Of a stretch of DNA of 64,000 nt, positions 1 through 64,000 are shown piece by piece (positions within the stretch are counted from its first letter, which is position 1; each line of letters opens with the position of its first letter). Both the position numbers and the translations under genes were made by a program. This DNA comes from Marseilla massiliensis (GTDB lineage Bacteria > Bacteroidota > Bacteroidia > Bacteroidales > Bacteroidaceae): the NCBI RefSeq assembly GCF_016899955.1, contig NZ_JACJJL010000020.1, positions 1-64,000 of the forward strand. Reading direction: 5' to 3'. The notes under the pieces were generated by a model. It did no database searches. It was not told the DNA's origin and saw only the letters and a list, made by a program, of their open reading frames with translations.

Positions 1-444
1 AAAGAACTCAATTCTTCCCTTTTGCCGGGATTGTTTGATTAATATTAATTTGTCCCGATTTTAACGGGACACTAATGGCATGTATTAGTATTTCTATTGA
101 TGTTACAGTTACAAAGGTACAATATTTTGGTTAATTTGTGTTGTTTTAGATAGCTGAAAAATCGCCGAAACCACTCGCTCTTTGTCCTTTGGGGGAATTT
201 TGCAGCAGCCGTGCAATTGCAGGCTGTGATGCAATCCGAAGTCGTCTGTCGTGTGTCGGCTGTGGTGTCCCGCGGCTGCGGCTCATGCCTTTTTATGGCA
301 TTTGCCATACAGCCTTGAGTCACCACAGCCATACACACGAAACGTGGTGTTGGCAACTCATATTGTTGCTTGTCTTGTCCGAGTGACAATAATGTATATA
401 TGCGTATCAATATGGGTTCCAACTCATGTTGCCATAGGTTTGCC
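1..444. other. Intergenic region downstream of the pullulanase gene
   Basis: No convincing gene is seen. The stretch holds a 6-bp-stem hairpin at 52-70 (GTCCCG/CGGGAC) and a larger inverted repeat at 250-339, reported separately. On the minus strand CAAAGGTA at 112-119 reads TACCTTTG, a match to the Bacteroidales -7 box TAnnTTTG, which could start a leftward transcript outside the window, but no TTTG -33 element is evident. Short open frames here have no recognisable features. Confidence 0.5.
250..339. repeat. Long imperfect inverted repeat (18/19-bp arms)
   Basis: The left arm at 250-267 (CGTGTGTCGGCTGTGGTG) pairs with the right arm at 321-339 with one mismatch and one bulge. The enclosed 53 bp contain a smaller ATGCC/GGCAT hairpin. 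It lies about 105 bp beyond the pullulanase stop codon and could form an RNA hairpin at the 3' end of that operon. There is no U-tract, so a terminator call is not secure. Confidence 0.5.
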
Positions 445-2358
445 TTAGTCGTGGAGTATAAGTGCCGACTGCGCGCTTACGGTGGCTTCGCTGCCGCTGA
501 AGGTAGAAAGGCCATTCTCGTCTATCTTTCCCTCGTGGCATACAATGGTGTAGTTGCCCTGCGGGATGGCCACCTTGCGCTGTTGCTTGGCGGCATTGAG
601 TATGACGATGATGTTGCGCCAGTCGTCGCGGCCGGCGTAGTCTTTCAGGCGGAAGGCCACCAGCCCGGGCTGCGTGGGCAGGAACTCGAGGTGGCGGCGC
701 ACCAAATCCGCCGAGCCCAGGCGGAATGCCGGGTGGTTGCGGCGCAGCCTTGTCAGGTTCTTGTAGTAGTCCATCACCTGCGGATAGCGCTCCATGTTGT
801 TCCAGTCGAGGCGGTTGATGCTGTCGGGAGAGTTGTAGCTGTTGTGCACCCCCTTCTTGTCGCGCAGCATTTCCTCGCCGCTCAGTATGAACGGAACGCC
901 CTGCGAGGTGAGCACCGCCGTCTGTGCCAGCATGTCGAGGCGTATCAGTTCGTCGGTCGTTATGCCCGGTATGCTCGCCCTCAGGCGGTCGGTGAGGCAC
1001 ATGTCGTCGTGACAGCTCACGTAGCTTATCATCTGTGTGGGCTGCGATGCCCATGCCTCTGTCGAGTAATTCACCTTCGACATGTCTACCTGCGGGTGCT
1101 CGATGGCCCCTGCAATGCCAAACTTAATGCTCTCCTCCTCGCCCGGCTTGCCTGCAAGGAACGCCCCCTTGGTGTCGTCGCTGAACGGGCCGCGCAGCGC
1201 ATCGCGCAGTTCGTCGCTGAAGGCGGCAATGCCCGGCATGGCCTTCATGTTGGCTTTGAGGCCCAGTTGCTCCTTTGGCAGGGCGCAGCTGCCTGCGCTC
1301 CATCCCTCGCCATAGATGAAAATGGTGGGGTCAACCTCGTCGACGGCCTTGCGGATGGCGTTCATTGTCTCTATGTCGTGGCAGCCCATGAGGTCGAACC
1401 GAAAGCCGTCGATGTGGTATTCGTCAATCCAGTAGAGCACCGACTCAACCATGAAGCGGCGCATCATGTCGCGCTCCGATGCCGTTTCGTTGCCGCATCC
1501 CGAGCCGTCGGAGTATTTGCCGTCGGCCGTCTTGCGGTAGAAGTAATCGGGATATGTGCGCTGGAAGTTGCTGCCGTCGATGTTGAAGGTGTGGTTGTAG
1601 ACCACGTCGAGAATGACGCGGATGCCAGCCTTGTGCAACGCCTGCACCATCTGCTTGAACTCACGGATGCGTGTTTCGGGCTTATACGGGTCGGTAGAGT
1701 AAGAGCCGTCGGGCACGTTGTAGTTCACCGGGTCGTATCCCCAGTTGTATTGTGGCGTCGAAAGGCGCGTCTCGTCTACGGAAGCATAGTCGAACGACGG
1801 CAGTATGTGCACGGCGTTGACACCGAGTTCTTTGAGGTGGGTGATGGCCTTGGGGTCGGTTAGCGCCAGGAACTTGCCACCGTTGGCTATCCCCGACGAA
1901 GCGTCGATGGAGTAGTCGCGGTGGTGCATCTCGTAGATGACGAGGTCGGCCGGCGACTTCACCACAGGCCTACGGTCGTCGTTCCAGCCGGCAGGGTCGG
2001 TCTTGTCCATGTCTATGATGGCCGCCCTCTGCCCGTTCACACCCACGGCCTTGGCAAAAACGCCGGCGCATTCGCCCCTCCCGGTGTCGAATGTGTAGAA
2101 GCGGCCCATCAGGTTGCCCGTCACGGTGGCCGTCCATGTGTCGGCGGCCGTGCGTTCCATCTTCACCGTGCGTTCAGGTCGTCCTTTGTGCCCGGCCTTG
2201 TAAATCCTGAGTTTCACGGTTTTTGCATTGTCGGGTGCAAACAGCCTGAATGTTGTCTGCTCCGGGGTGTAGTCGGCTTCGTTGAAAGTCTGTGCCCCGG
2301 CGGCCGCCGGCAGCATTGCTGCCAGCAGCCCGGTCAATATCGTCTTTTGAGTTTTCAT
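445..2358 (-). CDS. pulA: Type I pullulanase (GH13 debranching enzyme)
   Basis: This 637-residue enzyme should hydrolyse alpha-1,6 branches of pullulan or starch-derived dextrins. Residues 1-22 look like a signal peptide ending AGAQ. A CBM48-like beta-sandwich occupies about 30-115, followed by the GH13 barrel. The pullulanase signature YNWGYDP is present. The catalytic residues appear as D322 in FRFDLMG (nucleophile), E351 in YGEGW (acid/base) and D451 in SCHDDM. A short C-terminal beta domain closes the protein. The gene begins 17 bp after the GH97 stop codon, so the two are surely cotranscribed. With GH97 and GH77 it would complete breakdown of branched maltodextrins after import, probably in the periplasm given the signal peptide. 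Family assignment is firm; exact substrate preference is inferred. Confidence 0.93.
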   Translation of the reverse strand: MKTQKTILTGLLAAMLPAAAGAQTFNEADYTPEQTTFRLFAPDNAKTVKLRIYKAGHKGRPERTVKMERTAADTWTATVTGNLMGRFYTFDTGRGECAGVFAKAVGVNGQRAAIIDMDKTDPAGWNDDRRPVVKSPADLVIYEMHHRDYSIDASSGIANGGKFLALTDPKAITHLKELGVNAVHILPSFDYASVDETRLSTPQYNWGYDPVNYNVPDGSYSTDPYKPETRIREFKQMVQALHKAGIRVILDVVYNHTFNIDGSNFQRTYPDYFYRKTADGKYSDGSGCGNETASERDMMRRFMVESVLYWIDEYHIDGFRFDLMGCHDIETMNAIRKAVDEVDPTIFIYGEGWSAGSCALPKEQLGLKANMKAMPGIAAFSDELRDALRGPFSDDTKGAFLAGKPGEEESIKFGIAGAIEHPQVDMSKVNYSTEAWASQPTQMISYVSCHDDMCLTDRLRASIPGITTDELIRLDMLAQTAVLTSQGVPFILSGEEMLRDKKGVHNSYNSPDSINRLDWNNMERYPQVMDYYKNLTRLRRNHPAFRLGSADLVRRHLEFLPTQPGLVAFRLKDYAGRDDWRNIIVILNAAKQQRKVAIPQGNYTIVCHEGKIDENGLSTFSGSEATVSAQSALILHD

Positions 2359-2375
2359 TTCATGATGCGGTTTGT

Positions 2376-4520
<2,145 letters not shown>

Positions 4521-4610
4521 TTAATAATTGATTATCATGACTGTCTGTCGTTGTTGCCGGCTTGTGGCCCTATGTGTGCCGTTGTGTGGCGTTTCCTTGT
4601 TCCGGCAAGT

Positions 4611-4724
4611 GGTAGCGGGGTGATTGCCCGATGAAACCAAACTAACTGCGATGGCCGCTACGTGTTTAGTACAGCAGTGTTGCTGCCTTGACTTGACAAT
4701 AAGTTGGCAACCACTCCCGCTACC
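4611..4724. repeat. Inverted-repeat-bounded segment between malQ and GH97
   Basis: GGTAGCGGGGTGATTGCC at 4611-4628 is repeated in inverted orientation at 4706-4724 (GGCAACCACTCCCGCTACC), with one mismatch and one extra base. The arms enclose 77 bp without a gene. It could be a small mobile remnant or a long-range RNA stem in the malQ-GH97 leader. No target-site duplication was recognised. Confidence 0.45.
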
Positions 4725-4789
4725 TTAGCGATGCGATATGAGCGTGCGGGGCGTCGGCCGCAGCCACTTCGGGCGCGGCCGGCTGCAGG

Positions 4790-7474
4790 TCATTTCCTTC
4801 CGCTGGCGGCAATCATGTCGCCGATCTGCCTGTTGAAGCCTTCGGCCTTCATCAGGTTCTCTATGGTTATGTGCATACGGTACCTCCAGTAGTGCCGCGG
4901 GTTGGCCGGTATGTTGATGCGTTCGGCGTCGGCGTCGGCCAGCCTCAGGTCTTCGTCGGTGGCCATCCAGTCTTGCAGCGATAGCAAGCAGAGCATCGAC
5001 GGGCTCGACAGGTTGCGCCACACGATGTCTTTGGCGAGCCACCCGGGCAGCGGGTGGGGTGCCGGTCCCTGGTGGTTGAGCGTGTTGTTGAAGAAGTCTT
5101 GCGTTTGTGGCCAGTCTTCGTCCCACCACTGCCTCAGCGTGGGCATGTCGTGGGTTGATATGGTGCACACCGACAGGTACGGGTTCTTTTCGAGCGCCCC
5201 GAACCTCAGGTGGTTGTCTTTTGGCATCGACTGGATTTCGAGGCTCAGTATGTGCAGCTGCCTCATCACCCATGGCACGCAGTCGGGCACCATGCCCAGG
5301 TCTTCGGCACAGGGCAGCATGCGTGTGGCCTCGGTCAGTATGGGCAGCTTCTTCATGGCCTCCTCATACCAGAACTGATTGTTGCGGTGGTAGAAATAGT
5401 CGTTGTAAATGCGGTTGAAGGCCTCTTTGTCGCAGTCCCACAGCGCCTCGTAGATGAAGTCGAGCTGCACACCGATGCGCGGATGGAACAAGTCGTGGCG
5501 CTTGCGGTCGCGCACAAAGAGCACGTCGCTTATGAGGGCGTAGAGACCGTCGCGCAGCCATGTGTCGCTGTCGGACGTCTTTCCGCTGAAAGCAGCCTCG
5601 ACCTTGCGCTGCGTGTCGTATTGCGGCAGCATGCGGTAGCGGTCGCCGCATCGCTCAAGGTAGTTGTCCTTCACCTCGCCGGCCCTTTCGCGGAATATGC
5701 GGTCGAGCACCCAGTCGGTGATGAACGGCGTGGTGTAGAACTCTTCCTGGAAGTGCAGGCCGTAGGCCTCAATCTCTTCGCGCGACAGGCCGAGCGACGG
5801 CGAGAACTGCCCCAGCAGCCCGTGCACCGCGTCGATGGGTATTTCCCAGATGCGGAAGAAGCCGAGCACATGGTCAATGCGGAAAGCGTCGAAGTATTCG
5901 GCCATGTTGCGGAACCTGCGCACCCACCAAGAGCATCCGTCGGCCAGCATGGCGTCCCAGTTGTATGTGGGTAATCCCCAGTTCTGTCCTTTGGTAGTGA
6001 ATGCGTCGGGCGGTGCCCCCGCCTGTCCGTTGAGGTTGAAATACCTTGGCTCTACCCATGCCTCGACGCCGTCGCGGCTGATGCCTATGGGTATGTCGCC
6101 CTTCAGTATGATGTTGCGCGAGCGTGCGTATTCGTGGGCTCCGCGCATCTGCGTGTGCAGGTTGTATTGCACGAAATACCAGAACGCCACCTCGCGGTAG
6201 CTCTCGGATGCCGGGTTGGCCATCGACAGGCGTTCGCCCTCGTCGAAGCGGCGGTGGTCGGGCCACGACCCGAACGAGGCCGTGCCATACATGTCGCGGT
6301 AGTGGCAGAAGGCGGCGTAAGGCACGAGCCACTGCTTGTTGGCCTCGAAGAATTGTGTAAACGAGCCCCGCTGCATCATTGCCTCGCCCTGTTCGGCATA
6401 GAGTTCGCGCAGATAGGCCAGCTTGGCGTTGTTCACCCGTTCGTAGTCAATCTGCGGCAGGGCGTTGAGCTCGGTGCGCAGTTGCTCATAGTGCTTGCGC
6501 CTTGCCTCGTCGGCGAGCGGCGGCAGCTGCCTCAGGTCGGTGTACTGTGGGTGCAGGGCATAGATGCTTATGCTATTGTAAGGGTATGAGTCGGTCCAGG
6601 TGTGGGTGATGCCCGTGTCGTTGATGGGCAGCAGCTGCAGGGCGCGCTGCCCGGTCTGTGCCGCCCAGTCTGTCATCAGGCGCAGGTCGCCGAAGTCGCC
6701 CACGCCGAAGCTGCCTTCAGAGCGCAGCGAGAACACCGGTATCACCGTGCCTGCCATGCGCCAGGCTGGGGCTTCGAGGCGTGCCTGCTGCAGTTCGCAC
6801 ACCATGGTCTCGCCGGCCCCGAGCGCCGGTATGCTCATCCTTCGGTTGTCGCCCCATTCCCACTTGTAGGCCAAGGGGCTCTCGCTGTCGGCAGCCACAA
6901 ACTTGAATTCTATGTTTTTTGCAAACAGCCTGTCGGTGTCTATCACGGCCATCCATTCGTTTGGCTTGTGCTCGGCCATGGGGTATCCCTTGGCAGCGTT
7001 CCATTCGCCGAGCAGCGAGTCGTTGCCCACCATGACGAGTTTCTGGTTACCTGCCAGCTGCGGGGCCTTCACTTTCAGCACCACCGCGTGGCGCGGCCTT
7101 TGCCCGGCCTGCGTGTTTGTGTGGCTGCGGGCAGCCACACATTCGGTTATCGCCGAGCTGTAGAGGTGGGCATCGTCGGGCAGGTCGGTCCAGTTGTCGT
7201 AGATATGGTAAGTCTGGCTGCCGTCGAGCTCAAGCCTGTGCGGGCTCACCATCCACTCGTGCCTGGCCTGGCAGCCGTTTTTCATCACGCTGTAGTAGTA
7301 GTCAATTGTTTCAGGCAGCTTCTTGTCAACGGCTACGTTGCAAGACCATTGGCTCCCCTCGTCGGTGTCCATGGCGATGGTCTTGTCGCTCCCATCGTCG
7401 TTGAAGGCTATTATGTTCAACGCCAGCTCTTCACCATAGCGGGTGTTGTAGTTAATGTTAAAATGTAAATTCAT
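4790..7474 (-). CDS. malQ: 4-alpha-glucanotransferase (GH77) with N-terminal CBM20 modules
   Basis: Amylomaltase of 894 residues that disproportionates maltooligosaccharides. It has no signal peptide, so it should be cytoplasmic. The N-terminal 270 residues look like two starch-binding CBM20-type domains (for example LVMVGNDSLLGEWNAAKGYPM near residue 150), as usual for long Bacteroidetes and plant DPE2-type MalQ. The GH77 barrel follows: D534 in FRIDHVLGFFRIWEIP is the nucleophile, E724 in CAEDLGMVP the acid/base and D776 in STHDMPTLRQWW the stabiliser. An AACTTTA -7-like box at 7501-7508 and a palindrome at 7562-7577 matching the operator near susC lie upstream. The MFS transporter gene upstream is separated by 680 bp and a strong terminator, so malQ probably starts its own transcript. 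Confidence 0.96.
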   Translation of the reverse strand: MNLHFNINYNTRYGEELALNIIAFNDDGSDKTIAMDTDEGSQWSCNVAVDKKLPETIDYYYSVMKNGCQARHEWMVSPHRLELDGSQTYHIYDNWTDLPDDAHLYSSAITECVAARSHTNTQAGQRPRHAVVLKVKAPQLAGNQKLVMVGNDSLLGEWNAAKGYPMAEHKPNEWMAVIDTDRLFAKNIEFKFVAADSESPLAYKWEWGDNRRMSIPALGAGETMVCELQQARLEAPAWRMAGTVIPVFSLRSEGSFGVGDFGDLRLMTDWAAQTGQRALQLLPINDTGITHTWTDSYPYNSISIYALHPQYTDLRQLPPLADEARRKHYEQLRTELNALPQIDYERVNNAKLAYLRELYAEQGEAMMQRGSFTQFFEANKQWLVPYAAFCHYRDMYGTASFGSWPDHRRFDEGERLSMANPASESYREVAFWYFVQYNLHTQMRGAHEYARSRNIILKGDIPIGISRDGVEAWVEPRYFNLNGQAGAPPDAFTTKGQNWGLPTYNWDAMLADGCSWWVRRFRNMAEYFDAFRIDHVLGFFRIWEIPIDAVHGLLGQFSPSLGLSREEIEAYGLHFQEEFYTTPFITDWVLDRIFRERAGEVKDNYLERCGDRYRMLPQYDTQRKVEAAFSGKTSDSDTWLRDGLYALISDVLFVRDRKRHDLFHPRIGVQLDFIYEALWDCDKEAFNRIYNDYFYHRNNQFWYEEAMKKLPILTEATRMLPCAEDLGMVPDCVPWVMRQLHILSLEIQSMPKDNHLRFGALEKNPYLSVCTISTHDMPTLRQWWDEDWPQTQDFFNNTLNHQGPAPHPLPGWLAKDIVWRNLSSPSMLCLLSLQDWMATDEDLRLADADAERINIPANPRHYWRYRMHITIENLMKAEGFNRQIGDMIAASGRK

Positions 7475-7500
7475 ATATGGTGGTTTTTAGTTTACGAGTG

Positions 7501-7508
7501 TAAAGTTA
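7501..7508 (-). promoter_or_regulatory. Probable -7 box of malQ
   Basis: The minus strand reads TAACTTTA, one base from the Bacteroidales -7 consensus TAnnTTTG. It sits 27 bp upstream of the malQ start codon, and the LacI-type palindrome begins 54 bp further upstream. Confidence 0.45.
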
Positions 7509-7561
7509 CGAATTTAGCTGATAGGCAGTTACGTGTTGACCATCGAAAAGGTTGATTGTTT

Positions 7562-7577
7562 GTGCAATCGGTTGCGC
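7562..7577. promoter_or_regulatory. LacI-family operator upstream of malQ
   Basis: GTGCAATCGGTTGCGC differs at two positions from the perfect palindrome GCGCAATCGATTGCGC at 10720-10735 between lacI and susC. The central CpG and TGC/GCA half-site core are typical of LacI/GalR operators. It lies 88 bp upstream of the malQ start codon and 54 bp upstream of its presumed -7 box, close to the 55-bp spacing seen at susC. An upstream site suits activation better than repression. Confidence 0.65.
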
Positions 7578-7854
7578 ATTGCCCCGCGGTCAATGCCCGT
7601 TTCATTGCGTCGGGCCCTATCCCCCGCCTGGCATCTGGGCTCCCTAATCCAGTGGCTTTTGCCAATGCCTTGCCATCCGGCATGTAGGTTTCCCGTGCGG
7701 CAATACCCTGTCAGGCCCTGAGTCGGCCAGGTTGCTTCGCCAAAAGAAAGCGGCCGAGGGCAGTCGGCACAGCCGGTTGGCGGGCCGCCATGGCCACTTT
7801 GGGTTGGTTGCTGGGCGGCGTTTCATGGCCGGCTTACCGCCCATGCAAGCGTGG

Positions 7855-7965
7855 CGTTGGCAGCCTGTTTTGCGGTATGTGCCGTTTTGCGTTGCCGAAC
7901 GGCCCGTATCGCATGCCAAAACGGCCCGTTCCTCATCCTCAAACGGCCGCTTTTGCCGTGGCTTG
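7855..7965. repeat. 22-bp degenerate tandem repeat array, copy A
   Basis: AACGGCC recurs at exactly 22-bp spacing (starting 7898, 7920 and 7942), and the preceding GTTTTGC...GCC segments continue the register for one or two more units. The unit core reads GCCAAAACGGCCC. The same unit occurs at 28563-28630 and, on the opposite strand, at 47270-47360. GCCGTTTT at 7881-7888 also pairs with AAAACGGC at 7918-7925, so units can form hairpins. Function unknown. Confidence 0.65.
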
Positions 7966-8092
7966 GCCCACCGCTCTTTCGGCAAGGGCGCCGGCCAATA
8001 TTCGCGGCAGCAGCGCAGGGGCGCTTTGGGCACTGATGAACGGTAGTGTATAAAGGCACAGACCGGCATCCGGCGGCATGGTAGCCTGTTTG

Positions 8093-8124
8093 AAAAAAAT
8101 ATGCCGGGAACCACCCCGGCATAT
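8093..8124 (-). terminator. Rho-independent terminator of the MFS transporter gene
   Basis: ATATGCCGGG (8099-8108) pairs perfectly with CCCGGCATAT (8115-8124) across a 6-base loop. On the minus strand it is followed by a run of seven U. It lies about 32 bp past the transporter stop codon. Confidence 0.9.
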
Positions 8125-8155
8125 TCATTTATGCTGCATTCGTGCCGCCCCGGCC

Positions 8156-9460
8156 TCACTGCCTGTCTTTGATGACCGCCACGCATGCCGCCCCGACTAT
8201 GAGGCAGATGCCAGCCACCAGGAGCATGTTGCTCTGCGAGCTGCCCACCATCGACAGTATGGTGCCGCCGAGTGCGGCCGCCACTATCTGCGGTATGCAA
8301 ATGGTGCCGTTGAACAAGCCCAGGTACACACCCATGTGGCCGTGGCCTTCGAGCGCGTTGGTGACCAGGGCGAAAGGCATGGCCAGCATGGCGGCCCATG
8401 CGCAGCCTATGAGCAGGTAGGGGACGAAGAGCACGTATTGGTTGTGGATGAACGGCACCATGCAGAAGCCGGCGCCGCCCAGGATGAGGCTGAGGCTGTA
8501 GGCCAGCTTGCGGCCGGGTATGACCGAGAGCACCACGGCCCATACAACGCTGCCCACGGCCTGCACGGCGAAGAGCACGCCCACCCAGTTGCCGGCTGCC
8601 TGGTAGCCTTCGGATGCCACGTCGGTGGTTTGCCAGCAAGTCTCGGCTATGGTGCCGTTGGTGTAAGTCCACATGTACATGAACGCCGCCCAGCAGAAAA
8701 ACTGCACGAGGCCCACGGTCCAGAATGTCGACGGAGCATTGCGCAGCAGCCGCATGATGTTCACCTTCTCTTCGTTTAGCGGCTTGTCGAGCCCGTGATA
8801 CTCGGCATATTCGGCCGGGGGCATCTCTTTCACCTTTGCAGTGGTGTAGATGACGCAGAGTATCAGTATGGCAGCGCCGATGTAGAACGAATAGATGACC
8901 GAGTCGGGCACCACGCCCTTGGGGGCCACGTTGCTAATGCCGAGCACTGTGAAGAAGAACGGGAACACATAGCCCACCAGCGAGCCGGCGTTGCAAAGGA
9001 AGCTCTGTATGGAGTAGGCCAGCGTCTTCTGCTTCTCGTTGACCATGTCGCCCACGAGCATCTTGAATGGCTGCATGGCCATGTTGATGCTCGTGTCGAG
9101 GAACATCAGGGCGCACAGTCCGAATATCATTGCGGTGGATACTGTCATGCCCAGCGACCCTGCGTTGGGCAGCAGGCACATCACGACGACAGCCGCGGCG
9201 GCGCCCACGAACAGGTAGGGTATGCGCCTGCCGAAGCGGCACCATGTCTTGTCGCTCAGGGTGCCCACGATGGGCTGCACTATGATGCCCATCAGTGGCG
9301 GCAGAATCCAGAAGTAACTCAGTGAATGGGGGTCGGCGCCGAGCGTGGCGAATATGCGCGCGATGTTGGCGCTCTGGAGTGCGTAGGCTATCTGCACCCC
9401 AAAGAATCCGAAACTAATGTTCCATAGTTTCCAGAACGATAAATCCGGTTTTGTCTTCAT
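8156..9460 (-). CDS. MFS sugar transporter (GPH/SLC45-like, probable maltose/maltodextrin)
   Basis: A 434-residue inner-membrane protein with about twelve hydrophobic segments. The N-terminal part (FWKLWNISFGFFGVQIAYALQ) and GTLSDKTWCRFGRRIPYLFVG resemble the SLC45/GPH-like MFS carriers found next to LacI regulators in Bacteroidetes maltose loci. The SDKxxxRFGRRxP segment is the loop 2-3 MFS motif. It would import maltose or glucose released in the periplasm. It lies 147 bp downstream of lacI on the same strand with a GC-rich hairpin at 9558-9578 in between, and ends at a strong terminator. The substrate is inferred from the locus only. Confidence 0.88.
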   Translation of the reverse strand: MKTKPDLSFWKLWNISFGFFGVQIAYALQSANIARIFATLGADPHSLSYFWILPPLMGIIVQPIVGTLSDKTWCRFGRRIPYLFVGAAAAVVVMCLLPNAGSLGMTVSTAMIFGLCALMFLDTSINMAMQPFKMLVGDMVNEKQKTLAYSIQSFLCNAGSLVGYVFPFFFTVLGISNVAPKGVVPDSVIYSFYIGAAILILCVIYTTAKVKEMPPAEYAEYHGLDKPLNEEKVNIMRLLRNAPSTFWTVGLVQFFCWAAFMYMWTYTNGTIAETCWQTTDVASEGYQAAGNWVGVLFAVQAVGSVVWAVVLSVIPGRKLAYSLSLILGGAGFCMVPFIHNQYVLFVPYLLIGCAWAAMLAMPFALVTNALEGHGHMGVYLGLFNGTICIPQIVAAALGGTILSMVGSSQSNMLLVAGICLIVGAACVAVIKDRQ

Positions 9461-9557
9461 ATTTATGTTTTAAGTTATTGGCTTTGTCGTTTGCCCGTAC
9501 GGGCCTTCGTCGGCTTTCGCCCGCGGGGCCGGGCCGCAGCGTGCCCCGGGATATGCC

Positions 9558-9578
9558 GGCGCCCTGTCGCAGGGCGCC
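9558..9578. terminator. GC-rich hairpin between lacI and the transporter gene
   Basis: GGCGCCCT and AGGGCGCC form a perfect 8-bp stem with a GTCGC loop. No U-run follows on the minus strand, so it may be a pause or mRNA-processing site rather than a full terminator. Confidence 0.4.
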
Positions 9579-9607
9579 ACAGACTCTCATCCACCGCCGG
9601 GGGGCGG

Positions 9608-10636
9608 TTACAGCGTTGAGCCTCTCACTATGAGCTGGGTGCGGACAACGCGCTTCTCTACCTTTTCTATCGACAGCGTGCCCTTCACCTGGCTTATCAG
9701 TATGTCGGCTGCCTCCATGCCCATGACGTGGCCGCGCTGCTCTACGGTGGTCAGCATGGGATCGCAGGCCGTGCTCCGGTTGCTGTTGGTAAACCCGCAG
9801 ATGGCAATGTCGTCGGGCACCCTGAACCCTTTTTGCTTGGTTGCGTAGAGAGCTCCTATGGCAGTGTCGTCGTTGACGGCGAAGATGGCGTCGGGATGGT
9901 CGTCGCCTTCAAGTATCATCGGGGTTATTCGCTCGGCTTCCTCCATCGTGTCGCATTCGTAGACAAGGTTGCTGTCGGCCTTCAGGCCGTGGCGGAGCAT
10001 GGCGTCTTTCCATCCGTTGAAGCGGTTCTTGAATATCTCGAGCGACTGCTGCGAGCCGAAGAAGGCTATGCGCTTGCAGCCCGTCTCGATGAGATGCGAC
10101 ACGGCGTTGTAGGCGCCAATGTAGTCGTCGACCACCACGCGGCTGGCATCGACGCCCGTGCAGATGCGGTCGCAGAATACTATGGGCATGTCGTTCTCCA
10201 CATACTGGGTGAAGTGGGCATACTTCTTCGTGTCTTTGGCCTGGACGACAATCAGTCCGCACACCTTATATTTATAGAAATTGTTGCACAGGGTCACCTC
10301 GCGCTCGTAGCTCTCGCAACTCTGGTTGACCATCACGAGGAAGCCCTCGGCCGAAGCTTTCTCTTCGATGCCGGAGATGATTGAGGCGAAATAGTAGTGC
10401 ACAATCTCGGGAACGACCACGCCTATGGTCTTCTGCGGCTCCACCTTGCTATGGCGCAACGTGCCAGCCAGGGCGTTGGGAATGAAGTTGTGCTCCCGCG
10501 CGAAGGCCTGAATCTCAGCCCTACGCTCGGGACTTATGCGCGGCGAGTCTTTCAGTGCCCTTGATACTGTGGATACTGAAGTGCCCATCTGGCGCGCAAT
10601 GTCCTTCATTGTCAGTTGTGTCGACCTCTTGCCCAT
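9608..10636 (-). CDS. LacI/GalR-family transcriptional regulator
   Basis: A 342-residue regulator. The N-terminal helix-turn-helix (LTMKDIARQMGTSVSTVSRAL) and hinge (NFIPNALAGTLRH) are followed by a periplasmic-binding-protein-like sensor domain with the usual IGVVVPEI start near residue 75. I place the start at the ATG at 10636 because it puts the HTH about nine residues from the N-terminus, as in the family. An in-frame TTG eight codons upstream (10660) is possible. It is divergent from susC, with a perfect 16-bp operator palindrome between them. It would sense a maltodextrin-derived ligand and control both arms of the locus, taking the role SusR plays in Bacteroides thetaiotaomicron. Ligand and mode of control are inferred. 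Confidence 0.94.
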   Translation of the reverse strand: MGKRSTQLTMKDIARQMGTSVSTVSRALKDSPRISPERRAEIQAFAREHNFIPNALAGTLRHSKVEPQKTIGVVVPEIVHYYFASIISGIEEKASAEGFLVMVNQSCESYEREVTLCNNFYKYKVCGLIVVQAKDTKKYAHFTQYVENDMPIVFCDRICTGVDASRVVVDDYIGAYNAVSHLIETGCKRIAFFGSQQSLEIFKNRFNGWKDAMLRHGLKADSNLVYECDTMEEAERITPMILEGDDHPDAIFAVNDDTAIGALYATKQKGFRVPDDIAICGFTNSNRSTACDPMLTTVEQRGHVMGMEAADILISQVKGTLSIEKVEKRVVRTQLIVRGSTL

Positions 10637-10657
10637 CGTCTTCTTTGCTTGCGACGA

Positions 10658-10665
10658 CAAAATTA
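10658..10665 (-). promoter_or_regulatory. Probable lacI -7 box
   Basis: The minus strand reads TAATTTTG (TAnnTTTG), 22 bp upstream of the preferred ATG at 10636. It overlaps the alternative TTG start, which argues against that start. No clear -33 TTTG is seen. Confidence 0.5.
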
Positions 10666-10719
10666 TTCAAAACTCCCTAAGTGGAGGGTAACACATTATT
10701 AAATATTGAAATTTATATA

Positions 10720-10735
10720 GCGCAATCGATTGCGC
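10720..10735. promoter_or_regulatory. LacI-family operator between lacI and susC
   Basis: GCGCAATCGATTGCGC is a perfect 16-bp palindrome with a central CG, typical of LacI/GalR sites. It lies 54 bp from the TATCTTTG box of susC and about 55 bp upstream of the lacI -7 box, so it is roughly centred between the divergent promoters. A second site with two changes precedes malQ. Confidence 0.8.
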
Positions 10736-10789
10736 AAAGACAATGGGCAGTTTTATATCATAAAAAACATGAACAAACACGAATAAACC

Positions 10790-10797
10790 TATCTTTG
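10790..10797 (+). promoter_or_regulatory. Probable susC operon -7 box
   Basis: TATCTTTG matches TAnnTTTG. It leaves a leader of roughly 95 nt before the susC ATG at 10899. No TTTG -33 element stands at the usual 19-21 bp spacing, consistent with a promoter that needs an activator bound upstream. Confidence 0.6.
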
Positions 10798-10898
10798 CAA
10801 TGTCGTTGAGGAGCTGCGAAGAACCCGCGACAGCCCTAAGACCAAGGACGAACCAATAACTAATAAGTACATAAATATTAACTTTTAATTAATGCAAA

Positions 10899-13800
10899 AT
10901 GAAACAGGTGAGCATTAGATGCCCGTTTAGGTTTGCTGCATTATTGGTCAGCATATTCCTATCGGTAGGTGCCTTTGCACAGATTACTGTCAAGGGCCAT
11001 GTGAATGACGACACCGGCGAGTCGGTCATCGGCGCGACGGTGCGCGTGGAAGGTGCCCAAGGCGGCACGGTTACCGACTACGAAGGTAATTTTACTATCA
11101 AGGCCCGTGAGGGAGCTAACATCAACATCACTTATGTAGGCTACCAGCCGGCAACGGTCAAGGCAGCGCCCTCGGTGCTTGTGGTGCTGAAAAGCGACGC
11201 GCAGGTGCTCGACAACGTGGTGGTGATCGGCTACGGCACGGTGAAGAAGAGCGACTTGACAGGGTCGGTGACGGCCTTGAAGCCCGATTCAAAGAACAAG
11301 GGCCTCGTGGTCAATGCCCAAGACATGATCCAGGGCAAGGTGGCCGGCGTCAATGTCATATCCAACGACGGTACTCCCGGTGGCGGCGCGCAGATACGCA
11401 TACGCGGCGGTTCGTCGCTCAACGCCAGCAACGACCCCCTTATCGTGATTGACGGTATGGCTATGGACAACGACGGAGTGAAAGGACTGTCGAACAAGCT
11501 GTCGATGATTAACCCGCAAGACATCGAGTCGTTCAACGTATTGAAGGATGCTTCGGCCACAGCCATCTACGGTTCGCGCGGTTCTAACGGCGTAATCATC
11601 ATCACGACCAAGAAGGGGCGCAAGGGCCAGAAGCCCACTGTGTCTTACTCGGGAAGCATGACAATAAGCACAAAGAAGAAGACTGTCGACGTGCTTGACG
11701 CCGATGGGTACAGGTCGCTCATAGAGGATATCTATGGCGTGGACAGCGAGGCATACAGCGCCTTGGGCACCGCCAACACCGACTGGCAGGACCTTATCTA
11801 CCGCACGGCGTGGAGCCACGACCACAACGTTACGTTGTCTGGCGCGCTCAAGAACCTGCCTTACCGCGTTTCTGTGGGCTATACCAACCAGGAGGGTATC
11901 CTGAAGACATCAGACTTTGAGCGCGTGACGGCATCGATCAACCTCAACCCGTCATTGCTTGACGACCACCTGACAATGAACCTCAACGCCAAGGGCATGT
12001 ATGCGCGCACGCAGTATGCCGACGGTGGCGCCGTGGCGGCTGCTGTCAAGATGGACCCGACGCAAGACCCCTATAGGTTTACATCCAAGTATCACCAGGA
12101 TTTGCTGTATGACAGCACGAATGACATCTCGTTGGTTCCATATACTCTCAAGAATTTCGGTGGGTATTTTGAGTGGACAACCACCGCTTCGTACGGCGAC
12201 TCTTCGTGGAAGAACACTTACAACAGCACGGCCGAGATACCAAACCCGATGGCGCTGTTGTATGAGCGCGAGGACATTGCCCACAGCCGCGCGTTCGTGG
12301 GCAGCGCAGACATTGACTACAAGGTGCACGGCTTCGAGGACTTGCGCCTGCACCTGACGCTTGGTGCCGACATATCAAAGGGCCGCCAGTCGTTGGCTTC
12401 GAGCCCGGCTTGCCCGCGCACAATGTACTACGGAAGCTATGGCGCCGAGGAAATACTCAAGCGCAACCTCTCTCTCAGCGCATACGTGCAATACTACAAG
12501 GACTTCAACGATAAGCATCACTTCGACGTCATGGCCGGTTACGAGTGGCAGCACTTCTGGAAGAGCACCAGCAACGACTACGTAGGGTATTACCGGATGA
12601 CTAACGACGACCTTACACTGCGCGGAACAGCACGCCCCCACACTCCGTACAACGACAAGACAGAGAGCTACCTGGTGTCGTTCTTCGGGCGAGCAAACTA
12701 TATTCTGCTCAACCGCTATTATCTCACTGCCACTGTGCGCCGCGACGGTACCTCACGCTTTAAGGAGCACTGGTCTACTTTCCCGTCGTTTGCCTTTGCA
12801 TGGAAGGTCAACGAGGAGTCGTTCCTCAAAGACGTCAACTGGCTGTCTGACTTGAAGCTGCGCCTGGGATGGGGTATGACCGGACAGCAGGCCGGAGAGA
12901 AAATTGACAACTACAACTGGATTCCGTCGTACTCTATAAGCACCGGCACCAACGGATTCTATCCCGTGACAGGCACCGGCGTGCTCTACAGGCCGAACAA
13001 CTATACACCAGAACTGAAGTGGGAGACAACCACGACATACAACGTCGGGGTGGACTTCGGCATTCTCGACCAGAAGCTCACGCTGAGCATCGATGGATAT
13101 TACCGCAAGACGAAAGACTTGCTCAACTATGCCCCGCTTGCTGCAATGGCCGGATTCAGAAACCAGGCTTGGCAGAACATCGGTACGCTCGAGAACAAGG
13201 GCTTGGAAATATCGGCAGACTGGAAGGCCATAACAACCAAGGACTTCTATTGGAACATCAACTACAACCTCACATTCAACAAGAACGAGATCACTGACCT
13301 TACGGGTGTGTCGGAAAACGGGGCCCCGGTGGCCAACACCGACATCAAGGTGGGACAGGGAACAGGCTCGTACCTGCAGTACAACCAGGTGGGCTATCCT
13401 TGCAACTCGTTCTATGTTTACCAGCAGGTGTACGACAGCAACGGCAATCCTATAGAGAATTTGGTTGTCGACCGCAACGGCGACGGCAAGATAAGCGAAG
13501 ACGACCGCTACCTCTACAAGAGCCCGGCACCCGACGTGACGATGGGTCTGTCTTCACGCATGGAGTGGAAGAACTGGGACTTCGGCTTCTCGCTCAGGGC
13601 CAGCTTCGGCAACTATGTGTATGACGGAATACTCGCCGGATGGAGCAACATGAACAAGGGAGAGGTGTTCTCCAACTCGCTCAAGTATCTGTCCAACCGA
13701 CCCGTTGACGCTTTGGCACGCAACTGGCAGACTTATGAGATGACAGCCAAGATGTCTGACTACTATGTTAAGAACGCTTCTTTCCTGAAGTGTGACAACA

Positions 13801-14000
13801 TTACTCTCGGCTACAGCTTTGAGAACCTGTTCAAGATTGGTTCTTACAAAGGTCTCTCTGGACGTATTTACGCAACCGTTTCGAACGTGTTCACTATATC
13901 AAAGTACAATGGAATTGACCCGGAAATAAACAACGGATACGACAACAACCTCTATCCGCGTCCTATTTCGTATATCCTGGGCCTGAACTTGAATTTTTAA
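10899..14000 (+). CDS. susC: SusC-type TonB-dependent outer-membrane receptor (maltodextrin)
   Basis: A 1033-residue SusC/RagA protein that imports oligosaccharides across the outer membrane with SusD as lid. A signal peptide ends near FAQ at residue 28. A carboxypeptidase-D-like domain (ITVKGHVNDDTGESVIGATV) occupies about 29-110, then comes the plug beginning VVVIGYGTVKKSDLTGSV with IRIRGGSSLNASNDPLIVIDG, and a 22-strand barrel ending in aromatic LGLNLNF. It is first in the susCDEF operon and 14 bp upstream of susD. The substrate is assigned from the neighbouring GH13, GH77 and GH97 enzymes. Confidence 0.96.
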   Translation: MKQVSIRCPFRFAALLVSIFLSVGAFAQITVKGHVNDDTGESVIGATVRVEGAQGGTVTDYEGNFTIKAREGANINITYVGYQPATVKAAPSVLVVLKSDAQVLDNVVVIGYGTVKKSDLTGSVTALKPDSKNKGLVVNAQDMIQGKVAGVNVISNDGTPGGGAQIRIRGGSSLNASNDPLIVIDGMAMDNDGVKGLSNKLSMINPQDIESFNVLKDASATAIYGSRGSNGVIIITTKKGRKGQKPTVSYSGSMTISTKKKTVDVLDADGYRSLIEDIYGVDSEAYSALGTANTDWQDLIYRTAWSHDHNVTLSGALKNLPYRVSVGYTNQEGILKTSDFERVTASINLNPSLLDDHLTMNLNAKGMYARTQYADGGAVAAAVKMDPTQDPYRFTSKYHQDLLYDSTNDISLVPYTLKNFGGYFEWTTTASYGDSSWKNTYNSTAEIPNPMALLYEREDIAHSRAFVGSADIDYKVHGFEDLRLHLTLGADISKGRQSLASSPACPRTMYYGSYGAEEILKRNLSLSAYVQYYKDFNDKHHFDVMAGYEWQHFWKSTSNDYVGYYRMTNDDLTLRGTARPHTPYNDKTESYLVSFFGRANYILLNRYYLTATVRRDGTSRFKEHWSTFPSFAFAWKVNEESFLKDVNWLSDLKLRLGWGMTGQQAGEKIDNYNWIPSYSISTGTNGFYPVTGTGVLYRPNNYTPELKWETTTTYNVGVDFGILDQKLTLSIDGYYRKTKDLLNYAPLAAMAGFRNQAWQNIGTLENKGLEISADWKAITTKDFYWNINYNLTFNKNEITDLTGVSENGAPVANTDIKVGQGTGSYLQYNQVGYPCNSFYVYQQVYDSNGNPIENLVVDRNGDGKISEDDRYLYKSPAPDVTMGLSSRMEWKNWDFGFSLRASFGNYVYDGILAGWSNMNKGEVFSNSLKYLSNRPVDALARNWQTYEMTAKMSDYYVKNASFLKCDNITLGYSFENLFKIGSYKGLSGRIYATVSNVFTISKYNGIDPEINNGYDNNLYPRPISYILGLNLNF

Positions 14001-14013
14001 ATAGACTACAATC

Positions 14014-15636
14014 ATGAAAAGATATATGAAGAACTTGGTTTCAACAGCGGCCATCGGCCTTGTGTTTGGAATCGTATCTTGCACGGGCGACCTGGATGTA
14101 ACACCAATAAGCCCCAACATTGATACTGAATTAAATGCTGACGGACTGTTCAACAAGTGCTATGCCAACTTTGCCCTTGCCGGCAATGGCGGCGCCAACG
14201 GCGACTGCGACATCGACGGTCTGGATGGCGGAACGACGGGATTTGTGCGCCAATTGTTCAACTCAAACGAGCTGACAACCGACGAGGCTATTTGTGGCTG
14301 GGGCGACGACGGCGTGGCAAGCTTCTGCTATAACTCATACAATGCCTCGCACCCTATGCTGAAGGGATTCTATTACAGGCTTACAACAGGCATATCTTAT
14401 TGCAACAGATACCTTGAGCTGATAGGCGACGCCGAGCCGACAAAGCGTGCCGAGGTGAGGTTCTTGCGTGCATTCCAGTACTATCTGCTCATGGACGGGT
14501 GGGGAAATGTGCCTTTCACCACAAAGTCGCTGGACAAGCCGGTGCAGTATTCAAGGGCCCAGATGTTTGAATGGATTAACAATGAGCTCGCCGAGATAGA
14601 GCCTGACTTGTCTGAACCGAAGGCTAAGAAATCCTCAGACCCGGGATATGGCCGCGTAGACAGGGCCGCTTGCTGGCTGCTGCAGGCCCGCATGGCTCTC
14701 AATGCAGAGGTTTACACTGGCACCGCTCAGTGGTCGCAGGCTAAGACTTATGCCAACAAGGTGATGACATCATCATATAGGCTGAACACTCAGGGAGTGG
14801 GTGGATGGACTGCATACCAGATGCTTTTCATGGGCGATAACGGCGAGACCGACGCTGCTTATGAGGGCATTTTCCCGTTGCTGTGCGACGGTCTGAAGAC
14901 CACAAGCTGGGGTACGTCGCTTTTCCTGATGGCTGGATGCTTCGACAACAAGATGCATGCAAACCCCAAAAACCTCAATGCGACAAACGGAACCGACCAA
15001 AACTGGGGTGGAAACCGCGCGCGTCCCGACTTGATCAGGAAGTTCTTCCCCGACAAGTCTGCCGATGTGCCGCAGGTAGCGTCGTATGATATGTATGTGG
15101 CAGCAGGCGACGACCGTGCTCTCTTTGACGGAATCGGACGCACTTTGGACAACAACGACGTTTCGACATTCACCAGTGGATATGCCGTTGCCAAGTTTAC
15201 GAACTTCAAGACCAATGGTGCTGCAGGAAGCGATGCTACATTCCCCGATGCAGACTTCTTCTTGATGCGCGTCGCCGAGGCTTACCTGACATACGCCGAG
15301 GCCGATGCTCGCTTGAATGGAGGCAAGACATCTATCGACGGAACCAAGGCTATCAATGACATTCGCAACAGAGCTCACGCCTCAACCCGAAGCGAATCAG
15401 CCTCTTATTCGTTGTCTGAGATATGTGACGAATGGAGCCGCGAGTTCTACTTTGAGGGCCGCAGGCGCACTGACCTGATTCGTTTCGGACGTTACGGTGG
15501 CAACAACAACTACAATTGGCAATGGAAGGGCGGCGACAAGGCTGGCCGCAACTTCGACTCACATCTGAATATCTTTGCCATTCCAACAGAAGAGTTGACC
15601 GCTAACAGTAATCTGAAGCAGAATCCTGAGTATTGA
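14014..15636 (+). CDS. susD: SusD-type surface starch-binding lipoprotein
   Basis: A 540-residue SusD/RagB lipoprotein. The N-terminus MKRYMKNLVSTAAIGLVFGIVSC ends in a lipobox with Cys-23, followed by acidic residues that favour surface export. The alpha-helical TPR-like SusD fold is indicated by AEVRFLRAFQYYLLMDGWGNVPF near residue 150 and the C-terminal signature LSEICDEWSREFYFEGRRRTDLIRFGRYGG. It would cap the SusC barrel and bind maltooligosaccharides. Translation is probably coupled to susC given the 13-bp gap. Confidence 0.96.
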   Translation: MKRYMKNLVSTAAIGLVFGIVSCTGDLDVTPISPNIDTELNADGLFNKCYANFALAGNGGANGDCDIDGLDGGTTGFVRQLFNSNELTTDEAICGWGDDGVASFCYNSYNASHPMLKGFYYRLTTGISYCNRYLELIGDAEPTKRAEVRFLRAFQYYLLMDGWGNVPFTTKSLDKPVQYSRAQMFEWINNELAEIEPDLSEPKAKKSSDPGYGRVDRAACWLLQARMALNAEVYTGTAQWSQAKTYANKVMTSSYRLNTQGVGGWTAYQMLFMGDNGETDAAYEGIFPLLCDGLKTTSWGTSLFLMAGCFDNKMHANPKNLNATNGTDQNWGGNRARPDLIRKFFPDKSADVPQVASYDMYVAAGDDRALFDGIGRTLDNNDVSTFTSGYAVAKFTNFKTNGAAGSDATFPDADFFLMRVAEAYLTYAEADARLNGGKTSIDGTKAINDIRNRAHASTRSESASYSLSEICDEWSREFYFEGRRRTDLIRFGRYGGNNNYNWQWKGGDKAGRNFDSHLNIFAIPTEELTANSNLKQNPEY

Positions 15637-15678
15637 TTCAGCATTTGAGTATGATTAATTTAATTAAAGATAATAGCG

Positions 15679-16836
15679 ATGAATAAGATAATAAAGTCAA
15701 TGTTGATGATGGTGGTGGGGCTTGGCTTGCTTACAGCCTGCTCCGACGATACGGACTCTAACCCGACTGTTGTTACACCAACAAAGTTTGTCCTGAATAC
15801 ACCGGCGGCTGCGAACCAGCCCATCGACCTCACCAACTCAACAACGGTGAACCTGACTTGTTCACAGCCAGACTACGGTTTCCCGGCAAGTACAGGTTAT
15901 ACAGTGCAGGTGTCTTTAAAGTCCGACATGAGCGACTCTATCGAGATAGCACAGGTTTTTTCGTCGGTGAACATCAATCTGGATGCTTACACATTGGCAA
16001 GCGCCCTCACACAGCTTGAGCTTTCTGAAGGCAAGACCGAGCAGGACTTCCCGCTTGTGAGCAAGGTTTATTTGCGCCTGAAGGCACAGATGCTTACCAG
16101 CACCAACTCTCCTGTGCCTGGCACGGAGATTCTCTCAAACGTGATTAGCTTGGACAAGGTCATGTTCGAGTTCTCTCTGCCCCCTGTTACTGTGCCAGAG
16201 AAACTTTATGTCATGGGCAACTTCACCGATGGTAAGTGGGACAAGGCCGTCGAGATGGTCATGGTTAATGGCACTACCAATGTGTTCTGGGCCATGGTAT
16301 ATGTTGATGCTGACGGCATCATGTTCAACTCGGCCATGGCTTACGATGGCAATGAGGTTGGATATGCAGGATTGAACTCAGTGTCCGGAGACCTTGCAAG
16401 CCAGATAAAGGATAATGGCGGCAAGATAGCATCAGACAAACCACAATGGACACTCATGGTTGTCTCAGCGTCAGTGTCGGGCCGTACAATCCTTTACGAC
16501 GTTCAGTTCTTGAAGCCCGAGGTATGGCTTATGGGCCCGTGCATCGGCGACAAGGACTGGAAGGAGCAGAATCCTGCAGGTCTTTTCAGTGTTCCTGCAG
16601 ACGCCAAGGGTTCGTTTGAGTCGCCCGCCTTCACGGGAGCAGTGCCCGGTGGTGATGGTGACGGAGTGCGCGTTTACGTCAAAGTGCCCGGATATGATTG
16701 GTGGAAGTCTGAGTTTATCGTTATTTCAGGCAAGATAGTTTACCGCGGCACAGGTGGTGACCAGCAGCGTGTGGCAGGTTCTGTCGGCCAGAAGATGTAT
16801 CTGAACTTCGCTACCGGCACCGGCGAAATTAAGTAA
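15679..16836 (+). CDS. SusE-like outer-membrane starch-binding lipoprotein
   Basis: A 385-residue surface lipoprotein. The lipobox is in MVVGLGLLTACSDD (Cys-21), followed by acidic residues. An N-terminal Ig-like domain (about 35-160, FVLNTPAAANQPIDLTNSTT is SusE-type) precedes two SusE/SusF-type carbohydrate-binding modules. The first starts LYVMGNFTDGKWDKAVEM near 178 and the second VWLMGPCIGDKDWKEQNP near 285. These modules bind starch helices through aromatic residues and do not hydrolyse it. Position between susD and susF supports the call. SusE proteins vary greatly, so I give no firm symbol. Confidence 0.88.
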   Translation: MNKIIKSMLMMVVGLGLLTACSDDTDSNPTVVTPTKFVLNTPAAANQPIDLTNSTTVNLTCSQPDYGFPASTGYTVQVSLKSDMSDSIEIAQVFSSVNINLDAYTLASALTQLELSEGKTEQDFPLVSKVYLRLKAQMLTSTNSPVPGTEILSNVISLDKVMFEFSLPPVTVPEKLYVMGNFTDGKWDKAVEMVMVNGTTNVFWAMVYVDADGIMFNSAMAYDGNEVGYAGLNSVSGDLASQIKDNGGKIASDKPQWTLMVVSASVSGRTILYDVQFLKPEVWLMGPCIGDKDWKEQNPAGLFSVPADAKGSFESPAFTGAVPGGDGDGVRVYVKVPGYDWWKSEFIVISGKIVYRGTGGDQQRVAGSVGQKMYLNFATGTGEIK

Positions 16837-16859
16837 TAACAACTTTATATTGACGAATT

Positions 16860-18230
16860 ATGAAAAGGAAATCATTATATGCGCTGACAGGTTTAGTACT
16901 GTTAAGTATGGCATCATGTTCTGATGATTATACTGATTGGGCCAATCCGCAGTCGAGTGCGCAAGAACCGGCTATCACAATACCTGGTTTTTCTTCATCA
17001 TACGTAGGTGATGCAAGTTATGTCGTAGACTTGTCGGCAAGCGAGTCAGACAGCGTTAAACTGTTTTCATTGGCCGTTCCGGCTCTTCCAGAGGGTTACT
17101 CGGTTGAGAATGTGCGTGCTGAATTGCTTGATGGCAACCAGTCCAAGCAGGTGCTTAACGGTGATGTCAACGGCAGGGTGGCAACAGCCGAGCTCCAAGA
17201 CGCTGTGGTCACGTCTTATGGCAAGCGTCCCACGGCACGTCCTTTTACCGTGCATATATATGCCAATGCCACGAAGAATGGCGAGGCTGTGTTTGTAGAT
17301 GCCGGTTCTTTTGAGGCAAAGGTATCTCCTTCAGCCCCGTATCGCATCGACGATGGGTATTATTTCCAGTATGGCGATAACAACACTGCGGAGTTTACCC
17401 ACAGCAGTGCCGATGTCTACGACGACCCGGTGTTCACCGTTACGGTGAAGACAACCGAGGACAACGCCACTTGGCAGATAGTGTCGAGCGCTGCTACCAA
17501 CGATGAAGGATTGTATTTCGGCCCCGAAAAGGATGGCAGCACCGAGCTCAGTGGCAAGCTCGTGTCTGAGAACGCCGGCAAAGGCGTGCTCGGGAAGGCA
17601 GGTCACTACCGCATAACCATCAACATGTGGGAGCGCACTTATGCCATCGAGGCATTGAACTTTGCCCCATACATATACGAGATTGGCAACAACACCAGTT
17701 GGTCGTCGACCATTCCGCTTGCCGGTGTGAACTATGACGGCACCTACCGTGGCTTTGCTTACCTCAACGGTGAATTCAAGTTCAAGCCCAACCCTGACGA
17801 CAACTGGACCGGCGACTGGGAGAAGGCTTCGGGCGACGCTTACTCTGGAACCCTCACCGAGAACGGAAGCAGCAACATCGACGCGCCTGAGACAGGCTTC
17901 TATATGATGGATGTGAACATCGTTTCGATGACATACAACCTCACCCGCATCAACACCATCGGCCTCATCGGCGATGCTACGTCTGGCGGATGGGACACCG
18001 ACACAGAGATGACGTACGATGTAAGCGAGGGATGCTGGACTGTCACCACGTCGCTTGTTGACGGCAAGTTCAAGTTCCGTGCCAACAAAGGCTGGGACAT
18101 CAACTGGGGCGGAAGCATAGACAACCTTACTTCCGGTGGCAGTGACATCAGTGTGTCTGCCGGCAATTACACCATCAAGCTGTATCTGTCGTGCGAAGGC
18201 ATGAACCATTGCACCATGACAAAGAATTGA
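16860..18230 (+). CDS. SusF-like outer-membrane starch-binding lipoprotein
   Basis: A 456-residue surface lipoprotein with lipobox LLSMASCSDD (Cys-20). An N-terminal Ig-like domain (about 35-150) is followed by three beta-sandwich modules. The last two, around IYEIGNNTSWSSTIPLAGVNYDGTY (from 278) and GLIGDATSGGWDTDTEM (from 366), have the outer-membrane starch-binding fold seen in SusF. It is last in the susCDEF run and is followed within 20 bp by a strong hairpin terminator, so downstream GH53 and amylase expression would be lower or separately started. Confidence 0.88.
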   Translation: MKRKSLYALTGLVLLSMASCSDDYTDWANPQSSAQEPAITIPGFSSSYVGDASYVVDLSASESDSVKLFSLAVPALPEGYSVENVRAELLDGNQSKQVLNGDVNGRVATAELQDAVVTSYGKRPTARPFTVHIYANATKNGEAVFVDAGSFEAKVSPSAPYRIDDGYYFQYGDNNTAEFTHSSADVYDDPVFTVTVKTTEDNATWQIVSSAATNDEGLYFGPEKDGSTELSGKLVSENAGKGVLGKAGHYRITINMWERTYAIEALNFAPYIYEIGNNTSWSSTIPLAGVNYDGTYRGFAYLNGEFKFKPNPDDNWTGDWEKASGDAYSGTLTENGSSNIDAPETGFYMMDVNIVSMTYNLTRINTIGLIGDATSGGWDTDTEMTYDVSEGCWTVTTSLVDGKFKFRANKGWDINWGGSIDNLTSGGSDISVSAGNYTIKLYLSCEGMNHCTMTKN

Positions 18231-18250
18231 TTTCTTTGTTAAGAATAGAG

Positions 18251-18287
18251 GGGAGCTCCGTTGTAATCGGCGGAGTCTCCCTTTTTT
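18251..18287 (+). terminator. Rho-independent terminator after the susF-like gene
   Basis: GGGAGCTCCG (18251-18260) pairs with CGGAGTCTCCC (18271-18281) with one bulged base and is followed by TTTTTT. It separates susCDEF from the glycosidase genes. Confidence 0.85.
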
Positions 18288-18326
18288 CAATTTCATCTTT
18301 TTTTATTTATAACCTAAAACGACCAC

Positions 18327-19418
18327 ATGCGAAAACCATTACTTCTTTTGGCCCTGGCTGCTTCTGTCTGTGCGGTTGCCCAGCAACGGCTGCTCGGTGG
18401 CGACATATCTATGTTGCCGTCATACGAAGAGAGCAAGGCTGTCTACCGTGATTCGGAAGGCAAGGCGGTAAAACCGCTTGAAATGTTCAGCCAACTTGGT
18501 TGGAATGCCATGCGCGTAAGGCTGTTTGTCGACCCCGGGCTGGCCCCCGCCGACCACAAGGATGAAGGAGTGTGCCAGGACATCGGCTACGTCAGGCGTC
18601 TGGGTGCAAGGATAAAGCGAGCCGGTTTCCGCTTTATGCTCGACTTCCATTACAGCGATACATGGGCCGACCCGGGCAAGCAGTTCATGCCCGCACGTTG
18701 GTCGGGAGTGCCTCGGACGGCTCTTCCCGACAGCGTCTATGCCTATACCCGAGCAAGCCTTGAAGCATTGGTCGGTGCAGGTGCAGCCCCCGACCTCATA
18801 CAGGTGGGCAACGAGATAAGCAACGGCATGATGTGGCCCGAGGCAAAGACATCGCCATTCGACGATGCCAACCAGCAACTCTTCGGCAGCCTGCTTGCCG
18901 CCGGTTGCCGTGCCTGCCGCGATGTGTGCCCTGAAGCAAAGATTATCATCCACACAGAGAAGGCCGGCGACTGGGCATTCACCAAGGCGTTCTATGACCG
19001 TCTGGCCACGCTCGACTATGATGTCATAGGCCTGAGCTACTATCCGATGTGGCACAAGGCCGTGGGAGTGCTGTCGGCAACACTCGATTCGCTTGCGGTG
19101 CGTTATCCCGACAAGCCTGTCATGATTGTCGAGACGGCTGCCTACTACTCTCACGCCAACGACCGTTGGGCAACCTCGCCCGACCAATATGCCGAGTTTT
19201 ATCCCATCAGCATCGACGGGCAGCGCATGTTCACACGCGAACTGGTGGCCGAATTGCGCCGCCATGCCAATGTCACCGGACTGTTCTGGTGGTTTCCCGA
19301 GGAGAACGGCAGCTGCGGCAGTATGATGGGCAATTGGATCAACCGTGGACTCTTTGACAACCGCACCGGCAGGCTGCTGCCGGCAGCGTATGATTTCATG
19401 GGGTTCATCGGTGAGTAG
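18327..19418 (+). CDS. GH53 arabinogalactan endo-beta-1,4-galactanase (first copy)
   Basis: A 363-residue GH53 enzyme with a signal peptide (MRKPLLLLALAASVCAVAQ) and no extra modules. The family opening LLGGDISMLPSYEES and the (beta/alpha)8 barrel are clear. The acid/base is E163 in VGNEISNG and the nucleophile E269 in MIVETAAYY. The residues LDFHYSDTWADPGKQ are the substrate-cleft signature of the family. GH53 normally cuts beta-1,4-galactan of pectic type I arabinogalactan, which does not fit a starch locus. A second GH53 lies two genes downstream. No C-terminal sorting tail is present, unlike its neighbours. Confidence 0.93.
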   Translation: MRKPLLLLALAASVCAVAQQRLLGGDISMLPSYEESKAVYRDSEGKAVKPLEMFSQLGWNAMRVRLFVDPGLAPADHKDEGVCQDIGYVRRLGARIKRAGFRFMLDFHYSDTWADPGKQFMPARWSGVPRTALPDSVYAYTRASLEALVGAGAAPDLIQVGNEISNGMMWPEAKTSPFDDANQQLFGSLLAAGCRACRDVCPEAKIIIHTEKAGDWAFTKAFYDRLATLDYDVIGLSYYPMWHKAVGVLSATLDSLAVRYPDKPVMIVETAAYYSHANDRWATSPDQYAEFYPISIDGQRMFTRELVAELRRHANVTGLFWWFPEENGSCGSMMGNWINRGLFDNRTGRLLPAAYDFMGFIGE

Positions 19419-19517
19419 GCCCGTGTCTCCGTCGCTTTCCGTTGCACATCGGTTTTATGATAGACTCTTTTAAGAGATGTACAAATAGCAATTCAATTAC
19501 TAAAAACAAAACCTTTT

Positions 19518-21536
19518 ATGAAAATATTCAATTCTCTTTTGGCTTCGATGCTGCTCTTTCCGGCTTGCTTGAATGCACAAGGCTGGCCGGCCAACTATGG
19601 TGGCGTGATGCTGCAAGGGTTCTACTGGGACTCGTTTGTAGACACCCAATGGAGCAACATCGAGTCGCAGGCCGACGAACTGTCCGAGTTTTTCGACCTC
19701 GTTTGGGTGCCCCAGAGCGGCAACTGCAACACAACCTACAACGTGATGGGCTACACCCCGGTGTACTATTACGACCAGAACAGCAGTTTCGGAACCGAGT
19801 CGCAGTTGCGCTCTATGATTTCGGCGCTCGGCAAACGCGGCGTTGGCGTCATTGCCGATGTCGTTGTCAACCACCGTGGCTCGCTCGGTGTGGGCGGTTC
19901 GTGGGTTGACTTCCCTGCCGAGACCCACAACGGCGTGACATACCAGATGGGTCTTGCCGATATTTGCCGTGATGATGATGGCGGAGCTACGGCCCGTCTG
20001 TACAACGTCACCGGGGCGGCAGACACGGGCGAAGACTGGAGCGGGATGCGCGACCTTGACCATACGTCGAAGAATGTGCAGGACAATGTCATTGCATACT
20101 TGCGTTTCCTGAAAGACGAGCTTGGTTATGCCGGCTTCCGTTACGACATGACCAAGGGCTATGCTGCCAAGTATACGGGCCTCTACAACTCTACCGTGGC
20201 ACCCCAATTCTCTGTCGGCGAGTATTGGGATGGCAACGCAACATTGCTGCGCAACTGGGTTGACGGCACCATGGTTGACGGCAAGCCTCAGTCGGCTACG
20301 TTTGATTTCGCCACCCGATATGCCATCCGCGATGCCTGCAACGGCGGTAACTGGAGCAAGCTCTCGGGCATAGGACTGGCTTCTTATCGCGACTACAGGC
20401 GCTACGCCGTCACGTTTGTCGAAAACCACGATACGCAATACCGCGATGCCTCCAGCCTCGGCGACCCCGTGCACTCGTATGTCGAGGCTGCCAATGCCTA
20501 CATACTGACCATGCCCGGCACGCCATGCGTGTTTCTTTCTCACTGGAAGGGTTACAAGAATGCCATAAAGCAGCTTGTGACGGTGCGCAAGATGGCCGGC
20601 ATAACCAACCAAAGCGCCACCCGGGTGCTCAACAACGCTTCTTCACTTTTTGCTGTCGAGGTTACCGGCACCAAGGCCGGCGTCATTGGGGTCTATGGCA
20701 CAGGGGCATATACAGCGCCTGCTGGCTACAAGCTCACGGCGTCAGGCAGCGGTTACAAGGTATATGTGTCAGGTTCGGCCGAGTCGCCTTGGGCTAGTGC
20801 ACCGTCGGGCACGTATGATGGTGCTTTCAGTGTCACCCTGTCGGCCATCAGCGCCGATGCCTCGGCACGCATTGTCTATACCACCGACGGCACCGAGCCA
20901 ACGGCCTCGTCGGCATCGCTGCCCGATGGCGGCAGTGTCAGGATAACCGCCACAACCACGCTCAAGGCTGGCTTGCTCAGCGGCGGCGTGGTGAGCAACG
21001 TTATCACGCGGCATTATGCCATCGAGCCTTTCGAAGCCCACAAGGCCACGGTCTATGTGAAAGACCCGGGGTGGAGCTCGCTATATCTTTATGCCTGGGC
21101 AAACGATGCTGCCTCGACACAACTCAACGGCGCATGGCCCGGCAGCAGGGTTACGGCCACCTGTGACATCAATGGCGAGCGTTGGTATTACCAATCGTTT
21201 GATGTTGCCACGTCCGATTATTCGTTTAACGTGATATTCGACCAAGGCAGCAGCTCCGGCCAGACAGTAGACATAGGCCCGATATCCGAAGACAAGTATT
21301 ACGTCATATCCGAAGGGATGACCAACGGCAAGTATACCGTTACCGATGTCACCGGCGATTACTCGGCCATAAGCGGTGTCGTGGCCGGCGACCTTGCCTC
21401 GCAAGGCCCTGTGAAAGTCTACACCGTGGGCGGCCAATTGCTGCGTGTGGCCCCTGCCGGCACCTCTGTCGCAAATGCCGTTGACGGCCTTGGCAAGGGC
21501 ATCTATATCGTAGGTGGAAAGAAAGTGGTAAGGTAA
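19518..21536 (+). CDS. Secreted GH13 alpha-amylase with starch-binding module and C-terminal sorting tail
   Basis: A 672-residue multi-domain alpha-amylase. The signal peptide ends near LNAQ at residue 21, and the Cys inside it is a poor lipobox (FPAC). The GH13 barrel of the plant/archaeal-like type (GVMLQGFYWDS) spans about 22-400 with D210 in FRYDMTKG, E235 in VGEYWDG and D305 in VENHDTQ as catalytic residues. A chitobiase/HEX C-terminal-like beta domain (about 425-520, IVYTTDGTEPTASS) is followed by a CBM26-like starch-binding module (about 528-615, VYVKDPGWSSLYLYAW). The last 30 residues (VYTVGGQLLR...GKGIYIVGGKKVVR) match the tail shared by several secreted proteins here, suggesting type IX secretion rather than the lipid anchoring of Bacteroides SusG. 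It lies between two GH53 genes. Confidence 0.94.
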   Translation: MKIFNSLLASMLLFPACLNAQGWPANYGGVMLQGFYWDSFVDTQWSNIESQADELSEFFDLVWVPQSGNCNTTYNVMGYTPVYYYDQNSSFGTESQLRSMISALGKRGVGVIADVVVNHRGSLGVGGSWVDFPAETHNGVTYQMGLADICRDDDGGATARLYNVTGAADTGEDWSGMRDLDHTSKNVQDNVIAYLRFLKDELGYAGFRYDMTKGYAAKYTGLYNSTVAPQFSVGEYWDGNATLLRNWVDGTMVDGKPQSATFDFATRYAIRDACNGGNWSKLSGIGLASYRDYRRYAVTFVENHDTQYRDASSLGDPVHSYVEAANAYILTMPGTPCVFLSHWKGYKNAIKQLVTVRKMAGITNQSATRVLNNASSLFAVEVTGTKAGVIGVYGTGAYTAPAGYKLTASGSGYKVYVSGSAESPWASAPSGTYDGAFSVTLSAISADASARIVYTTDGTEPTASSASLPDGGSVRITATTTLKAGLLSGGVVSNVITRHYAIEPFEAHKATVYVKDPGWSSLYLYAWANDAASTQLNGAWPGSRVTATCDINGERWYYQSFDVATSDYSFNVIFDQGSSSGQTVDIGPISEDKYYVISEGMTNGKYTVTDVTGDYSAISGVVAGDLASQGPVKVYTVGGQLLRVAPAGTSVANAVDGLGKGIYIVGGKKVVR

Positions 21537-21557
21537 ACCAACCCAACCCTGCTTTTT

Positions 21558-22871
21558 ATGAGAATCAAAATCATCGTTGCGGCGCTGGCGTCAGTACTCC
21601 TGATGCCGGCGTCGGCACATAAATATGTAGGAGGCGACATTTCGTTGCTTGCCGACTACGAGGCCCATGGCGCCCAGTATTACGACGCCTCGGGGCAGCC
21701 CATTGCCCGGTTGCTGCCGTTCTTCGGCCGTCAAGGGTTGAACGCCATGCGCCTCAGGCTCTTCGTCGACCCGTCCAAGGCCACAGATGCCGAGAAAGGC
21801 GAGGGCGTGAAGCAAGACCTTGACTACGTGAAAGCCTTCGGTCGGCGCATAAAGGATGCCGGTTTTTCACTGTTGCTCGATTTACATTACAGCGACACCT
21901 GGGCCGACCCTGCCAAGCAGTTCACCCCCGACGCATGGCGTGGGCTCAGCGGCGACGCCCTCAACGAGCGTCTATATGATTACACGCGCAACGTGCTTGA
22001 GGAGATGGTTGCGGCCGGGGCAGCCCCCGACCTCATACAGACCGGCAACGAGATAAGCTACGGCATGCTGTGGGGGCCGCGTTATGATGAAGGCTCGTGG
22101 CAGCGTTATTATGCCGTTGGCGGCACCGAGGCAACCGAAAAACGCTTCACCTCCCTTCTTGCCTCTGCCATCAGGGCGTGCCGCGAGATATGCCCGAAGG
22201 CCCGCATCGTGCTTCACACCGAGCGCGTGGCCCAACCGTCGTATCTCACCGCCTTTTATGATGACATGGATGCGGCCGGGCTCGACTACGACATCATAGG
22301 CTTGAGCTATTACCCTTACCACCACGGCCCGCTCCAATCGCTTGATGCTGCGCTCACAACGTTGGCGGAGCGCTTCGCCGACAAAGAGGTGATGATAGTC
22401 GAAACGGGCTATTACCATGCGTGGCAACCGTCGGATGTTTACTTCGACTACTCTTCTGTCTACCCCATCAGCGGGGCCGGCCAGAAGGCGTTTGCCGACG
22501 ACTTGGTGGACATGCTCAGCCGTCACGCCAATGTTACCGGACTGTTCTGGTGGTTTATGGAGGCCAACGAGTGTGGACTCGACTGGGCTACCAACCGCGT
22601 TACCGACAATTGGTATAACGCCGGACTGTTTGACAACCAGACCGGGAGGGCCATGCCGGCATTGTCGTCGCTGGCCCGTTTTAATGTGACTGCAGGCATG
22701 GCGGGCCATGCTGTCGGCGGCGGTGTCGGCGGCGGTGGCCCGGTTTACACCTTGGGCGGTGTGCGTGTGACTTCAGGCAATGGTGCCGGCCAGTTGCCGC
22801 CGGGCATATATGTAACCGCCGACGGCCGGAAGTTGAGCATTGGCCGTGGCCACGGCGGTGTGGCCGAATAA
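21558..22871 (+). CDS. GH53 arabinogalactan endo-beta-1,4-galactanase (second copy, with C-terminal tail)
   Basis: A 437-residue GH53 enzyme starting 21 bp after the amylase stop codon. It has a signal peptide (MRIKIIVAALASVLLMPASA), the opening YVGGDISLLADYEAHG, acid/base E165 in TGNEISYG and nucleophile E282 in MIVETGYYH. Relative to the first GH53 it carries an insertion near residues 175-190 (WGPRYDEGSWQRYYAVGG). A glycine-rich linker (GGGVGGGGP) leads to a tail ending PPGIYVTADGRKLSIG, resembling the sorting tails of the amylase and pectin enzymes. The close similarity of the two genes suggests tandem duplication around, or insertion of, the amylase gene. Confidence 0.93.
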   Translation: MRIKIIVAALASVLLMPASAHKYVGGDISLLADYEAHGAQYYDASGQPIARLLPFFGRQGLNAMRLRLFVDPSKATDAEKGEGVKQDLDYVKAFGRRIKDAGFSLLLDLHYSDTWADPAKQFTPDAWRGLSGDALNERLYDYTRNVLEEMVAAGAAPDLIQTGNEISYGMLWGPRYDEGSWQRYYAVGGTEATEKRFTSLLASAIRACREICPKARIVLHTERVAQPSYLTAFYDDMDAAGLDYDIIGLSYYPYHHGPLQSLDAALTTLAERFADKEVMIVETGYYHAWQPSDVYFDYSSVYPISGAGQKAFADDLVDMLSRHANVTGLFWWFMEANECGLDWATNRVTDNWYNAGLFDNQTGRAMPALSSLARFNVTAGMAGHAVGGGVGGGGPVYTLGGVRVTSGNGAGQLPPGIYVTADGRKLSIGRGHGGVAE

Positions 22872-23461
22872 GCTGTAGGCACACCGGGCCGCCTACGGCC
22901 GGGGCTACAGCCGTGTGGCTTGGGAGGCGCGAGAGGCTGTCGATGACATTCGTCTGTATGCCAAACGGTATCATGACAAGGCCGCAGGCTAAGAAAAAAA
23001 GGAGAGCCGGGCAGTTGGGAAGATGGCTTGTGTATTTATGCATGCCGGCATAGCAGTCTTTAGCCATACAGCCGCCGGCAGTGCATGCCGTAAGGCTGTC
23101 GTTGCCCTACAGCCTCATGTAAAGCCAAAGTCACAACCCCTTGGCTCTCCTTAAGCCCAATCTGCCATTTTGGTTTACAAGCGGTTTCGCCATGTAGGCG
23201 TGCCGCTTGTTTTTCAACATTGTCGGAAACGTAGCGCATGGCGCCAAGAACAACGGCCCGACATGTCATCTGCAAATGATGCGTAGCGGTTGTTCTGCAC
23301 ACTGACAGTGTGGATGCTGCCCATTGCCGGTATGTAGGCCAGGCATTGTTCAAGTCGTATCAAAATCATTGCAGCATCATCAATTTCGCGTCGGGCAGCT
23401 CATTACCCGCAGCAGGCATGCCGTAGTGCCTGCGTTACCTCCGCTTCGCTGCCCGCTCCCG
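22872..23461. other. Gene-free stretch between GH53 and acetyltransferase genes
   Basis: The two flanking genes converge here. GTAGGC at 22875-22880 can pair with GCCTAC at 22891-22896, giving a short hairpin just past the GH53 stop codon. CTACAG-type words recur at about 22905, 23068 and 23109. No U-tract terminator, promoter or credible gene was found. A 97-codon minus-strand frame at 23060-23353 has no recognisable features. Confidence 0.5.
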
Positions 23462-24034
23462 TCAGGCGTTGTCATGTATGCTCCTGATGGCCTTGGCCGG
23501 CACTCCGCCTACAATCGTGTCGGCAGCCACGTCTTTTGTCACCACAGCTCCGGCTGCAATGATGGCGTTGTCGCCCACGGTCACGCCGGGAAGTATGGTA
23601 ACGTGGGCGCCTATCCACACCCCCTTGCCAATCACTATCGGCGCGTGCGTCATGTTCTGCCTGTCTTCCGGTTGGAAGCCGTGGTTCAGCGTGGCCATCA
23701 TTGTGCCCGGGCCTATCAGGCAACCGTCGCCGATGAAGATTCCGCCCTGGTCTTGAAACTGGCAGCACGAGTTGATAAACACATTCTTGCCAATGTGGAT
23801 GTTCTTTCCGAAATCGGTGTAGAACGGCGGAAACATGCGGAATGTCGGGTCGACGTTGCTGCCGGTTATTTTGCAGAACAGTCCCACAATCTCCTCGTCT
23901 GTGTGATAGTTGGTGTTCAAGTCCATGAGCACCTTCCTTGTCTGTGCGGTTTGTTCGCGCATGAATGTAATCATCTCGGTGCCTTCGAGCGGTTTGCCTT
24001 CGGCTATCAATTGTTGGAATTTCTCTATTGTCAT
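23462..24034 (-). CDS. Sugar O-acetyltransferase (hexapeptide-repeat, Maa/LacA/NodL type)
   Basis: A 190-residue cytoplasmic acetyl-CoA-dependent acetyltransferase. The N-terminal helical maltose-acetyltransferase domain (residues 1-55) is followed by a left-handed beta-helix of hexapeptide repeats (IHIGKNVFINSCC, IFIGDGCLIGPG, VWIGAHVTILPGVTVGDNAIIAAGAVVTKDV). The catalytic His is in MMATLNHGF. The C-terminal VVGGVPAKAI-like end is canonical. Acceptor sugar unknown. A TATCTTTG -7 box about 194 bp upstream lies inside the MITE-like element. Confidence 0.92.
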   Translation of the reverse strand: MTIEKFQQLIAEGKPLEGTEMITFMREQTAQTRKVLMDLNTNYHTDEEIVGLFCKITGSNVDPTFRMFPPFYTDFGKNIHIGKNVFINSCCQFQDQGGIFIGDGCLIGPGTMMATLNHGFQPEDRQNMTHAPIVIGKGVWIGAHVTILPGVTVGDNAIIAAGAVVTKDVAADTIVGGVPAKAIRSIHDNA

Positions 24035-24088
24035 TGTTTTTCCTGTTTGTTGGTTCAGTTACCTGCAGGCTGTCGTGCCGCCGTATGT

Positions 24089-24286
24089 AAGTAGGTGTTC
24101 AAAATCAATTGCCATCAAATTGTGCATTATTTCTGAGATGCATGCCAAAGTCCGAAGAGAGAGCGTAGCGGGCTACGCGACCGATGAGACTTGGGTATGC
24201 GGCCCGAAAGGGCACACAAGGTGGTGGCAAAGATATAGAGGACACCTGCAAGGTCTATTGTATCGGTTAATTTTGAACAGCTACTT
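24089..24286. mobile_element. MITE-like element with 20-bp terminal inverted repeats
   Basis: AAGTAGGTGTTCAAAATCAA (24089-24108) and TTAATTTTGAACAGCTACTT (24267-24286) are inverted repeats matching at 18 of 20 positions. ATGT flanks both ends (24085-24088 and 24287-24290), a possible 4-bp target duplication. The 198-bp element encodes no protein. Inside are a perfect hairpin GCGTAGC-GG-GCTACGC (24163-24178), a second GCCC-GAAA-GGGC hairpin, and TATCTTTG on the minus strand at 24228-24235 facing the acetyltransferase gene. A shortened, inverted relative lies at 45472-45527. Confidence 0.65.
24228..24235 (-). promoter_or_regulatory. Probable -7 box for the acetyltransferase gene
   Basis: The minus strand reads TATCTTTG, an exact TAnnTTTG match, inside the MITE-like element. 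It would give a leader of about 190 nt. Confidence 0.45.
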
Positions 24287-24495
24287 ATGTCAATACATTT
24301 GCAGCGTGCTTCCCTGACAGCGGTGTCGCCGCTCTCCTTGCGTAGAAGTCATGAGGATGTGGTTCACTGAAGTGACGGCCCAACCATCGGCAAATCAAAC
24401 TTTAGATTGCCTTCCGTTGTAATTTAACTCCTTGTTCGAAGTGCAGCACAGCGATAACTCCGTCTGCCTCATTCCAACTCCCCCAAACATCGCCT

Positions 24496-24828
24496 TCACT
24501 TCTTTTCCGGGTTGGGGATGTCCTCGTCGGTTGTTTCAAGCTTGAAATATACTGGGCGGAACCCGTCGTTGCAGCAAGCAATGGCAGTGCGTGGCTGGCG
24601 GCACCAGTTGTCGAAGAAGAAACTCTCGACCCCGTTTTGCAGAGCGAAAATGTATTGGTGCATACACTTCCAAGCCGTATTGCACAGTCCGGGCGGGCAG
24701 TCGATGCCTGCATAGAACACCTGGCCGTCTTTCAGCCTGCCGCAAGGGCCGAGCCCGTCGCATCCGTATTCGGCAGCGAGGTCGGCCTTGAACTCTCTCT
24801 TCAAAACCGTAATCTTTACTTTCTTCAT
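24496..24828 (-). CDS. TIGR04076 family protein, function unknown
   Basis: A 110-residue cysteine-rich cytoplasmic protein. The start MKKVKITVLKR, the middle CPPGLCNTAWKCMHQYIFAL and the end IACCNDGFRPVYFKLE match what is known of TIGR04076. Conserved cysteines (about 23, 29, 44, 49, 55, and the late CC pair) suggest metal binding or redox activity, but no biochemical role is established. It is a single-gene unit with a -7 box (TAACTTTG) at 24948-24955. Confidence 0.85.
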   Translation of the reverse strand: MKKVKITVLKREFKADLAAEYGCDGLGPCGRLKDGQVFYAGIDCPPGLCNTAWKCMHQYIFALQNGVESFFFDNWCRQPRTAIACCNDGFRPVYFKLETTDEDIPNPEKK

Positions 24829-24947
24829 TGTTTTATAGATTTTGTTTAGTTTTGTTTTTATTGGCCAGGGCCCATCACGTGGCTAAGCCATGGCCCCATG
24901 CGGCCGTTGCGGCGCGGGGCGTTGTGGCAGTAGGCCTATGCCGGCTG

Positions 24948-24955
24948 CAAAGTTA
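24948..24955 (-). promoter_or_regulatory. Probable -7 box for the TIGR04076 gene
   Basis: The minus strand reads TAACTTTG, an exact TAnnTTTG match, about 120 bp upstream of the start codon. No -33 TTTG is evident. Confidence 0.5.
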
Positions 24956-25043
24956 ATGACAAGGCGCTAAAAAGTCTGTATACCCATTGCCGTGAAACAT
25001 ACCATTATTACTGATATTCACGTCAAGCCTCGCTTGTTTCGCC

Positions 25044-25874
25044 TCAGGGCTGTTTCGTAGGTTTTATTTCGTCCACAATGTCAAACTCGGTGGCCTTTGG
25101 GTCGAGGTCAGAGTAAGCGTTTCTCAGGTCATCTTTTGTTATGGTGACATCGCGGTCAACCTCGCGCGGATTGTCGAGCGTAGTGTGGAAGAACAGCCAG
25201 TCGTAAGTCTGCTTAAGGTAGAGCAGCCGGGCCAGGTCGCCGTGCGATGCCCCCGGCACCCAGTCGTAGCGCAGCAGCCCGTCGTTGCCCGACTCCTTGA
25301 TGGCCTCTACCACAGCCTTCGACTGGCTTACGGGCACAGCCCTGTCGGCCGTGCCGTGCAGAATCCACAGCGGTATGCGTCCGAGCCCGCCGAAGTCTTT
25401 GAGCGTGCTGCCTCCGCACAGGGCCATGGCTGCTGCCACACGGTCGGGGTAAGTGCCGGCGAAGTCGAGCGTGCCGTATCCGCCGAGGCTCATGCCAATA
25501 ACATAAACACGGGTGGTGTCTATGTCGTGGCGCGCCTCCACCCAGTCGAGCACGCGCGCAATCTTGTCGGGGCGCCATGCCCCGCCGGGGTTTTGCGGGG
25601 CAATCACCATGCAGGGATAGTAGCGGCCTTTGGCTATGGCGTGCAGCAGGCCGTAGCGGCGCACCCTCTGCATGTTGTTGCCGCATAGGCTTGCCCCGTG
25701 CAAGAAGATTATCACCGGCACACGGCGGTGGTCGGTCACGTATTCGCTTGGTGCGTAGAGCCAGAAGTTGTAGCCTTCTTCCACCACATTGCGCATGGCT
25801 GCCAGCTGTCCGTGTTGGGCGTGGGCCGCCAGTGTGGCGAGGGCTATGATGATGGTTGTCAACAGTCGTTTCAT
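25044..25874 (-). CDS. Secreted alpha/beta-hydrolase (esterase/phospholipase-like)
   Basis: A 276-residue serine hydrolase exported by a signal peptide. I choose the ATG at 25874 because it begins MKRLLTTIIIALATLAAHAQ, a clean signal peptide. An upstream in-frame ATG at 25931 would bury the signal and overlap the helicase gene. The oxyanion segment VIIFLHGASLCG, the nucleophile elbow GMSLGGYG, the acid region WILHGTADRAVPV and the His in GASHGDLAR form a full catalytic set. The pattern is that of poly(3-hydroxybutyrate) depolymerase/prolyl-oligopeptidase-like esterases in Bacteroidetes. It lies 34 bp after the helicase stop codon, so cotranscription is possible. Confidence 0.88.
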   Translation of the reverse strand: MKRLLTTIIIALATLAAHAQHGQLAAMRNVVEEGYNFWLYAPSEYVTDHRRVPVIIFLHGASLCGNNMQRVRRYGLLHAIAKGRYYPCMVIAPQNPGGAWRPDKIARVLDWVEARHDIDTTRVYVIGMSLGGYGTLDFAGTYPDRVAAAMALCGGSTLKDFGGLGRIPLWILHGTADRAVPVSQSKAVVEAIKESGNDGLLRYDWVPGASHGDLARLLYLKQTYDWLFFHTTLDNPREVDRDVTITKDDLRNAYSDLDPKATEFDIVDEIKPTKQP

Positions 25875-25908
25875 GTCGTTGTGCATTTGGTTGTTGCCCG
25901 GCGCATCA

Positions 25909-28107
25909 CTACTGGGGGTTGTCAATGCCATAGATGCGCTTTACGAGCATTATTTCCTTGTATGATATTTCGTCGCCCAGGGCCTCCCTGATGTCTGCCG
26001 TGCGAGTGTTGTCGGGGTGCATCCTGGCGTAGTTGCGAATGGTGTCTATGTGCTCTTGTGTCACCAGCTGGTCGATGGGCAACCGGTCTTCGGTCACATA
26101 TTGAGCCAGGTGGCCAAACACAGTGTCGGTGGTCAGGTGACGCTCGGCCGCAATCTGCTCCACAGTCATGCCTGCGGTAAACATGGCGTGGGTCACCTCG
26201 CGTGTCGACAGTTTGGGCGCCTTTGGCCCGGCTTTGCCTTTGGTTGCGGCCGCGCCCTTGGGGCGTGCCGTTTTTGTCGCCGTCTCTGCAGGTTCGTCGC
26301 CCAGCACTATGGCCGCCTTGCGGCGCAGGTAGTCGTTGGTAGTGAACTCCGTGTCGGCCCGGCCTTCATAGTCGAGCAGCCTCGACTTCAGCGACAGCTC
26401 GTCGGCAAGCGTGGCCCGGCGGTCGTCAAACTGTTTCCTCACCGTCTTGTTGCCGGTCTCCACGCGCGTCTTGGCCAGCAAGGCGGCGAGCGGCTTGAGC
26501 TGCCCGGCAAAGTAGGCAGCCGCCTTGTGCACACGCTCTTGCAGCAGGCTGCTGCCTGCCGAGGGCTCTTTGGCGAGTATGGCCCGGTATTGCGCCCCGA
26601 ACTTTTCGGCCACCCCGGCCATCACCGCCACCGACTGTTGCGCCCGGGTGTATTCGGTTAGCAGCGCGTGGCATCTGTTGTAGAAATGCTCAGAGAGCGT
26701 TCGCGTCATCTGCTCTACGGCCTGCGCCAGCGCTCCGAAGCCAAACAGCTCGTCGAGCGTCTGCGCCACATATTCGCGCTGCAGCGCGTTCAGCGTCTGC
26801 GGGGTGGGGCGGTTGGCTTCGGCGCAGCTGATGAACGTGTCGACGGTGGCGTCGCTTATCACTGCCTCGCGGCTTAGCGGGGCGTCGAGCACCAGGCCCT
26901 CGAGCGACTTGCACCGGCTCAGCGCCACATAGGTCTGGCCGTGGGCAAACGAGCGCGAGGCGTCGATGATGGCATGCTCAAACGTCAGTCCCTGGCTCTT
27001 GTGTATGGTGATGGCCCATGCCAGGCGCAGCGGGTATTGGCGGAACACGCCCTCCACAGCCTCGGTTATCTCTTTTGTGCTTTCGTCGAGGGTGTAGCGC
27101 GTGTTCTCCCATTCGGCCGGCTCCAGTTCGATGACCTCGCCCGAGTCGCGGCTTCTCACCCTCAGGCAGTCGTCTTCGGCGCACACCACGGTGCCTATCA
27201 TGCCGTTGTAGTACGAGTGGTCGGGCGCGTTCTTTATAAACATCACCTGTGCGCCTTCTTTTATGGTGAGCCGTTCGTCGGCCGGATAGCTGTTTTCGGG
27301 AAACGTGCCCTCGACGGTGGCCCGGTAGGTCACGGCCTGGCCCGGCAGTAGGGCCAGCTCGCGGTCGTTGACGGCCTGCGCCTGGTAGTTGTGGGTGGTC
27401 AGCCTGATGTAGTCGCTGTCGGGCGGCGGCACGAAGCCGGGCACGCACCGGCGGTTGAGCTCGGCCAGCGTCGACTCGTCGGCGCGGTTCTCCCTGATTT
27501 TGTTGAGCAGCGCCAGAAACCGCGAGTCCTGCTGCCTGTACACCTTCTGCAGCTCAATAGTCTGGCAGGGGGCCATGGCCAGGGCCTTGCTCGAAAAGAA
27601 GTAAGGCGTGTCGTAGTATTGCTTCATCATCTCCCATTCGTCGTCTTTCACCACCGGGGCCAGCTGCTGCAGGTCGCCAATGAGCAGCAGCTGCACGCCG
27701 CCGAAGGGTCGGTCGTGGCGTCGGTAGCGGCGCATGACAGAGTCGACGGCGTCGAGCAGGTCGGCGCGCACCATGCTTATCTCGTCGATCACGAGCAGGT
27801 CGAGCGTGCGCAGTATGTTGCGTTTCACCTTGCCAAACTGGTAGCGGCGCTTCTCTTTTGCCCCGAATGACGCTCCGGGCACGTAGGGCGACAGCGGTAG
27901 CTGGAAGAACGAGTGGATGGTTGAGCCCCCGGCGTTGATGGCGGCAATGCCCGTTGGCGCCAGCACCACCATGCGCTTGGGCGACTGCCGGCGCAGTTCG
28001 CGCAGGAATGTGGTCTTTCCCGTTCCGGCCTTGCCGGTTAGAAACACGTTGGCTCCGGTGTTCTCAACCAGTTGCCATGCCATGTCAAGTTCTTCGTTCT
28101 TTTCCAT
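25909..28107 (-). CDS. PIF1/RecD-like ATP-dependent helicase with C-terminal helix-turn-helix domain
   Basis: A 732-residue superfamily 1B DNA helicase. The Walker A motif GKAGTGKT is at residues 25-32, Walker B is VIDEISMV near 105, and the C-terminal UvrD-like motif is AWAITIHKSQGLTFEHAIID near 375. The region 430-640 is helical and charged. Around 655-695 lies a winged/helix-turn-helix segment (MFTAGMTVEQIAAERHLTTDTVFGHLAQYV) like that at the end of RecQ-type proteins, followed by a short tail. Such fused helicases are common in Bacteroidetes, but their role is not well defined. A TTTG-20 bp-TACCTTTG promoter lies 234 bp upstream. Confidence 0.92.
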   Translation of the reverse strand: MEKNEELDMAWQLVENTGANVFLTGKAGTGKTTFLRELRRQSPKRMVVLAPTGIAAINAGGSTIHSFFQLPLSPYVPGASFGAKEKRRYQFGKVKRNILRTLDLLVIDEISMVRADLLDAVDSVMRRYRRHDRPFGGVQLLLIGDLQQLAPVVKDDEWEMMKQYYDTPYFFSSKALAMAPCQTIELQKVYRQQDSRFLALLNKIRENRADESTLAELNRRCVPGFVPPPDSDYIRLTTHNYQAQAVNDRELALLPGQAVTYRATVEGTFPENSYPADERLTIKEGAQVMFIKNAPDHSYYNGMIGTVVCAEDDCLRVRSRDSGEVIELEPAEWENTRYTLDESTKEITEAVEGVFRQYPLRLAWAITIHKSQGLTFEHAIIDASRSFAHGQTYVALSRCKSLEGLVLDAPLSREAVISDATVDTFISCAEANRPTPQTLNALQREYVAQTLDELFGFGALAQAVEQMTRTLSEHFYNRCHALLTEYTRAQQSVAVMAGVAEKFGAQYRAILAKEPSAGSSLLQERVHKAAAYFAGQLKPLAALLAKTRVETGNKTVRKQFDDRRATLADELSLKSRLLDYEGRADTEFTTNDYLRRKAAIVLGDEPAETATKTARPKGAAATKGKAGPKAPKLSTREVTHAMFTAGMTVEQIAAERHLTTDTVFGHLAQYVTEDRLPIDQLVTQEHIDTIRNYARMHPDNTRTADIREALGDEISYKEIMLVKRIYGIDNPQ

Positions 28108-28340
28108 TCGTCGTTTGTGTTTGTGTCTTTTTTTCAGGTTTCGCTTGCGCCATGCCCACCGCGGCGCCTCGGCTTCAGGCCTCGGTTGGTGGCATCCATG
28201 CCTCTGACATGCTGTGCCGAGCCAAGAGGGTGGTGGGCCATCGTCAGGCTTGATAGGCTGATTCCCGCGCTATCCCAAGGCAATGCAAGCGAGCATGATG
28301 CAAGTTAGCTTGCACATCACCGGGCGCAGCTTGCCTTATG

Positions 28341-28372
28341 CAAAGGTATAACAAAAATGCAAGACAGCCAAA
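28341..28372 (-). promoter_or_regulatory. Promoter of the helicase gene
   Basis: On the minus strand TTTG (28369-28372) and TACCTTTG (28341-28348) are 20 bp apart, fitting the Bacteroidales -33/-7 consensus. The leader of about 230 nt includes a hairpin near 28293-28318 (TGATG/CATCA with GCAAG/CTTGC). Confidence 0.65.
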
Positions 28373-28562
28373 CGGCCGGCTCCTATTTTGACTTTGGTGC
28401 ACGGTGGCGCGTTGCCCCGCTGGCAGGTTGCCCGCGGTCGTGGCACATTGGCATGGGTGCCGCAGCCCGGTTTTGGTAATGATATTTCGCAACGGCGCCA
28501 GGCTTCCGTATTCCACTGACCCACAGGATATTGCCATAGAGGCCGTCCGACCAGTCAAAAAG

Positions 28563-28630
28563 TGCCGTTTCGCGTTGCAAGACGGTGCATCTTGCAGTGC
28601 GAAACGGCACATATTGCCCGCCCGTTGTGG
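28563..28630. repeat. 22-bp degenerate tandem repeat array, copy B, with large palindrome
   Basis: Units with the core GCGAAACGGC repeat with a 22-bp period (ACGG at 28582 and 28604), as in copies A and C. The 49 bp at 28562-28610 are also an imperfect palindrome: the left arm GTGCCGTTTCGC...GCAAGA pairs with TCTTGC...GCGAAACGGCAC, with only a short mismatch in each 21-nt arm. Confidence 0.6.
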
Positions 28631-28929
28631 GCCGTTGGCCTTGCCGGAGCGCAATTGTAATAAATTATTTTCTTGCCCTTTGGTTGCCGGGATGCCACTG
28701 GCATTCAGCATCCGTTGGCTTTGGCATCCGAAGACACACATATTTTATATATCAATAGGCTGTTGTTGCCATGGCAGGGTGGCCTTGTGGCTCTGCCTGC
28801 CCGGCCGCATCCACGGCCAAGGCAGCCCGCCGCTTAGTGCAATGGCGGGCAATGCCCGTCTGCCAACGGGCGCATCGGCCTCGGCAATCAATCGCTCACG
28901 GCCCCATGGCGCGGCCCCCGGCCGCCGGC

Positions 28930-29349
28930 TCAGCGGTCTTTCTGTTTGAGCAGGTCGCGTATCTCGGCCAGCAGCTTCTCTTCTGCCGGTGGGGCAGGCG
29001 GCGCAGCCGGGGCGGCCTGTTTCTTGCGCGACAGCTTGTTGATGCCCTTGACAAGCATGAACACACATAGCGCGATGATGGTGAAGTCGATCATCGTCTG
29101 TATGAAGTTGCCATAGTTGATGGTGGCCGGAGCTGTGGTCTCCGGCCCGATTGCCATTGCAGGCAGCGTCAGTTTCAGTTCTGTGAAGTTAACTCCCCCG
29201 ATGAGCCAGCCTATCGGCGGCATTATTATGTCGTTGACAATAGACGTGACTATTTTGCCGAAGGCGCCTCCGATGATGACACCCACTGCCATGTCCACGG
29301 CGTTGCCCTTTACTGCAAACTCGCGGAACTCTCTCATAAATTTACTCAT
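28930..29349 (-). CDS. mscL: Large-conductance mechanosensitive channel MscL
   Basis: A 139-residue inner-membrane channel that opens under membrane tension during osmotic down-shock. The canonical N-terminus [24 protein letters not shown] gives helix S1 and TM1 (about 17-45). A periplasmic loop follows, then TM2 ([24 protein letters not shown], about 84-106) and a cytoplasmic helix after a Pro/Ala-rich linker ([22 protein letters not shown]). The gene stands alone, divergent from gapA. Confidence 0.97.
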
Positions 29350-29390
29350 GCTTATTTACTTTTTATATTATTTAATACGGAATGGTGCTG

Positions 29391-29398
29391 CAAATATA
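29391..29398 (-). promoter_or_regulatory. Probable mscL -7 box
   Basis: The minus strand reads TATATTTG (TAnnTTTG), 42 bp upstream of the mscL start codon and only 12 bp from the divergent gapA box. Confidence 0.6.
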
Positions 29399-29410
29399 GA
29401 AAATATTTAG

Positions 29411-29418
29411 TAACTTTG
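29411..29418 (+). promoter_or_regulatory. Probable gapA -7 box
   Basis: TAACTTTG matches TAnnTTTG exactly and would give a leader of about 130 nt before the gapA ATG at 29553. It is back-to-back with the mscL box, so the two promoters could interfere. Confidence 0.6.
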
Positions 29419-29528
29419 CGGGCGAAAAAAGAAGAAAAGGCTGGTCGGTATGTCGCTTTTGGTGTTCATTGCTCAGTTGTGGGCGTTACCGGCACGGCTT
29501 GAAAAGAAAGTAAACAGGATATTTTTGA

Positions 29529-30563
<1,035 letters not shown>

Positions 30564-30590
30564 TCATTTTCAATGATTTGACGATAAAAT

Positions 30591-30624
30591 AAAGCCGCCC
30601 GGCATTGCCGGACGGCTTTTTTTT
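30591..30624 (+). terminator. Rho-independent terminator of gapA
   Basis: AAAGCCGCCCGGCA and TGCCGGACGGCTTT form a 14-bp stem with one mismatch, followed by a run of eight T that includes the stem end. The miaA promoter starts immediately after. Confidence 0.92.
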
Positions 30625-30626
30625 AG

Positions 30627-30634
30627 TACTTTTG
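30627..30634 (+). promoter_or_regulatory. Probable miaA -7 box
   Basis: TACTTTTG matches TAnnTTTG. It ends only 8 bp before the first ATG (30643), so the transcript would begin at or next to that codon. An in-frame ATG at 30652 would have a leader of about ten nucleotides. Confidence 0.55.
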
Positions 30635-30642
30635 CGGCAACT

Positions 30643-31563
30643 ATGGCAAAGATGATAACCATAATAGGCCCTACGGCTTGCGGCAAGACGGCTGTGGCCA
30701 CGCAGCTGGCCGTGAGGGTGGGCGGCGAGGTGATAAGCGCCGACTCGCGGCAAGTGTACCGCCGGATGGACATCGGCACGGGCAAAGACCTGGCCGACTA
30801 TGAGGTTGGCGGGCGGCACGTGCCTTACCATCTGATTGACATCGCCGAGCCGGGAACGAAGTACAACCTCTTCCAATACCAGCACGACTTCCTCAAGGCA
30901 TACGAAAGCATCCTGGCCCGGGGCGCACAGCCCATACTGTGCGGCGGCACCGGGCTTTACGTAGAGGCCGTGCTGCGGGGCTACCGGCTCGCGGCAGTGC
31001 CCGAGAACAAGGAGCTAAGGGAGCGCCTCGAAGGCAAGTCGCTGGCTGAACTGACTGAAATGCTGGCCGGGCTGAAGCGGCGCAACGGCTCGGTGATGCA
31101 CAACACCACCGACGTGGACACGGCAAAGAGGGCCATAAGGGCCATAGAGATAGAGACATTCAACGGCGAAAACCCTACGGCCGGGGCCGAACTGCCGCCA
31201 ATAGACTCGCTCATAGTCGGGCTGGACATCGGCAGGGAGGAGCGCAGGCGCAGGATAACAGAGCGGCTCAGGCAGAGGCTGGACAACGGTATGGTAGACG
31301 AGGTTAGGTCACTGCTCGAAAGCGGGGTGGCTGCCGACGACCTTATATATTATGGCCTTGAGTATAAGTATGTCACGGAATATGCCATCGGCCGCATAGG
31401 CTACGACGAGATGTTTGCGCAGCTCGAGATAGCCATACACCAGTTTGCCAAGAGGCAGATGACGTGGTTTCGCGGAATGGAGCGCCGCGGGCTGCACATA
31501 CACTGGATAGACGCCATGAGGCCTGTGGCCGAAAAGGTTGACGAGATTATTAGGATGATGTAA
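30643..31563 (+). CDS. miaA: tRNA dimethylallyltransferase MiaA
   Basis: A 306-residue enzyme that adds dimethylallyl to N6 of A37 in tRNAs reading UNN codons. The P-loop GPTACGKT is at residues 9-16, the substrate motif SADSRQVYRRMDIGTGKD follows, and the central GGTGLYVEAVLRG and C-terminal FAKRQMTWFRG are family hallmarks. Two starts are possible: 30643 gives MAKMITIIGP, 30652 gives MITIIGP. The length is normal. The kinase-like gene follows after 70 bp on the same strand. Confidence 0.97.
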   Translation: MAKMITIIGPTACGKTAVATQLAVRVGGEVISADSRQVYRRMDIGTGKDLADYEVGGRHVPYHLIDIAEPGTKYNLFQYQHDFLKAYESILARGAQPILCGGTGLYVEAVLRGYRLAAVPENKELRERLEGKSLAELTEMLAGLKRRNGSVMHNTTDVDTAKRAIRAIEIETFNGENPTAGAELPPIDSLIVGLDIGREERRRRITERLRQRLDNGMVDEVRSLLESGVAADDLIYYGLEYKYVTEYAIGRIGYDEMFAQLEIAIHQFAKRQMTWFRGMERRGLHIHWIDAMRPVAEKVDEIIRMM

Positions 31564-31633
31564 CGGCATGCGCGGACAGTGGCGGCCATGACCGCTGGGT
31601 GGCCCGCGCGGCGACAAAAGTAGAAGGTAGACA

Positions 31634-32575
31634 ATGGACAACAATATCAACGACAGCCGCTGGGGAGTGCTCTACTGCCCCAAGGGAGGGCTGGGCAAGG
31701 GGGCTGCCCAGTGGAAGAAGATACAGCGAGTGCTCGATGAGCGCGGCGTTGAATACGATTTCGTGCAGAGCGAAAACACCGATAGCGTGGAGCGGCTCAC
31801 ACGAATGCTGATCAACAACGGATACAAGACTATAATCATAGTCGGCGGCGACTCGGCCCTCAACGATGCCGTCAACTGCCTCATGGAGGCCGGGCGCGAG
31901 GTGAGGGAGAGCGTTGTGCTGGGGGTGATACCCAACGGGCTGATAAATGACTTCGCACGTTTCTGGAACTTCAAGGAGAGCGATGTGGCACAGACCGTGG
32001 ACTGGTTGATGAAGCGGCGCGTGAGAAAGATAGACCTCGGATGCATCAGGTATACCAACAAGAAAGGCGAAAACTGCCACAGGTATTTCCTCAACTGCGT
32101 CAACATCGGGCTTATTGCCGACATGATGAACCTTAGAAGGCAGACCCACCGGCTGTTCGGTTCGCAGACACTTTCGTTTGTAGTGTCTTTCGTGCTGATG
32201 CTGTTCCACCGGCTGGAATACTTCATGGACATAAAGATAAATGCCGACGAGGTGAAGCGGAAGGTGATGACGGTGTGCATAGGCAATGCCTATGGATACG
32301 GGCAGACGCCCAATGCCGTGCCTTACAACGGACTGCTCGACGTGTCGGTGGTTTACCATCCGGAGGTGACACAGCTCATAGCCGGCATCTGGCTGCTGCT
32401 CACGGGGCGCTTCCTCAATCACAGGAGCGTGCACCCTTACCGCACGCGGGAGGTCGAGATTGTAGAGACGCGGCGCGCGATGGTTGGCATCGACGGGCGG
32501 ATGATGAGCACCCCGGTGGGCTCCTACAAGGTCAGCGTGGAGCAGGAGGTGGTAAACTTCCTCATACCCGAATGA
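31634..32575 (+). CDS. Diacylglycerol/lipid kinase family protein with altered glycine motifs
   Basis: A 313-residue protein of the DAGK-catalytic fold (YegS/DgkB superfamily). Family landmarks are YCPKGGLGKG at the N-terminus, IIIVGGDSALNDAVNCLM near 67-84, VLGVIPNGLINDFARFW near 95-111, and the C-terminal NGLLDVSVV...VGIDGR. The two nucleotide-binding motifs depart from consensus: GGDGT is GGDSA (residues 71-75) and GTGND is GLIND (102-106). D73 and D106 are kept. A hydrophobic stretch (SFVVSFVLMLFHRL) lies near 180-195. It may be a kinase with unusual nucleotide binding or a non-catalytic homologue. It is probably cotranscribed with miaA. Confidence 0.85.
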   Translation: MDNNINDSRWGVLYCPKGGLGKGAAQWKKIQRVLDERGVEYDFVQSENTDSVERLTRMLINNGYKTIIIVGGDSALNDAVNCLMEAGREVRESVVLGVIPNGLINDFARFWNFKESDVAQTVDWLMKRRVRKIDLGCIRYTNKKGENCHRYFLNCVNIGLIADMMNLRRQTHRLFGSQTLSFVVSFVLMLFHRLEYFMDIKINADEVKRKVMTVCIGNAYGYGQTPNAVPYNGLLDVSVVYHPEVTQLIAGIWLLLTGRFLNHRSVHPYRTREVEIVETRRAMVGIDGRMMSTPVGSYKVSVEQEVVNFLIPE

Positions 32576-32612
32576 ACAGGCGGTGGCAGGCAGCCATTGT
32601 GGATGGGCGGCG

Positions 32613-33320
32613 TCAGCCACCGTTCTCAGAGATGAGGCAGAGCCTGTGTTCGTCGATTATCTTTATTTTCCTGCCGTCGGTAATGATGATGTTCTCTGAG
32701 GCGAGCGAGGAGAGTATGCGTATGGCGTTGCTCGTGGTCATGTTCGACATGTTGGCCAACTCTTCGCGGCTGAGGTAAATGCTCAGTGTCGAGCCGTCGT
32801 CTTCATAGCCATACTTGTTCTTTAGTATGATGAGCGATTCGGCCAGCCTCCCGCGCATGTGCTTCTGGGTCAGGTTGACCGTCAGCGCATCGGCTTCGCC
32901 AAGCATCTTGCACAGCTGGCGGATGAAGAAAACAGCCAGTTCGTTGTTTTCTTCAATTATGCTCCTGATGACGTTGATGGGTATCATGCATACCGTCGAC
33001 GCCTCGAAGGCCGACGCCGATGTCTTGTAGTTCTCGTTTACAAACGCGGCACGGTAGCTGAAAATGCCCATCTGCTCAATGACGCGGATGATTTGTGTGC
33101 GCCCGCCTACACCGTTCATGTATACTTTTATCTTGCCTTTGAGCAGGCACATGAGGTAAGTGGGCTGCTCGTTCTGTTTGTAGATGGTCTCATTCTTCTC
33201 GAATAAGTGCACCTTGATATTGTCAACGAGGTATTTTCGTTGATCTGGCGTAAGTGGCTCCCATAGCACAGTCATTGACTCCGCAATCTTCTCCTTGTCG
33301 AAATCCTCTTTTACAATCAT
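32613..33320 (-). CDS. Crp/Fnr-family transcriptional regulator
   Basis: A 235-residue regulator with a cyclic-nucleotide-binding-like beta-roll (about 25-145, YLMCLLKGKIKVYMNGVGGRTQIIRVIEQMGIFSYRAAF) and a C-terminal winged helix (about 160-228, YLSREELANMSNMTTSNAIRILSSLASENII). No Cys cluster for an Fe-S sensor is present, so it is not an oxygen-sensing Fnr. The Bacteroides carbohydrate regulator Cur belongs to the same superfamily, but I cannot say this is its orthologue. It is divergent from the glycogen operon, sharing about 240 bp of regulatory DNA that contains a 16-bp palindrome. Confidence 0.92.
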   Translation of the reverse strand: MIVKEDFDKEKIAESMTVLWEPLTPDQRKYLVDNIKVHLFEKNETIYKQNEQPTYLMCLLKGKIKVYMNGVGGRTQIIRVIEQMGIFSYRAAFVNENYKTSASAFEASTVCMIPINVIRSIIEENNELAVFFIRQLCKMLGEADALTVNLTQKHMRGRLAESLIILKNKYGYEDDGSTLSIYLSREELANMSNMTTSNAIRILSSLASENIIITDGRKIKIIDEHRLCLISENGG

Positions 33321-33348
33321 TATCCTGGCATACCATTTTTTGCTGCTG

Positions 33349-33356
33349 CAAAATTA
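33349..33356 (-). promoter_or_regulatory. Probable -7 box of the Crp/Fnr gene
   Basis: The minus strand reads TAATTTTG (TAnnTTTG), 29 bp upstream of the start codon. Confidence 0.5.
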
Positions 33357-33432
33357 CAACATTTTGATTTAATATGTGTTTCGGCCAACTGTGAATTGTA
33401 TACTGTAGGACAAAAATACTCTATTTTTATCA

Positions 33433-33448
33433 AAAAAATCGATTTTTT
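33433..33448. promoter_or_regulatory. Perfect 16-bp palindrome abutting the glycogen operon promoter
   Basis: AAAAAATCGATTTTTT is a perfect palindrome ending one base before the TTTG -33 element at 33450-33453, and 77 bp from the divergent Crp/Fnr -7 box. Its location suits an operator that touches RNA polymerase. A binder cannot be named from sequence; the adjacent Crp/Fnr protein is one candidate. Confidence 0.5.
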
Positions 33449-33449
33449 C

Positions 33450-33480
33450 TTTGCCGTGACGGTAAAAATGGCTAACTTTG
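33450..33480 (+). promoter_or_regulatory. Glycogen operon promoter
   Basis: TTTG (33450-33453) and TAACTTTG (33473-33480) are 19 bp apart, an ideal Bacteroidales -33/-7 pair. The predicted transcription start near 33487 gives a leader of about 75 nt to the ATG at 33562, and rules out the longer in-frame ATG at 33478. Confidence 0.8.
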
Positions 33481-33561
33481 AAAGTGATTAGTGGCGCTGT
33501 CCGGCCACCGGTGGCGCTGCTATGGATACTAATGATAATTAAAAACCTTAATACATGGACT

Positions 33562-35514
33562 ATGAGTTATTTACGATTTGAAAAAACTGTAATGACTAAC
33601 CTGGAGGAGTCTCTCCGCAAAGAGCTGCTACGGACGAATCGCTCGGGAGCATATTCGTGCTCTACCATCGTGGACTGCAATACGCGGAAGTATCACGGGT
33701 TGCTTGTCGTTCCGGTGCCAGAGCTGGATGATGACAACCATGTGCTTCTTTCATCTTTGGATGCCACGGTGATGCAACACGGCGCAGAGTTCAACCTCGG
33801 CCTCCATAAGTATCAAGGCAACAACTACAGTCCGACAGGGCATAAGTACATCCGTGAGTTCTACTGCGATAAAGTGCCAACCACGGTCTACCGAGTCGGA
33901 GGGGTGTTGCTGAAGAAGGAGGTTGTGTTCCAGCATTACGAGGACCGCATCCTTATCCGTTATACGTTGCTTGATGCGCATTCGGAGACGACATTGCGCT
34001 TCCGCCCGTTCCTGGCTTTCCGCAGCGTGCGGCAGTTTACGCACGAGAACTCTGTGGCCAGCCGCGAATACCACGAGGTGGACAATGGCATACGTACCTG
34101 CATGTATGCCGGTTATCCGGACCTGTACATGCAGTTCAGCAAGAAAAACGAGTTTGTGTTCTGCCCCGACTGGTATCGTGGTGTGGAGTATACCAAGGAG
34201 CAAGAGCGCGGCTACGCCTCGAATGAAGACCTCTACGTGCCAGGTTACTTCGAGATGAACATCAAGAAAGGCGAGAGCATTGTGTTCTCCGGATCGACTT
34301 CACCCATACATACCAGCGGGCTGAAGTCGTTGTTCGAAAAAGAGGTGGAGGAGCGCACGCCGCGCGACAACTTCTTCCATTGCCTGGTCAATGCCGCACA
34401 TCAGTTCCACAAGAGGGAGAAAGACGGCAAAGACCGATACATCCTGGCCGGCTACCCGTGGTTCAAGTGTCGCGCACGCGATACGTTCATATCGTTGCCC
34501 GGGCTCACCCTTGCCATCGACGAGCAGGATTATTTCGAGATGGTGATGAAGACCGCAGAGCGTGGCCTGTGCGAGTTTATGGACGGCAAACCGCTCTCCG
34601 TGAGCATATATGAGATAGACCAGCCCGACGTGCTGCTCTGGGCTGTGTGGTCGATACAGCAGTACGCCAAGCAGGTGGGCAACGCCAAGTGCTGGCAGAT
34701 GTACGGCAAGCTGCTCAAGAAGATTGTCGATTACATCATAGGCAACAAGCACCCGAACCTCAGGCTCGACGACAACGGGCTCGTTTACAGTGACGGCAGA
34801 GAGAAGCCGGTGACATGGATGAACTCCACTGCCAACGGTCGTCCGGTGGTGCCACGCACGGGTTACATCGTTGAGTTCAATGCCCTGTGGTTCAATGCGC
34901 TTAAGTTCTGTGCCGTCATGGCTTCAGAGTGTGGTGAGCAAGATGCTGCACAGAGGTTGGAAGCACGGGCGGAACTGTGCCGCAAGTCGTTCGTCGACAC
35001 CTTCCTCAACGAATATGGCTATCTGTTGGATTATGTCGATGGAGGCAACATGGATTGGAGTGTCAGGCCAAACATGATATTTGCTGTGGCGCTCGACTTC
35101 TCGCCGTTGTCCCTTGACCAGAAGAAGAGCGTGCTTGACATGTGCACACGCGAACTGCTGACGCCGAAGGGGCTGCGCTCTCTGTCGCCCAAGAGCGGCG
35201 GATACAACCCGATGTATGTCGGCCCACAGGCACAGCGCGACTATGCTTACCATCAGGGTACGGCATGGCCATGGCTCGGAGGATTTTACATGGAGGCCAG
35301 CCTGAAGCTGTACAAGCGCACGCGTCTCAGTTTCATCGAGCGCCAGATGGTTGGCTATGAGGATGAGATGAACTACCATACACTGGGCACCATATCCGAG
35401 TTGTTCGATGGAAACCCGCCTTTCCATGGCCGTGGCGGAATGTCGTTCGCCATGAACGTGGCCGAGATACTGCGCACATTGAAGTTATTGGAGAATTATA
35501 CCTATCAGAAATAA
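33562..35514 (+). CDS. Glycogen debranching enzyme (GH133-type)
   Basis: A 650-residue cytoplasmic enzyme that removes alpha-1,6 branches from glycogen. The start at 33562 (MSYLRFEKTVMTNLEESLRKELLRTN) is chosen because upstream in-frame codons overlap the -7 box. The N-terminal GDE domain (about 20-245, GAYSCSTIVDCNTRKYHGLLV) is followed by the (alpha/alpha)6 barrel (about 285-640) with AGYPWFKCRARDTFISLPGLTL and DGGNMDWSVRPNMIFAVALDFSPL. These match archaeal/bacterial-type debranching enzymes. It is first in the operon; the GT4 gene follows after 18 bp. Confidence 0.94.
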   Translation: MSYLRFEKTVMTNLEESLRKELLRTNRSGAYSCSTIVDCNTRKYHGLLVVPVPELDDDNHVLLSSLDATVMQHGAEFNLGLHKYQGNNYSPTGHKYIREFYCDKVPTTVYRVGGVLLKKEVVFQHYEDRILIRYTLLDAHSETTLRFRPFLAFRSVRQFTHENSVASREYHEVDNGIRTCMYAGYPDLYMQFSKKNEFVFCPDWYRGVEYTKEQERGYASNEDLYVPGYFEMNIKKGESIVFSGSTSPIHTSGLKSLFEKEVEERTPRDNFFHCLVNAAHQFHKREKDGKDRYILAGYPWFKCRARDTFISLPGLTLAIDEQDYFEMVMKTAERGLCEFMDGKPLSVSIYEIDQPDVLLWAVWSIQQYAKQVGNAKCWQMYGKLLKKIVDYIIGNKHPNLRLDDNGLVYSDGREKPVTWMNSTANGRPVVPRTGYIVEFNALWFNALKFCAVMASECGEQDAAQRLEARAELCRKSFVDTFLNEYGYLLDYVDGGNMDWSVRPNMIFAVALDFSPLSLDQKKSVLDMCTRELLTPKGLRSLSPKSGGYNPMYVGPQAQRDYAYHQGTAWPWLGGFYMEASLKLYKRTRLSFIERQMVGYEDEMNYHTLGTISELFDGNPPFHGRGGMSFAMNVAEILRTLKLLENYTYQK

Positions 35515-35532
35515 CAGGGGAGAGCTAAGACT

Positions 35533-36801
35533 ATGAAAGTGTTAATGTTTGGATGGGAATATCCCCCTCATGTGTTCGGTGGGCTTGCCACTGCTAACTT
35601 TGGGATATCTGAAGGCTTGCATGCTCAGGGCGATGTGGACATAACCCTGTGCCTGCCACATCCTTTTGGTGATGAGTCGCAGCACGCGGCGCGCATCATT
35701 GCTATGAATGCGGTGCCCATTGCTTGGCGTGACGTAGACTATGACTATGTTAAAAACCGCGTGGGCAACATTATGTCGCCCGACCTTTACTATAAGCTGC
35801 GCGACCATATATACGCTGACTTCAACTATATGAACGTCAACGACCTGGGCTGCATGGAGTTTGCAGGGGGCTATCCCGGCAACCTCCATGAGGAAATCAA
35901 CAACTATTCCATCATCGCCGGAGTGGTGGCCAGGGCCGAGGAGTTCGACATTATACATGCGCACGACTGGCTGACTTACCCTGCCGGCATCCACGCCAAG
36001 CAGGTTAGCGGCAAGCCTCTGTGCATACATGTGCACGCCACTGACTTCGACCGCAGCCGCGGAAAGGTGAATCCCACTGTTTATTCCATCGAGAAGAACG
36101 GCATGGACTGGGCCGACTGCATTATGTGCGTGAGCGAACTGACACGCCAGACAGTCATCAACCAGTATCACCAAGACCCGCGCAAGTGTTTCACGGTGCA
36201 CAATGCCGTTTATCCGTTGAAGCCAGAATATGCCGACATACCGCGCCCGGACCATAGCGGTGGCGAGCGCGTGGTGACGTTCCTCGGGCGAATCACAATG
36301 CAGAAGGGGCCCGAATATTTCGTCGAGGCTGCCAACATGGTGCTCCACCGAACCCACAACGTGCGCTTCTGCATGGCCGGGTCGGGCGACATGATGGACT
36401 CTATGATTTACCTTGCGGCCGAAAGGGGCATATCAGACAGGTTCCATTTCCCGGGCTTCATGCGCGGCAAGGAAGTGTATGAATGCCTTAAGGGGTCTGA
36501 CGTCTATGTCATGCCGTCTGTCAGCGAGCCCTTCGGCATATCGCCGCTTGAGGCCATGCAGTGCGGCACTCCGTCTATAATATCATGGCAGAGCGGCTGC
36601 GCTGAAATCCTTCACAACTGCATCAAGGTGGACTATTGGGATATTCATGCCCTGGCCGACGCCATTTACTCTATATGCTCCAACGACAGCCTGTTCCATT
36701 ATCTGCAGGATGAGGGCAAGAAGGAGGTTGACCAGATAACATGGATTAAGGTCGGAGCGTGGATAAGGGAACTCTACGAGCGTACGCTCGGATGGCGCTA
36801 A
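35533..36801 (+). CDS. GT4-family glycogen synthase-like glycosyltransferase
   Basis: A 422-residue GT-B glycosyltransferase. The opening MFGWEYPPHVFGGLA is the donor-side glycine motif of GT4/GT5 starch and glycogen synthases. The N-terminal half carries IIHAHDWLTYPAGIHAK. The C-terminal half has VVTFLGRITMQKGPEYF and the EX7E motif EPFGISPLE near residue 335. Placed between the debranching enzyme and GH57, it probably elongates alpha-1,4-glucan using a nucleotide-glucose donor. Donor identity is not evident from sequence. Confidence 0.92.
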   Translation: MKVLMFGWEYPPHVFGGLATANFGISEGLHAQGDVDITLCLPHPFGDESQHAARIIAMNAVPIAWRDVDYDYVKNRVGNIMSPDLYYKLRDHIYADFNYMNVNDLGCMEFAGGYPGNLHEEINNYSIIAGVVARAEEFDIIHAHDWLTYPAGIHAKQVSGKPLCIHVHATDFDRSRGKVNPTVYSIEKNGMDWADCIMCVSELTRQTVINQYHQDPRKCFTVHNAVYPLKPEYADIPRPDHSGGERVVTFLGRITMQKGPEYFVEAANMVLHRTHNVRFCMAGSGDMMDSMIYLAAERGISDRFHFPGFMRGKEVYECLKGSDVYVMPSVSEPFGISPLEAMQCGTPSIISWQSGCAEILHNCIKVDYWDIHALADAIYSICSNDSLFHYLQDEGKKEVDQITWIKVGAWIRELYERTLGWR

Positions 36802-36891
36802 CGGCCACTACCAAGTAACTATAGAGCTTAAACAACACATAATCAACTTACGGTGGAGTGATGACGGCCCACCAAAACAAACAAAAGCATT

Positions 36892-38298
36892 ATGAAAACA
36901 ATATGTCTTTATTTTGAGATTCACCAGATAATCCACCTCAAGAGGTATCGTTTCTTTGACATAGGTGTAGACCATTATTATTACGATGACTTTGAAAACG
37001 AGCGCAGCATAAACGACATTGCCAACCGCTCGTACATGCCTGCGCTCAACACGTTGCTCGACATGATAAAGAGCAACGGCAATTATTTCAAGGTGGCGTT
37101 CTCGCTTTCGGGTGTCGGCATGGAGCAACTTGAGATGCATGCGCCCCAAGTGCTCGAGAAGTTGCAGGAGTTGAACGACACAGGGTGCGTGGAATTCCTT
37201 GCCGAGCCATATTCTCACGGACTTTCATCACTGGCCAACGAAGATACGTTTGCCAACGATGTTAAGAAGCAGTGCGTGAAGATTGAAGAGTATTTCGGCA
37301 AGAAACCGACGGTATTGCGCAACTCTTCGCTAATCTACAGCGACGACATCGGAGGCCAGGTGGCCGCCATGGGATTCAAGGGAATGCTCACCGAGGGTGC
37401 CAAACACGTGCTTGGCTGGAAGTCGCCCCATTATGTCTACAATTGCAATATAGCCCCAAACCTCAAGCTATTGCTGCGTGACGTAGAGCTGAGCGACGAC
37501 ATTTCGTTGCGCTTCAACAACAGTGAGTGGGATCGTTATCCGCTGTTTGCCGACAACTATATCAACCGCATTGCGGCTTTCCCGGAGGAAGAGCGCATCA
37601 TCAACATCTTCATGGAGCTGTCTGCCCTGGGCATTGCCCAGCCGCTGTCGTCAAACATCCTTGAGTTCATCAAGGCCCTGCCGGCTTGCGCCCGGGCCAA
37701 GGACATCACGTTCTCAACACCGTCGGAGATATGCTCGTCGGTGAAGAGCGTGGGCAGCCTTGACGTGCCTGACACGCTTTCGTGGGTTGACGAGGAGCGC
37801 GACGTAAGCTGTTGGCTCGGCAACGCCATGCAGCGTGACGCATTCAACAAGCTGTACAGTGTGGCCGACCGTGTGCGCATAGCCAACAACCCGCGCATCT
37901 GCCAAGACTGGGATTACCTGCAGGCAAGCAACAACTTCCGTTTCATGACCACGAAACCGGCCAGTGTGGGGCTTGACCGCGGCATTTACAGCAGCGCGTT
38001 CGACGCGTTTACCAATTACATGAACATCCTCGGCGACTTCCTCAACCGTGTCAACAGTCTTTATCCCGAGGATATAGACAACGAGGAACTCAACGGTCTG
38101 CTCACCACCATCAAGAACCAAGGCGACGAGATTGAGATGAAAGACAAGGAAATCATACGTCTCAAGGCCAAGATTGAGAAGATGCAGGCAACCGAAGACA
38201 AGCTCAAGGCAAAGGTAGAGAAGGCTGCCGCCGCCAAGAAAGCCACAACGCGCAAGGCCACGGCAAAGGCTGCCGATGCAAAGACTGAATCCAAGTGA
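36892..38298 (+). CDS. GH57 alpha-amylase/glucanotransferase with Lys/Ala-rich C-terminal extension
   Basis: A 468-residue GH57 enzyme without a signal peptide. The start MKTICLYFEIHQIIHLKRYRFFDIG contains the family's N-terminal HQ motif. The probable nucleophile is the Glu in CVEFLAEPYSHGL near residue 103. Further GH57 blocks include PTVLRNSSLIYSDDIG and FNNSEWDRYPL. Residues about 400-445 form a predicted coiled coil (EIEMKDKEIIRLKAKIEKM), and the last 30 are almost only Lys, Ala and Thr, like a histone-H1 tail. It ends the glycogen operon and probably trims or remodels storage glucan. Confidence 0.93.
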   Translation: MKTICLYFEIHQIIHLKRYRFFDIGVDHYYYDDFENERSINDIANRSYMPALNTLLDMIKSNGNYFKVAFSLSGVGMEQLEMHAPQVLEKLQELNDTGCVEFLAEPYSHGLSSLANEDTFANDVKKQCVKIEEYFGKKPTVLRNSSLIYSDDIGGQVAAMGFKGMLTEGAKHVLGWKSPHYVYNCNIAPNLKLLLRDVELSDDISLRFNNSEWDRYPLFADNYINRIAAFPEEERIINIFMELSALGIAQPLSSNILEFIKALPACARAKDITFSTPSEICSSVKSVGSLDVPDTLSWVDEERDVSCWLGNAMQRDAFNKLYSVADRVRIANNPRICQDWDYLQASNNFRFMTTKPASVGLDRGIYSSAFDAFTNYMNILGDFLNRVNSLYPEDIDNEELNGLLTTIKNQGDEIEMKDKEIIRLKAKIEKMQATEDKLKAKVEKAAAAKKATTRKATAKAADAKTESK

Positions 38299-38347
38299 CA
38301 TGGCGCTTGGCCGTTGTGTTTAGGCCGTTGCGTCGGTATCTACATGC

Positions 38348-38385
38348 AGAGAGGCGATGGGCATCATGCCATCGCCTCTCTTTCA
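38348..38385. terminator. Bidirectional terminator after the glycogen operon
   Basis: AGAGAGGCGATGG (38348-38360) pairs with CCATCGCCTCTCT (38369-38381), and the loop GCAT-C-ATG can extend the stem with one bulge. TTTC follows on the plus strand. It sits between convergent genes ending at 38298 and 38413. Confidence 0.8.
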
Positions 38386-38412
38386 TATAGGCTTGCGCCA
38401 AGCCTTCAGCCC

Positions 38413-39018
38413 TCATTTGGCAAAGCTTCTGTACCATTCCATGAACTCTGCCACCAGCGGGGTGGGGTTGGCCTTGGCTGTCCAGCCCACAGGCTGGTCG
38501 TAGTATTCCAGTTCGTGGATTATTACCGGCAGGTCCCTGCCCAAGGCCCGGGTTATCATTTCGTTGCGGTGCAGCCTGTTGGCCACCTCGATGACAATGT
38601 CCATGAATGCCTCTTGCATTCGTCTGTCTTTCTCTTCAATCATCCTGTATCCCTCCGGGTTGCCGTTTTCTTCCTGCTTTTCGGCCTTGTTCAGTTCGTG
38701 CAGGGTGTAGAACAAGCCCTCGTCTTTAAAGTAAAGCCTGAGCATAGTGTCGTTTCCACCCAGCGTGCCCGTGTCGTCTTGCATCCAGTAAGCGTAGTTC
38801 CACTTAGCCTCCATGGCGTTGCTTGTGTTTTGTTTTTGGGCTTCCGCGTGCGAAACCGTGTTGTATCCGATTGTCACCACAGGGCGTCGCGGGTCGTCAT
38901 CCACGTTGTCTTTCCAGAACGAAATGGCGTAAATGTCGCCAATCCCTTTCCGGCTCATGCGCCTCACAGCCCTTTCGGCCTTGGCGCAATAGTGCTTGAT
39001 AATGTTTTCTTTGTCCAT
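38413..39018 (-). CDS. Uncharacterised protein, resembles DUF4303-type immunity-like proteins
   Basis: A 201-residue soluble protein rich in charged residues, with no signal peptide or membrane segment. The segment DIYAISFWKDNVDDDPRRPVV followed by NTVSHAEAQ...EAKWNYAYW recalls the pattern of DUF4303-like proteins; this likeness is from memory and tentative. Its ATG overlaps the stop codon of the preceding gene (TGATG), so the two are translationally coupled and probably act together. No toxin gene is adjacent. Function unknown. Confidence 0.75.
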   Translation of the reverse strand: MDKENIIKHYCAKAERAVRRMSRKGIGDIYAISFWKDNVDDDPRRPVVTIGYNTVSHAEAQKQNTSNAMEAKWNYAYWMQDDTGTLGGNDTMLRLYFKDEGLFYTLHELNKAEKQEENGNPEGYRMIEEKDRRMQEAFMDIVIEVANRLHRNEMITRALGRDLPVIIHELEYYDQPVGWTAKANPTPLVAEFMEWYRSFAK

Positions 39019-39599
39019 CAGTCGTCAATAAGTTCTTCAAGTCGTGATATGGTTTCTTTCAGTTCAGGCGGCACTCCGTCGGCCCATCCCTTGGTGTCTG
39101 CCACCGTTCCATTGGTCGGTATGAACATTTCCTGAGGTATGTCATCCTTCATCGTATGTCCTTCGAGCGTCTTTGTCCAGTCGTATCCCTGCTTGCAGCC
39201 GTCGTTGCCCGGGTCGAAGGCATATCTCTCGTTGCGGTAGAACCCTTCAGAATAGTTGCGTTCAATGGTCTTAATTATGTCATATTCTTCCACATACCAC
39301 CTGTGTCCTTCGGCACATTCATCTATGGTGGCGAATTGCTTGCCGTATCCGGGATCCATCATCCAGTACAGCCTCAGTATCGTTCCGCGGTCTGTGTCTG
39401 GCTGTTGTGCAATCCATTTTATCACTTTGGGCGGGTTGTCAAGGCGCCAACCCCGTGCCAGCATCTCCCTGCATTCGGGCCCGTGCCGCTTAAGATAGTC
39501 GATGATGATGTCGGCCAGCAGCTCTTCGTATGCGTCTTCCCCTATGCGCTCGTCGCCCCACACGTAGTTTTTGTCTAAGATTTTCTTCAATAAAGTCAT
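39018..39599 (-). CDS. DUF4274-like protein of unknown function
   Basis: A 193-residue acidic, cytoplasmic protein. The central segment NPPKVIKWIAQQPDTDRGTILRLYWMMDPGY (about 54-85) fits the DUF4274 pattern, in which a DxGT(A/I)LxxYW block is conserved. The C-terminal half is polar and without recognised motifs. It is coupled to the downstream gene by a TGATG overlap. Proteins of this type often occur among toxin-immunity arrays in Bacteroidetes, but nothing here proves such a role. The nearest promoter-like box on this strand is at 40031-40038. Confidence 0.8.
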   Translation of the reverse strand: MTLLKKILDKNYVWGDERIGEDAYEELLADIIIDYLKRHGPECREMLARGWRLDNPPKVIKWIAQQPDTDRGTILRLYWMMDPGYGKQFATIDECAEGHRWYVEEYDIIKTIERNYSEGFYRNERYAFDPGNDGCKQGYDWTKTLEGHTMKDDIPQEMFIPTNGTVADTKGWADGVPPELKETISRLEELIDD

Positions 39600-40030
39600 A
39601 GGTCTCTTTCTCTTTGGTTAGTTCATGCAGCGCCTTGTGCCCTTTCGTTGGCCAGGCTGCTTGTGGTTTCATGCCTTGTTGTCAGGCTTCCCGTCAATAT
39701 CATTAAATCCTGCGTCGTTTCTTGCAGTGGCCTCCGAAGCGCGGTGCCGGCCATTGCCCGTGCGGCTCTTACAGTCTCATCCAGCCCGCCCACGGCCTGC
39801 AGAAAACCGCAGGTGCCGGGGGCGGTCAGCGTTTCCGCGCCGCCGTCTGCATATTGTCATCACTTGTTCCGCCTATTGCGGTTTTGGCCAACACAGCCCA
39901 TGGCCATTCCGATGTGCAGTTCATCCAAGGCCGGCTGCCCGTAGCTTCCTTTTTTCCGGTGCCCGTTGCCGGCAGGCATTTGGTCGTCAGCGGCCTTTGG
40001 CCGTCTGTCTTGCTTGAATGTTGCATTTGG

Positions 40031-40060
40031 CAAAGATACGTATTAATTTTCATTTCCCAA
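40031..40060 (-). promoter_or_regulatory. Leftward promoter upstream of the DUF4274-like gene
   Basis: On the minus strand TATCTTTG (40031-40038) is preceded at 19 bp by TTG (40058-40060). The next recognised gene starts 430 bp downstream, so there is a long leader or an unrecognised small gene. Confidence 0.5.
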
Positions 40061-40310
40061 TGCCATTGTGAGCATTTATTTCATCGATTGCCATGGGATT
40101 TTTTTCTACTGTTTGCAGTCTTGTGCCGTTGCCGTTGCCGTTAGCCGTTGCTTGCCGGTCTGTTTCTCGTGTTTTTCTCCGTCTGTGTTGCAGCCCCGGC
40201 TGTTGCTTTCCGTGGCCGTCCATGGGTTTCATGCCGCTCCGTCGGTCTTTTGCCTTCATGCATTGTGTCGTCTGTTGTTTCGTTGTTTTGGTAAATTTGA
40301 CGGCGTGTGC

Positions 40311-40342
40311 TTGCGTATTCTGATGCTTTTTTCGTAATTTTG
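40311..40342 (+). promoter_or_regulatory. Promoter of the hybrid regulator gene
   Basis: TTG (40311-40313) and TAATTTTG (40335-40342) are 21 bp apart. The ATG at 40371 follows after about 28 bp. Confidence 0.6.
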
Positions 40343-40370
40343 CAATGTTGCTATGAATTTGTTTTAAAAG

Positions 40371-43300
40371 ATGAGATACCGTTTCATAATCATTATGGCA
40401 GCTGTGCTGTGTTCCATCCGCGCCATTGCACAGCCGTATTGCGATGTGCGCACGTTTACCATCCGCGACGGGCTTGCTGCCAATATCATATCCGGTTTCA
40501 TGCAGACTCCCGACGGTCTTATGTGGATGTCTACGTGGAACGGGCTTTGTTATTACGATGGCTATCGCTTTGCCACGTTCCGTAATTCGGCCGAGCAAGG
40601 CATGGTGCTGTCCACCAACAGGATTATGCTCATCAAGCCGGGTTCGAAGGGCGATATATGGTGCGGCACGTCCGACCGCCATGTTTACCTGTTCGACACC
40701 CAGGCCAACCGTTTCATCGACGTGACGGACATGATACGCGAGCGTTTCGGCCATGATGTGCCCGTGCGCAGCATCTATCCCTTGGCCAATGGCCATACGT
40801 GGCTTATTAGCAACGACGCCTCGGCGTGCTACCGTGTGAGCGACAGTCTCATCTCAACCGGGGCCGGCATAGAGCAGTTCAGCGTCGACAACGGCACCCT
40901 GCCGAGCAACCTCCTGAGCAAGGTTGAGCTCGACGGGCAGGGGCGCGAGTGGATTTTTTCCGACCGCGGCGTGGCCATGGCCGGTGCCAGGATGCGTTCG
41001 TACATCTCGGCAGAGTATATGGCACAGGCCGGCAACAACCTCTATTTCGCCTCGACCGACGGCCGTCTGTTCCTCTTCGACCCGCGGCATAGGGCCATGC
41101 AGCCTGTGGCCATGCCCCACGGCGTGGTGCGCATCAATGCCGTCGAGCAGCTCGACGGCGGCAACCTGCTGCTGGCCACCAACGTGGGCATAGTGGCCTA
41201 CGACGTGAGGCGGGGCGGCATGAGGGTGCTCAATGTTCAGACGCCGTCGCAGCCGTCGTCCGAGGTCACCTCCATCTACGTCGACCGCAAGCACCGCATC
41301 TGGGCTTTCACCCCTTCGCGAGGCGTGGTGTTGCTCCCCGGCCGCAACTTGTCGCCACGCTGGCTCATGGCCGACGCCGACCGCCCCTTGCACCGCACTA
41401 CCAGCGTGAAGCCTTTTGTTCACGAGGATGCCTACGGCACGGTGTGGGTGGTTCCGGCCGAAGGCACATTCAGCTATTACGATGAGGCCGCCGGCGAGCT
41501 CGTGCCGTATATGCTGAAGACGTCCGACCGCACCGACTCCTACTTGCCGGAGATAAACAAGTTCATGTTTGACAAAGAGGGAAACCTGTGGTTCACGGGC
41601 ACGCGCGACGTCAACCTTGTCAACTTCCGCTATCATCACTTCAAGCTTACGCCCGTGCTCCCGGGGCAGGAGGTGCGCTCGCTGATGTACGACAGCAAGG
41701 GGCGTATATGGGCAGGCACGTACAATGGCCAGCTGGCATTGTTCGATGCCGACCGCCGCCTTGTGGGCTACATGTCGCGCGGTGGCCGCCTTGTCAGCGA
41801 GCCGGTGGCTTTCGCCAACCGCATCTACTCGCTTTTCGAAGACAGCCACGGCGGCGTGTGGGTTGGCACCAAGGGCACCGGGCTCTATGTCATCGACAGC
41901 CTTGGCCGCGTGGAGCATTTCACTGCCAATGCCGCCGACAAGTATTCCATAAGCTATAACGACGTTTACGACATCGATGCCGACAGCAAGGGGCGTATAT
42001 GGGTGGCCACTTATGAGGGTGGCATCAACCTTGTAGACAAGAGCCAGGGCCGCATACGCTTCATCAACCACCGCAACCGTCTGGCCCAATACCCCATGCA
42101 GCAGTTTGCACGCGTGCGCCGCATATCCCACACCGGCCGCGGCGAGATGCTCCTCTCTACCACCAACGGCCTCGTCACGTTCTCCGACCGCTTCAGCCAC
42201 CCCGAGGGCATACGCTTCTATACCACGCCCCAGGTGGTTGGCGACACCACGTCGCTGCTGGCCCCCGACGTGCTGCAGACGCTCATCACGCGCTCTGGCC
42301 GGGTGGTTGTGGTCACCATGGGCGGAGGCTTGCAGCTCGTGGCTTCGCCCAAGTTGCTGGCCGACGGCCTTAAGTTCTGCGACATGAGCGGAGCCAGGCC
42401 CGACGAGGGCGTGGTGCAGTCGGTGGCCGAAGACAACAAAGGCAACCTGTGGATAATGCGCGAGAGCAGCATCGACCGATACAAGCTCGACACAGGCGAA
42501 CTGTTGCGCTACGGGCCGGGCAACATCGGCGACGGTGTGGAGCTGTCAGAGGCCAAGCCCGCCCACTACGCAAAGACCGACTTCATATCCGTTGCGGCCC
42601 GCGGGGGCTTCGTGAGCTTCAACTCCGCCGACCTGAAAAAGAGTTCGTATTGCCCGAACATCATCTTTACCAGGGTGCATTACCACAGCACCAACCGCAT
42701 GGTTTCCATCCTCAACAAAGACGTTCTCGACGTGCCTGCCGACAGCCGCAACCTCACCATCTACTTCGCCGCGCTCGAATACTCCGACAAATACCTCGTG
42801 AGGTATGCCTACAAGATTGAAGGCATCGACGAGAACTGGAACTTTGTGGGCCCGGCCAACAGCGCTTCGTTCAACAGGTTGCCCGCAGGCAAGTTCCGGC
42901 TGCTTGTCAAGAGCACCAACGCCGATGGGGTGTGGAGCGACAATGTGGCCGAACTGGTTATCTACTCTCACCCCACCTTCTGGGAGACCGGGTGGGCCTG
43001 GCTGCTTTACATCGTTCTGTCATGCCTGGTGATATATGTCGCCATCTACATCTATAAGTTGCGGGCCAAGGCCGTGCTCGAGCGCGACCTCAACGACATG
43101 AAGACCAAGTTCTTCACCGAGATAGGCCATAAGCTGCGCACGCCGCTCACGCTTATCGGCGGCCCGGTGGCCGAGGTGCTGGGCGGCGGCGGTCTTACCG
43201 ACACCTCACGGCGGCATCTCGAGATGGTGCAGCGCAATGCCTCGCGCATGCTGGAGCTGGTCAACAAGATGCTTCGTTACAATCTCGACCACCACGTATA

Positions 43301-44177
43301 TATCAGCGACACCAACGCCGGGGTGATGATGGCCGGCAGCGGCGGCGAGACAGCCGTGCCCCATGCCGCCGCCGGTAGCGCAAAGAAGTCGTTGAGGCTG
43401 CTCGTTGTCGAGGACAACGACGACCTACGGGCTTTCCTCGTGGGCATACTCAGCAGCGACTATACCGTGATACAGGCCGACAACGGGCAGAGCGGACTCG
43501 AGGCCGCCGAGGCGCAGATGCCCGACTTCATTGTTACCGACGTCATGATGCCGGTAATGGACGGGCTGACCATGGTGCACAAGATAAAGCAGAACAAGGA
43601 TATTTGCCACATCCCAATCATTGTTCTGTCGGCCAAGGCGTCGCTCGACGACCGCTTGCAGGGATTGCGCGAGGGCATCGACGACTACATAACCAAGCCT
43701 TTCAGTGCCACATACCTCAAGATGCGTGTGCAGAACATCATCAGTCAGCGGCGCATGCTGCAGCAACTCTACGTAGAGCAGCTTGATCCTAAGAACAAGG
43801 ACACATACAGGTTGGAGTCGCCGCAGATTGTCGATGCAGACAAGGAGATGATGAAGCAACTCATGGTTTACCTCGAAGAGAACATCAGCAACCCGGAGAT
43901 AAAGATTGAAGACCTGGCCTCTTCCGTCAATCTGAGCCGCTCGGTGTTCTATGGAAAGATAAAGAGCATTGTAGGCATGGCACCTGTCGACTTTGTGAAG
44001 CACATCAGGATTCTGCGTGCCGAAGAGATGATTGTAAAGAGCGATTATTCGTTTTCGCAGATTGCTTATGCCGTGGGATTCTCCGACCCTAAGTATTTCA
44101 GCAAGTGCTTCAAGAAGGAAACCGGCATGACCCCGTCTGAATATCGCGACAGGGCCGAGTCGGGCGACAACACGTAG
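40371..44177 (+). CDS. Hybrid two-component regulator lacking the HATPase_c domain
   Basis: A 1268-residue HTCS-type sensor/regulator. A signal peptide (to about 22) leads to a periplasmic two-bladed-propeller sensor built of repeated WxGT-type blades (for example KGRIWAGTYNGQLALFD, GVWVGTKGTGLYVID), then a Y_Y_Y domain (about 780-865). The transmembrane helix is at about 873-897. The dimerisation/phosphoacceptor helix follows with H920 in FFTEIGHKLRTPLTLIGGP. A receiver domain begins at about 1008, with acidic pocket EDNDD and phosphoacceptor D1057 in VTDVMMPVMDG, and an AraC-type DNA-binding domain fills about 1160-1262. Between the H-box helices (ending near 975) and the receiver there are only some 30 Gly/Ala-rich residues, so the roughly 110-residue ATPase domain is missing. 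It probably controls the pectin locus that converges on it. Confidence 0.93.
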   Translation: MRYRFIIIMAAVLCSIRAIAQPYCDVRTFTIRDGLAANIISGFMQTPDGLMWMSTWNGLCYYDGYRFATFRNSAEQGMVLSTNRIMLIKPGSKGDIWCGTSDRHVYLFDTQANRFIDVTDMIRERFGHDVPVRSIYPLANGHTWLISNDASACYRVSDSLISTGAGIEQFSVDNGTLPSNLLSKVELDGQGREWIFSDRGVAMAGARMRSYISAEYMAQAGNNLYFASTDGRLFLFDPRHRAMQPVAMPHGVVRINAVEQLDGGNLLLATNVGIVAYDVRRGGMRVLNVQTPSQPSSEVTSIYVDRKHRIWAFTPSRGVVLLPGRNLSPRWLMADADRPLHRTTSVKPFVHEDAYGTVWVVPAEGTFSYYDEAAGELVPYMLKTSDRTDSYLPEINKFMFDKEGNLWFTGTRDVNLVNFRYHHFKLTPVLPGQEVRSLMYDSKGRIWAGTYNGQLALFDADRRLVGYMSRGGRLVSEPVAFANRIYSLFEDSHGGVWVGTKGTGLYVIDSLGRVEHFTANAADKYSISYNDVYDIDADSKGRIWVATYEGGINLVDKSQGRIRFINHRNRLAQYPMQQFARVRRISHTGRGEMLLSTTNGLVTFSDRFSHPEGIRFYTTPQVVGDTTSLLAPDVLQTLITRSGRVVVVTMGGGLQLVASPKLLADGLKFCDMSGARPDEGVVQSVAEDNKGNLWIMRESSIDRYKLDTGELLRYGPGNIGDGVELSEAKPAHYAKTDFISVAARGGFVSFNSADLKKSSYCPNIIFTRVHYHSTNRMVSILNKDVLDVPADSRNLTIYFAALEYSDKYLVRYAYKIEGIDENWNFVGPANSASFNRLPAGKFRLLVKSTNADGVWSDNVAELVIYSHPTFWETGWAWLLYIVLSCLVIYVAIYIYKLRAKAVLERDLNDMKTKFFTEIGHKLRTPLTLIGGPVAEVLGGGGLTDTSRRHLEMVQRNASRMLELVNKMLRYNLDHHVYISDTNAGVMMAGSGGETAVPHAAAGSAKKSLRLLVVEDNDDLRAFLVGILSSDYTVIQADNGQSGLEAAEAQMPDFIVTDVMMPVMDGLTMVHKIKQNKDICHIPIIVLSAKASLDDRLQGLREGIDDYITKPFSATYLKMRVQNIISQRRMLQQLYVEQLDPKNKDTYRLESPQIVDADKEMMKQLMVYLEENISNPEIKIEDLASSVNLSRSVFYGKIKSIVGMAPVDFVKHIRILRAEEMIVKSDYSFSQIAYAVGFSDPKYFSKCFKKETGMTPSEYRDRAESGDNT

Positions 44178-44246
44178 CGGTATGCTTGCATGCCTCGGCC
44201 GCTGTGCAGCCCGGGTTGCATGGCCCTGATCAAAATGTTTTGTGGT

Positions 44247-45245
44247 ATGAAAAAGTTTTTTTTATCGCCCTTGCTGGCTTTGGGTGTCGTGGTGGCTGCG
44301 TGTGGCAGGCCCGGAAAAGTGAGGCCTGCAACGGCACACCGTGGCGACACCACTGCCACCGCTGTGGCCTACGGCGAGACTGTGCCGCCGCCACTTTCAT
44401 CCGGTGGCAATGCCTCGGGGGCTGTCGACCAGTCGGAAGGCATGCTCATCATCGAGAGGCTCACGCGCGTTTATGGTGAAGCCGGGGCACCCGTGGGTGC
44501 CAACATTGGCAGCAGCCGCTGCCCCGGCTATATTGAGGGGTGGCATTTTAGCGGCGAGCGGCTTGTGTTCCAGGTGCGTGGCGACACGGCCAGGGCGCGC
44601 CGCGAGATTTCGCAGGCGGCCGGCAGCAACCATTTCTCCATTGAGAAGGTGGGCGGAAAGGTGTATTCGGAAAAAGAGCTCGGCGTCATGCTTGACACGA
44701 TAAACAAGCGTATGGCAACGGCTCCGGCCGAAGTCAGTGACAATGTTTACATGTGGGGTGTCGGGCTACATGCCATAGACGTGCACATGAGGCTCAACAC
44801 CGAAGCGGCGCGACTGGCGTTCAGAAAACACGTATACGACTCGCCGGCGCTGCGCTTCAGTGGTTCCACGGGGCGTGAACCATGCTCTGTGACCGGCGTG
44901 GCCGACACGCTGGGCGTCAGCATACGGCCGGAGAGCGACAGCTTCCCGGCAGATGCCCGGAGGGCTGCGTTTGTATTGCGCAACCATGGCAGCCTGACGG
45001 TTGGCACGGGCGAGGATTACAGGATGGCCGTCGAGTGCGGCGGGCGGTGGTACTGGTTGCCTACTGCCGGTGTGGTCAACAGCATTGGCATCAATGTAGG
45101 CCCGGGCGGCAGCCACACTTTTTACGGGCAACTATATCCTACGGTCAACAACAACCGGCCGGGGCGCTACCGTTTCTTCAAGGAGGTAAGCATCGACGGG
45201 CACAAGGTGGTGCTTATGTGCGACTTCTTTCTGTCTGGCACATGA
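44247..45245 (+). CDS. Lipoprotein with C-terminal Ig-like domain
   Basis: A 332-residue predicted lipoprotein. I start at 44247 because MKKFFLSPLLALGVVVAACG gives a clean lipobox (Cys-19). Earlier in-frame ATGs only add a non-hydrophobic extension. The N-terminal 60 residues after Cys are low-complexity. The middle resembles no family I know. The last 110 residues (FVLRNHGSLTVGTGEDYRMAV...WYWLPTAGVV...PGRYRFFKEV) fit the Big_14-type bacterial Ig-like domain. It starts 69 bp after the hybrid regulator and is probably cotranscribed with it. Function unknown. Confidence 0.78.
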   Translation: MKKFFLSPLLALGVVVAACGRPGKVRPATAHRGDTTATAVAYGETVPPPLSSGGNASGAVDQSEGMLIIERLTRVYGEAGAPVGANIGSSRCPGYIEGWHFSGERLVFQVRGDTARARREISQAAGSNHFSIEKVGGKVYSEKELGVMLDTINKRMATAPAEVSDNVYMWGVGLHAIDVHMRLNTEAARLAFRKHVYDSPALRFSGSTGREPCSVTGVADTLGVSIRPESDSFPADARRAAFVLRNHGSLTVGTGEDYRMAVECGGRWYWLPTAGVVNSIGINVGPGGSHTFYGQLYPTVNNNRPGRYRFFKEVSIDGHKVVLMCDFFLSGT

Positions 45246-45401
45246 ACCCCTAACCGCCCGTCAGGCCGCCGTATGTTGTTTTTCGGTTGTCAATCATGCT
45301 TCAGGGCGCTTCAGCCTCCTTGTCGGCAGCCACTCTTCATGCCAACCGAGCCAAATCTATTCGGCCTCTAACATAATGGGCGGGTTAAAATGATGGCACA
45401 A

Positions 45402-45469
45402 ATAAAGAAAGCTCCTACGCGCAAAGGAAACCACAATGGTGGCATCTTGCGCGTAGGAGCTTTCTTTAT
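45402..45469. terminator. Perfect 23-bp inverted repeat, probable bidirectional terminator
   Basis: Positions 45402-45424 and 45447-45469 are exact reverse complements, with an inner CCAC/GTGG stem in the 22-base loop. The outer ends are A-rich on the left and T-rich on the right (TTTCTTTAT), so a U-rich 3' side forms on either strand. It lies between two convergent transcription units ending at 45245 and 45564. Confidence 0.75.
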
Positions 45470-45471
45470 GC

Positions 45472-45527
45472 AAGTAGCTGTTGATAGTTAACCGATACCA
45501 GAGATAAATGATTTTCAACAGCTACTA
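45472..45527. repeat. Short relative of the 24089-24286 MITE-like element
   Basis: AGTAGCTGTTGA (45473-45484) and TCAACAGCTACT (45515-45526) are perfect inverted repeats. The left part AAGTAGCTGTT-5 nt-TTAACCGATAC matches the inverted right end of the 24089-24286 element. The right part resembles its inverted left end. The interior is reduced to about ten bases, so this looks like an internally deleted copy in reverse orientation. Confidence 0.6.
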
Positions 45528-45563
45528 ATATGCCGGTGCGGTTGTTTATGCCCGGGCCGGCGC

Positions 45564-47108
45564 TTATTTTACTGTCAGGTTGGTCACGTTGTTATACTTC
45601 TTTATGGCCTTGCCGTCGGCGGCGGTTATCTTCACGCCGTCGAGAGTCAGCCCGTCGGTATAGTTGAGTATTGCACCCTCCTGCGCCTTGAACGTAGAGC
45701 GGCTTATCTTGATGTCCTTGATGGGCATCTCGGGCAGCCCGTTCATGTAGATGGCTCGCTTGGCCCCGTTGCACGTCACTCCCTCAACGCTTATGTTGCG
45801 GAAGCTCGGTGTGGTCTCGTCGACAGCCGGTATGGGTGCCGCCGTCTGGTTGCCGCCCTTGCCGGCAACCTCGAGCGGGGCCTTGCCTCCGTAGTACAGG
45901 TCGAAGGTGATGGCGTCGCCGGGTATGTCGGCCATGCCGATGTTGCGTATGAATATATCCTCGACGGTGCCCCCGCGGCCTCGTGTCGACTTGAATCTCA
46001 GGCCGGTGTCGGTGCCGATGAACAGGCAGTTGTCTACCATTATGTTGCGTGCGCCGCCCGACATCTCGCTGCCTATCACGAAGCCGCCGTGGCCGTGGTA
46101 CACCCGGCAGTCGCGTATCACCACGTTCTGGGTGGGCATGGCGCGCTTGCGGCCCTCTTCGTCGCGTCCCGACTTTATGCACATGGCGTCGTCGCCCACG
46201 TCAAACGAGCAGCCCGTCACCACCACGTTGCTGCACGACTCGATGTCGAGCCCGTCGCCGTTTTGCGAGTACCACGGGTTGCGTATGGTCACGTTGCGCA
46301 CAGTCAGGTCTTCGCACATCAGCGGGTGTACGTTCCATGCCGGCGAGTTTTCAAACGTTGCGTCTTCCAGCAGCACCCGCTTGCAACCTATGAACGAGAG
46401 CAGGGCAGGCCTCAGATAGTCGTGCAGTTCCTGCCATGCCTCGTCGGTGTTCTCGCTGTAGGCCCGTTGGTAGTATTTGTCCCTGTCGGCGTCTATGTCG
46501 CGTATTTGTTCCGTTGGATACCACACGTCGCCTTTCTTGTTGAGTGCCCCGCCTTTGCACAGTGCCTTCCACTGCCCATCGGTCATCTTGCCGCGCTTCA
46601 CCGGTCGCCAGCTCTGTCCGTTGCCGTTGAACACGCCTGTGCCGGTGATGGCTATGTTCTCTGCGTTTACGGCCGTCAGCGGCGACATGCAGCGGCGCAT
46701 CCTCACCCCTTCAAAGTAAGAGTCTACGAGCGGGTAGTCGGCCCTGTTGGGCGAGAAGAGCACCAGGGCGCCCTCCTCAAGGTGTAGCTCGGTGTTGCTT
46801 TTCAGTTCTATGGGCCCGGTGAGCCACACCCCTCGGGCCACCGTCAGCCGTCCGCCGCCGCGTTGTGCCAGGGCGGCAATGGCCTTCCTGAAAGCCTCGG
46901 TGTTCATTGTGGTTCCGTCGGCCACTCCTCCGAAGTCGGTGAGCCTTACTTCATAGTCGGGTATTTTCGGTTCAGCAACGGCCCTCATCTCAAAGGGCAA
47001 GTCGTTGTAGTCGGTGGCTGCGCCGTCGGCCTTTTGTGCCGTGGCGGTCAGCAGCGATGCCAGCCCCACGGTGGCCATAGCCACCATTCTCGTTATTCTG
47101 TTCATCAT
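45564..47108 (-). CDS. GH28 polygalacturonase
   Basis: A 514-residue exported GH28 enzyme that hydrolyses alpha-1,4-linked galacturonate in pectin. A signal peptide ends near TATAQ (residue 25). The right-handed beta-helix shows the family signatures NPWYSQNGDGLDIESC, DVGDDAMCIKSGRD (catalytic Asp pair), YHGHGGFVIGSEMSGG (catalytic His) and RFKSTRGRGG. The exo- or endo-mode cannot be read from sequence; long N-terminal regions of this sort are frequent in exo-acting bacterial enzymes. It is the last gene of the leftward pectin operon, 350 bp after the GH3 gene. Confidence 0.95.
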   Translation of the reverse strand: MMNRITRMVAMATVGLASLLTATAQKADGAATDYNDLPFEMRAVAEPKIPDYEVRLTDFGGVADGTTMNTEAFRKAIAALAQRGGGRLTVARGVWLTGPIELKSNTELHLEEGALVLFSPNRADYPLVDSYFEGVRMRRCMSPLTAVNAENIAITGTGVFNGNGQSWRPVKRGKMTDGQWKALCKGGALNKKGDVWYPTEQIRDIDADRDKYYQRAYSENTDEAWQELHDYLRPALLSFIGCKRVLLEDATFENSPAWNVHPLMCEDLTVRNVTIRNPWYSQNGDGLDIESCSNVVVTGCSFDVGDDAMCIKSGRDEEGRKRAMPTQNVVIRDCRVYHGHGGFVIGSEMSGGARNIMVDNCLFIGTDTGLRFKSTRGRGGTVEDIFIRNIGMADIPGDAITFDLYYGGKAPLEVAGKGGNQTAAPIPAVDETTPSFRNISVEGVTCNGAKRAIYMNGLPEMPIKDIKISRSTFKAQEGAILNYTDGLTLDGVKITAADGKAIKKYNNVTNLTVK

Positions 47109-47458
47109 TGTTTTTTGTTTTGTTGTTTGTTATGTTTTCAGCAGTCGTTAATTCATTGATGTCAACGGCCTGTCGGGTGCACAGGTCATGTATGCTTTTT
47201 TCAAAATCAGGGTACGTTCTACTAACGTCTTGAGCCCCACGGGTTTGCGCTCGCCGGCATATCGGCCTGCCAAAAGGCCTGTACTGCCCGGCCGTATGGC
47301 CCGTTTGGCGTGGCCGTTCGGGCCGTTTGGCATGGCAGTACGGGCCTTGGCGCGGCCTGATGTCACTTTTGTCAGTAAATATTGCAGCGTCCGGCCGGCT
47401 GCGGCCCTTGTGCCGTTTGCCTCAGTCCGTCGCCGGGGCCCGTTGCCAAGCGTCTGTC
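47109..47458. other. Spacer between GH3 and GH28 genes
   Basis: This 350-bp gap contains the third 22-bp repeat array. No -7 box or terminator was convincing, and no gene is seen. Confidence 0.5.
47270..47360. repeat. 22-bp degenerate tandem repeat array, copy C
   Basis: CCGTTTGGC occurs at 47301 and 47323, and a degenerate CCTTGGC follows at 47345, all at 22-bp spacing; a fourth, more diverged unit precedes. Read on the minus strand the units carry GCCAAACGGCCC, the same core as copy A. GTACTGCC near 47281-47288 and GGCAGTAC at 47334-47341 are perfect inverted repeats within the array. Confidence 0.65.
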
Positions 47459-50035
47459 TCAGTCGATGGTTACCTGTATCTTCTGCAAGTCTTTGTCAGC
47501 GCTCGACGTGCCAACCATCAGTTCGTAGTTGCCCGGAACCACCCTCATGGTGTTGGTGGCGGCGTCCCATCCTTCAAAGCTCTCGCGCGGGAAGTCTATG
47601 GCCACGGCCTTGGTCTCGCCGGCTTTCAGCTCCACCCGGCAGAATCCGCGCAGCGTCTTGGCCGGCCCTTCGGTGTCGGCCGTGTTGCGCATGTAAGCCT
47701 GCACCACTTCGGTGCCGTCGCGCCGGCCGGTGTTGGTGACGCTCACCGTTATCTTGCCTGCCTTCTTGTCGTATTCGGGCTTGCCCAGTTCAAACTCGGT
47801 GTAGCTCATGCCGAAGCCAAAGGGGAATAGCGGCTCGCCGCCGAAATACCTGTATGTGCGGCCCTTCATCGAGTAGTCGTCGAACGGCGGCAGCTGGCTG
47901 TCGTCGCGGTAGAAGGTCACAGGCAGCTTCCCGCCCGGGTTGTAGTCGCCAAAGAGCACGTCGGCCACGGCGTGTCCGCCCTGTTCGCCGGCATACCAGG
48001 CCTGCAGTATGGCGTAGCACGTCTCGGTCTCGGGAGTCAGAGCCACCGCGCTGCCGCTGCAGTTCACCAGCACAATCTTCTTGCCGGCCTCGTGCAGCGC
48101 CTTCAGTATGTCGCGTTGTGCCTGCGGCAGTTCAATGCTCGTGCGGTCGCCGTTGTCAAAGCCGGGCTTGTTGACCTTGGCTTCCTCGCGTTCCAGGTCG
48201 GGCGAGATGCCGCCTACGAATATCACCACGTCGGCGTCGGCGGCCTTTGCCACCACCTCTGCCGGCGTAGTCGGCTCTATGGTCTCTACGTTAAACTGCA
48301 GCGTGGCGCCGTCGGCCAGTTGCATGTAGTCGAGTTGTATGTCATACTTCTGCCCGGCCTTCACTTTCAACTCCCTCTTGTTGTTCCTCATCTCCTCGGC
48401 CATCCATCGGTTGGCCACGGTGTCGCCGTTGACAATCAGGCGTATGCCGTCGTCGTTGACATAGTTGATGAACACCCGTCCGTCTTGCCTTGCCGTGAAC
48501 GAACCGCGGAAGCTGGCCGTGAAGTTGGTGAGCTCAACGCCCGGAGCAAAAGCCGTGTTGCCCCCGTTGTCGAATTGCAGCGCGCTTGTGTAGCGTGTTT
48601 CCACCACAGGCTTGCCCTCCATGCGGGTGTTGTTCCAGAATCGCGCCTCCATGCCCGGCTTCCCGTCGGGTGTGACAAAGTCGCCGAACAGGCTCCGGGT
48701 GTCGGTTATCTCGGTAATCTCGCATCCCTTGGCATATTTCACCTTGGTGCCGAGCTTGGCCTCGATGCCCTCCATCACCGTCACCGTGTGGGCCGGCTGC
48801 CCGAAGTAAATGCCCCACATCATCACCGAGTCGGCGGCGTTGGGGCCCATCACCATTATTCGGCCGGCGTCTTTGTCGAGTGGCAGCAGATTGCCGCGGT
48901 TTTGCAGCAGCACCATCTGCTCGCGCGCCATCTGCAGCGCCAGTTGCTTGTGGGCGTCGCAGTTCACCACGCTTTCGGGTATCTTTGTCCACTCCACGAG
49001 CGAGTCGGGGTCGAGTTCGCCGAGCTCAAAGCGCGCCTTCAGCAACCGCTTCACGCTCACGTTTATTTGCTCCTCGCTTATCTCGCCGGCCCTGACGGCC
49101 TCGGGCAGACTCTTGTAGTTGCTGCCGCACTCCACGTCGGTGCCGCTGATCACGGCTTTGGCCGACGCCGCCGCCGCGTCTTTCGACACACCGTGGCGTC
49201 CGGGGCGCCAGAAGTCGCCTATGGCCCCGCAGTCGCTGACCACCAGTCCGTCGAATCCCCACTGGTCGCGCAGTATCTGTTGCAGCAGCCTGTTGCTGCC
49301 GCAGCACGGCTCTCCCTCAAATCTCTGGTAGGCGCACATCACTTCCTGCACCCCGGCTTTCTGCACAAGGTCTTTGAACGCGGGCAGGTAGGTCTCCCAG
49401 AGGTCGCGCGGCGATAGCGACTCAATGTCGAGGCTGTGCCTGGTCTTTTCCGGGCCGCTGTGCACAGCGAAGTGTTTGGCGCAGGCAAGCAGCTTGCGGT
49501 ATTTGTGGCCCTCGGGCCCTTGCAGTCCGCGCACCACGGCCTGGCCCATCCTTGAGTTCATGTATGGGTCTTCGCCATACGACTCTTGGCCGCGCCCCCA
49601 GCGCGGGTCGCGGAATATGTTTATTGTCGGGGTCCAGAACGAAAGGCCCTGGTATTTGCCCACCTTGCCTTTGCGCTTCTGTGCGGTGTTCTTTGCCCGG
49701 GCCTCGTCGCTTATGGCCGAGTAGATGCGTTCGAGCAGTTCGTCGTCGAACGATGCTGCCATGCCGATGCACGAGGGGAACGTTGTCGACAGGCCGTTGC
49801 GCCCTACGCCGTGCAAAGCCTCGCTCCACCAGTCGAACTGCGGTATGCCCAAGCGTGGTATGGCAGGCGAGCCGTTCATCATCAGCTTGGCCTTCTCGTC
49901 GAGGGTTAGCCTGCCCAGCAGGTCTTCGGCGCGCTGCTCGGCCGGCAGGTCGGCATTCTGGTAAGGCAGGTTTTGTGCTGCCGCCCCCGCAGAGCACATC
50001 ACGATGATGGATAAGAGCAGATTGCTTCTTTTCAT
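47459..50035 (-). CDS. GH3 glycosidase with inserted PA14 domain (beta-xylosidase/glucosidase type)
   Basis: An 858-residue exported GH3 enzyme. A signal peptide ends at AAAQ (residue 21). The N-terminal barrel has WWSEALHGVGRNG and the nucleophile D268 in GLVVSDCGAIGDF. In the second domain a PA14-like module (about 460-583, MEARFWNN... INYVNDDGIRLIVNGD) interrupts the fold just before the AADADVVIFVGG strand. FnIII-like C-terminal sequence (GTEVVQAYMRNT) ends the protein. The LHGVGR and SDCGAI patterns resemble Prevotella xylan 1,4-beta-xylosidases, but GH3 specificity is not readable with certainty. It lies 34 bp after the next GH3 gene, in one operon. Confidence 0.93.
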   Translation of the reverse strand: MKRSNLLLSIIVMCSAGAAAQNLPYQNADLPAEQRAEDLLGRLTLDEKAKLMMNGSPAIPRLGIPQFDWWSEALHGVGRNGLSTTFPSCIGMAASFDDELLERIYSAISDEARAKNTAQKRKGKVGKYQGLSFWTPTINIFRDPRWGRGQESYGEDPYMNSRMGQAVVRGLQGPEGHKYRKLLACAKHFAVHSGPEKTRHSLDIESLSPRDLWETYLPAFKDLVQKAGVQEVMCAYQRFEGEPCCGSNRLLQQILRDQWGFDGLVVSDCGAIGDFWRPGRHGVSKDAAAASAKAVISGTDVECGSNYKSLPEAVRAGEISEEQINVSVKRLLKARFELGELDPDSLVEWTKIPESVVNCDAHKQLALQMAREQMVLLQNRGNLLPLDKDAGRIMVMGPNAADSVMMWGIYFGQPAHTVTVMEGIEAKLGTKVKYAKGCEITEITDTRSLFGDFVTPDGKPGMEARFWNNTRMEGKPVVETRYTSALQFDNGGNTAFAPGVELTNFTASFRGSFTARQDGRVFINYVNDDGIRLIVNGDTVANRWMAEEMRNNKRELKVKAGQKYDIQLDYMQLADGATLQFNVETIEPTTPAEVVAKAADADVVIFVGGISPDLEREEAKVNKPGFDNGDRTSIELPQAQRDILKALHEAGKKIVLVNCSGSAVALTPETETCYAILQAWYAGEQGGHAVADVLFGDYNPGGKLPVTFYRDDSQLPPFDDYSMKGRTYRYFGGEPLFPFGFGMSYTEFELGKPEYDKKAGKITVSVTNTGRRDGTEVVQAYMRNTADTEGPAKTLRGFCRVELKAGETKAVAIDFPRESFEGWDAATNTMRVVPGNYELMVGTSSADKDLQKIQVTID

Positions 50036-50069
50036 GTTGTTGTAGTTTTAGAGTTGTTCTATGATTCGT

Positions 50070-52817
50070 TTATTTGTTGTTTACGGCCACTTTCTCGCCG
50101 TTTATCACATATATACCGGCCGGAAGTGCGCCTAAGTTGTCGGCTGTGCCGAGGCAGGTGCCTTGCGGCGTGTACACCCTGTCGCCCTTGAGCGAAGGGT
50201 TGCGCATGGCGTTCTCTATGCCGCTGGTAGTGCTTTTGTATGTGGTCTTCACCGTGGCGCCCTCGGTTGTGATTTTGTCTTTGAGCCTTATGTCGGCCGA
50301 ACTTGCACCTATGAGCACGTCGACAGTGCCGTCTTCCACGTCAAACGTGTTGGTGAGGTCGTTGAAATAGGCCAGCTGGTCGTGGTGCAGCACAAACCTT
50401 ACGGGCTTGGTCTCGCCCGGTTCGAGCTCAACCCGGGCAAACCCCTTGAGCTCCTTCAGCGGCCTTTCTATCTCCGATTGTGCGTGGGTGTATAGCTGCA
50501 CTATCTCGGTGCCGGCCACTTTGCCCGTGTTTGTGATGTTGGCCGTGACGACCACGCTGTCGCCCGCGTCGAGTCTGTTGGTGCTGAGCGCCATGTCGCT
50601 GTAGCCGAACGTGGTGTAGCTCAGTCCGAAACCAAACGGGTAGAGAGGTTCTTTGTCGTGGTACATATATGTATACTTGGCTTTCCTGATGTCGTATTGC
50701 AGCATGTCCGCAAGCAGGTCGGATTCAGAGGCATACCATGTCGATGTCAGCTTGCCGCCCGGGTTGTAGTCGCCGAAGAGCACATCGGCAATGGCCTTGC
50801 CCTGCGCCTGGCCACCGTACCAAGCCTCGACTATGGCCGGCACATGCTCTTGCGCCCAGTTTACTGTCACCGACGAGCACGTCTGCAGCAGGAGCACCAC
50901 GTTGGGGTTGGCCTCGTAGACGGCTTCGAGCAACTGTTGCTGATCGCCTGGCAGCGACAGCGAGGTGCGGTCGTTGCTCTCGTCGGACACTTCGAGGTTG
51001 GTGCCGGCCGCAAACACAACCACGTCGGCCTTGCGTGCTATCTCGACGGCGCGCTCTATGTTGGTTTCCGCCTTCCCTGTTACGGCGCAGCCTTTGTAGA
51101 AGTAGAGCGGGCCTTGGGTCTCGAGCGGGTTGTCGTCGCCCTCGTTGTAGAACTTCACCCAGTCCATGTTGGCGCAATACTTGTCGCCTCCGCCGAAGAC
51201 GAGGTACAGTTTGTGGGTTCCTTTGAACAGGGCCGGGTCGACATCGGCCGTCGTTGTGGCGTATTTTGCCCAGTCGCCCGTGGTGGCAAGCGTCACGGTG
51301 GCAGCCGGTTTGCCATCGATGCGGTCGAGGTAGAGCTCTACCGTGGTGGCAAGGTCGTTTTCTGCCCCCGAGTAAATGTCGACCTTCGAGCAGCCGTCGC
51401 CGAAGTTGACGTCGTCAAACGAAATCCAGTCGCCGGCATATATGTATCCCACATTGCCCGAACTGCCGTTGGCCTCTATGCTCAGCCGCTTCGAAGAGCT
51501 TGGCACGCTGCTGCCCGTGAAGTCTTCACACTGTATCGTTCCGTCGCTTATGGTGTAGCCTATCTTCTCGGCAATGCCCTCCAGCGGGCTTGTCACTTCA
51601 ACCGGCGAGCCGCTGTAACCGCCCAGGCTGACGGTGTTGCCGAGCGGCCCGATGACGGCAATGCTCTTGTCTTTGGCGAGCGGAAGAAACGAGTTGTCGT
51701 TTTTCAGCAGCACTATCGACTCGCGTGCAGCCCGGTGGGCCAGGTCGATGTGCTCCTGGCACTCGAGCTCGCTTTCCGAAATGCTGCTCCACGGCAGCAG
51801 CGCGGCATCGTCAAACTCGCCCACCGAGAACCTTGCTTCAAACACCCGGGTGAGTGCCGAGTCGAGGTCGGCCTCGGTCATGTAGCCTTTTTCTATTGCC
51901 TCTTTGCAGTAATCCTGGAACGTGGTGCCGCAGTTGAGGTCTTCGCCATTGCGCATCGACACGCCGGAGGCTTCGGCCAGGGTGGCCACATAGTGGTGCT
52001 TGTTGTACACATCCTCCACCGCGCCGCAGTCGCTCGTCACGAATCCGTCGAATCCCCATTCGCCCCGGAGTATGTCGATGAGCAGTTCGTGGTTGGCTCC
52101 GCACGGTATGCCGTTGAGGGCGTTGTATGCGCTCATCACCGAGCGCACGTTGCCTTCTTTCACCGCCGTCTCGAATGCCGGCAGGTAGTATTCGCGCAGG
52201 TTGCGCGCGTCGACGTCCGACGAGGTGCTGTGCCGCCCTTTTTCATAGTTGTTGGCGGCGAAATGCTTTGCCGTGGCCACGGTCTTGTAGTATTTGGGGT
52301 GGTCGCCCTGCATGCCGCGTATGTATTCCACTGCGATGCGGCCTGTGAGGTAGGGGTCTTCACCGTAGTTCTCTTCGTCGCGCCCCCACCGCGGGTCACG
52401 GCTCATGTTTATCGTTGGGCACCAGTAGATGAGCCCTTTCTGCTTTGTGTTGTAATATATCCGTGCCTCGTCCGACGTGGCTGAGGCGCAGTCGAAGATG
52501 AGGGGCAGGTCCCATGTGCTCGACATGGCCTTCGACGACGGGAAAGACGTGGCTTTGCCCGAGCGCGCCACGCCGTGCAGGGCCTCGTTCCAATAGTTGT
52601 AGCCCTTCACCCCCAGGCGGGTGATGTCGAGCGTCTGGTGGCCAACCTGGTTGATTTTCTCGTCGAGGGTGAGCAGCGACACAAGGTTCTTGGCACGCTC
52701 GTGGAAGCTCAGCTCCGGGTTTTGAAACGGGTATTCATATACTTGTGATGCTACCGGGGCGGCTATCATGGCCGATGCCGCCGTGACGATTGCAAATATG
52801 ACATGGTTCTTTTTCAT
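50070..52817 (-). CDS. GH3 glycosidase with inserted CBM6-like module and C-terminal tail (beta-xylosidase type)
   Basis: A 915-residue exported GH3 enzyme with a signal peptide (to about VASQ). The barrel contains YNYWNEALHGVARSG and nucleophile D263 in GFVTSDCGAVEDV. A CBM6-like beta-sandwich (about 428-556, IQCEDF... GNVGYIYAGDWISFDDVNFG... MDWVKFYNEG) is inserted at the point where the neighbouring GH3 carries PA14. A FnIII-like domain (TEIVQLYTHAQ) follows, then a linker and a tail ending LPAGIYVINGEKVAVNNK, of the type shared by other secreted enzymes here. The substrate is probably xylosyl or arabinosyl, by family resemblance. Confidence 0.93.
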   Translation of the reverse strand: MKKNHVIFAIVTAASAMIAAPVASQVYEYPFQNPELSFHERAKNLVSLLTLDEKINQVGHQTLDITRLGVKGYNYWNEALHGVARSGKATSFPSSKAMSSTWDLPLIFDCASATSDEARIYYNTKQKGLIYWCPTINMSRDPRWGRDEENYGEDPYLTGRIAVEYIRGMQGDHPKYYKTVATAKHFAANNYEKGRHSTSSDVDARNLREYYLPAFETAVKEGNVRSVMSAYNALNGIPCGANHELLIDILRGEWGFDGFVTSDCGAVEDVYNKHHYVATLAEASGVSMRNGEDLNCGTTFQDYCKEAIEKGYMTEADLDSALTRVFEARFSVGEFDDAALLPWSSISESELECQEHIDLAHRAARESIVLLKNDNSFLPLAKDKSIAVIGPLGNTVSLGGYSGSPVEVTSPLEGIAEKIGYTISDGTIQCEDFTGSSVPSSSKRLSIEANGSSGNVGYIYAGDWISFDDVNFGDGCSKVDIYSGAENDLATTVELYLDRIDGKPAATVTLATTGDWAKYATTTADVDPALFKGTHKLYLVFGGGDKYCANMDWVKFYNEGDDNPLETQGPLYFYKGCAVTGKAETNIERAVEIARKADVVVFAAGTNLEVSDESNDRTSLSLPGDQQQLLEAVYEANPNVVLLLQTCSSVTVNWAQEHVPAIVEAWYGGQAQGKAIADVLFGDYNPGGKLTSTWYASESDLLADMLQYDIRKAKYTYMYHDKEPLYPFGFGLSYTTFGYSDMALSTNRLDAGDSVVVTANITNTGKVAGTEIVQLYTHAQSEIERPLKELKGFARVELEPGETKPVRFVLHHDQLAYFNDLTNTFDVEDGTVDVLIGASSADIRLKDKITTEGATVKTTYKSTTSGIENAMRNPSLKGDRVYTPQGTCLGTADNLGALPAGIYVINGEKVAVNNK

Positions 52818-53005
52818 TGCCGTTATTTTGTTTTAGGATTTTATTCCACTCTTTTCAGGATTGTCGTGCTGCCAGCGCCGGGGTGGCTTCAAGGCCCTTC
52901 GCTGTTGGCCAAGCCAAGCCCCGTGGTTGGTATAGTGACGGTGATGAGGCTTGTAACGCCGGCCGCGGCCCAGCCACATCCGGGCGATGAACGCCGGCCG
53001 GCGAC

Positions 53006-54682
53006 TCAGAGATACTGCCTGTAGGCATAGAGGCCTATCATGGTGCCTGTAAACCCGCCTGCACGCTGGCTTACAAACGACGCGTCGACACCCTTGGCTG
53101 CCGTCTGCCACGTTGCGCCTCCGTCGGTCGAGAAGCTGAACTCATAGTTGTCGCCCAGGCATTTGGTGCGCAGCATGACGCTTTTCGTTTCACTGTCCAC
53201 GCCGACCGAGGCTATGGTCGAGGTGCTCCGTCCCTTGTCGCTGCGCTCAACCACAATCATGCCGCGGCGCAGTCCAAAGCGGTAGTAGCGCTGTTCGTTC
53301 TTGAATACAGCCATGCCCGCCTGGGCACCGGGGTAGGGCAGGAAATCGAGCTTGGTCTCGGCGGTGAACTTGTGGTGCTGTATGCGCCTCAGGAGCATGG
53401 GCGGCGTGCGCCTGTCTTGAGGCAACACTTCGTCGGGCACTATGTCCAGCCTTCCCCCGACCATGCTCGCGTAGGCGTCGGCAGGGCCCAGCAGCGAGAG
53501 CCATTCGGGCCCGGCGTGCCGGCCATCGAAATCGTCGCGCCATGTGAAGTTGCCGAACGTGACGCCTTCGCGGCGCTCTGTGCCGTTGCGGCGCAGCATC
53601 AGCGGCACGGTGTCTTTCTCTTGGGTGATGTAAGGGAAGCCGTCGAGGCTCCAGTTCACGGGCATCAAGAACGTTTCGCGGCCCAGTTGCTCAACGCCGC
53701 CGGGGCCCGGACGGCAACCCAGGAACACGGCCCACCATTCGCCGTTGGGTGTCTGCACTATGTCGGCATGGCCAGTGCAGGTAACCGGGTTGGTGCGCCC
53801 CGCTTTCAGTTCGCGCTGCGTGAGCATCGGGTTGCGGCTCCAGCGGGTGTAAGGGCCAAACACAGAGTCGGCCCTGTAGGCCACTTCCGAGTGGAATATG
53901 CCGGTGCCGCCTTCGGCGCAGATGATGTAGTACTTGCCGTCGATTTTATATATGTGCGGGCCTTCGTTGCGTGCCAGGCGCTCCTCGGGGCCCACGCCCG
54001 CTTCGCGGAACTTGACCGGTGCACCCGTGGTCTGGCCCGTAGCGCGGTCAAACCGTGCTATGCGCAGGCAGCGGTGGTTGCTCCACTTGGGCTGCCCTTC
54101 GGTAGACTCCTTGTATATGATATAGGCCTTGCTGTCGTCGTCGAAGAAGAACGCCGGGTCGATGCCGTCGATGGCTGGCAGCCATACGGGGTCGCTCCAG
54201 TCGTTGTTCATTGGGTTTTTGGTTGTGACGTAGAAGTGGCCGCGCCCCACATCGGTGGTAAGCATGTAGTAAGTGCCGGTCTGCGGGTCGAAACTAATGT
54301 TGGGTGCATAGATGCCCCCCTTGCCCACGTCTTGTCCGGCAAGCGCAGGCAGTTGTGACGGGCGGTTGAGCACATTGCCCACGAGCGTCCAGTTGACAAG
54401 GTCGCGGCTGTGGTAGAGCGGCACCCCGGGAAAGTAGCCGAACGTGGAATTGACAAGCCAGTAGTCGTCGCCGACACGGCAAATGGCAGGGTCGGGGTGG
54501 AAGCCGGGGATTATGGGATTGTAGAACGATGCCTTGTCGGCCAGCGGATTCTGTCGGTAATAATCGTCGTCGCCGGTATAAGTGAAGTAGTCGAACGAGG
54601 CTTTTGCCCCTTCGCCGCTCCCGCTGGCACCGACAGAGACTGCCATCAGCAGCATGTTGGCTATGAGAAGTTTTCTTATCAT
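53006..54682 (-). CDS. GH43 beta-xylosidase/alpha-arabinofuranosidase
   Basis: A 558-residue exported GH43 enzyme. A signal peptide (to about residue 20) precedes the five-bladed propeller starting NPIIPGFHPDPAICRVGDDYW (general base Asp in HPDP). The second Asp is in GIDPAFFFDDDSKAYIIY and the acid Glu in NEGPHIYKIDGKYYII. A C-terminal concanavalin-like beta-xylosidase domain (about 370-555, FTWRDDFDGRHAGPEW) completes the usual two-domain layout. It acts on beta-xylosyl or alpha-arabinofuranosyl ends. It is the first gene of the GH43-GH3-GH3-GH28 run; a TAACTTTG box lies 130 bp upstream. Confidence 0.94.
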   Translation of the reverse strand: MIRKLLIANMLLMAVSVGASGSGEGAKASFDYFTYTGDDDYYRQNPLADKASFYNPIIPGFHPDPAICRVGDDYWLVNSTFGYFPGVPLYHSRDLVNWTLVGNVLNRPSQLPALAGQDVGKGGIYAPNISFDPQTGTYYMLTTDVGRGHFYVTTKNPMNNDWSDPVWLPAIDGIDPAFFFDDDSKAYIIYKESTEGQPKWSNHRCLRIARFDRATGQTTGAPVKFREAGVGPEERLARNEGPHIYKIDGKYYIICAEGGTGIFHSEVAYRADSVFGPYTRWSRNPMLTQRELKAGRTNPVTCTGHADIVQTPNGEWWAVFLGCRPGPGGVEQLGRETFLMPVNWSLDGFPYITQEKDTVPLMLRRNGTERREGVTFGNFTWRDDFDGRHAGPEWLSLLGPADAYASMVGGRLDIVPDEVLPQDRRTPPMLLRRIQHHKFTAETKLDFLPYPGAQAGMAVFKNEQRYYRFGLRRGMIVVERSDKGRSTSTIASVGVDSETKSVMLRTKCLGDNYEFSFSTDGGATWQTAAKGVDASFVSQRAGGFTGTMIGLYAYRQYL

Positions 54683-54811
54683 GTTTTCTCGCGTTGATAA
54701 TTATTTATGGCCTGTGGCATGCCTGATATCATTTTCAGCCACAACATGATGCATGGGTTGCCCGCATGCAACATGGCGTTGGCTTACGGCCATGTTTACT
54801 ATTGCTTGATG

Positions 54812-54819
54812 CAAAGTTA
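54812..54819 (-). promoter_or_regulatory. Probable -7 box for the GH43-GH3-GH3-GH28 genes
   Basis: The minus strand reads TAACTTTG (TAnnTTTG), 130 bp upstream of the GH43 start codon. There is no TTTG at -33, which suits an activator-dependent promoter. Confidence 0.55.
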
Positions 54820-55311
54820 GTGAAATGCCGTTAACCTGCCGGCGATTATTTGGCTATTTTGGGGTTAAATTTGTTTCTTTTACGTATGTAGGCAGTTTTT
54901 GGGTGCATTCGGATGGGCAGAGAAGTTGTTGTCAGTGCCGTTTGCCCCGGCATTGGCAACAAGGTAGGGCTGACAGTAGGCAGAACGTCTGCGTGGAGAG
55001 ACGGACAGGCCGTTGGCGATTGGTTACCACCACCTCGCCATATGGTGGTGCTGCCTCACATGGTGGCCAGCGTGCAGTTGCCTGCATTTCACTTTTAATC
55101 ACATGCCTTGGCAGGCCTGCTGATGCAGGATACTGCATAAGGGATTCCGTAGGCCGGAAAGGCGATAGTGCAGACAGCCATAGGCAATAGGCATGCCGAT
55201 GCTTTTTCCAGGTTTGTCATGTGAAGGCATGGGCTTTATGGCTTTTCCGTGAATAGACGGGGGCATGTGTGCCACTTGCTGTTGGAAATGCAGCCACATT
55301 GTGGTTGACAA

Positions 55312-55346
55312 AGATTTCGCGGAAGACAGAAACTTCCGCGAAATCT
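55312..55346 (-). terminator. Perfect 14-bp hairpin downstream of PL1
   Basis: AGATTTCGCGGAAG and CTTCCGCGAAATCT pair perfectly around a 7-base loop, 58 bp beyond the PL1 stop codon. On the minus strand the stem ends in AAATCTTTG, a weak U-tract, so this is a likely but not certain terminator. Confidence 0.6.
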
Positions 55347-55403
55347 ATTTTGCCTGCCTCCGATGGCATTGCCAAGAGTGATTGCGGCAATGCGACAGCC
55401 AGG

Positions 55404-57119
55404 CTATTTCACCACAACCTTCTTGCCTTTGTGGATATATATGCCCTTTGCCAGGCCGTCATAGTCTTCCATTGTGGCATTTTGCTTGGCTATGGTGCCG
55501 TTTAGGAAGTAGATGTTGTTGTCGGTATTGGCGTTTGCCCCATACTGGCTTGCGTTTGTGTCCTCAATGCCGGTGATGCTTGTCGTGCCGTCTTCATATA
55601 TGATGTAGCCCATCTGCGTTCCGCCGGCATTCTGGTTGATGGTGGTAATGTTGACAAGGCTGTTGAGGTAGCGTTCAAGGTTGGTGTAACCGTCGGCACC
55701 GACCTCGTTTCCATCGTCAGGGTTTGACGGGTCGAGGCCGTTGAAGTCTTCCCACTGGTCGCTGATGCCGTCGTTGTCGAGGTCGGCCGGTGCGTTGGCC
55801 GTGGCGAGCACGGGCCATCCGCCGCAGTCATCCTGGCTGTTGATGAAGCCTTGGTCACAGTTCCTGCCGGTGAATGTGGCCAGGCCTTCCCTTGCATCGT
55901 TGACAAGGATGATGTCAAGGGCGTCGCGCGAGCTTTCAGTGCGCCTGCATCCCGCATACTTGAGCACACGGTCGAAGGCATCCTCTGCAGAGTGGGTGGT
56001 CACGGCAACAAAGTCGATGGGCTCGTTGATGCGCATGGTGTCGCGAGTGGCTTGGGTGTAAGTGTTGTCAACCCCGCTGCCGTTGGTTATCTGGTTATAC
56101 ATGCCGTAGGTCCAGTTGTCGTTGGTCACGTCGTCATATTTGGAGTTGACGTTGCCGTCGACATAGAACTTTCCCCATACGTGCCACATCTTGTCCCACT
56201 CGTTGGGGCTGTCGGTGTTGTGGCCGGTGTACTCTGACGTCCTGATGCCTATGCCGGCAATCCTGCGCTGTATGGTTTCGCTTCTGTTCTCGGTTGCGGG
56301 CCCCGGCTTGTAGTAGTTGTTGACTATGTTCACGTTCATGCCCTCACCACCGTAGCAGCCGTTGCCACCCCAGTTGTAAATCACGTTGTTGCGCATGTCC
56401 ATGCGCTCGTCGGTCTGTGTGCTCGGGCGCGGGCCGAGACGCGGTGTGCGCGAGGTGTGGTGAATTACCAGGTTGTGGTGGTAAGACGCCCCGCTGCCTC
56501 CCCAGTTGCCTCCGTAGCCGTGGCTACCCTTGGAGTGGCCTGCATTGACCATGCTCTGGGCGGCAATGCACCATTGTACGGTGAGGTTTCGGCTGCCGTA
56601 TACCGACAGGCACTCGTCGACACTCCAGCTTACGGAGCAGTGGTCGATGATGACATCCTTGAGGTCCATGCCGCCGAGGCCGTCGCCCTCATGCTCGTCG
56701 ACATGGCGGTTGCCGCAGCGGAAGCGCATGTAGCGTATTATGACATTGTCGGCACCGATGGAAAAAGGATAGTCGGCAATGCATATTCCGCCACCGGGCG
56801 AGGTCTGGCCGGCAATGGTCACGTCGCCGTTGTTGAGCCTAAGCGGAGATGTCAGGTAGATGGTGCCCGACACATCGAAGATGATGGTGCGCGGCCCTTT
56901 CTGATTGCATGCCCAGCGGAACGAGCCCTCCTCGTCGGTATCCTCGAGTGTGGTGACATGGTAGACAGTGCCGCCGCGCCCACCTGTAGTATAGCGGCCG
57001 AAGCCCTCGGCGCCGGGAAAAGCCAGTTGCTTCTCTTTGCTTTCGGCCATGGCATCTGTCGAGAATGATGTGCCGAGCATGAGCGACAGAGCGCCCAAAG
57101 TGAGTAGTCTGAATTTCAT
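55404..57119 (-). CDS. PL1 pectate lyase with C-terminal sorting tail
   Basis: A 571-residue exported polysaccharide lyase family 1 enzyme that cleaves homogalacturonan by beta-elimination. A signal peptide (about 1-25) leads to FPGAEGFGRYTTGGRGGTVYHVTTL, the usual start of Bacteroidetes PL1. The beta-helix has DVSGTIYL, IIDHCSVSWSVDE and the catalytic Arg region VIHHTSRTPRLGPRP. Near 440-480 is an acidic EF-hand-like calcium segment (DLDNDGISDQWEDFNG...DPDDGNE type), then a Ser/Thr-rich linker and a tail ending GLAKGIYIHKGKKVVVK. A TAACTTTG box lies 44 bp upstream. Confidence 0.95.
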   Translation of the reverse strand: MKFRLLTLGALSLMLGTSFSTDAMAESKEKQLAFPGAEGFGRYTTGGRGGTVYHVTTLEDTDEEGSFRWACNQKGPRTIIFDVSGTIYLTSPLRLNNGDVTIAGQTSPGGGICIADYPFSIGADNVIIRYMRFRCGNRHVDEHEGDGLGGMDLKDVIIDHCSVSWSVDECLSVYGSRNLTVQWCIAAQSMVNAGHSKGSHGYGGNWGGSGASYHHNLVIHHTSRTPRLGPRPSTQTDERMDMRNNVIYNWGGNGCYGGEGMNVNIVNNYYKPGPATENRSETIQRRIAGIGIRTSEYTGHNTDSPNEWDKMWHVWGKFYVDGNVNSKYDDVTNDNWTYGMYNQITNGSGVDNTYTQATRDTMRINEPIDFVAVTTHSAEDAFDRVLKYAGCRRTESSRDALDIILVNDAREGLATFTGRNCDQGFINSQDDCGGWPVLATANAPADLDNDGISDQWEDFNGLDPSNPDDGNEVGADGYTNLERYLNSLVNITTINQNAGGTQMGYIIYEDGTTSITGIEDTNASQYGANANTDNNIYFLNGTIAKQNATMEDYDGLAKGIYIHKGKKVVVK

Positions 57120-57162
57120 ATTTGATGTTTTAGTTGTTATTGATATGTGTTGCTTTTGCCTA

Positions 57163-57170
57163 CAAAGTTA
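57163..57170 (-). promoter_or_regulatory. Probable PL1 -7 box
   Basis: The minus strand reads TAACTTTG (TAnnTTTG), 44 bp upstream of the PL1 start codon. With the terminator at 57358-57389 upstream, PL1 appears to start its own transcript. Confidence 0.6.
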
Positions 57171-57357
57171 CTTACTTTATCCGTTCGAAGGGGGAATTTT
57201 TTCACTTAAAAGGTGGAAAATGTTCTTTTGTACGGGTTAATGCCAGTTTTTGCGCTTTTGCCAACAGTACTTACATCGATGCTTCGCCACCAACAGGGCG
57301 TAGAAACCAAACCGGTAAAGAAGCCGCCGGTATTGGCTTGCGGCAATGAAACAAGAA

Positions 57358-57389
57358 AAGGGGCGCACCGGCCGAGCGGTGCGCCCCTT
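57358..57389 (-). terminator. Rho-independent terminator after the beta-helix protein gene
   Basis: AAGGGGCGCACCG and CGGTGCGCCCCTT form a perfect 13-bp stem with a 6-base loop. The minus strand continues TTCTTGTTT. It lies about 39 bp past the stop codon at 57428 and closes the susC-susD unit. Confidence 0.9.
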
Positions 57390-57427
57390 GGGTTTGGCGC
57401 GTGGCGGGTAACCCGCCTGCAGGTTTG

Positions 57428-59674
57428 TTACTTCACCATGAATTTCTTGCCATTCTGGATGATGAGGCCCTTGGTGCCCTTGGCAACCTTCATGCCCATC
57501 ACATTGTACATCGGAGCGTTCTCGTCGAACTGCTGTTCGTCGGCAGTCACTTCCTCGATGCCGTCGCTCACTGAGCTGGTGTCGCCGGTGATGAGTATGC
57601 TGCCCATGTACTCGAATGCGTCTTGGGTGATGTAAACATCCCAGATAACCTCGCCAGTCTCAGGATTCCACATGCCAATGCTCTCGTCGGGAGTCACAAC
57701 GGGGCCTCCGGCAATGTCGCCTATGACGCGTACGTATACCTTGTCCTTGTCGTTGGCCTCGGCAGGCAGTGTGGCCTTGAGGTTGCCCCATACGAGGTTT
57801 TCAATCTCTATTCTGCCAACCTCTGTCCATGTGGTGCTGTCGGTAGAGAACTCAAGCTTCTGAATCTTGGCAGCGTTGTTGTCTGTTCCAACGTAGCAAG
57901 AGAAGGTGATGTCCTTTATGCCCTTTGTCGGGATGACGAACAGAGCGTAGTTGCGCTGTGTCTCCTTTGCACCAGACCATGTGCGGCGAGAGAGGATAGG
58001 CATCTGGAGTTCGGCATCGTCCTCGCCAAACTTGCCCGGGCGCGACTCGAAGAATCCGTTTACATAGGTGAATGGAGCTTCTTTGCTGCCTGTAGCCTCG
58101 GTTGTATCGTTGACGATGGCATATACGGTGCTCTGGTAAGCGGGATCCATGTTGAGGTAAACGTCGGCAGAGTATGACTCAGGCTTGCCGTTTGATGTGA
58201 TGTCCTTCAGGGTGAAGGCTGACAGCACTTCGCTGTTCTCGGTGAACTTGGCCGTGAGGTTGAGGTCGCCGTCGAGCGTGAATGTGCGCGTGAGCTCTTT
58301 CGTTCCATCTTCCCAGCCTTCAAACGTGTTGAGGTTGTCGATGTAGTGAGAGGTCTGCGGGTCAACCGTAACGGTGATTTCGTCGCCTACATAGTATACA
58401 TCTTTCTCGGGCGAGATAGAGTAAGTGATGTACGATGGGCCGTCAATGTTGACATTTACTGAAGCCGGTGTCGGGAACTCGTCGACGTAAGCTATCGACG
58501 GGCCAATGTAGTAAGTGCCGCCATTATTCTTGTAGTCGTAGCCGGCCGTCTTCCAAGGATTGCTGTTCAGGATGTAGTACATGTTCTTTGAAGCGTCCTG
58601 GAATGTGCCGCCCGTTGTCCATGTGAAGTCAGCGAAGTCGGCAAGGGTCATGTCGCCTCCCATAGGCATGGCTGCACTTCTGCATTCGTTGAGAAGATAG
58701 GTGGAAAGGTCTGTCAGTGACCTGTACGTCTCATTGTCGATGACGTTGTTGTTTGTAATGACATAACCGTCCTCGATGTTGGTTATCTTCGTGTCTGTGT
58801 AGAAGCTGTTCTCGTCTTTGAGGAGGGTGTAGCCTTCAGACGGGCCTACGAACAGGTTGTTGTAAATGTTAAGCGAAGAGCCTGTTCCAATGTTTCCGGC
58901 TGCGCCCAGCACCGTGAAACCTTGCGGGTGCATCACCTTGTTCTCGCCCAACAATACAAAGTTGTTGGCGAATGTAACGGTCGTGGCAGTCTCCGTCCTG
59001 TTTCGTGTCTCCCACAGACCTTTGGTATACGGCATGTCGTAGAACATGTTGTCGGTGATGTTGAACGCTTTTACGGGCATGAAGGTACGGAATACCGACC
59101 AGTTGTCGCCGCTGCTCTGGGCTGTCTGGTGTATCTTGCATTCCTTTACTTCGATGCATGCGATAGCCATGTCGGCCCCGGTGAGCCCTGTCGCGCTCTT
59201 GTCGCCGTCGAAGCGGAGTATAGAGCGGGCCTGTCCGTGGATGTCGCACCGTGTCAGCGAGATGGTGTCGGCAAAGAGGTCGCGGCGGTTGTCGATGAGG
59301 TAGCTGCCGGTTCCCACGAGGTTGAGGTTCTTGAAGAAGACAGACATGCGCTTGCCTTCCTCTGCCGATGGTGCATCGGCAGACCACTCAAATGCCAACT
59401 GCAGTTGAGGCATATTGTCGAAATCGGTCTCGTTGCTGCGGATGACGAGCTTTCCTTTGGTCATGGTTGGCTTCAGCTTGCCAACGTTGACAAGAGTGCC
59501 AGCGTCCCAGTTGCAGACGATTTCGTAAGTGTCGCCTTCCATGCCGGAGCCAATGAGATTGAACGCGTCCTTAAATTCAGAGGAGTTGGTCACCTCTTTC
59601 GTCCAGCTTTCGGCAAACGATGTAGCCGGTGCCATGGTCATGGCAGCCAGAGCTAATAAAGTAAGTTTTTTCAT
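57428..59674 (-). CDS. Secreted beta-helix-like protein of a pectin locus (DUF4957/DUF5123-like)
   Basis: A 748-residue exported protein in the third position after susC and susD, where surface glycan-binding proteins usually lie. A type I signal peptide ends near SFAES (residue 23), with no lipobox. Residues 30-380 look like a right-handed beta-helix (FFKNLNLVGTGSYLIDNR, DIHGQARSILRF, KAFNITDNMFYDMPYTKG, NIYNNLFVGPSEGY). An InlB-type repeat (about 420-480, YYVGDEITVTVDPQTSHYIDNLNTFEGWEDG) follows, then a beta-sandwich and a tail ending TKGLIIQNGKKFMVK. It resembles DUF4957/DUF5123 proteins of Bacteroides pectin loci. It may bind pectin or be a divergent lyase; no catalytic residue is identified. 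Confidence 0.8.
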   Translation of the reverse strand: MKKLTLLALAAMTMAPATSFAESWTKEVTNSSEFKDAFNLIGSGMEGDTYEIVCNWDAGTLVNVGKLKPTMTKGKLVIRSNETDFDNMPQLQLAFEWSADAPSAEEGKRMSVFFKNLNLVGTGSYLIDNRRDLFADTISLTRCDIHGQARSILRFDGDKSATGLTGADMAIACIEVKECKIHQTAQSSGDNWSVFRTFMPVKAFNITDNMFYDMPYTKGLWETRNRTETATTVTFANNFVLLGENKVMHPQGFTVLGAAGNIGTGSSLNIYNNLFVGPSEGYTLLKDENSFYTDTKITNIEDGYVITNNNVIDNETYRSLTDLSTYLLNECRSAAMPMGGDMTLADFADFTWTTGGTFQDASKNMYYILNSNPWKTAGYDYKNNGGTYYIGPSIAYVDEFPTPASVNVNIDGPSYITYSISPEKDVYYVGDEITVTVDPQTSHYIDNLNTFEGWEDGTKELTRTFTLDGDLNLTAKFTENSEVLSAFTLKDITSNGKPESYSADVYLNMDPAYQSTVYAIVNDTTEATGSKEAPFTYVNGFFESRPGKFGEDDAELQMPILSRRTWSGAKETQRNYALFVIPTKGIKDITFSCYVGTDNNAAKIQKLEFSTDSTTWTEVGRIEIENLVWGNLKATLPAEANDKDKVYVRVIGDIAGGPVVTPDESIGMWNPETGEVIWDVYITQDAFEYMGSILITGDTSSVSDGIEEVTADEQQFDENAPMYNVMGMKVAKGTKGLIIQNGKKFMVK

Positions 59675-59767
59675 CGCTTTGATTTTTTAGTTGGTTGTTA
59701 ATAATGTTGATTGTCTTTTATTTGTCGGTACATGGGCCCCCACACCATGTTGGCAGGGCAGGGGGCC

Positions 59768-61633
59768 TTAGCTTGCATTCACTGCTGCTCTTCCTCGTCC
59801 TGGTCTTGCGGGTTGTTTTATTTCCTGCAGTTGCCAGTTGATGAAGTAACCGTTGCTTCTGATGCGGCCTTCGACAGTGCCCTGGCGGCCGGTGACGGCA
59901 TACTTCGGGCCAATTCTGACGGCCACGCTGTCGCGGGCTTTCTCTTCGTTGCCGTTGCGGTATGCGCTGTTTGCATAGCGTTCGGCAATCTTGCACATAT
60001 AGCTGTACGACTTGCCTTCGGCAATGTATTCCTTCATGTGCTCGTCGGCCAGCGCCCAGTCGTACATTTCTTTGAGCTGGTCTTCAGTGTAGTTGTCCCA
60101 GTCGTCATCGCCAGGGCGTGGCAGGTCGTGCATGGTTCCGTTGGCCGAGCCGGCTATTCCCAAGTTGCCGTATCCGCCTGAAGGAGCGCTCACCCACGGG
60201 TCATATCTCTGATCCCATGCCGGGTCGGTTTGCCAAGGCAGCTTCTTGTCGGGGAATTCGGCGCTGGCACCGTGGTTGAGTATCACGTAAGCCTGGTCGA
60301 AATGTCCAAGGTGAGTTTCGGCCTCGGCCAACAGGAAGTGAAGGTCGTGGGCACGGAACGTAGGTATGGCTGGCTGAATCTTGTATATGTCCTCGTCGTC
60401 AAGATAGTGGTAGGTTCTTGTCACGAAGTCGTAGCCATAATAATACTTAGACACGCAACGCTTGCCAGAAAGGGTTCTCATCATCCACCCCTGCGTGTAG
60501 CCTCGTATGTCGTTTTCGTTGTACAGGCTCACTCCGTAGTCGGACGGTTGCAGGTAGAATGACTCGTCCGACGGGTATTCCGGGCAGAAATATTGCACGA
60601 GCCTGTTGCGCTGATGGTTGTCATAGTCGTACATGATGCTGCTGAGCAACTGAGTCATCAAGCCCTGTCGGTCGTTGTAGAAAATGAGGAAGTAGGCCGT
60701 CAGGTTGTCGCTCTGCAGCTTCATGTTGAGCTGGAAGATATCAGACACACCCTGTTCGCCGGTGATGCGCTCCGTTGCCTTTTCGTTGTATCCCATCTGG
60801 TAGTCGTACATGTACTGTAGCAAGTTGTCGTGAATCCACTGCCAGTCGGCTTGTGCAGCTTCTTCATCAACGTAGCTGGCGCGCCATGAGCGGAATTCGG
60901 CGTTGAGCACTATTGCCGGCGGGGTAAGGTATTCCCATTCGCGGTACAGCGTGGCGTTTTGGTTTTCTTCGTCTATCCATTTGTACCAGCTGACCTCAAG
61001 GTCGGCAGGAATGTGTACGCCGTCGATGGTCATTCCGTTCTCAAGCAGGTTGATGGCGCGGTCGGCCAGCTCCTTCATGTTGCAGTGGGTGAATACCGAA
61101 GCGTCGCTCAGCTGCTTCTTTTCGGTGAGGGGGTCGTCAAACCAATAGGCTTCGCCATATATCTTGCCAAGCATGAGGTAGGCCCAAGCCTTAATCCTCA
61201 TGGCACTGCTGATGAGGGCAGGGAAGTTTTCTTCGGCCACCTCGGTCATGCCGCCGACTTCTTTGTGATATTCCTCCATCTTGTTGAAGTAGTCGTTGCA
61301 GGCCACTATGATGGAATAGTAGCAAGTTGGGTCGGCGTATGAGTTGCCATTGGTCTCATTATAGTTGTATATGGCTTTCAGTTCGGCCGGGGCGTTGTCG
61401 GTTGTCTCGAGCAAAGCCCCACGGGTGTCGGTGAGGAAGATGGCCTGGTCGCCGGCTTCCTGCATGCGGTTGAATATTCCGAGAAAGCCTTTGTATATCT
61501 CGTCCTCTTCAGCAATGTAGTCTCCCTCGTTGATTATGTTCTTCGGGTCGGTATCGAAGAAATCCTCGCATGAGTGGAAGCAGACAGACATTGCTAACAG
61601 TCCTACTGCCGGTATGATGTTCCTGATCTTCAT
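59768..61633 (-). CDS. SusD-type surface glycan-binding lipoprotein (pectin locus)
   Basis: A 621-residue SusD/RagB lipoprotein. MKIRNIIPAVGLLAMSVCFHSCEDFFDTDP gives the lipobox (Cys-22) and the acidic export signal. The helical domain includes MRIKAWAYLMLGKIYGEAYWFDDPLTEKKQ near 150, and the C-terminal part has PTFRAHDLHFLLAEAETHLGHFDQAY and YSYMCKIAERYANSAYRNGNEEKARDSV. It starts 25 bp after the susC stop codon and would bind the pectic oligosaccharide for import. Confidence 0.95.
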   Translation of the reverse strand: MKIRNIIPAVGLLAMSVCFHSCEDFFDTDPKNIINEGDYIAEEDEIYKGFLGIFNRMQEAGDQAIFLTDTRGALLETTDNAPAELKAIYNYNETNGNSYADPTCYYSIIVACNDYFNKMEEYHKEVGGMTEVAEENFPALISSAMRIKAWAYLMLGKIYGEAYWFDDPLTEKKQLSDASVFTHCNMKELADRAINLLENGMTIDGVHIPADLEVSWYKWIDEENQNATLYREWEYLTPPAIVLNAEFRSWRASYVDEEAAQADWQWIHDNLLQYMYDYQMGYNEKATERITGEQGVSDIFQLNMKLQSDNLTAYFLIFYNDRQGLMTQLLSSIMYDYDNHQRNRLVQYFCPEYPSDESFYLQPSDYGVSLYNENDIRGYTQGWMMRTLSGKRCVSKYYYGYDFVTRTYHYLDDEDIYKIQPAIPTFRAHDLHFLLAEAETHLGHFDQAYVILNHGASAEFPDKKLPWQTDPAWDQRYDPWVSAPSGGYGNLGIAGSANGTMHDLPRPGDDDWDNYTEDQLKEMYDWALADEHMKEYIAEGKSYSYMCKIAERYANSAYRNGNEEKARDSVAVRIGPKYAVTGRQGTVEGRIRSNGYFINWQLQEIKQPARPGRGRAAVNAS

Positions 61634-61658
61634 GTCTTTATTCTTTAGTGTACTATAA

Positions 61659-64000
61659 TTAGAAGTTGATGTTGAAGCCGAGCCTTACTGTTATGGGCAG
61701 CGGCATCTTGGAATAGTCGAATCCTCGTAGCTGCTCGGCGTAAGAGTAGGCGAACTCCGGGTCGTGGCCGAGATAGTTGGTCAGTGAGAACAGGTTCTCT
61801 GCTGCGACGTAGACATTGCCTGAGCGTATGAAGTTGAACAGCATGTCGAAGTTGTAAGACAGCTTCAGGCTGCGCAGTTTCAGGAAGTCGCCATCCTCAA
61901 TCCAGCGGTCGGAGAACAGGTTGTTGCCCATGGGGTCGCCATAGTTGGCGCGTGGCATGTTGGTTTGCTGCCCTTCTACCTGCCAGCGGTTCAGCACGGC
62001 AGCGGACTGGTTGTAGAAGTTGTCCATTGACTCGAGTTCGCGACGTGTGGCGTTGTATACCTTTGCGCCGACGGAGTAGGCAAAGTTTGCGTCGAGCACG
62101 AAGCGGCGATAGCGCACCGACAGGTTGATGCCTCCATAGAAATCGGGCATGTTGCTGCCAAGGCTGACCTTGTCGCTCTCGTCGATGACACCGTCGTTGT
62201 TCTGGTCTACAAACCACACATCTCCGGCCTGGTACTCATCGCCATTGCTGTTTTTGAGCGCAGCTTGCCGAGCCTGGTCTGTTGTTGAGAAGATGCCGTT
62301 GGTCTGGTATCCGTAAAACTCGTATGGGTCGGAGCCCACGGCCATTATCAATTCCGCATCGTCGTTGTTGTAGCCAGTGTATTCAATAGTCATGCTATTG
62401 GCATCGCCAAGCGACTTGATTGTGCTGTTGGCAGTGGAGATGTTGGCTCCTATCACGACATCCCAGTCTTTGGTGTGGAATGCATTGACGCGCAGCGAAG
62501 CCTCTATGCCGTTGGTATTGATTGTACCGCAGTTTTCGTAATAGTCGTACGAACCGTACACGGCCGACACATTGCTGTTGAGCAGCAGGTCGTAGGCATG
62601 GTTGGTGAAGTAGGTGAAGCCTATGTTGACGCGGTTGGCGAACAGCGCCATGTCGAGCCCGAGGTCAAGCTGCGTCTTCTTTTCCCATTCCAGCTTGGTG
62701 TTGGGAACGTTTGAGCGGTTGATAGAACCAATGTCGAAGAAGTTGTCGCCAGTGTAGTAGTTCTTGCCGTAGTTTGACGAGAACCGGCTGTTGCCAGTCA
62801 GGCTGCCTTCGACAGACACGTTGAGGCGGTTGACCCACGACGGTAGAACGCCGAGGTTTGCCACCATCATCGTCACCCCGGCCGAAGGGAAGAAACCCCA
62901 TCGAGGTGCATCGACGCCAGAGGCGCTGGTACCGTCGACGGCGAGACCGAGCGAGCCGCGTATTATGTTGTTGTATGTATAGGCTCCGTGTATGTTGAAG
63001 CCCACATAGTTCCATTCAACGAGCGAGCCAAAGGTGAGTTGCTCATCATTGGTGTTGTCCATTGTCTGGTAGTCGTCGCTCGCTGTGTTGTAGCCTTCGG
63101 ATATGTCAGACTCAAAGTCTTTCATTATCATGCGTGCCGAAGCAAACACATTGAGCTTGTGTACGCGGTTGAAGATGCGGTCGTAAGTGCCTTGCAGCGT
63201 TAGGGTGGTAACGTCTTGGGTGTAAACCCCGTTGGCCACCTTGTTGCGTCCGGCCCCGTAAAGCTGAGGCTTGATGGTCTGACTGGTCATGCCCGGCACA
63301 AACAGAGTTTCCTCAATATAATTGTAGTAGAGGTTGGCTATTGCGCTCAGCGTAAGGTAGTCATTCCATTTGAAGTTCAGGCCAATCTGTGTGTTTACAT
63401 CATATATCTTGTCTTTCCCTTCGACGGTGTTGACAATGGCGAGCGGGTTGCTCACATTGTCGTAGGCGTACATAGGGTTGGAAGACGTATTCCAGAAGTC
63501 ATAAGGAGCAAGGTTGCTGAGAACAGAACCGTCTGTTTGTTTCTGGTAAGCATTGATGAGGGGCATCGAGTTGTAGGCCGCCAGCATCGGGTTTGTCTCC
63601 AACTGCATTCCCATGTTCTGCAGGTTGCTCGTGATGTATGCCAGGCCGATGTTTGTAAAGATGTCAACCTTACGGCTTGCCAGCACGTCTGCGCTTATCA
63701 GCGTGTGGTAACGATCCGTGTTTGTGTTGCGCAACGTGCCCTGGTTGCCTGTATATCCAAACGAAATGTTGTACTTGGCAATCTCGTCTCCTCCCTCAAC
63801 CCTGAACAGGTTCTCGGTCGTAAACCCTGTATGCTGTATGTCTTTCATCCAGTCGGTGTTCTCGTTGAAGAGGTAGGCCTGCGGATATGTTCCGTTCTGC
63901 AGGAAAGGGTAATCGCCTATGAGAGACTCCATTGACGGATATCGCGTGAGCCCGATGTCGTTCAGGTATTCTTTGTATTGCGACGAGTTGAGCACGGGGA
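61659..64000 (-). CDS. SusC-type TonB-dependent receptor, 5' end missing (pectin locus)
   Basis: About 780 C-terminal residues of a SusC/RagA outer-membrane transporter; the signal peptide, N-terminal extension and most of the plug lie beyond the right edge. Recognisable SusC barrel sequences include FNISFGYTGNQGTLRNTNTDRY-like opening strands, VSLGSNMPDFYGGINLSVRYRRF and the aromatic C-terminus TVRLGFNINF. It is the first visible gene of the leftward susC-susD-beta-helix unit. Confidence 0.94.
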   Translation of the reverse strand, partial: PVLNSSQYKEYLNDIGLTRYPSMESLIGDYPFLQNGTYPQAYLFNENTDWMKDIQHTGFTTENLFRVEGGDEIAKYNISFGYTGNQGTLRNTNTDRYHTLISADVLASRKVDIFTNIGLAYITSNLQNMGMQLETNPMLAAYNSMPLINAYQKQTDGSVLSNLAPYDFWNTSSNPMYAYDNVSNPLAIVNTVEGKDKIYDVNTQIGLNFKWNDYLTLSAIANLYYNYIEETLFVPGMTSQTIKPQLYGAGRNKVANGVYTQDVTTLTLQGTYDRIFNRVHKLNVFASARMIMKDFESDISEGYNTASDDYQTMDNTNDEQLTFGSLVEWNYVGFNIHGAYTYNNIIRGSLGLAVDGTSASGVDAPRWGFFPSAGVTMMVANLGVLPSWVNRLNVSVEGSLTGNSRFSSNYGKNYYTGDNFFDIGSINRSNVPNTKLEWEKKTQLDLGLDMALFANRVNIGFTYFTNHAYDLLLNSNVSAVYGSYDYYENCGTINTNGIEASLRVNAFHTKDWDVVIGANISTANSTIKSLGDANSMTIEYTGYNNDDAELIMAVGSDPYEFYGYQTNGIFSTTDQARQAALKNSNGDEYQAGDVWFVDQNNDGVIDESDKVSLGSNMPDFYGGINLSVRYRRFVLDANFAYSVGAKVYNATRRELESMDNFYNQSAAVLNRWQVEGQQTNMPRANYGDPMGNNLFSDRWIEDGDFLKLRSLKLSYNFDMLFNFIRSGNVYVAAENLFSLTNYLGHDPEFAYSYAEQLRGFDYSKMPLPITVRLGFNINF

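Follow-up and report, generated by a model that had tools for sequence, protein, structure and literature searches.

Hybrid two-component regulators without an ATPase domain in Marseilla massiliensis and a Prevotella-centred clade of relatives

The closest described systems are the hybrid two-component systems (HTCSs) of Bacteroides, such as that of the BT4108-24 homogalacturonan locus of B. thetaiotaomicron (PMC3243724, PMC11253607). According to excerpts of the first of these papers, "most" HTCSs have all cytoplasmic domains. Excerpts of PMC11253607 describe an S/CHIP-DK lock by which Bacteroides HTCSs repress their own DNA binding for as long as the receiver is unphosphorylated. In HisKA proteins, the acidic residue next to the phospho-histidine (H+1) was found in tested cases to be required for kinase but not for phosphatase activity, with the reverse for the Thr or Asn at H+4 (PMC3510030, in excerpt). 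HTCSs without HATPase_c are not mentioned in the titles or abstract openings listed by searches of open-licence papers.

The window analysed here is a stretch of 64,000 nucleotides from Marseilla massiliensis. It contains a gene encoding a hybrid regulator of 1268 aa with the following features:

40371..44177, plus strand: HATPase-less hybrid regulator (ORF of 1268 aa, ATG start, Pfam domains)
42780..42962, plus strand: Y_Y_Y domain, residues 804–864, the end of the periplasmic sensor (Pfam PF07495)
42990..43187, plus strand: transmembrane (TM) segment and DHp alpha1 as one continuous helix, residues 874–939 (AlphaFold model)
43098..43280, plus strand: HisKA/DHp, residues 910–970 (Pfam PF00512, 36.1 bits vs. 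a cut-off of 26.9)
43128..43130, plus strand: H920, phospho-acceptor histidine (His in 52/53 HATPase-less and 29/29 full-length proteins)
43131..43133, plus strand: K921, the H+1 position (Glu in 29/29 full-length HTCSs)
43140..43142, plus strand: T924, the phosphatase-linked H+4 position (Thr in 53/53 HATPase-less and 29/29 full-length proteins; role from excerpts of PMC3510030)
43281..43400, plus strand: linker of about 40 residues (971–1010) replacing HATPase_c (without a Pfam match, mostly pLDDT <50)
43401..43730, plus strand: receiver, residues 1011–1120 (Pfam PF00072 Response_reg, E 5.7e-24; Foldseek matches to solved receivers)
43539..43541, plus strand: D1057, receiver phospho-acceptor (Asp in 53/53 HATPase-less proteins)
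43605..43616, plus strand: CHIP motif, residues 1079–1082, the receiver-side part of the inhibitory REC-DBD lock (BT4124 offsets)
43839..43841, plus strand: D1157, the lock half in the DNA-binding domain (alignment)
43914..44153, plus strand: AraC-type HTH (HTH_18), residues 1182–1261 (Pfam PF12833, E 1e-20)
43956..43958, plus strand: K1196, the recognition-helix Lys of the lock (Lys in 52/53 HATPase-less and 8/16 receiver-less proteins)

Six Reg_prop stretches were found by Pfam in the sensor. The TM segment was placed by eye from the sequence, and the AlphaFold model spans residues 871–1268. The CHIP motif, known from the excerpted PMC11253607, was located by transferring the BT4124 offsets to the full HTCS L031 and through the alignment with that protein. 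The receiver–HTH half matches PDB chain 12aw_A, named as a hybrid two-component system protein, with 319.5 bits. With the Bacteroides HTCSs, as excerpts of PMC3243724 and PMC11253607 describe them, the protein shares the Reg_prop/Y_Y_Y sensor, the TM segment, the HisKA histidine, the intact receiver site, the AraC HTH, the S/CHIP-DK lock and pectin-type neighbours. Unlike them, it has no HATPase_c domain, and the Glu beside the phospho-histidine is replaced by Lys921; the BT proteins were likened by description. The HisKA residue pattern expected of a phosphatase only (H+4 Thr/Asn kept, H+1 acid lost) is present. An earlier note, made from the letters of this DNA, had placed the two phospho-acceptors at H920 and D1057, where they are indeed found; it did not mention that residue 921 is Lys, in place of the Glu of full-length relatives, or that the domain loss is clade-wide.

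The pectin context assumed in that note is supported by the neighbouring genes:

45564..47108, minus strand: GH28, polygalacturonase family (Pfam PF00295)
47459..54682, minus strand: GH3, GH3 with CBM6, and GH43 genes (Pfam)
55404..57119, minus strand: pectate lyase PelZ-like protein (NCBIfam NF041900, E 6.4e-36, 124.1 bits vs. a cut-off of 840)

The last match is weak, and the PelZ-like protein has no Pfam match at 1e-4.

The central claim of the earlier note, the absence of HATPase_c, was confirmed. The domain was not matched anywhere in the 1268-aa protein by Pfam at a maximum E-value of 1, with HMMER filters dropping most matches above about 0.1. A purpose-built HATPase HMM, which detects 15 out of 21 HATPase loci in this genome (L001–L021), found no ATPase domain elsewhere in the protein, and no ATPase fold is present in the AlphaFold model of residues 871–1268. 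There are 21 HATPase_c matches elsewhere in this genome; thus, the domain is detectable there when present. HATPase_c is also not among the 25 commonest of the 68 Pfam families found in the C-terminal parts of 53 HATPase-less proteins. The spacing between HisKA and the receiver is about 40 residues, compared with about 200 in full-length relatives, and the pLDDT of the linker is below 50 over residues 973–1005. A hidden or divergent ATPase domain, which the note had named as a possible objection, was thus found neither by Pfam nor by the purpose-built HMM, nor in the predicted model. Its other concern was a segment lost in assembly or sequencing. The source assembly does consist of 128 contigs; however, three relatives (75, 74 and 74% identity), each assembled separately from this genome, lack the domain at the corresponding position. 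Given that 51 same-clade relatives also have no HATPase_c, this explanation was rejected, and its probability is practically nil.

These relatives come from the kind of homologue survey that the note had proposed. Surveys of 398 and 399 genomes were performed with only two candidates scored per genome, and the number found in any one genome is therefore a minimum. Among 89 distinct genes listed in the first survey, 62 were classified from their individual residues, and the others are known by coverage and frame length only; from the second, 28 newly cut loci were used, and L163, which has an internal stop, was dropped. The 99-row set excludes L028 (a further one-component form), L038–L043 and L045, as well as L023–L025, L029 and L030, which are repeat loci fetched again.

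In sensor-only quick trees, from which the long or distant rows L146, L044, L143 and L145 were left out, 52 HATPase-less proteins from 51 genomes (own included) and 29 full-length HTCSs lie on opposite sides of one branch with a support of 100. These trees support descent from full-length HTCSs, presumably by loss rather than gain, and the kinase (CA/HATPase_c) domain was apparently lost in frame once, in the ancestor of a Prevotella-centred clade. The HATPase-less protein L143 is an outlier outside this clade and would represent a separate loss. A YISD string of the clade resembles, by eye, the VEFILxD-like string after the HATPase domain of full HTCSs; the resemblance is suggestive only. On the sensor tree built without L127, DHp and the receiver were lost too in at least four sub-lineages, giving one-component regulators in which the TM helix is joined almost directly to the AraC domain. 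A single origin of the one-component forms was rejected on a quick LG+G4 tree (p-AU 1.75e-49), the tested group having been chosen post hoc from a tree.

The clade retains an uneven set of residues. The phospho-histidine is kept in 51 of the 52 clade proteins (L130 has lost it), and R+3, T+4 and P+5 are kept in all 52, whereas H+1 is non-acidic in every one of them; all 29 full HTCSs carry HELRTP. Among the 53 HATPase-less proteins, the H+1 residue is Lys in 34, Gln in nine, Arg in six, Asn in three and Asp in one, the outlier L143. The acidic pair, the phospho-acceptor Asp, the S/T and the Lys of the receiver are kept in 53/53. Full HTCSs have 27 invariant DHp columns, five of which are lost in most of the clade: H+1 and positions 966, 969, 971 and 973, the last four being at the end of alpha2, adjoining the former site of the CA domain. 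Columns kept in at least 95% of the clade number 12/27 in DHp, 22/26 in the receiver and 10/11 in the HTH, counting columns invariant in full HTCSs.

The pooled dN/dS of seven close pairs, by Nei–Gojobori estimates in which silent sites are saturated in some pairs, is 0.035 for DHp, 0.033 for the receiver and 0.027 for the HTH, whereas the linker reaches 0.325 and the sensor 0.101; the "linker" columns of full HTCS pairs include the HATPase domain, so their value is no linker control. On these estimates, DHp and the receiver are under purifying selection. DHp is somewhat relaxed, given that only 12/27 columns are kept and that its dN/dS is 0.035 vs. 0.011 in full HTCSs. The gene is not broken, and the HATPase loss is in frame. 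It could still be asked whether the regulator is a decaying, non-functional remnant, since three HATPase-less survey rows (G252:C30, G393:C12 and G101:C4) have an internal stop and L127, a related protein, terminates beyond its TM helix. The pooled values, close to 0.03 for DHp, receiver and HTH alike, and the occurrence of the form in 51 genomes make decay very improbable. The selection result for the clade likewise opposes a pseudogene reading.

The S/CHIP-DK lock is complete in the 1268-aa protein and in 47 of the 53 HATPase-less proteins. It is full in 22 of the 29 full HTCSs, so it is not universal there either. The six proteins with an incomplete lock are L121, L125, L126, L130, L150 and L154; four of these form an early-branching group in a tree without L150 and L154.

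The lock bears on whether signalling needs phosphate at all. The sensor might move the DHp helices as a dimeric rod and thereby reposition the receiver and the AraC domain, with phosphorylation playing no role. This fits the single modelled helix formed by the TM segment and alpha1, and conformation can suffice in principle, as the sub-lineages devoid of DHp and receiver evidently sense without any phospho-domain, their sensor presumably acting without phosphate. However, a receiver with a purely structural role could lose its active site and lock at no cost. Their retention, 53/53 for the former and 47/53 for the latter, together with selection on the receiver close to that on the DNA-binding domain, counts against conformation alone, which we regard as unlikely, though a serious contender.

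The earlier note had held that the protein could not phosphorylate itself. No self-phosphorylation is expected in view of the missing ATPase domain, an expectation strengthened by the fact that 52/52 clade proteins have no acid at H+1. As to what replaces it, the note had left another kinase, small phosphodonors and conformation open; a phosphorylated receiver is judged to fit the data better than conformation alone, since both the active site and the lock that phosphorylation opens have been retained.

The explanation that we tentatively prefer, putting its chance slightly below even, is a hybrid regulator with an excised kinase, the receiver of which would be phosphorylated from outside and dephosphorylated under sensor control. 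The receiver would still gate the AraC domain by phosphorylation. We infer that the phosphoryl group would come from acetyl phosphate or from a promiscuous kinase of another system, not from an own kinase; genes of the acetate kinase and phosphotransacetylase families are present in the genome. The sensor would act through the remaining transmitter, the DHp helices, in which the residue required solely for the kinase reaction is lost and the phosphatase residue is kept. Most likely, a pectin signal would set the rate of dephosphorylation (or the shielding) of the tethered receiver, not the rate of its phosphorylation. T924, likewise invariant among full HTCSs, may serve the fold alone, which is a caveat to the phosphatase reading. 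The relaxation of DHp and the six incomplete locks count against the preferred explanation as well.

A different division of labour is that a full HTCS or other histidine kinase phosphorylates the receiver, while DHp only docks or presents it. The kinase–receiver specificity of HTCSs is said to be promiscuous, since tethering insulates the pairs (PMC11253607, in excerpt), and 8 of the 13 Y_Y_Y ORFs of the own genome carry HATPase_c. However, no HATPase match was found by the purpose-built HMM in the fetched flanks of HATPase-less loci (ORFs of at least 150 aa, up to about 9 kb per side, shorter at contig ends and about 1.5 kb for L147–L154); a divergent flank kinase could be missed, as this HMM recovers 15/21 known HATPase loci. 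Transfer of phosphate from another kinase to H920 itself is judged improbable, since the H+1 acid required for the reaction belongs to the acceptor helix and has been lost. This division of labour appears unlikely overall.

The preferred reading, with phosphate from outside and sensor-controlled dephosphorylation, can be set beside other regulators that lack kinase function. SusR-type one-component membrane regulators join a periplasmic sensor to a cytoplasmic HTH and have no kinase. They resemble the eroded one-component sister forms, whereas the 1268-aa protein keeps DHp and the receiver. ChrS of Corynebacterium glutamicum belongs to another DHp family. Like the present protein, its CA-truncated form is a sensor kinase that lost its ATPase domain with a regulatory outcome; however, the ChrS case is a laboratory-evolution mutation of a separate kinase, and here the form is natural, selected and hybrid (excerpts of PMC9491836). 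In that strain, phosphatase function was apparently missing, and it was a second, paralogous kinase, HrrS, that activated the response regulator (same excerpts); this case tells against the phosphatase reading and speaks for an outside kinase. The isolated DHp of EnvZ or NtrB, likewise without CA, is said to be sufficient for phosphatase activity, its expression being cited as giving a constitutive phosphatase phenotype; those are untethered laboratory constructs, whereas the 1268-aa protein is natural and tethered to a receiver and a sensor (PMC3510030, in excerpt). DivL of Caulobacter is also a histidine kinase relative without kinase activity, and binds a phosphorylated receiver. Unlike the present protein, with its receiver in the same chain and its CA domain gone entirely, DivL is described as having neither kinase nor phosphatase activity and as sensing a separate regulator's state (PMC4211667, in excerpt).

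In a broader form, which we consider possible but doubtful, these would be natural, clade-wide regulators in which excision turned a kinase into a sensor-controlled phosphatase of its own receiver, so that pectin genes would be switched by metabolic phosphate (acetyl phosphate) under the gating of a sugar signal, at a midpoint of a route, taken more than once, from two-component to one-component systems. Arguments about conversion between these two kinds of system mostly draw on distant families. The present sensor family appears to contain a graded series within itself: complete HTCSs, kinase-less HTCSs with selected DHp and receiver, and TM-to-HTH one-component forms, for which at least four separate losses are needed on the tree. 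The kept and lost residues enable a direct test of whether the sensor works by dephosphorylation alone, and kinase activity is not safely assigned to every Prevotella gene annotated as an HTCS.

The open reading frame at 40371-44177 (+) encodes a regulator of 1268 residues, in which a Pfam scan found Reg_prop repeats and the following domains:

Residues 804-864, Y_Y_Y
Residues 910-970, HisKA
Residues 1011-1120, receiver
Residues 1182-1261, AraC HTH

The scan of the protein gave no HATPase_c match even at max_evalue 1, in agreement with the earlier note, which had reported this domain as missing. The gap between HisKA and the receiver is about 40 residues, against about 200 in full-length relatives. 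HATPase_c has 21 matches elsewhere in the genome, and the receiver–HTH half matches 12aw_A, a solved fragment of a hybrid two-component system (HTCS). Of the 13 Y_Y_Y ORFs in this genome, eight carry the HATPase domain according to a purpose-built HMM (as a control, it recovers 15 of the 21 known HATPase loci of the genome), one is the regulator under study, one contains an internal stop, and three have an AraC-like end without kinase parts. The latter are one-component Y_Y_Y-TM-AraC-like paralogues, their ends read by eye:

L075, G000:C40:253252
L085, G000:C95:128800
L086, G000:C32:96987

On the 3' side of the regulator gene, the opposite strand encodes GH28, two GH3, GH43, a PelZ-like protein, a SusC-family protein and two unmatched proteins; this gene set is a pectin-type locus. 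Within it, at window positions 57428-61633, are two large proteins of 748 and 621 aa, for which Pfam gave no match at 1e-4 and NCBIfam none at 0.1. A GH28-like gene (50% identical) also adjoins the full HTCS L032 of Bacteroides faecis. The upstream genes we take, by eye, to be those of glycogen metabolism. HATPase-less loci with flanking sequence number 41 (L056, L087-L126), and 13 of them have at least one of these upstream genes, a count limited by contig ends.

A search of the genus gave matches at E<=1e-80 in 77 of 398 genomes; one relative, L029, is 61% identical to the regulator. The analyzed set of 99 proteins comprised 62 of the 89 distinct genus-search genes, 10 further relatives and, from a search of the whole family, 27 loci. 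The HATPase domain was detected by the purpose-built HMM in 29 proteins (full HTCSs), 53 lack it and keep HisKA and the receiver, and 17 lack all three. Without the outlier L143, the HATPase-less set amounts to 52 proteins in 51 genomes: this genome, 42 from the genus search and eight from the family search, three of them in another genus. In both trees, based on sensor columns only (quick LG+G4; 95 and 94 rows), one branch with a support of 100 separates the 29 full proteins from the rest. If the root is placed on the side of the full proteins, the one-component forms nest within the Prevotella-centred HATPase-less clade, which requires at least four separate losses; their single origin was rejected on the sensor-only tree. 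The HATPase-less form is a lineage, not an accident.

Several loci stand apart. The distant L143 (6144-10019) lacks HATPase_c, keeps His-Asp in its H-box and sits on a long branch among full HTCSs; therefore, its loss is probably independent, and it could still be phosphorylated in trans. L127 (6351-9110), one of the 17, lacks the HTH as well: its sensor stops right behind the TM helix, and the 1.6 kb viewed on the 3' side shows no HTH. It may be a truncated gene or a sensor with a different role. L122 (5617-9510) and L123 (5451-9347) have similar proline/glycine-rich in-frame strings in the linker replacing HATPase_c, which looks like the insertion of a small repeat element. L100 (6467-10375) and L101 (6056-9973) combine near-identical sensors with diverged cytoplasmic halves whose silent sites are saturated; the pair looks like a sensor–output mosaic produced by recombination.

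Pooled dN/dS values for seven close HATPase-less pairs were 0.101 (sensor), 0.035 (the HisKA helices, DHp), 0.325 (linker), 0.033 (receiver), 0.227 (hinge) and 0.027 (HTH), and those for three full HTCS pairs with few changes were 0.075 (sensor), 0.011 (DHp), 0.080 (receiver), 0.283 (hinge) and 0.008 (HTH), all of them rough since silent sites are saturated in some pairs. Constraint on the clade DHp is somewhat weaker than in full HTCSs, yet far from neutral.

The H-box H-E-L-R-T-P is present in 29/29 full HTCSs. All 52 clade members retain R, T and P, and 51 of them the phospho-acceptor His (H920), L130 having Asn. The next position, H+1, is K in 34, Q in nine, R in six, N in three and acidic in none, with 10 changes over the tree by parsimony. 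Full HTCSs have 27 invariant DHp columns, of which the clade keeps 12 at >=95% and 10 partly (918, 919, 959 and 972 among them); five are kept in less than half of it (921, which is H+1, 966, 969, 971 and 973). Retention is 22/26 for the receiver and 10/11 for the HTH, and the receiver acidic pair, phospho-Asp (D1057 here), Ser/Thr and Lys are found in 53/53 HATPase-less proteins. A VYISD string (window 43296-43310) lies directly C-terminal to DHp; at these places, where the ATPase domain was, Y occurs in 37, I in 41 and D in 43 of the 52 clade members.

According to Gao, Wu and Stock (PMC11253607), in Bacteroides HTCSs a receiver S/CHIP loop and Asp and Lys of the DNA-binding domain block DNA binding until the receiver is phosphorylated. 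When their offsets are transferred to L031, a full HTCS, and its alignment, the lock falls at C1079-P1082, D1157 and K1196 of the regulator, all of which are there. The complete motif occurs in 47/53 HATPase-less and 22/29 full proteins, and the lock Lys in 8/16 receiver-less ones (Fisher p 1.2e-5 relative to the HATPase-less proteins, kinship not corrected). Thus, the lock is retained alongside the receiver and drifts once the receiver is gone. The receiver and lock look phosphorylation-dependent.

Because the regulator has neither the ATPase domain nor the H+1 acid, self-phosphorylation, which the earlier note had already held to be impossible, and phosphate transfer to H920 from the ATPase domain of a partner are both very unlikely. 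In the work of Willett and Kirby (PMC3510030), the H+1 acid is needed for kinase activity only and the H+4 Thr/Asn for phosphatase activity only, and DHp fragments of EnvZ and NtrB are cited as sufficient for the latter. Together with the receiver and lock, this favors a mechanism in which the receiver would be charged with phosphate from outside the protein and discharged under sensor control. Genes of the acetate kinase and phosphotransacetylase families were found in the genome, and PMC11253607 describes HTCS pairs as promiscuous. The main rival is purely conformational signaling without phosphate. The sister one-component forms, devoid of any phospho-domain, count against external charging and discharge, and so does ChrS (PMC9491836), which seemed to have lost its phosphatase function along with the ATPase domain.

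HTCSs without HATPase_c were treated in no title or abstract start found by the literature search. The HATPase-less regulator is real, conserved and, judged by selection, functional, and external charging with sensor-controlled discharge would be a specific and testable mechanism for it.
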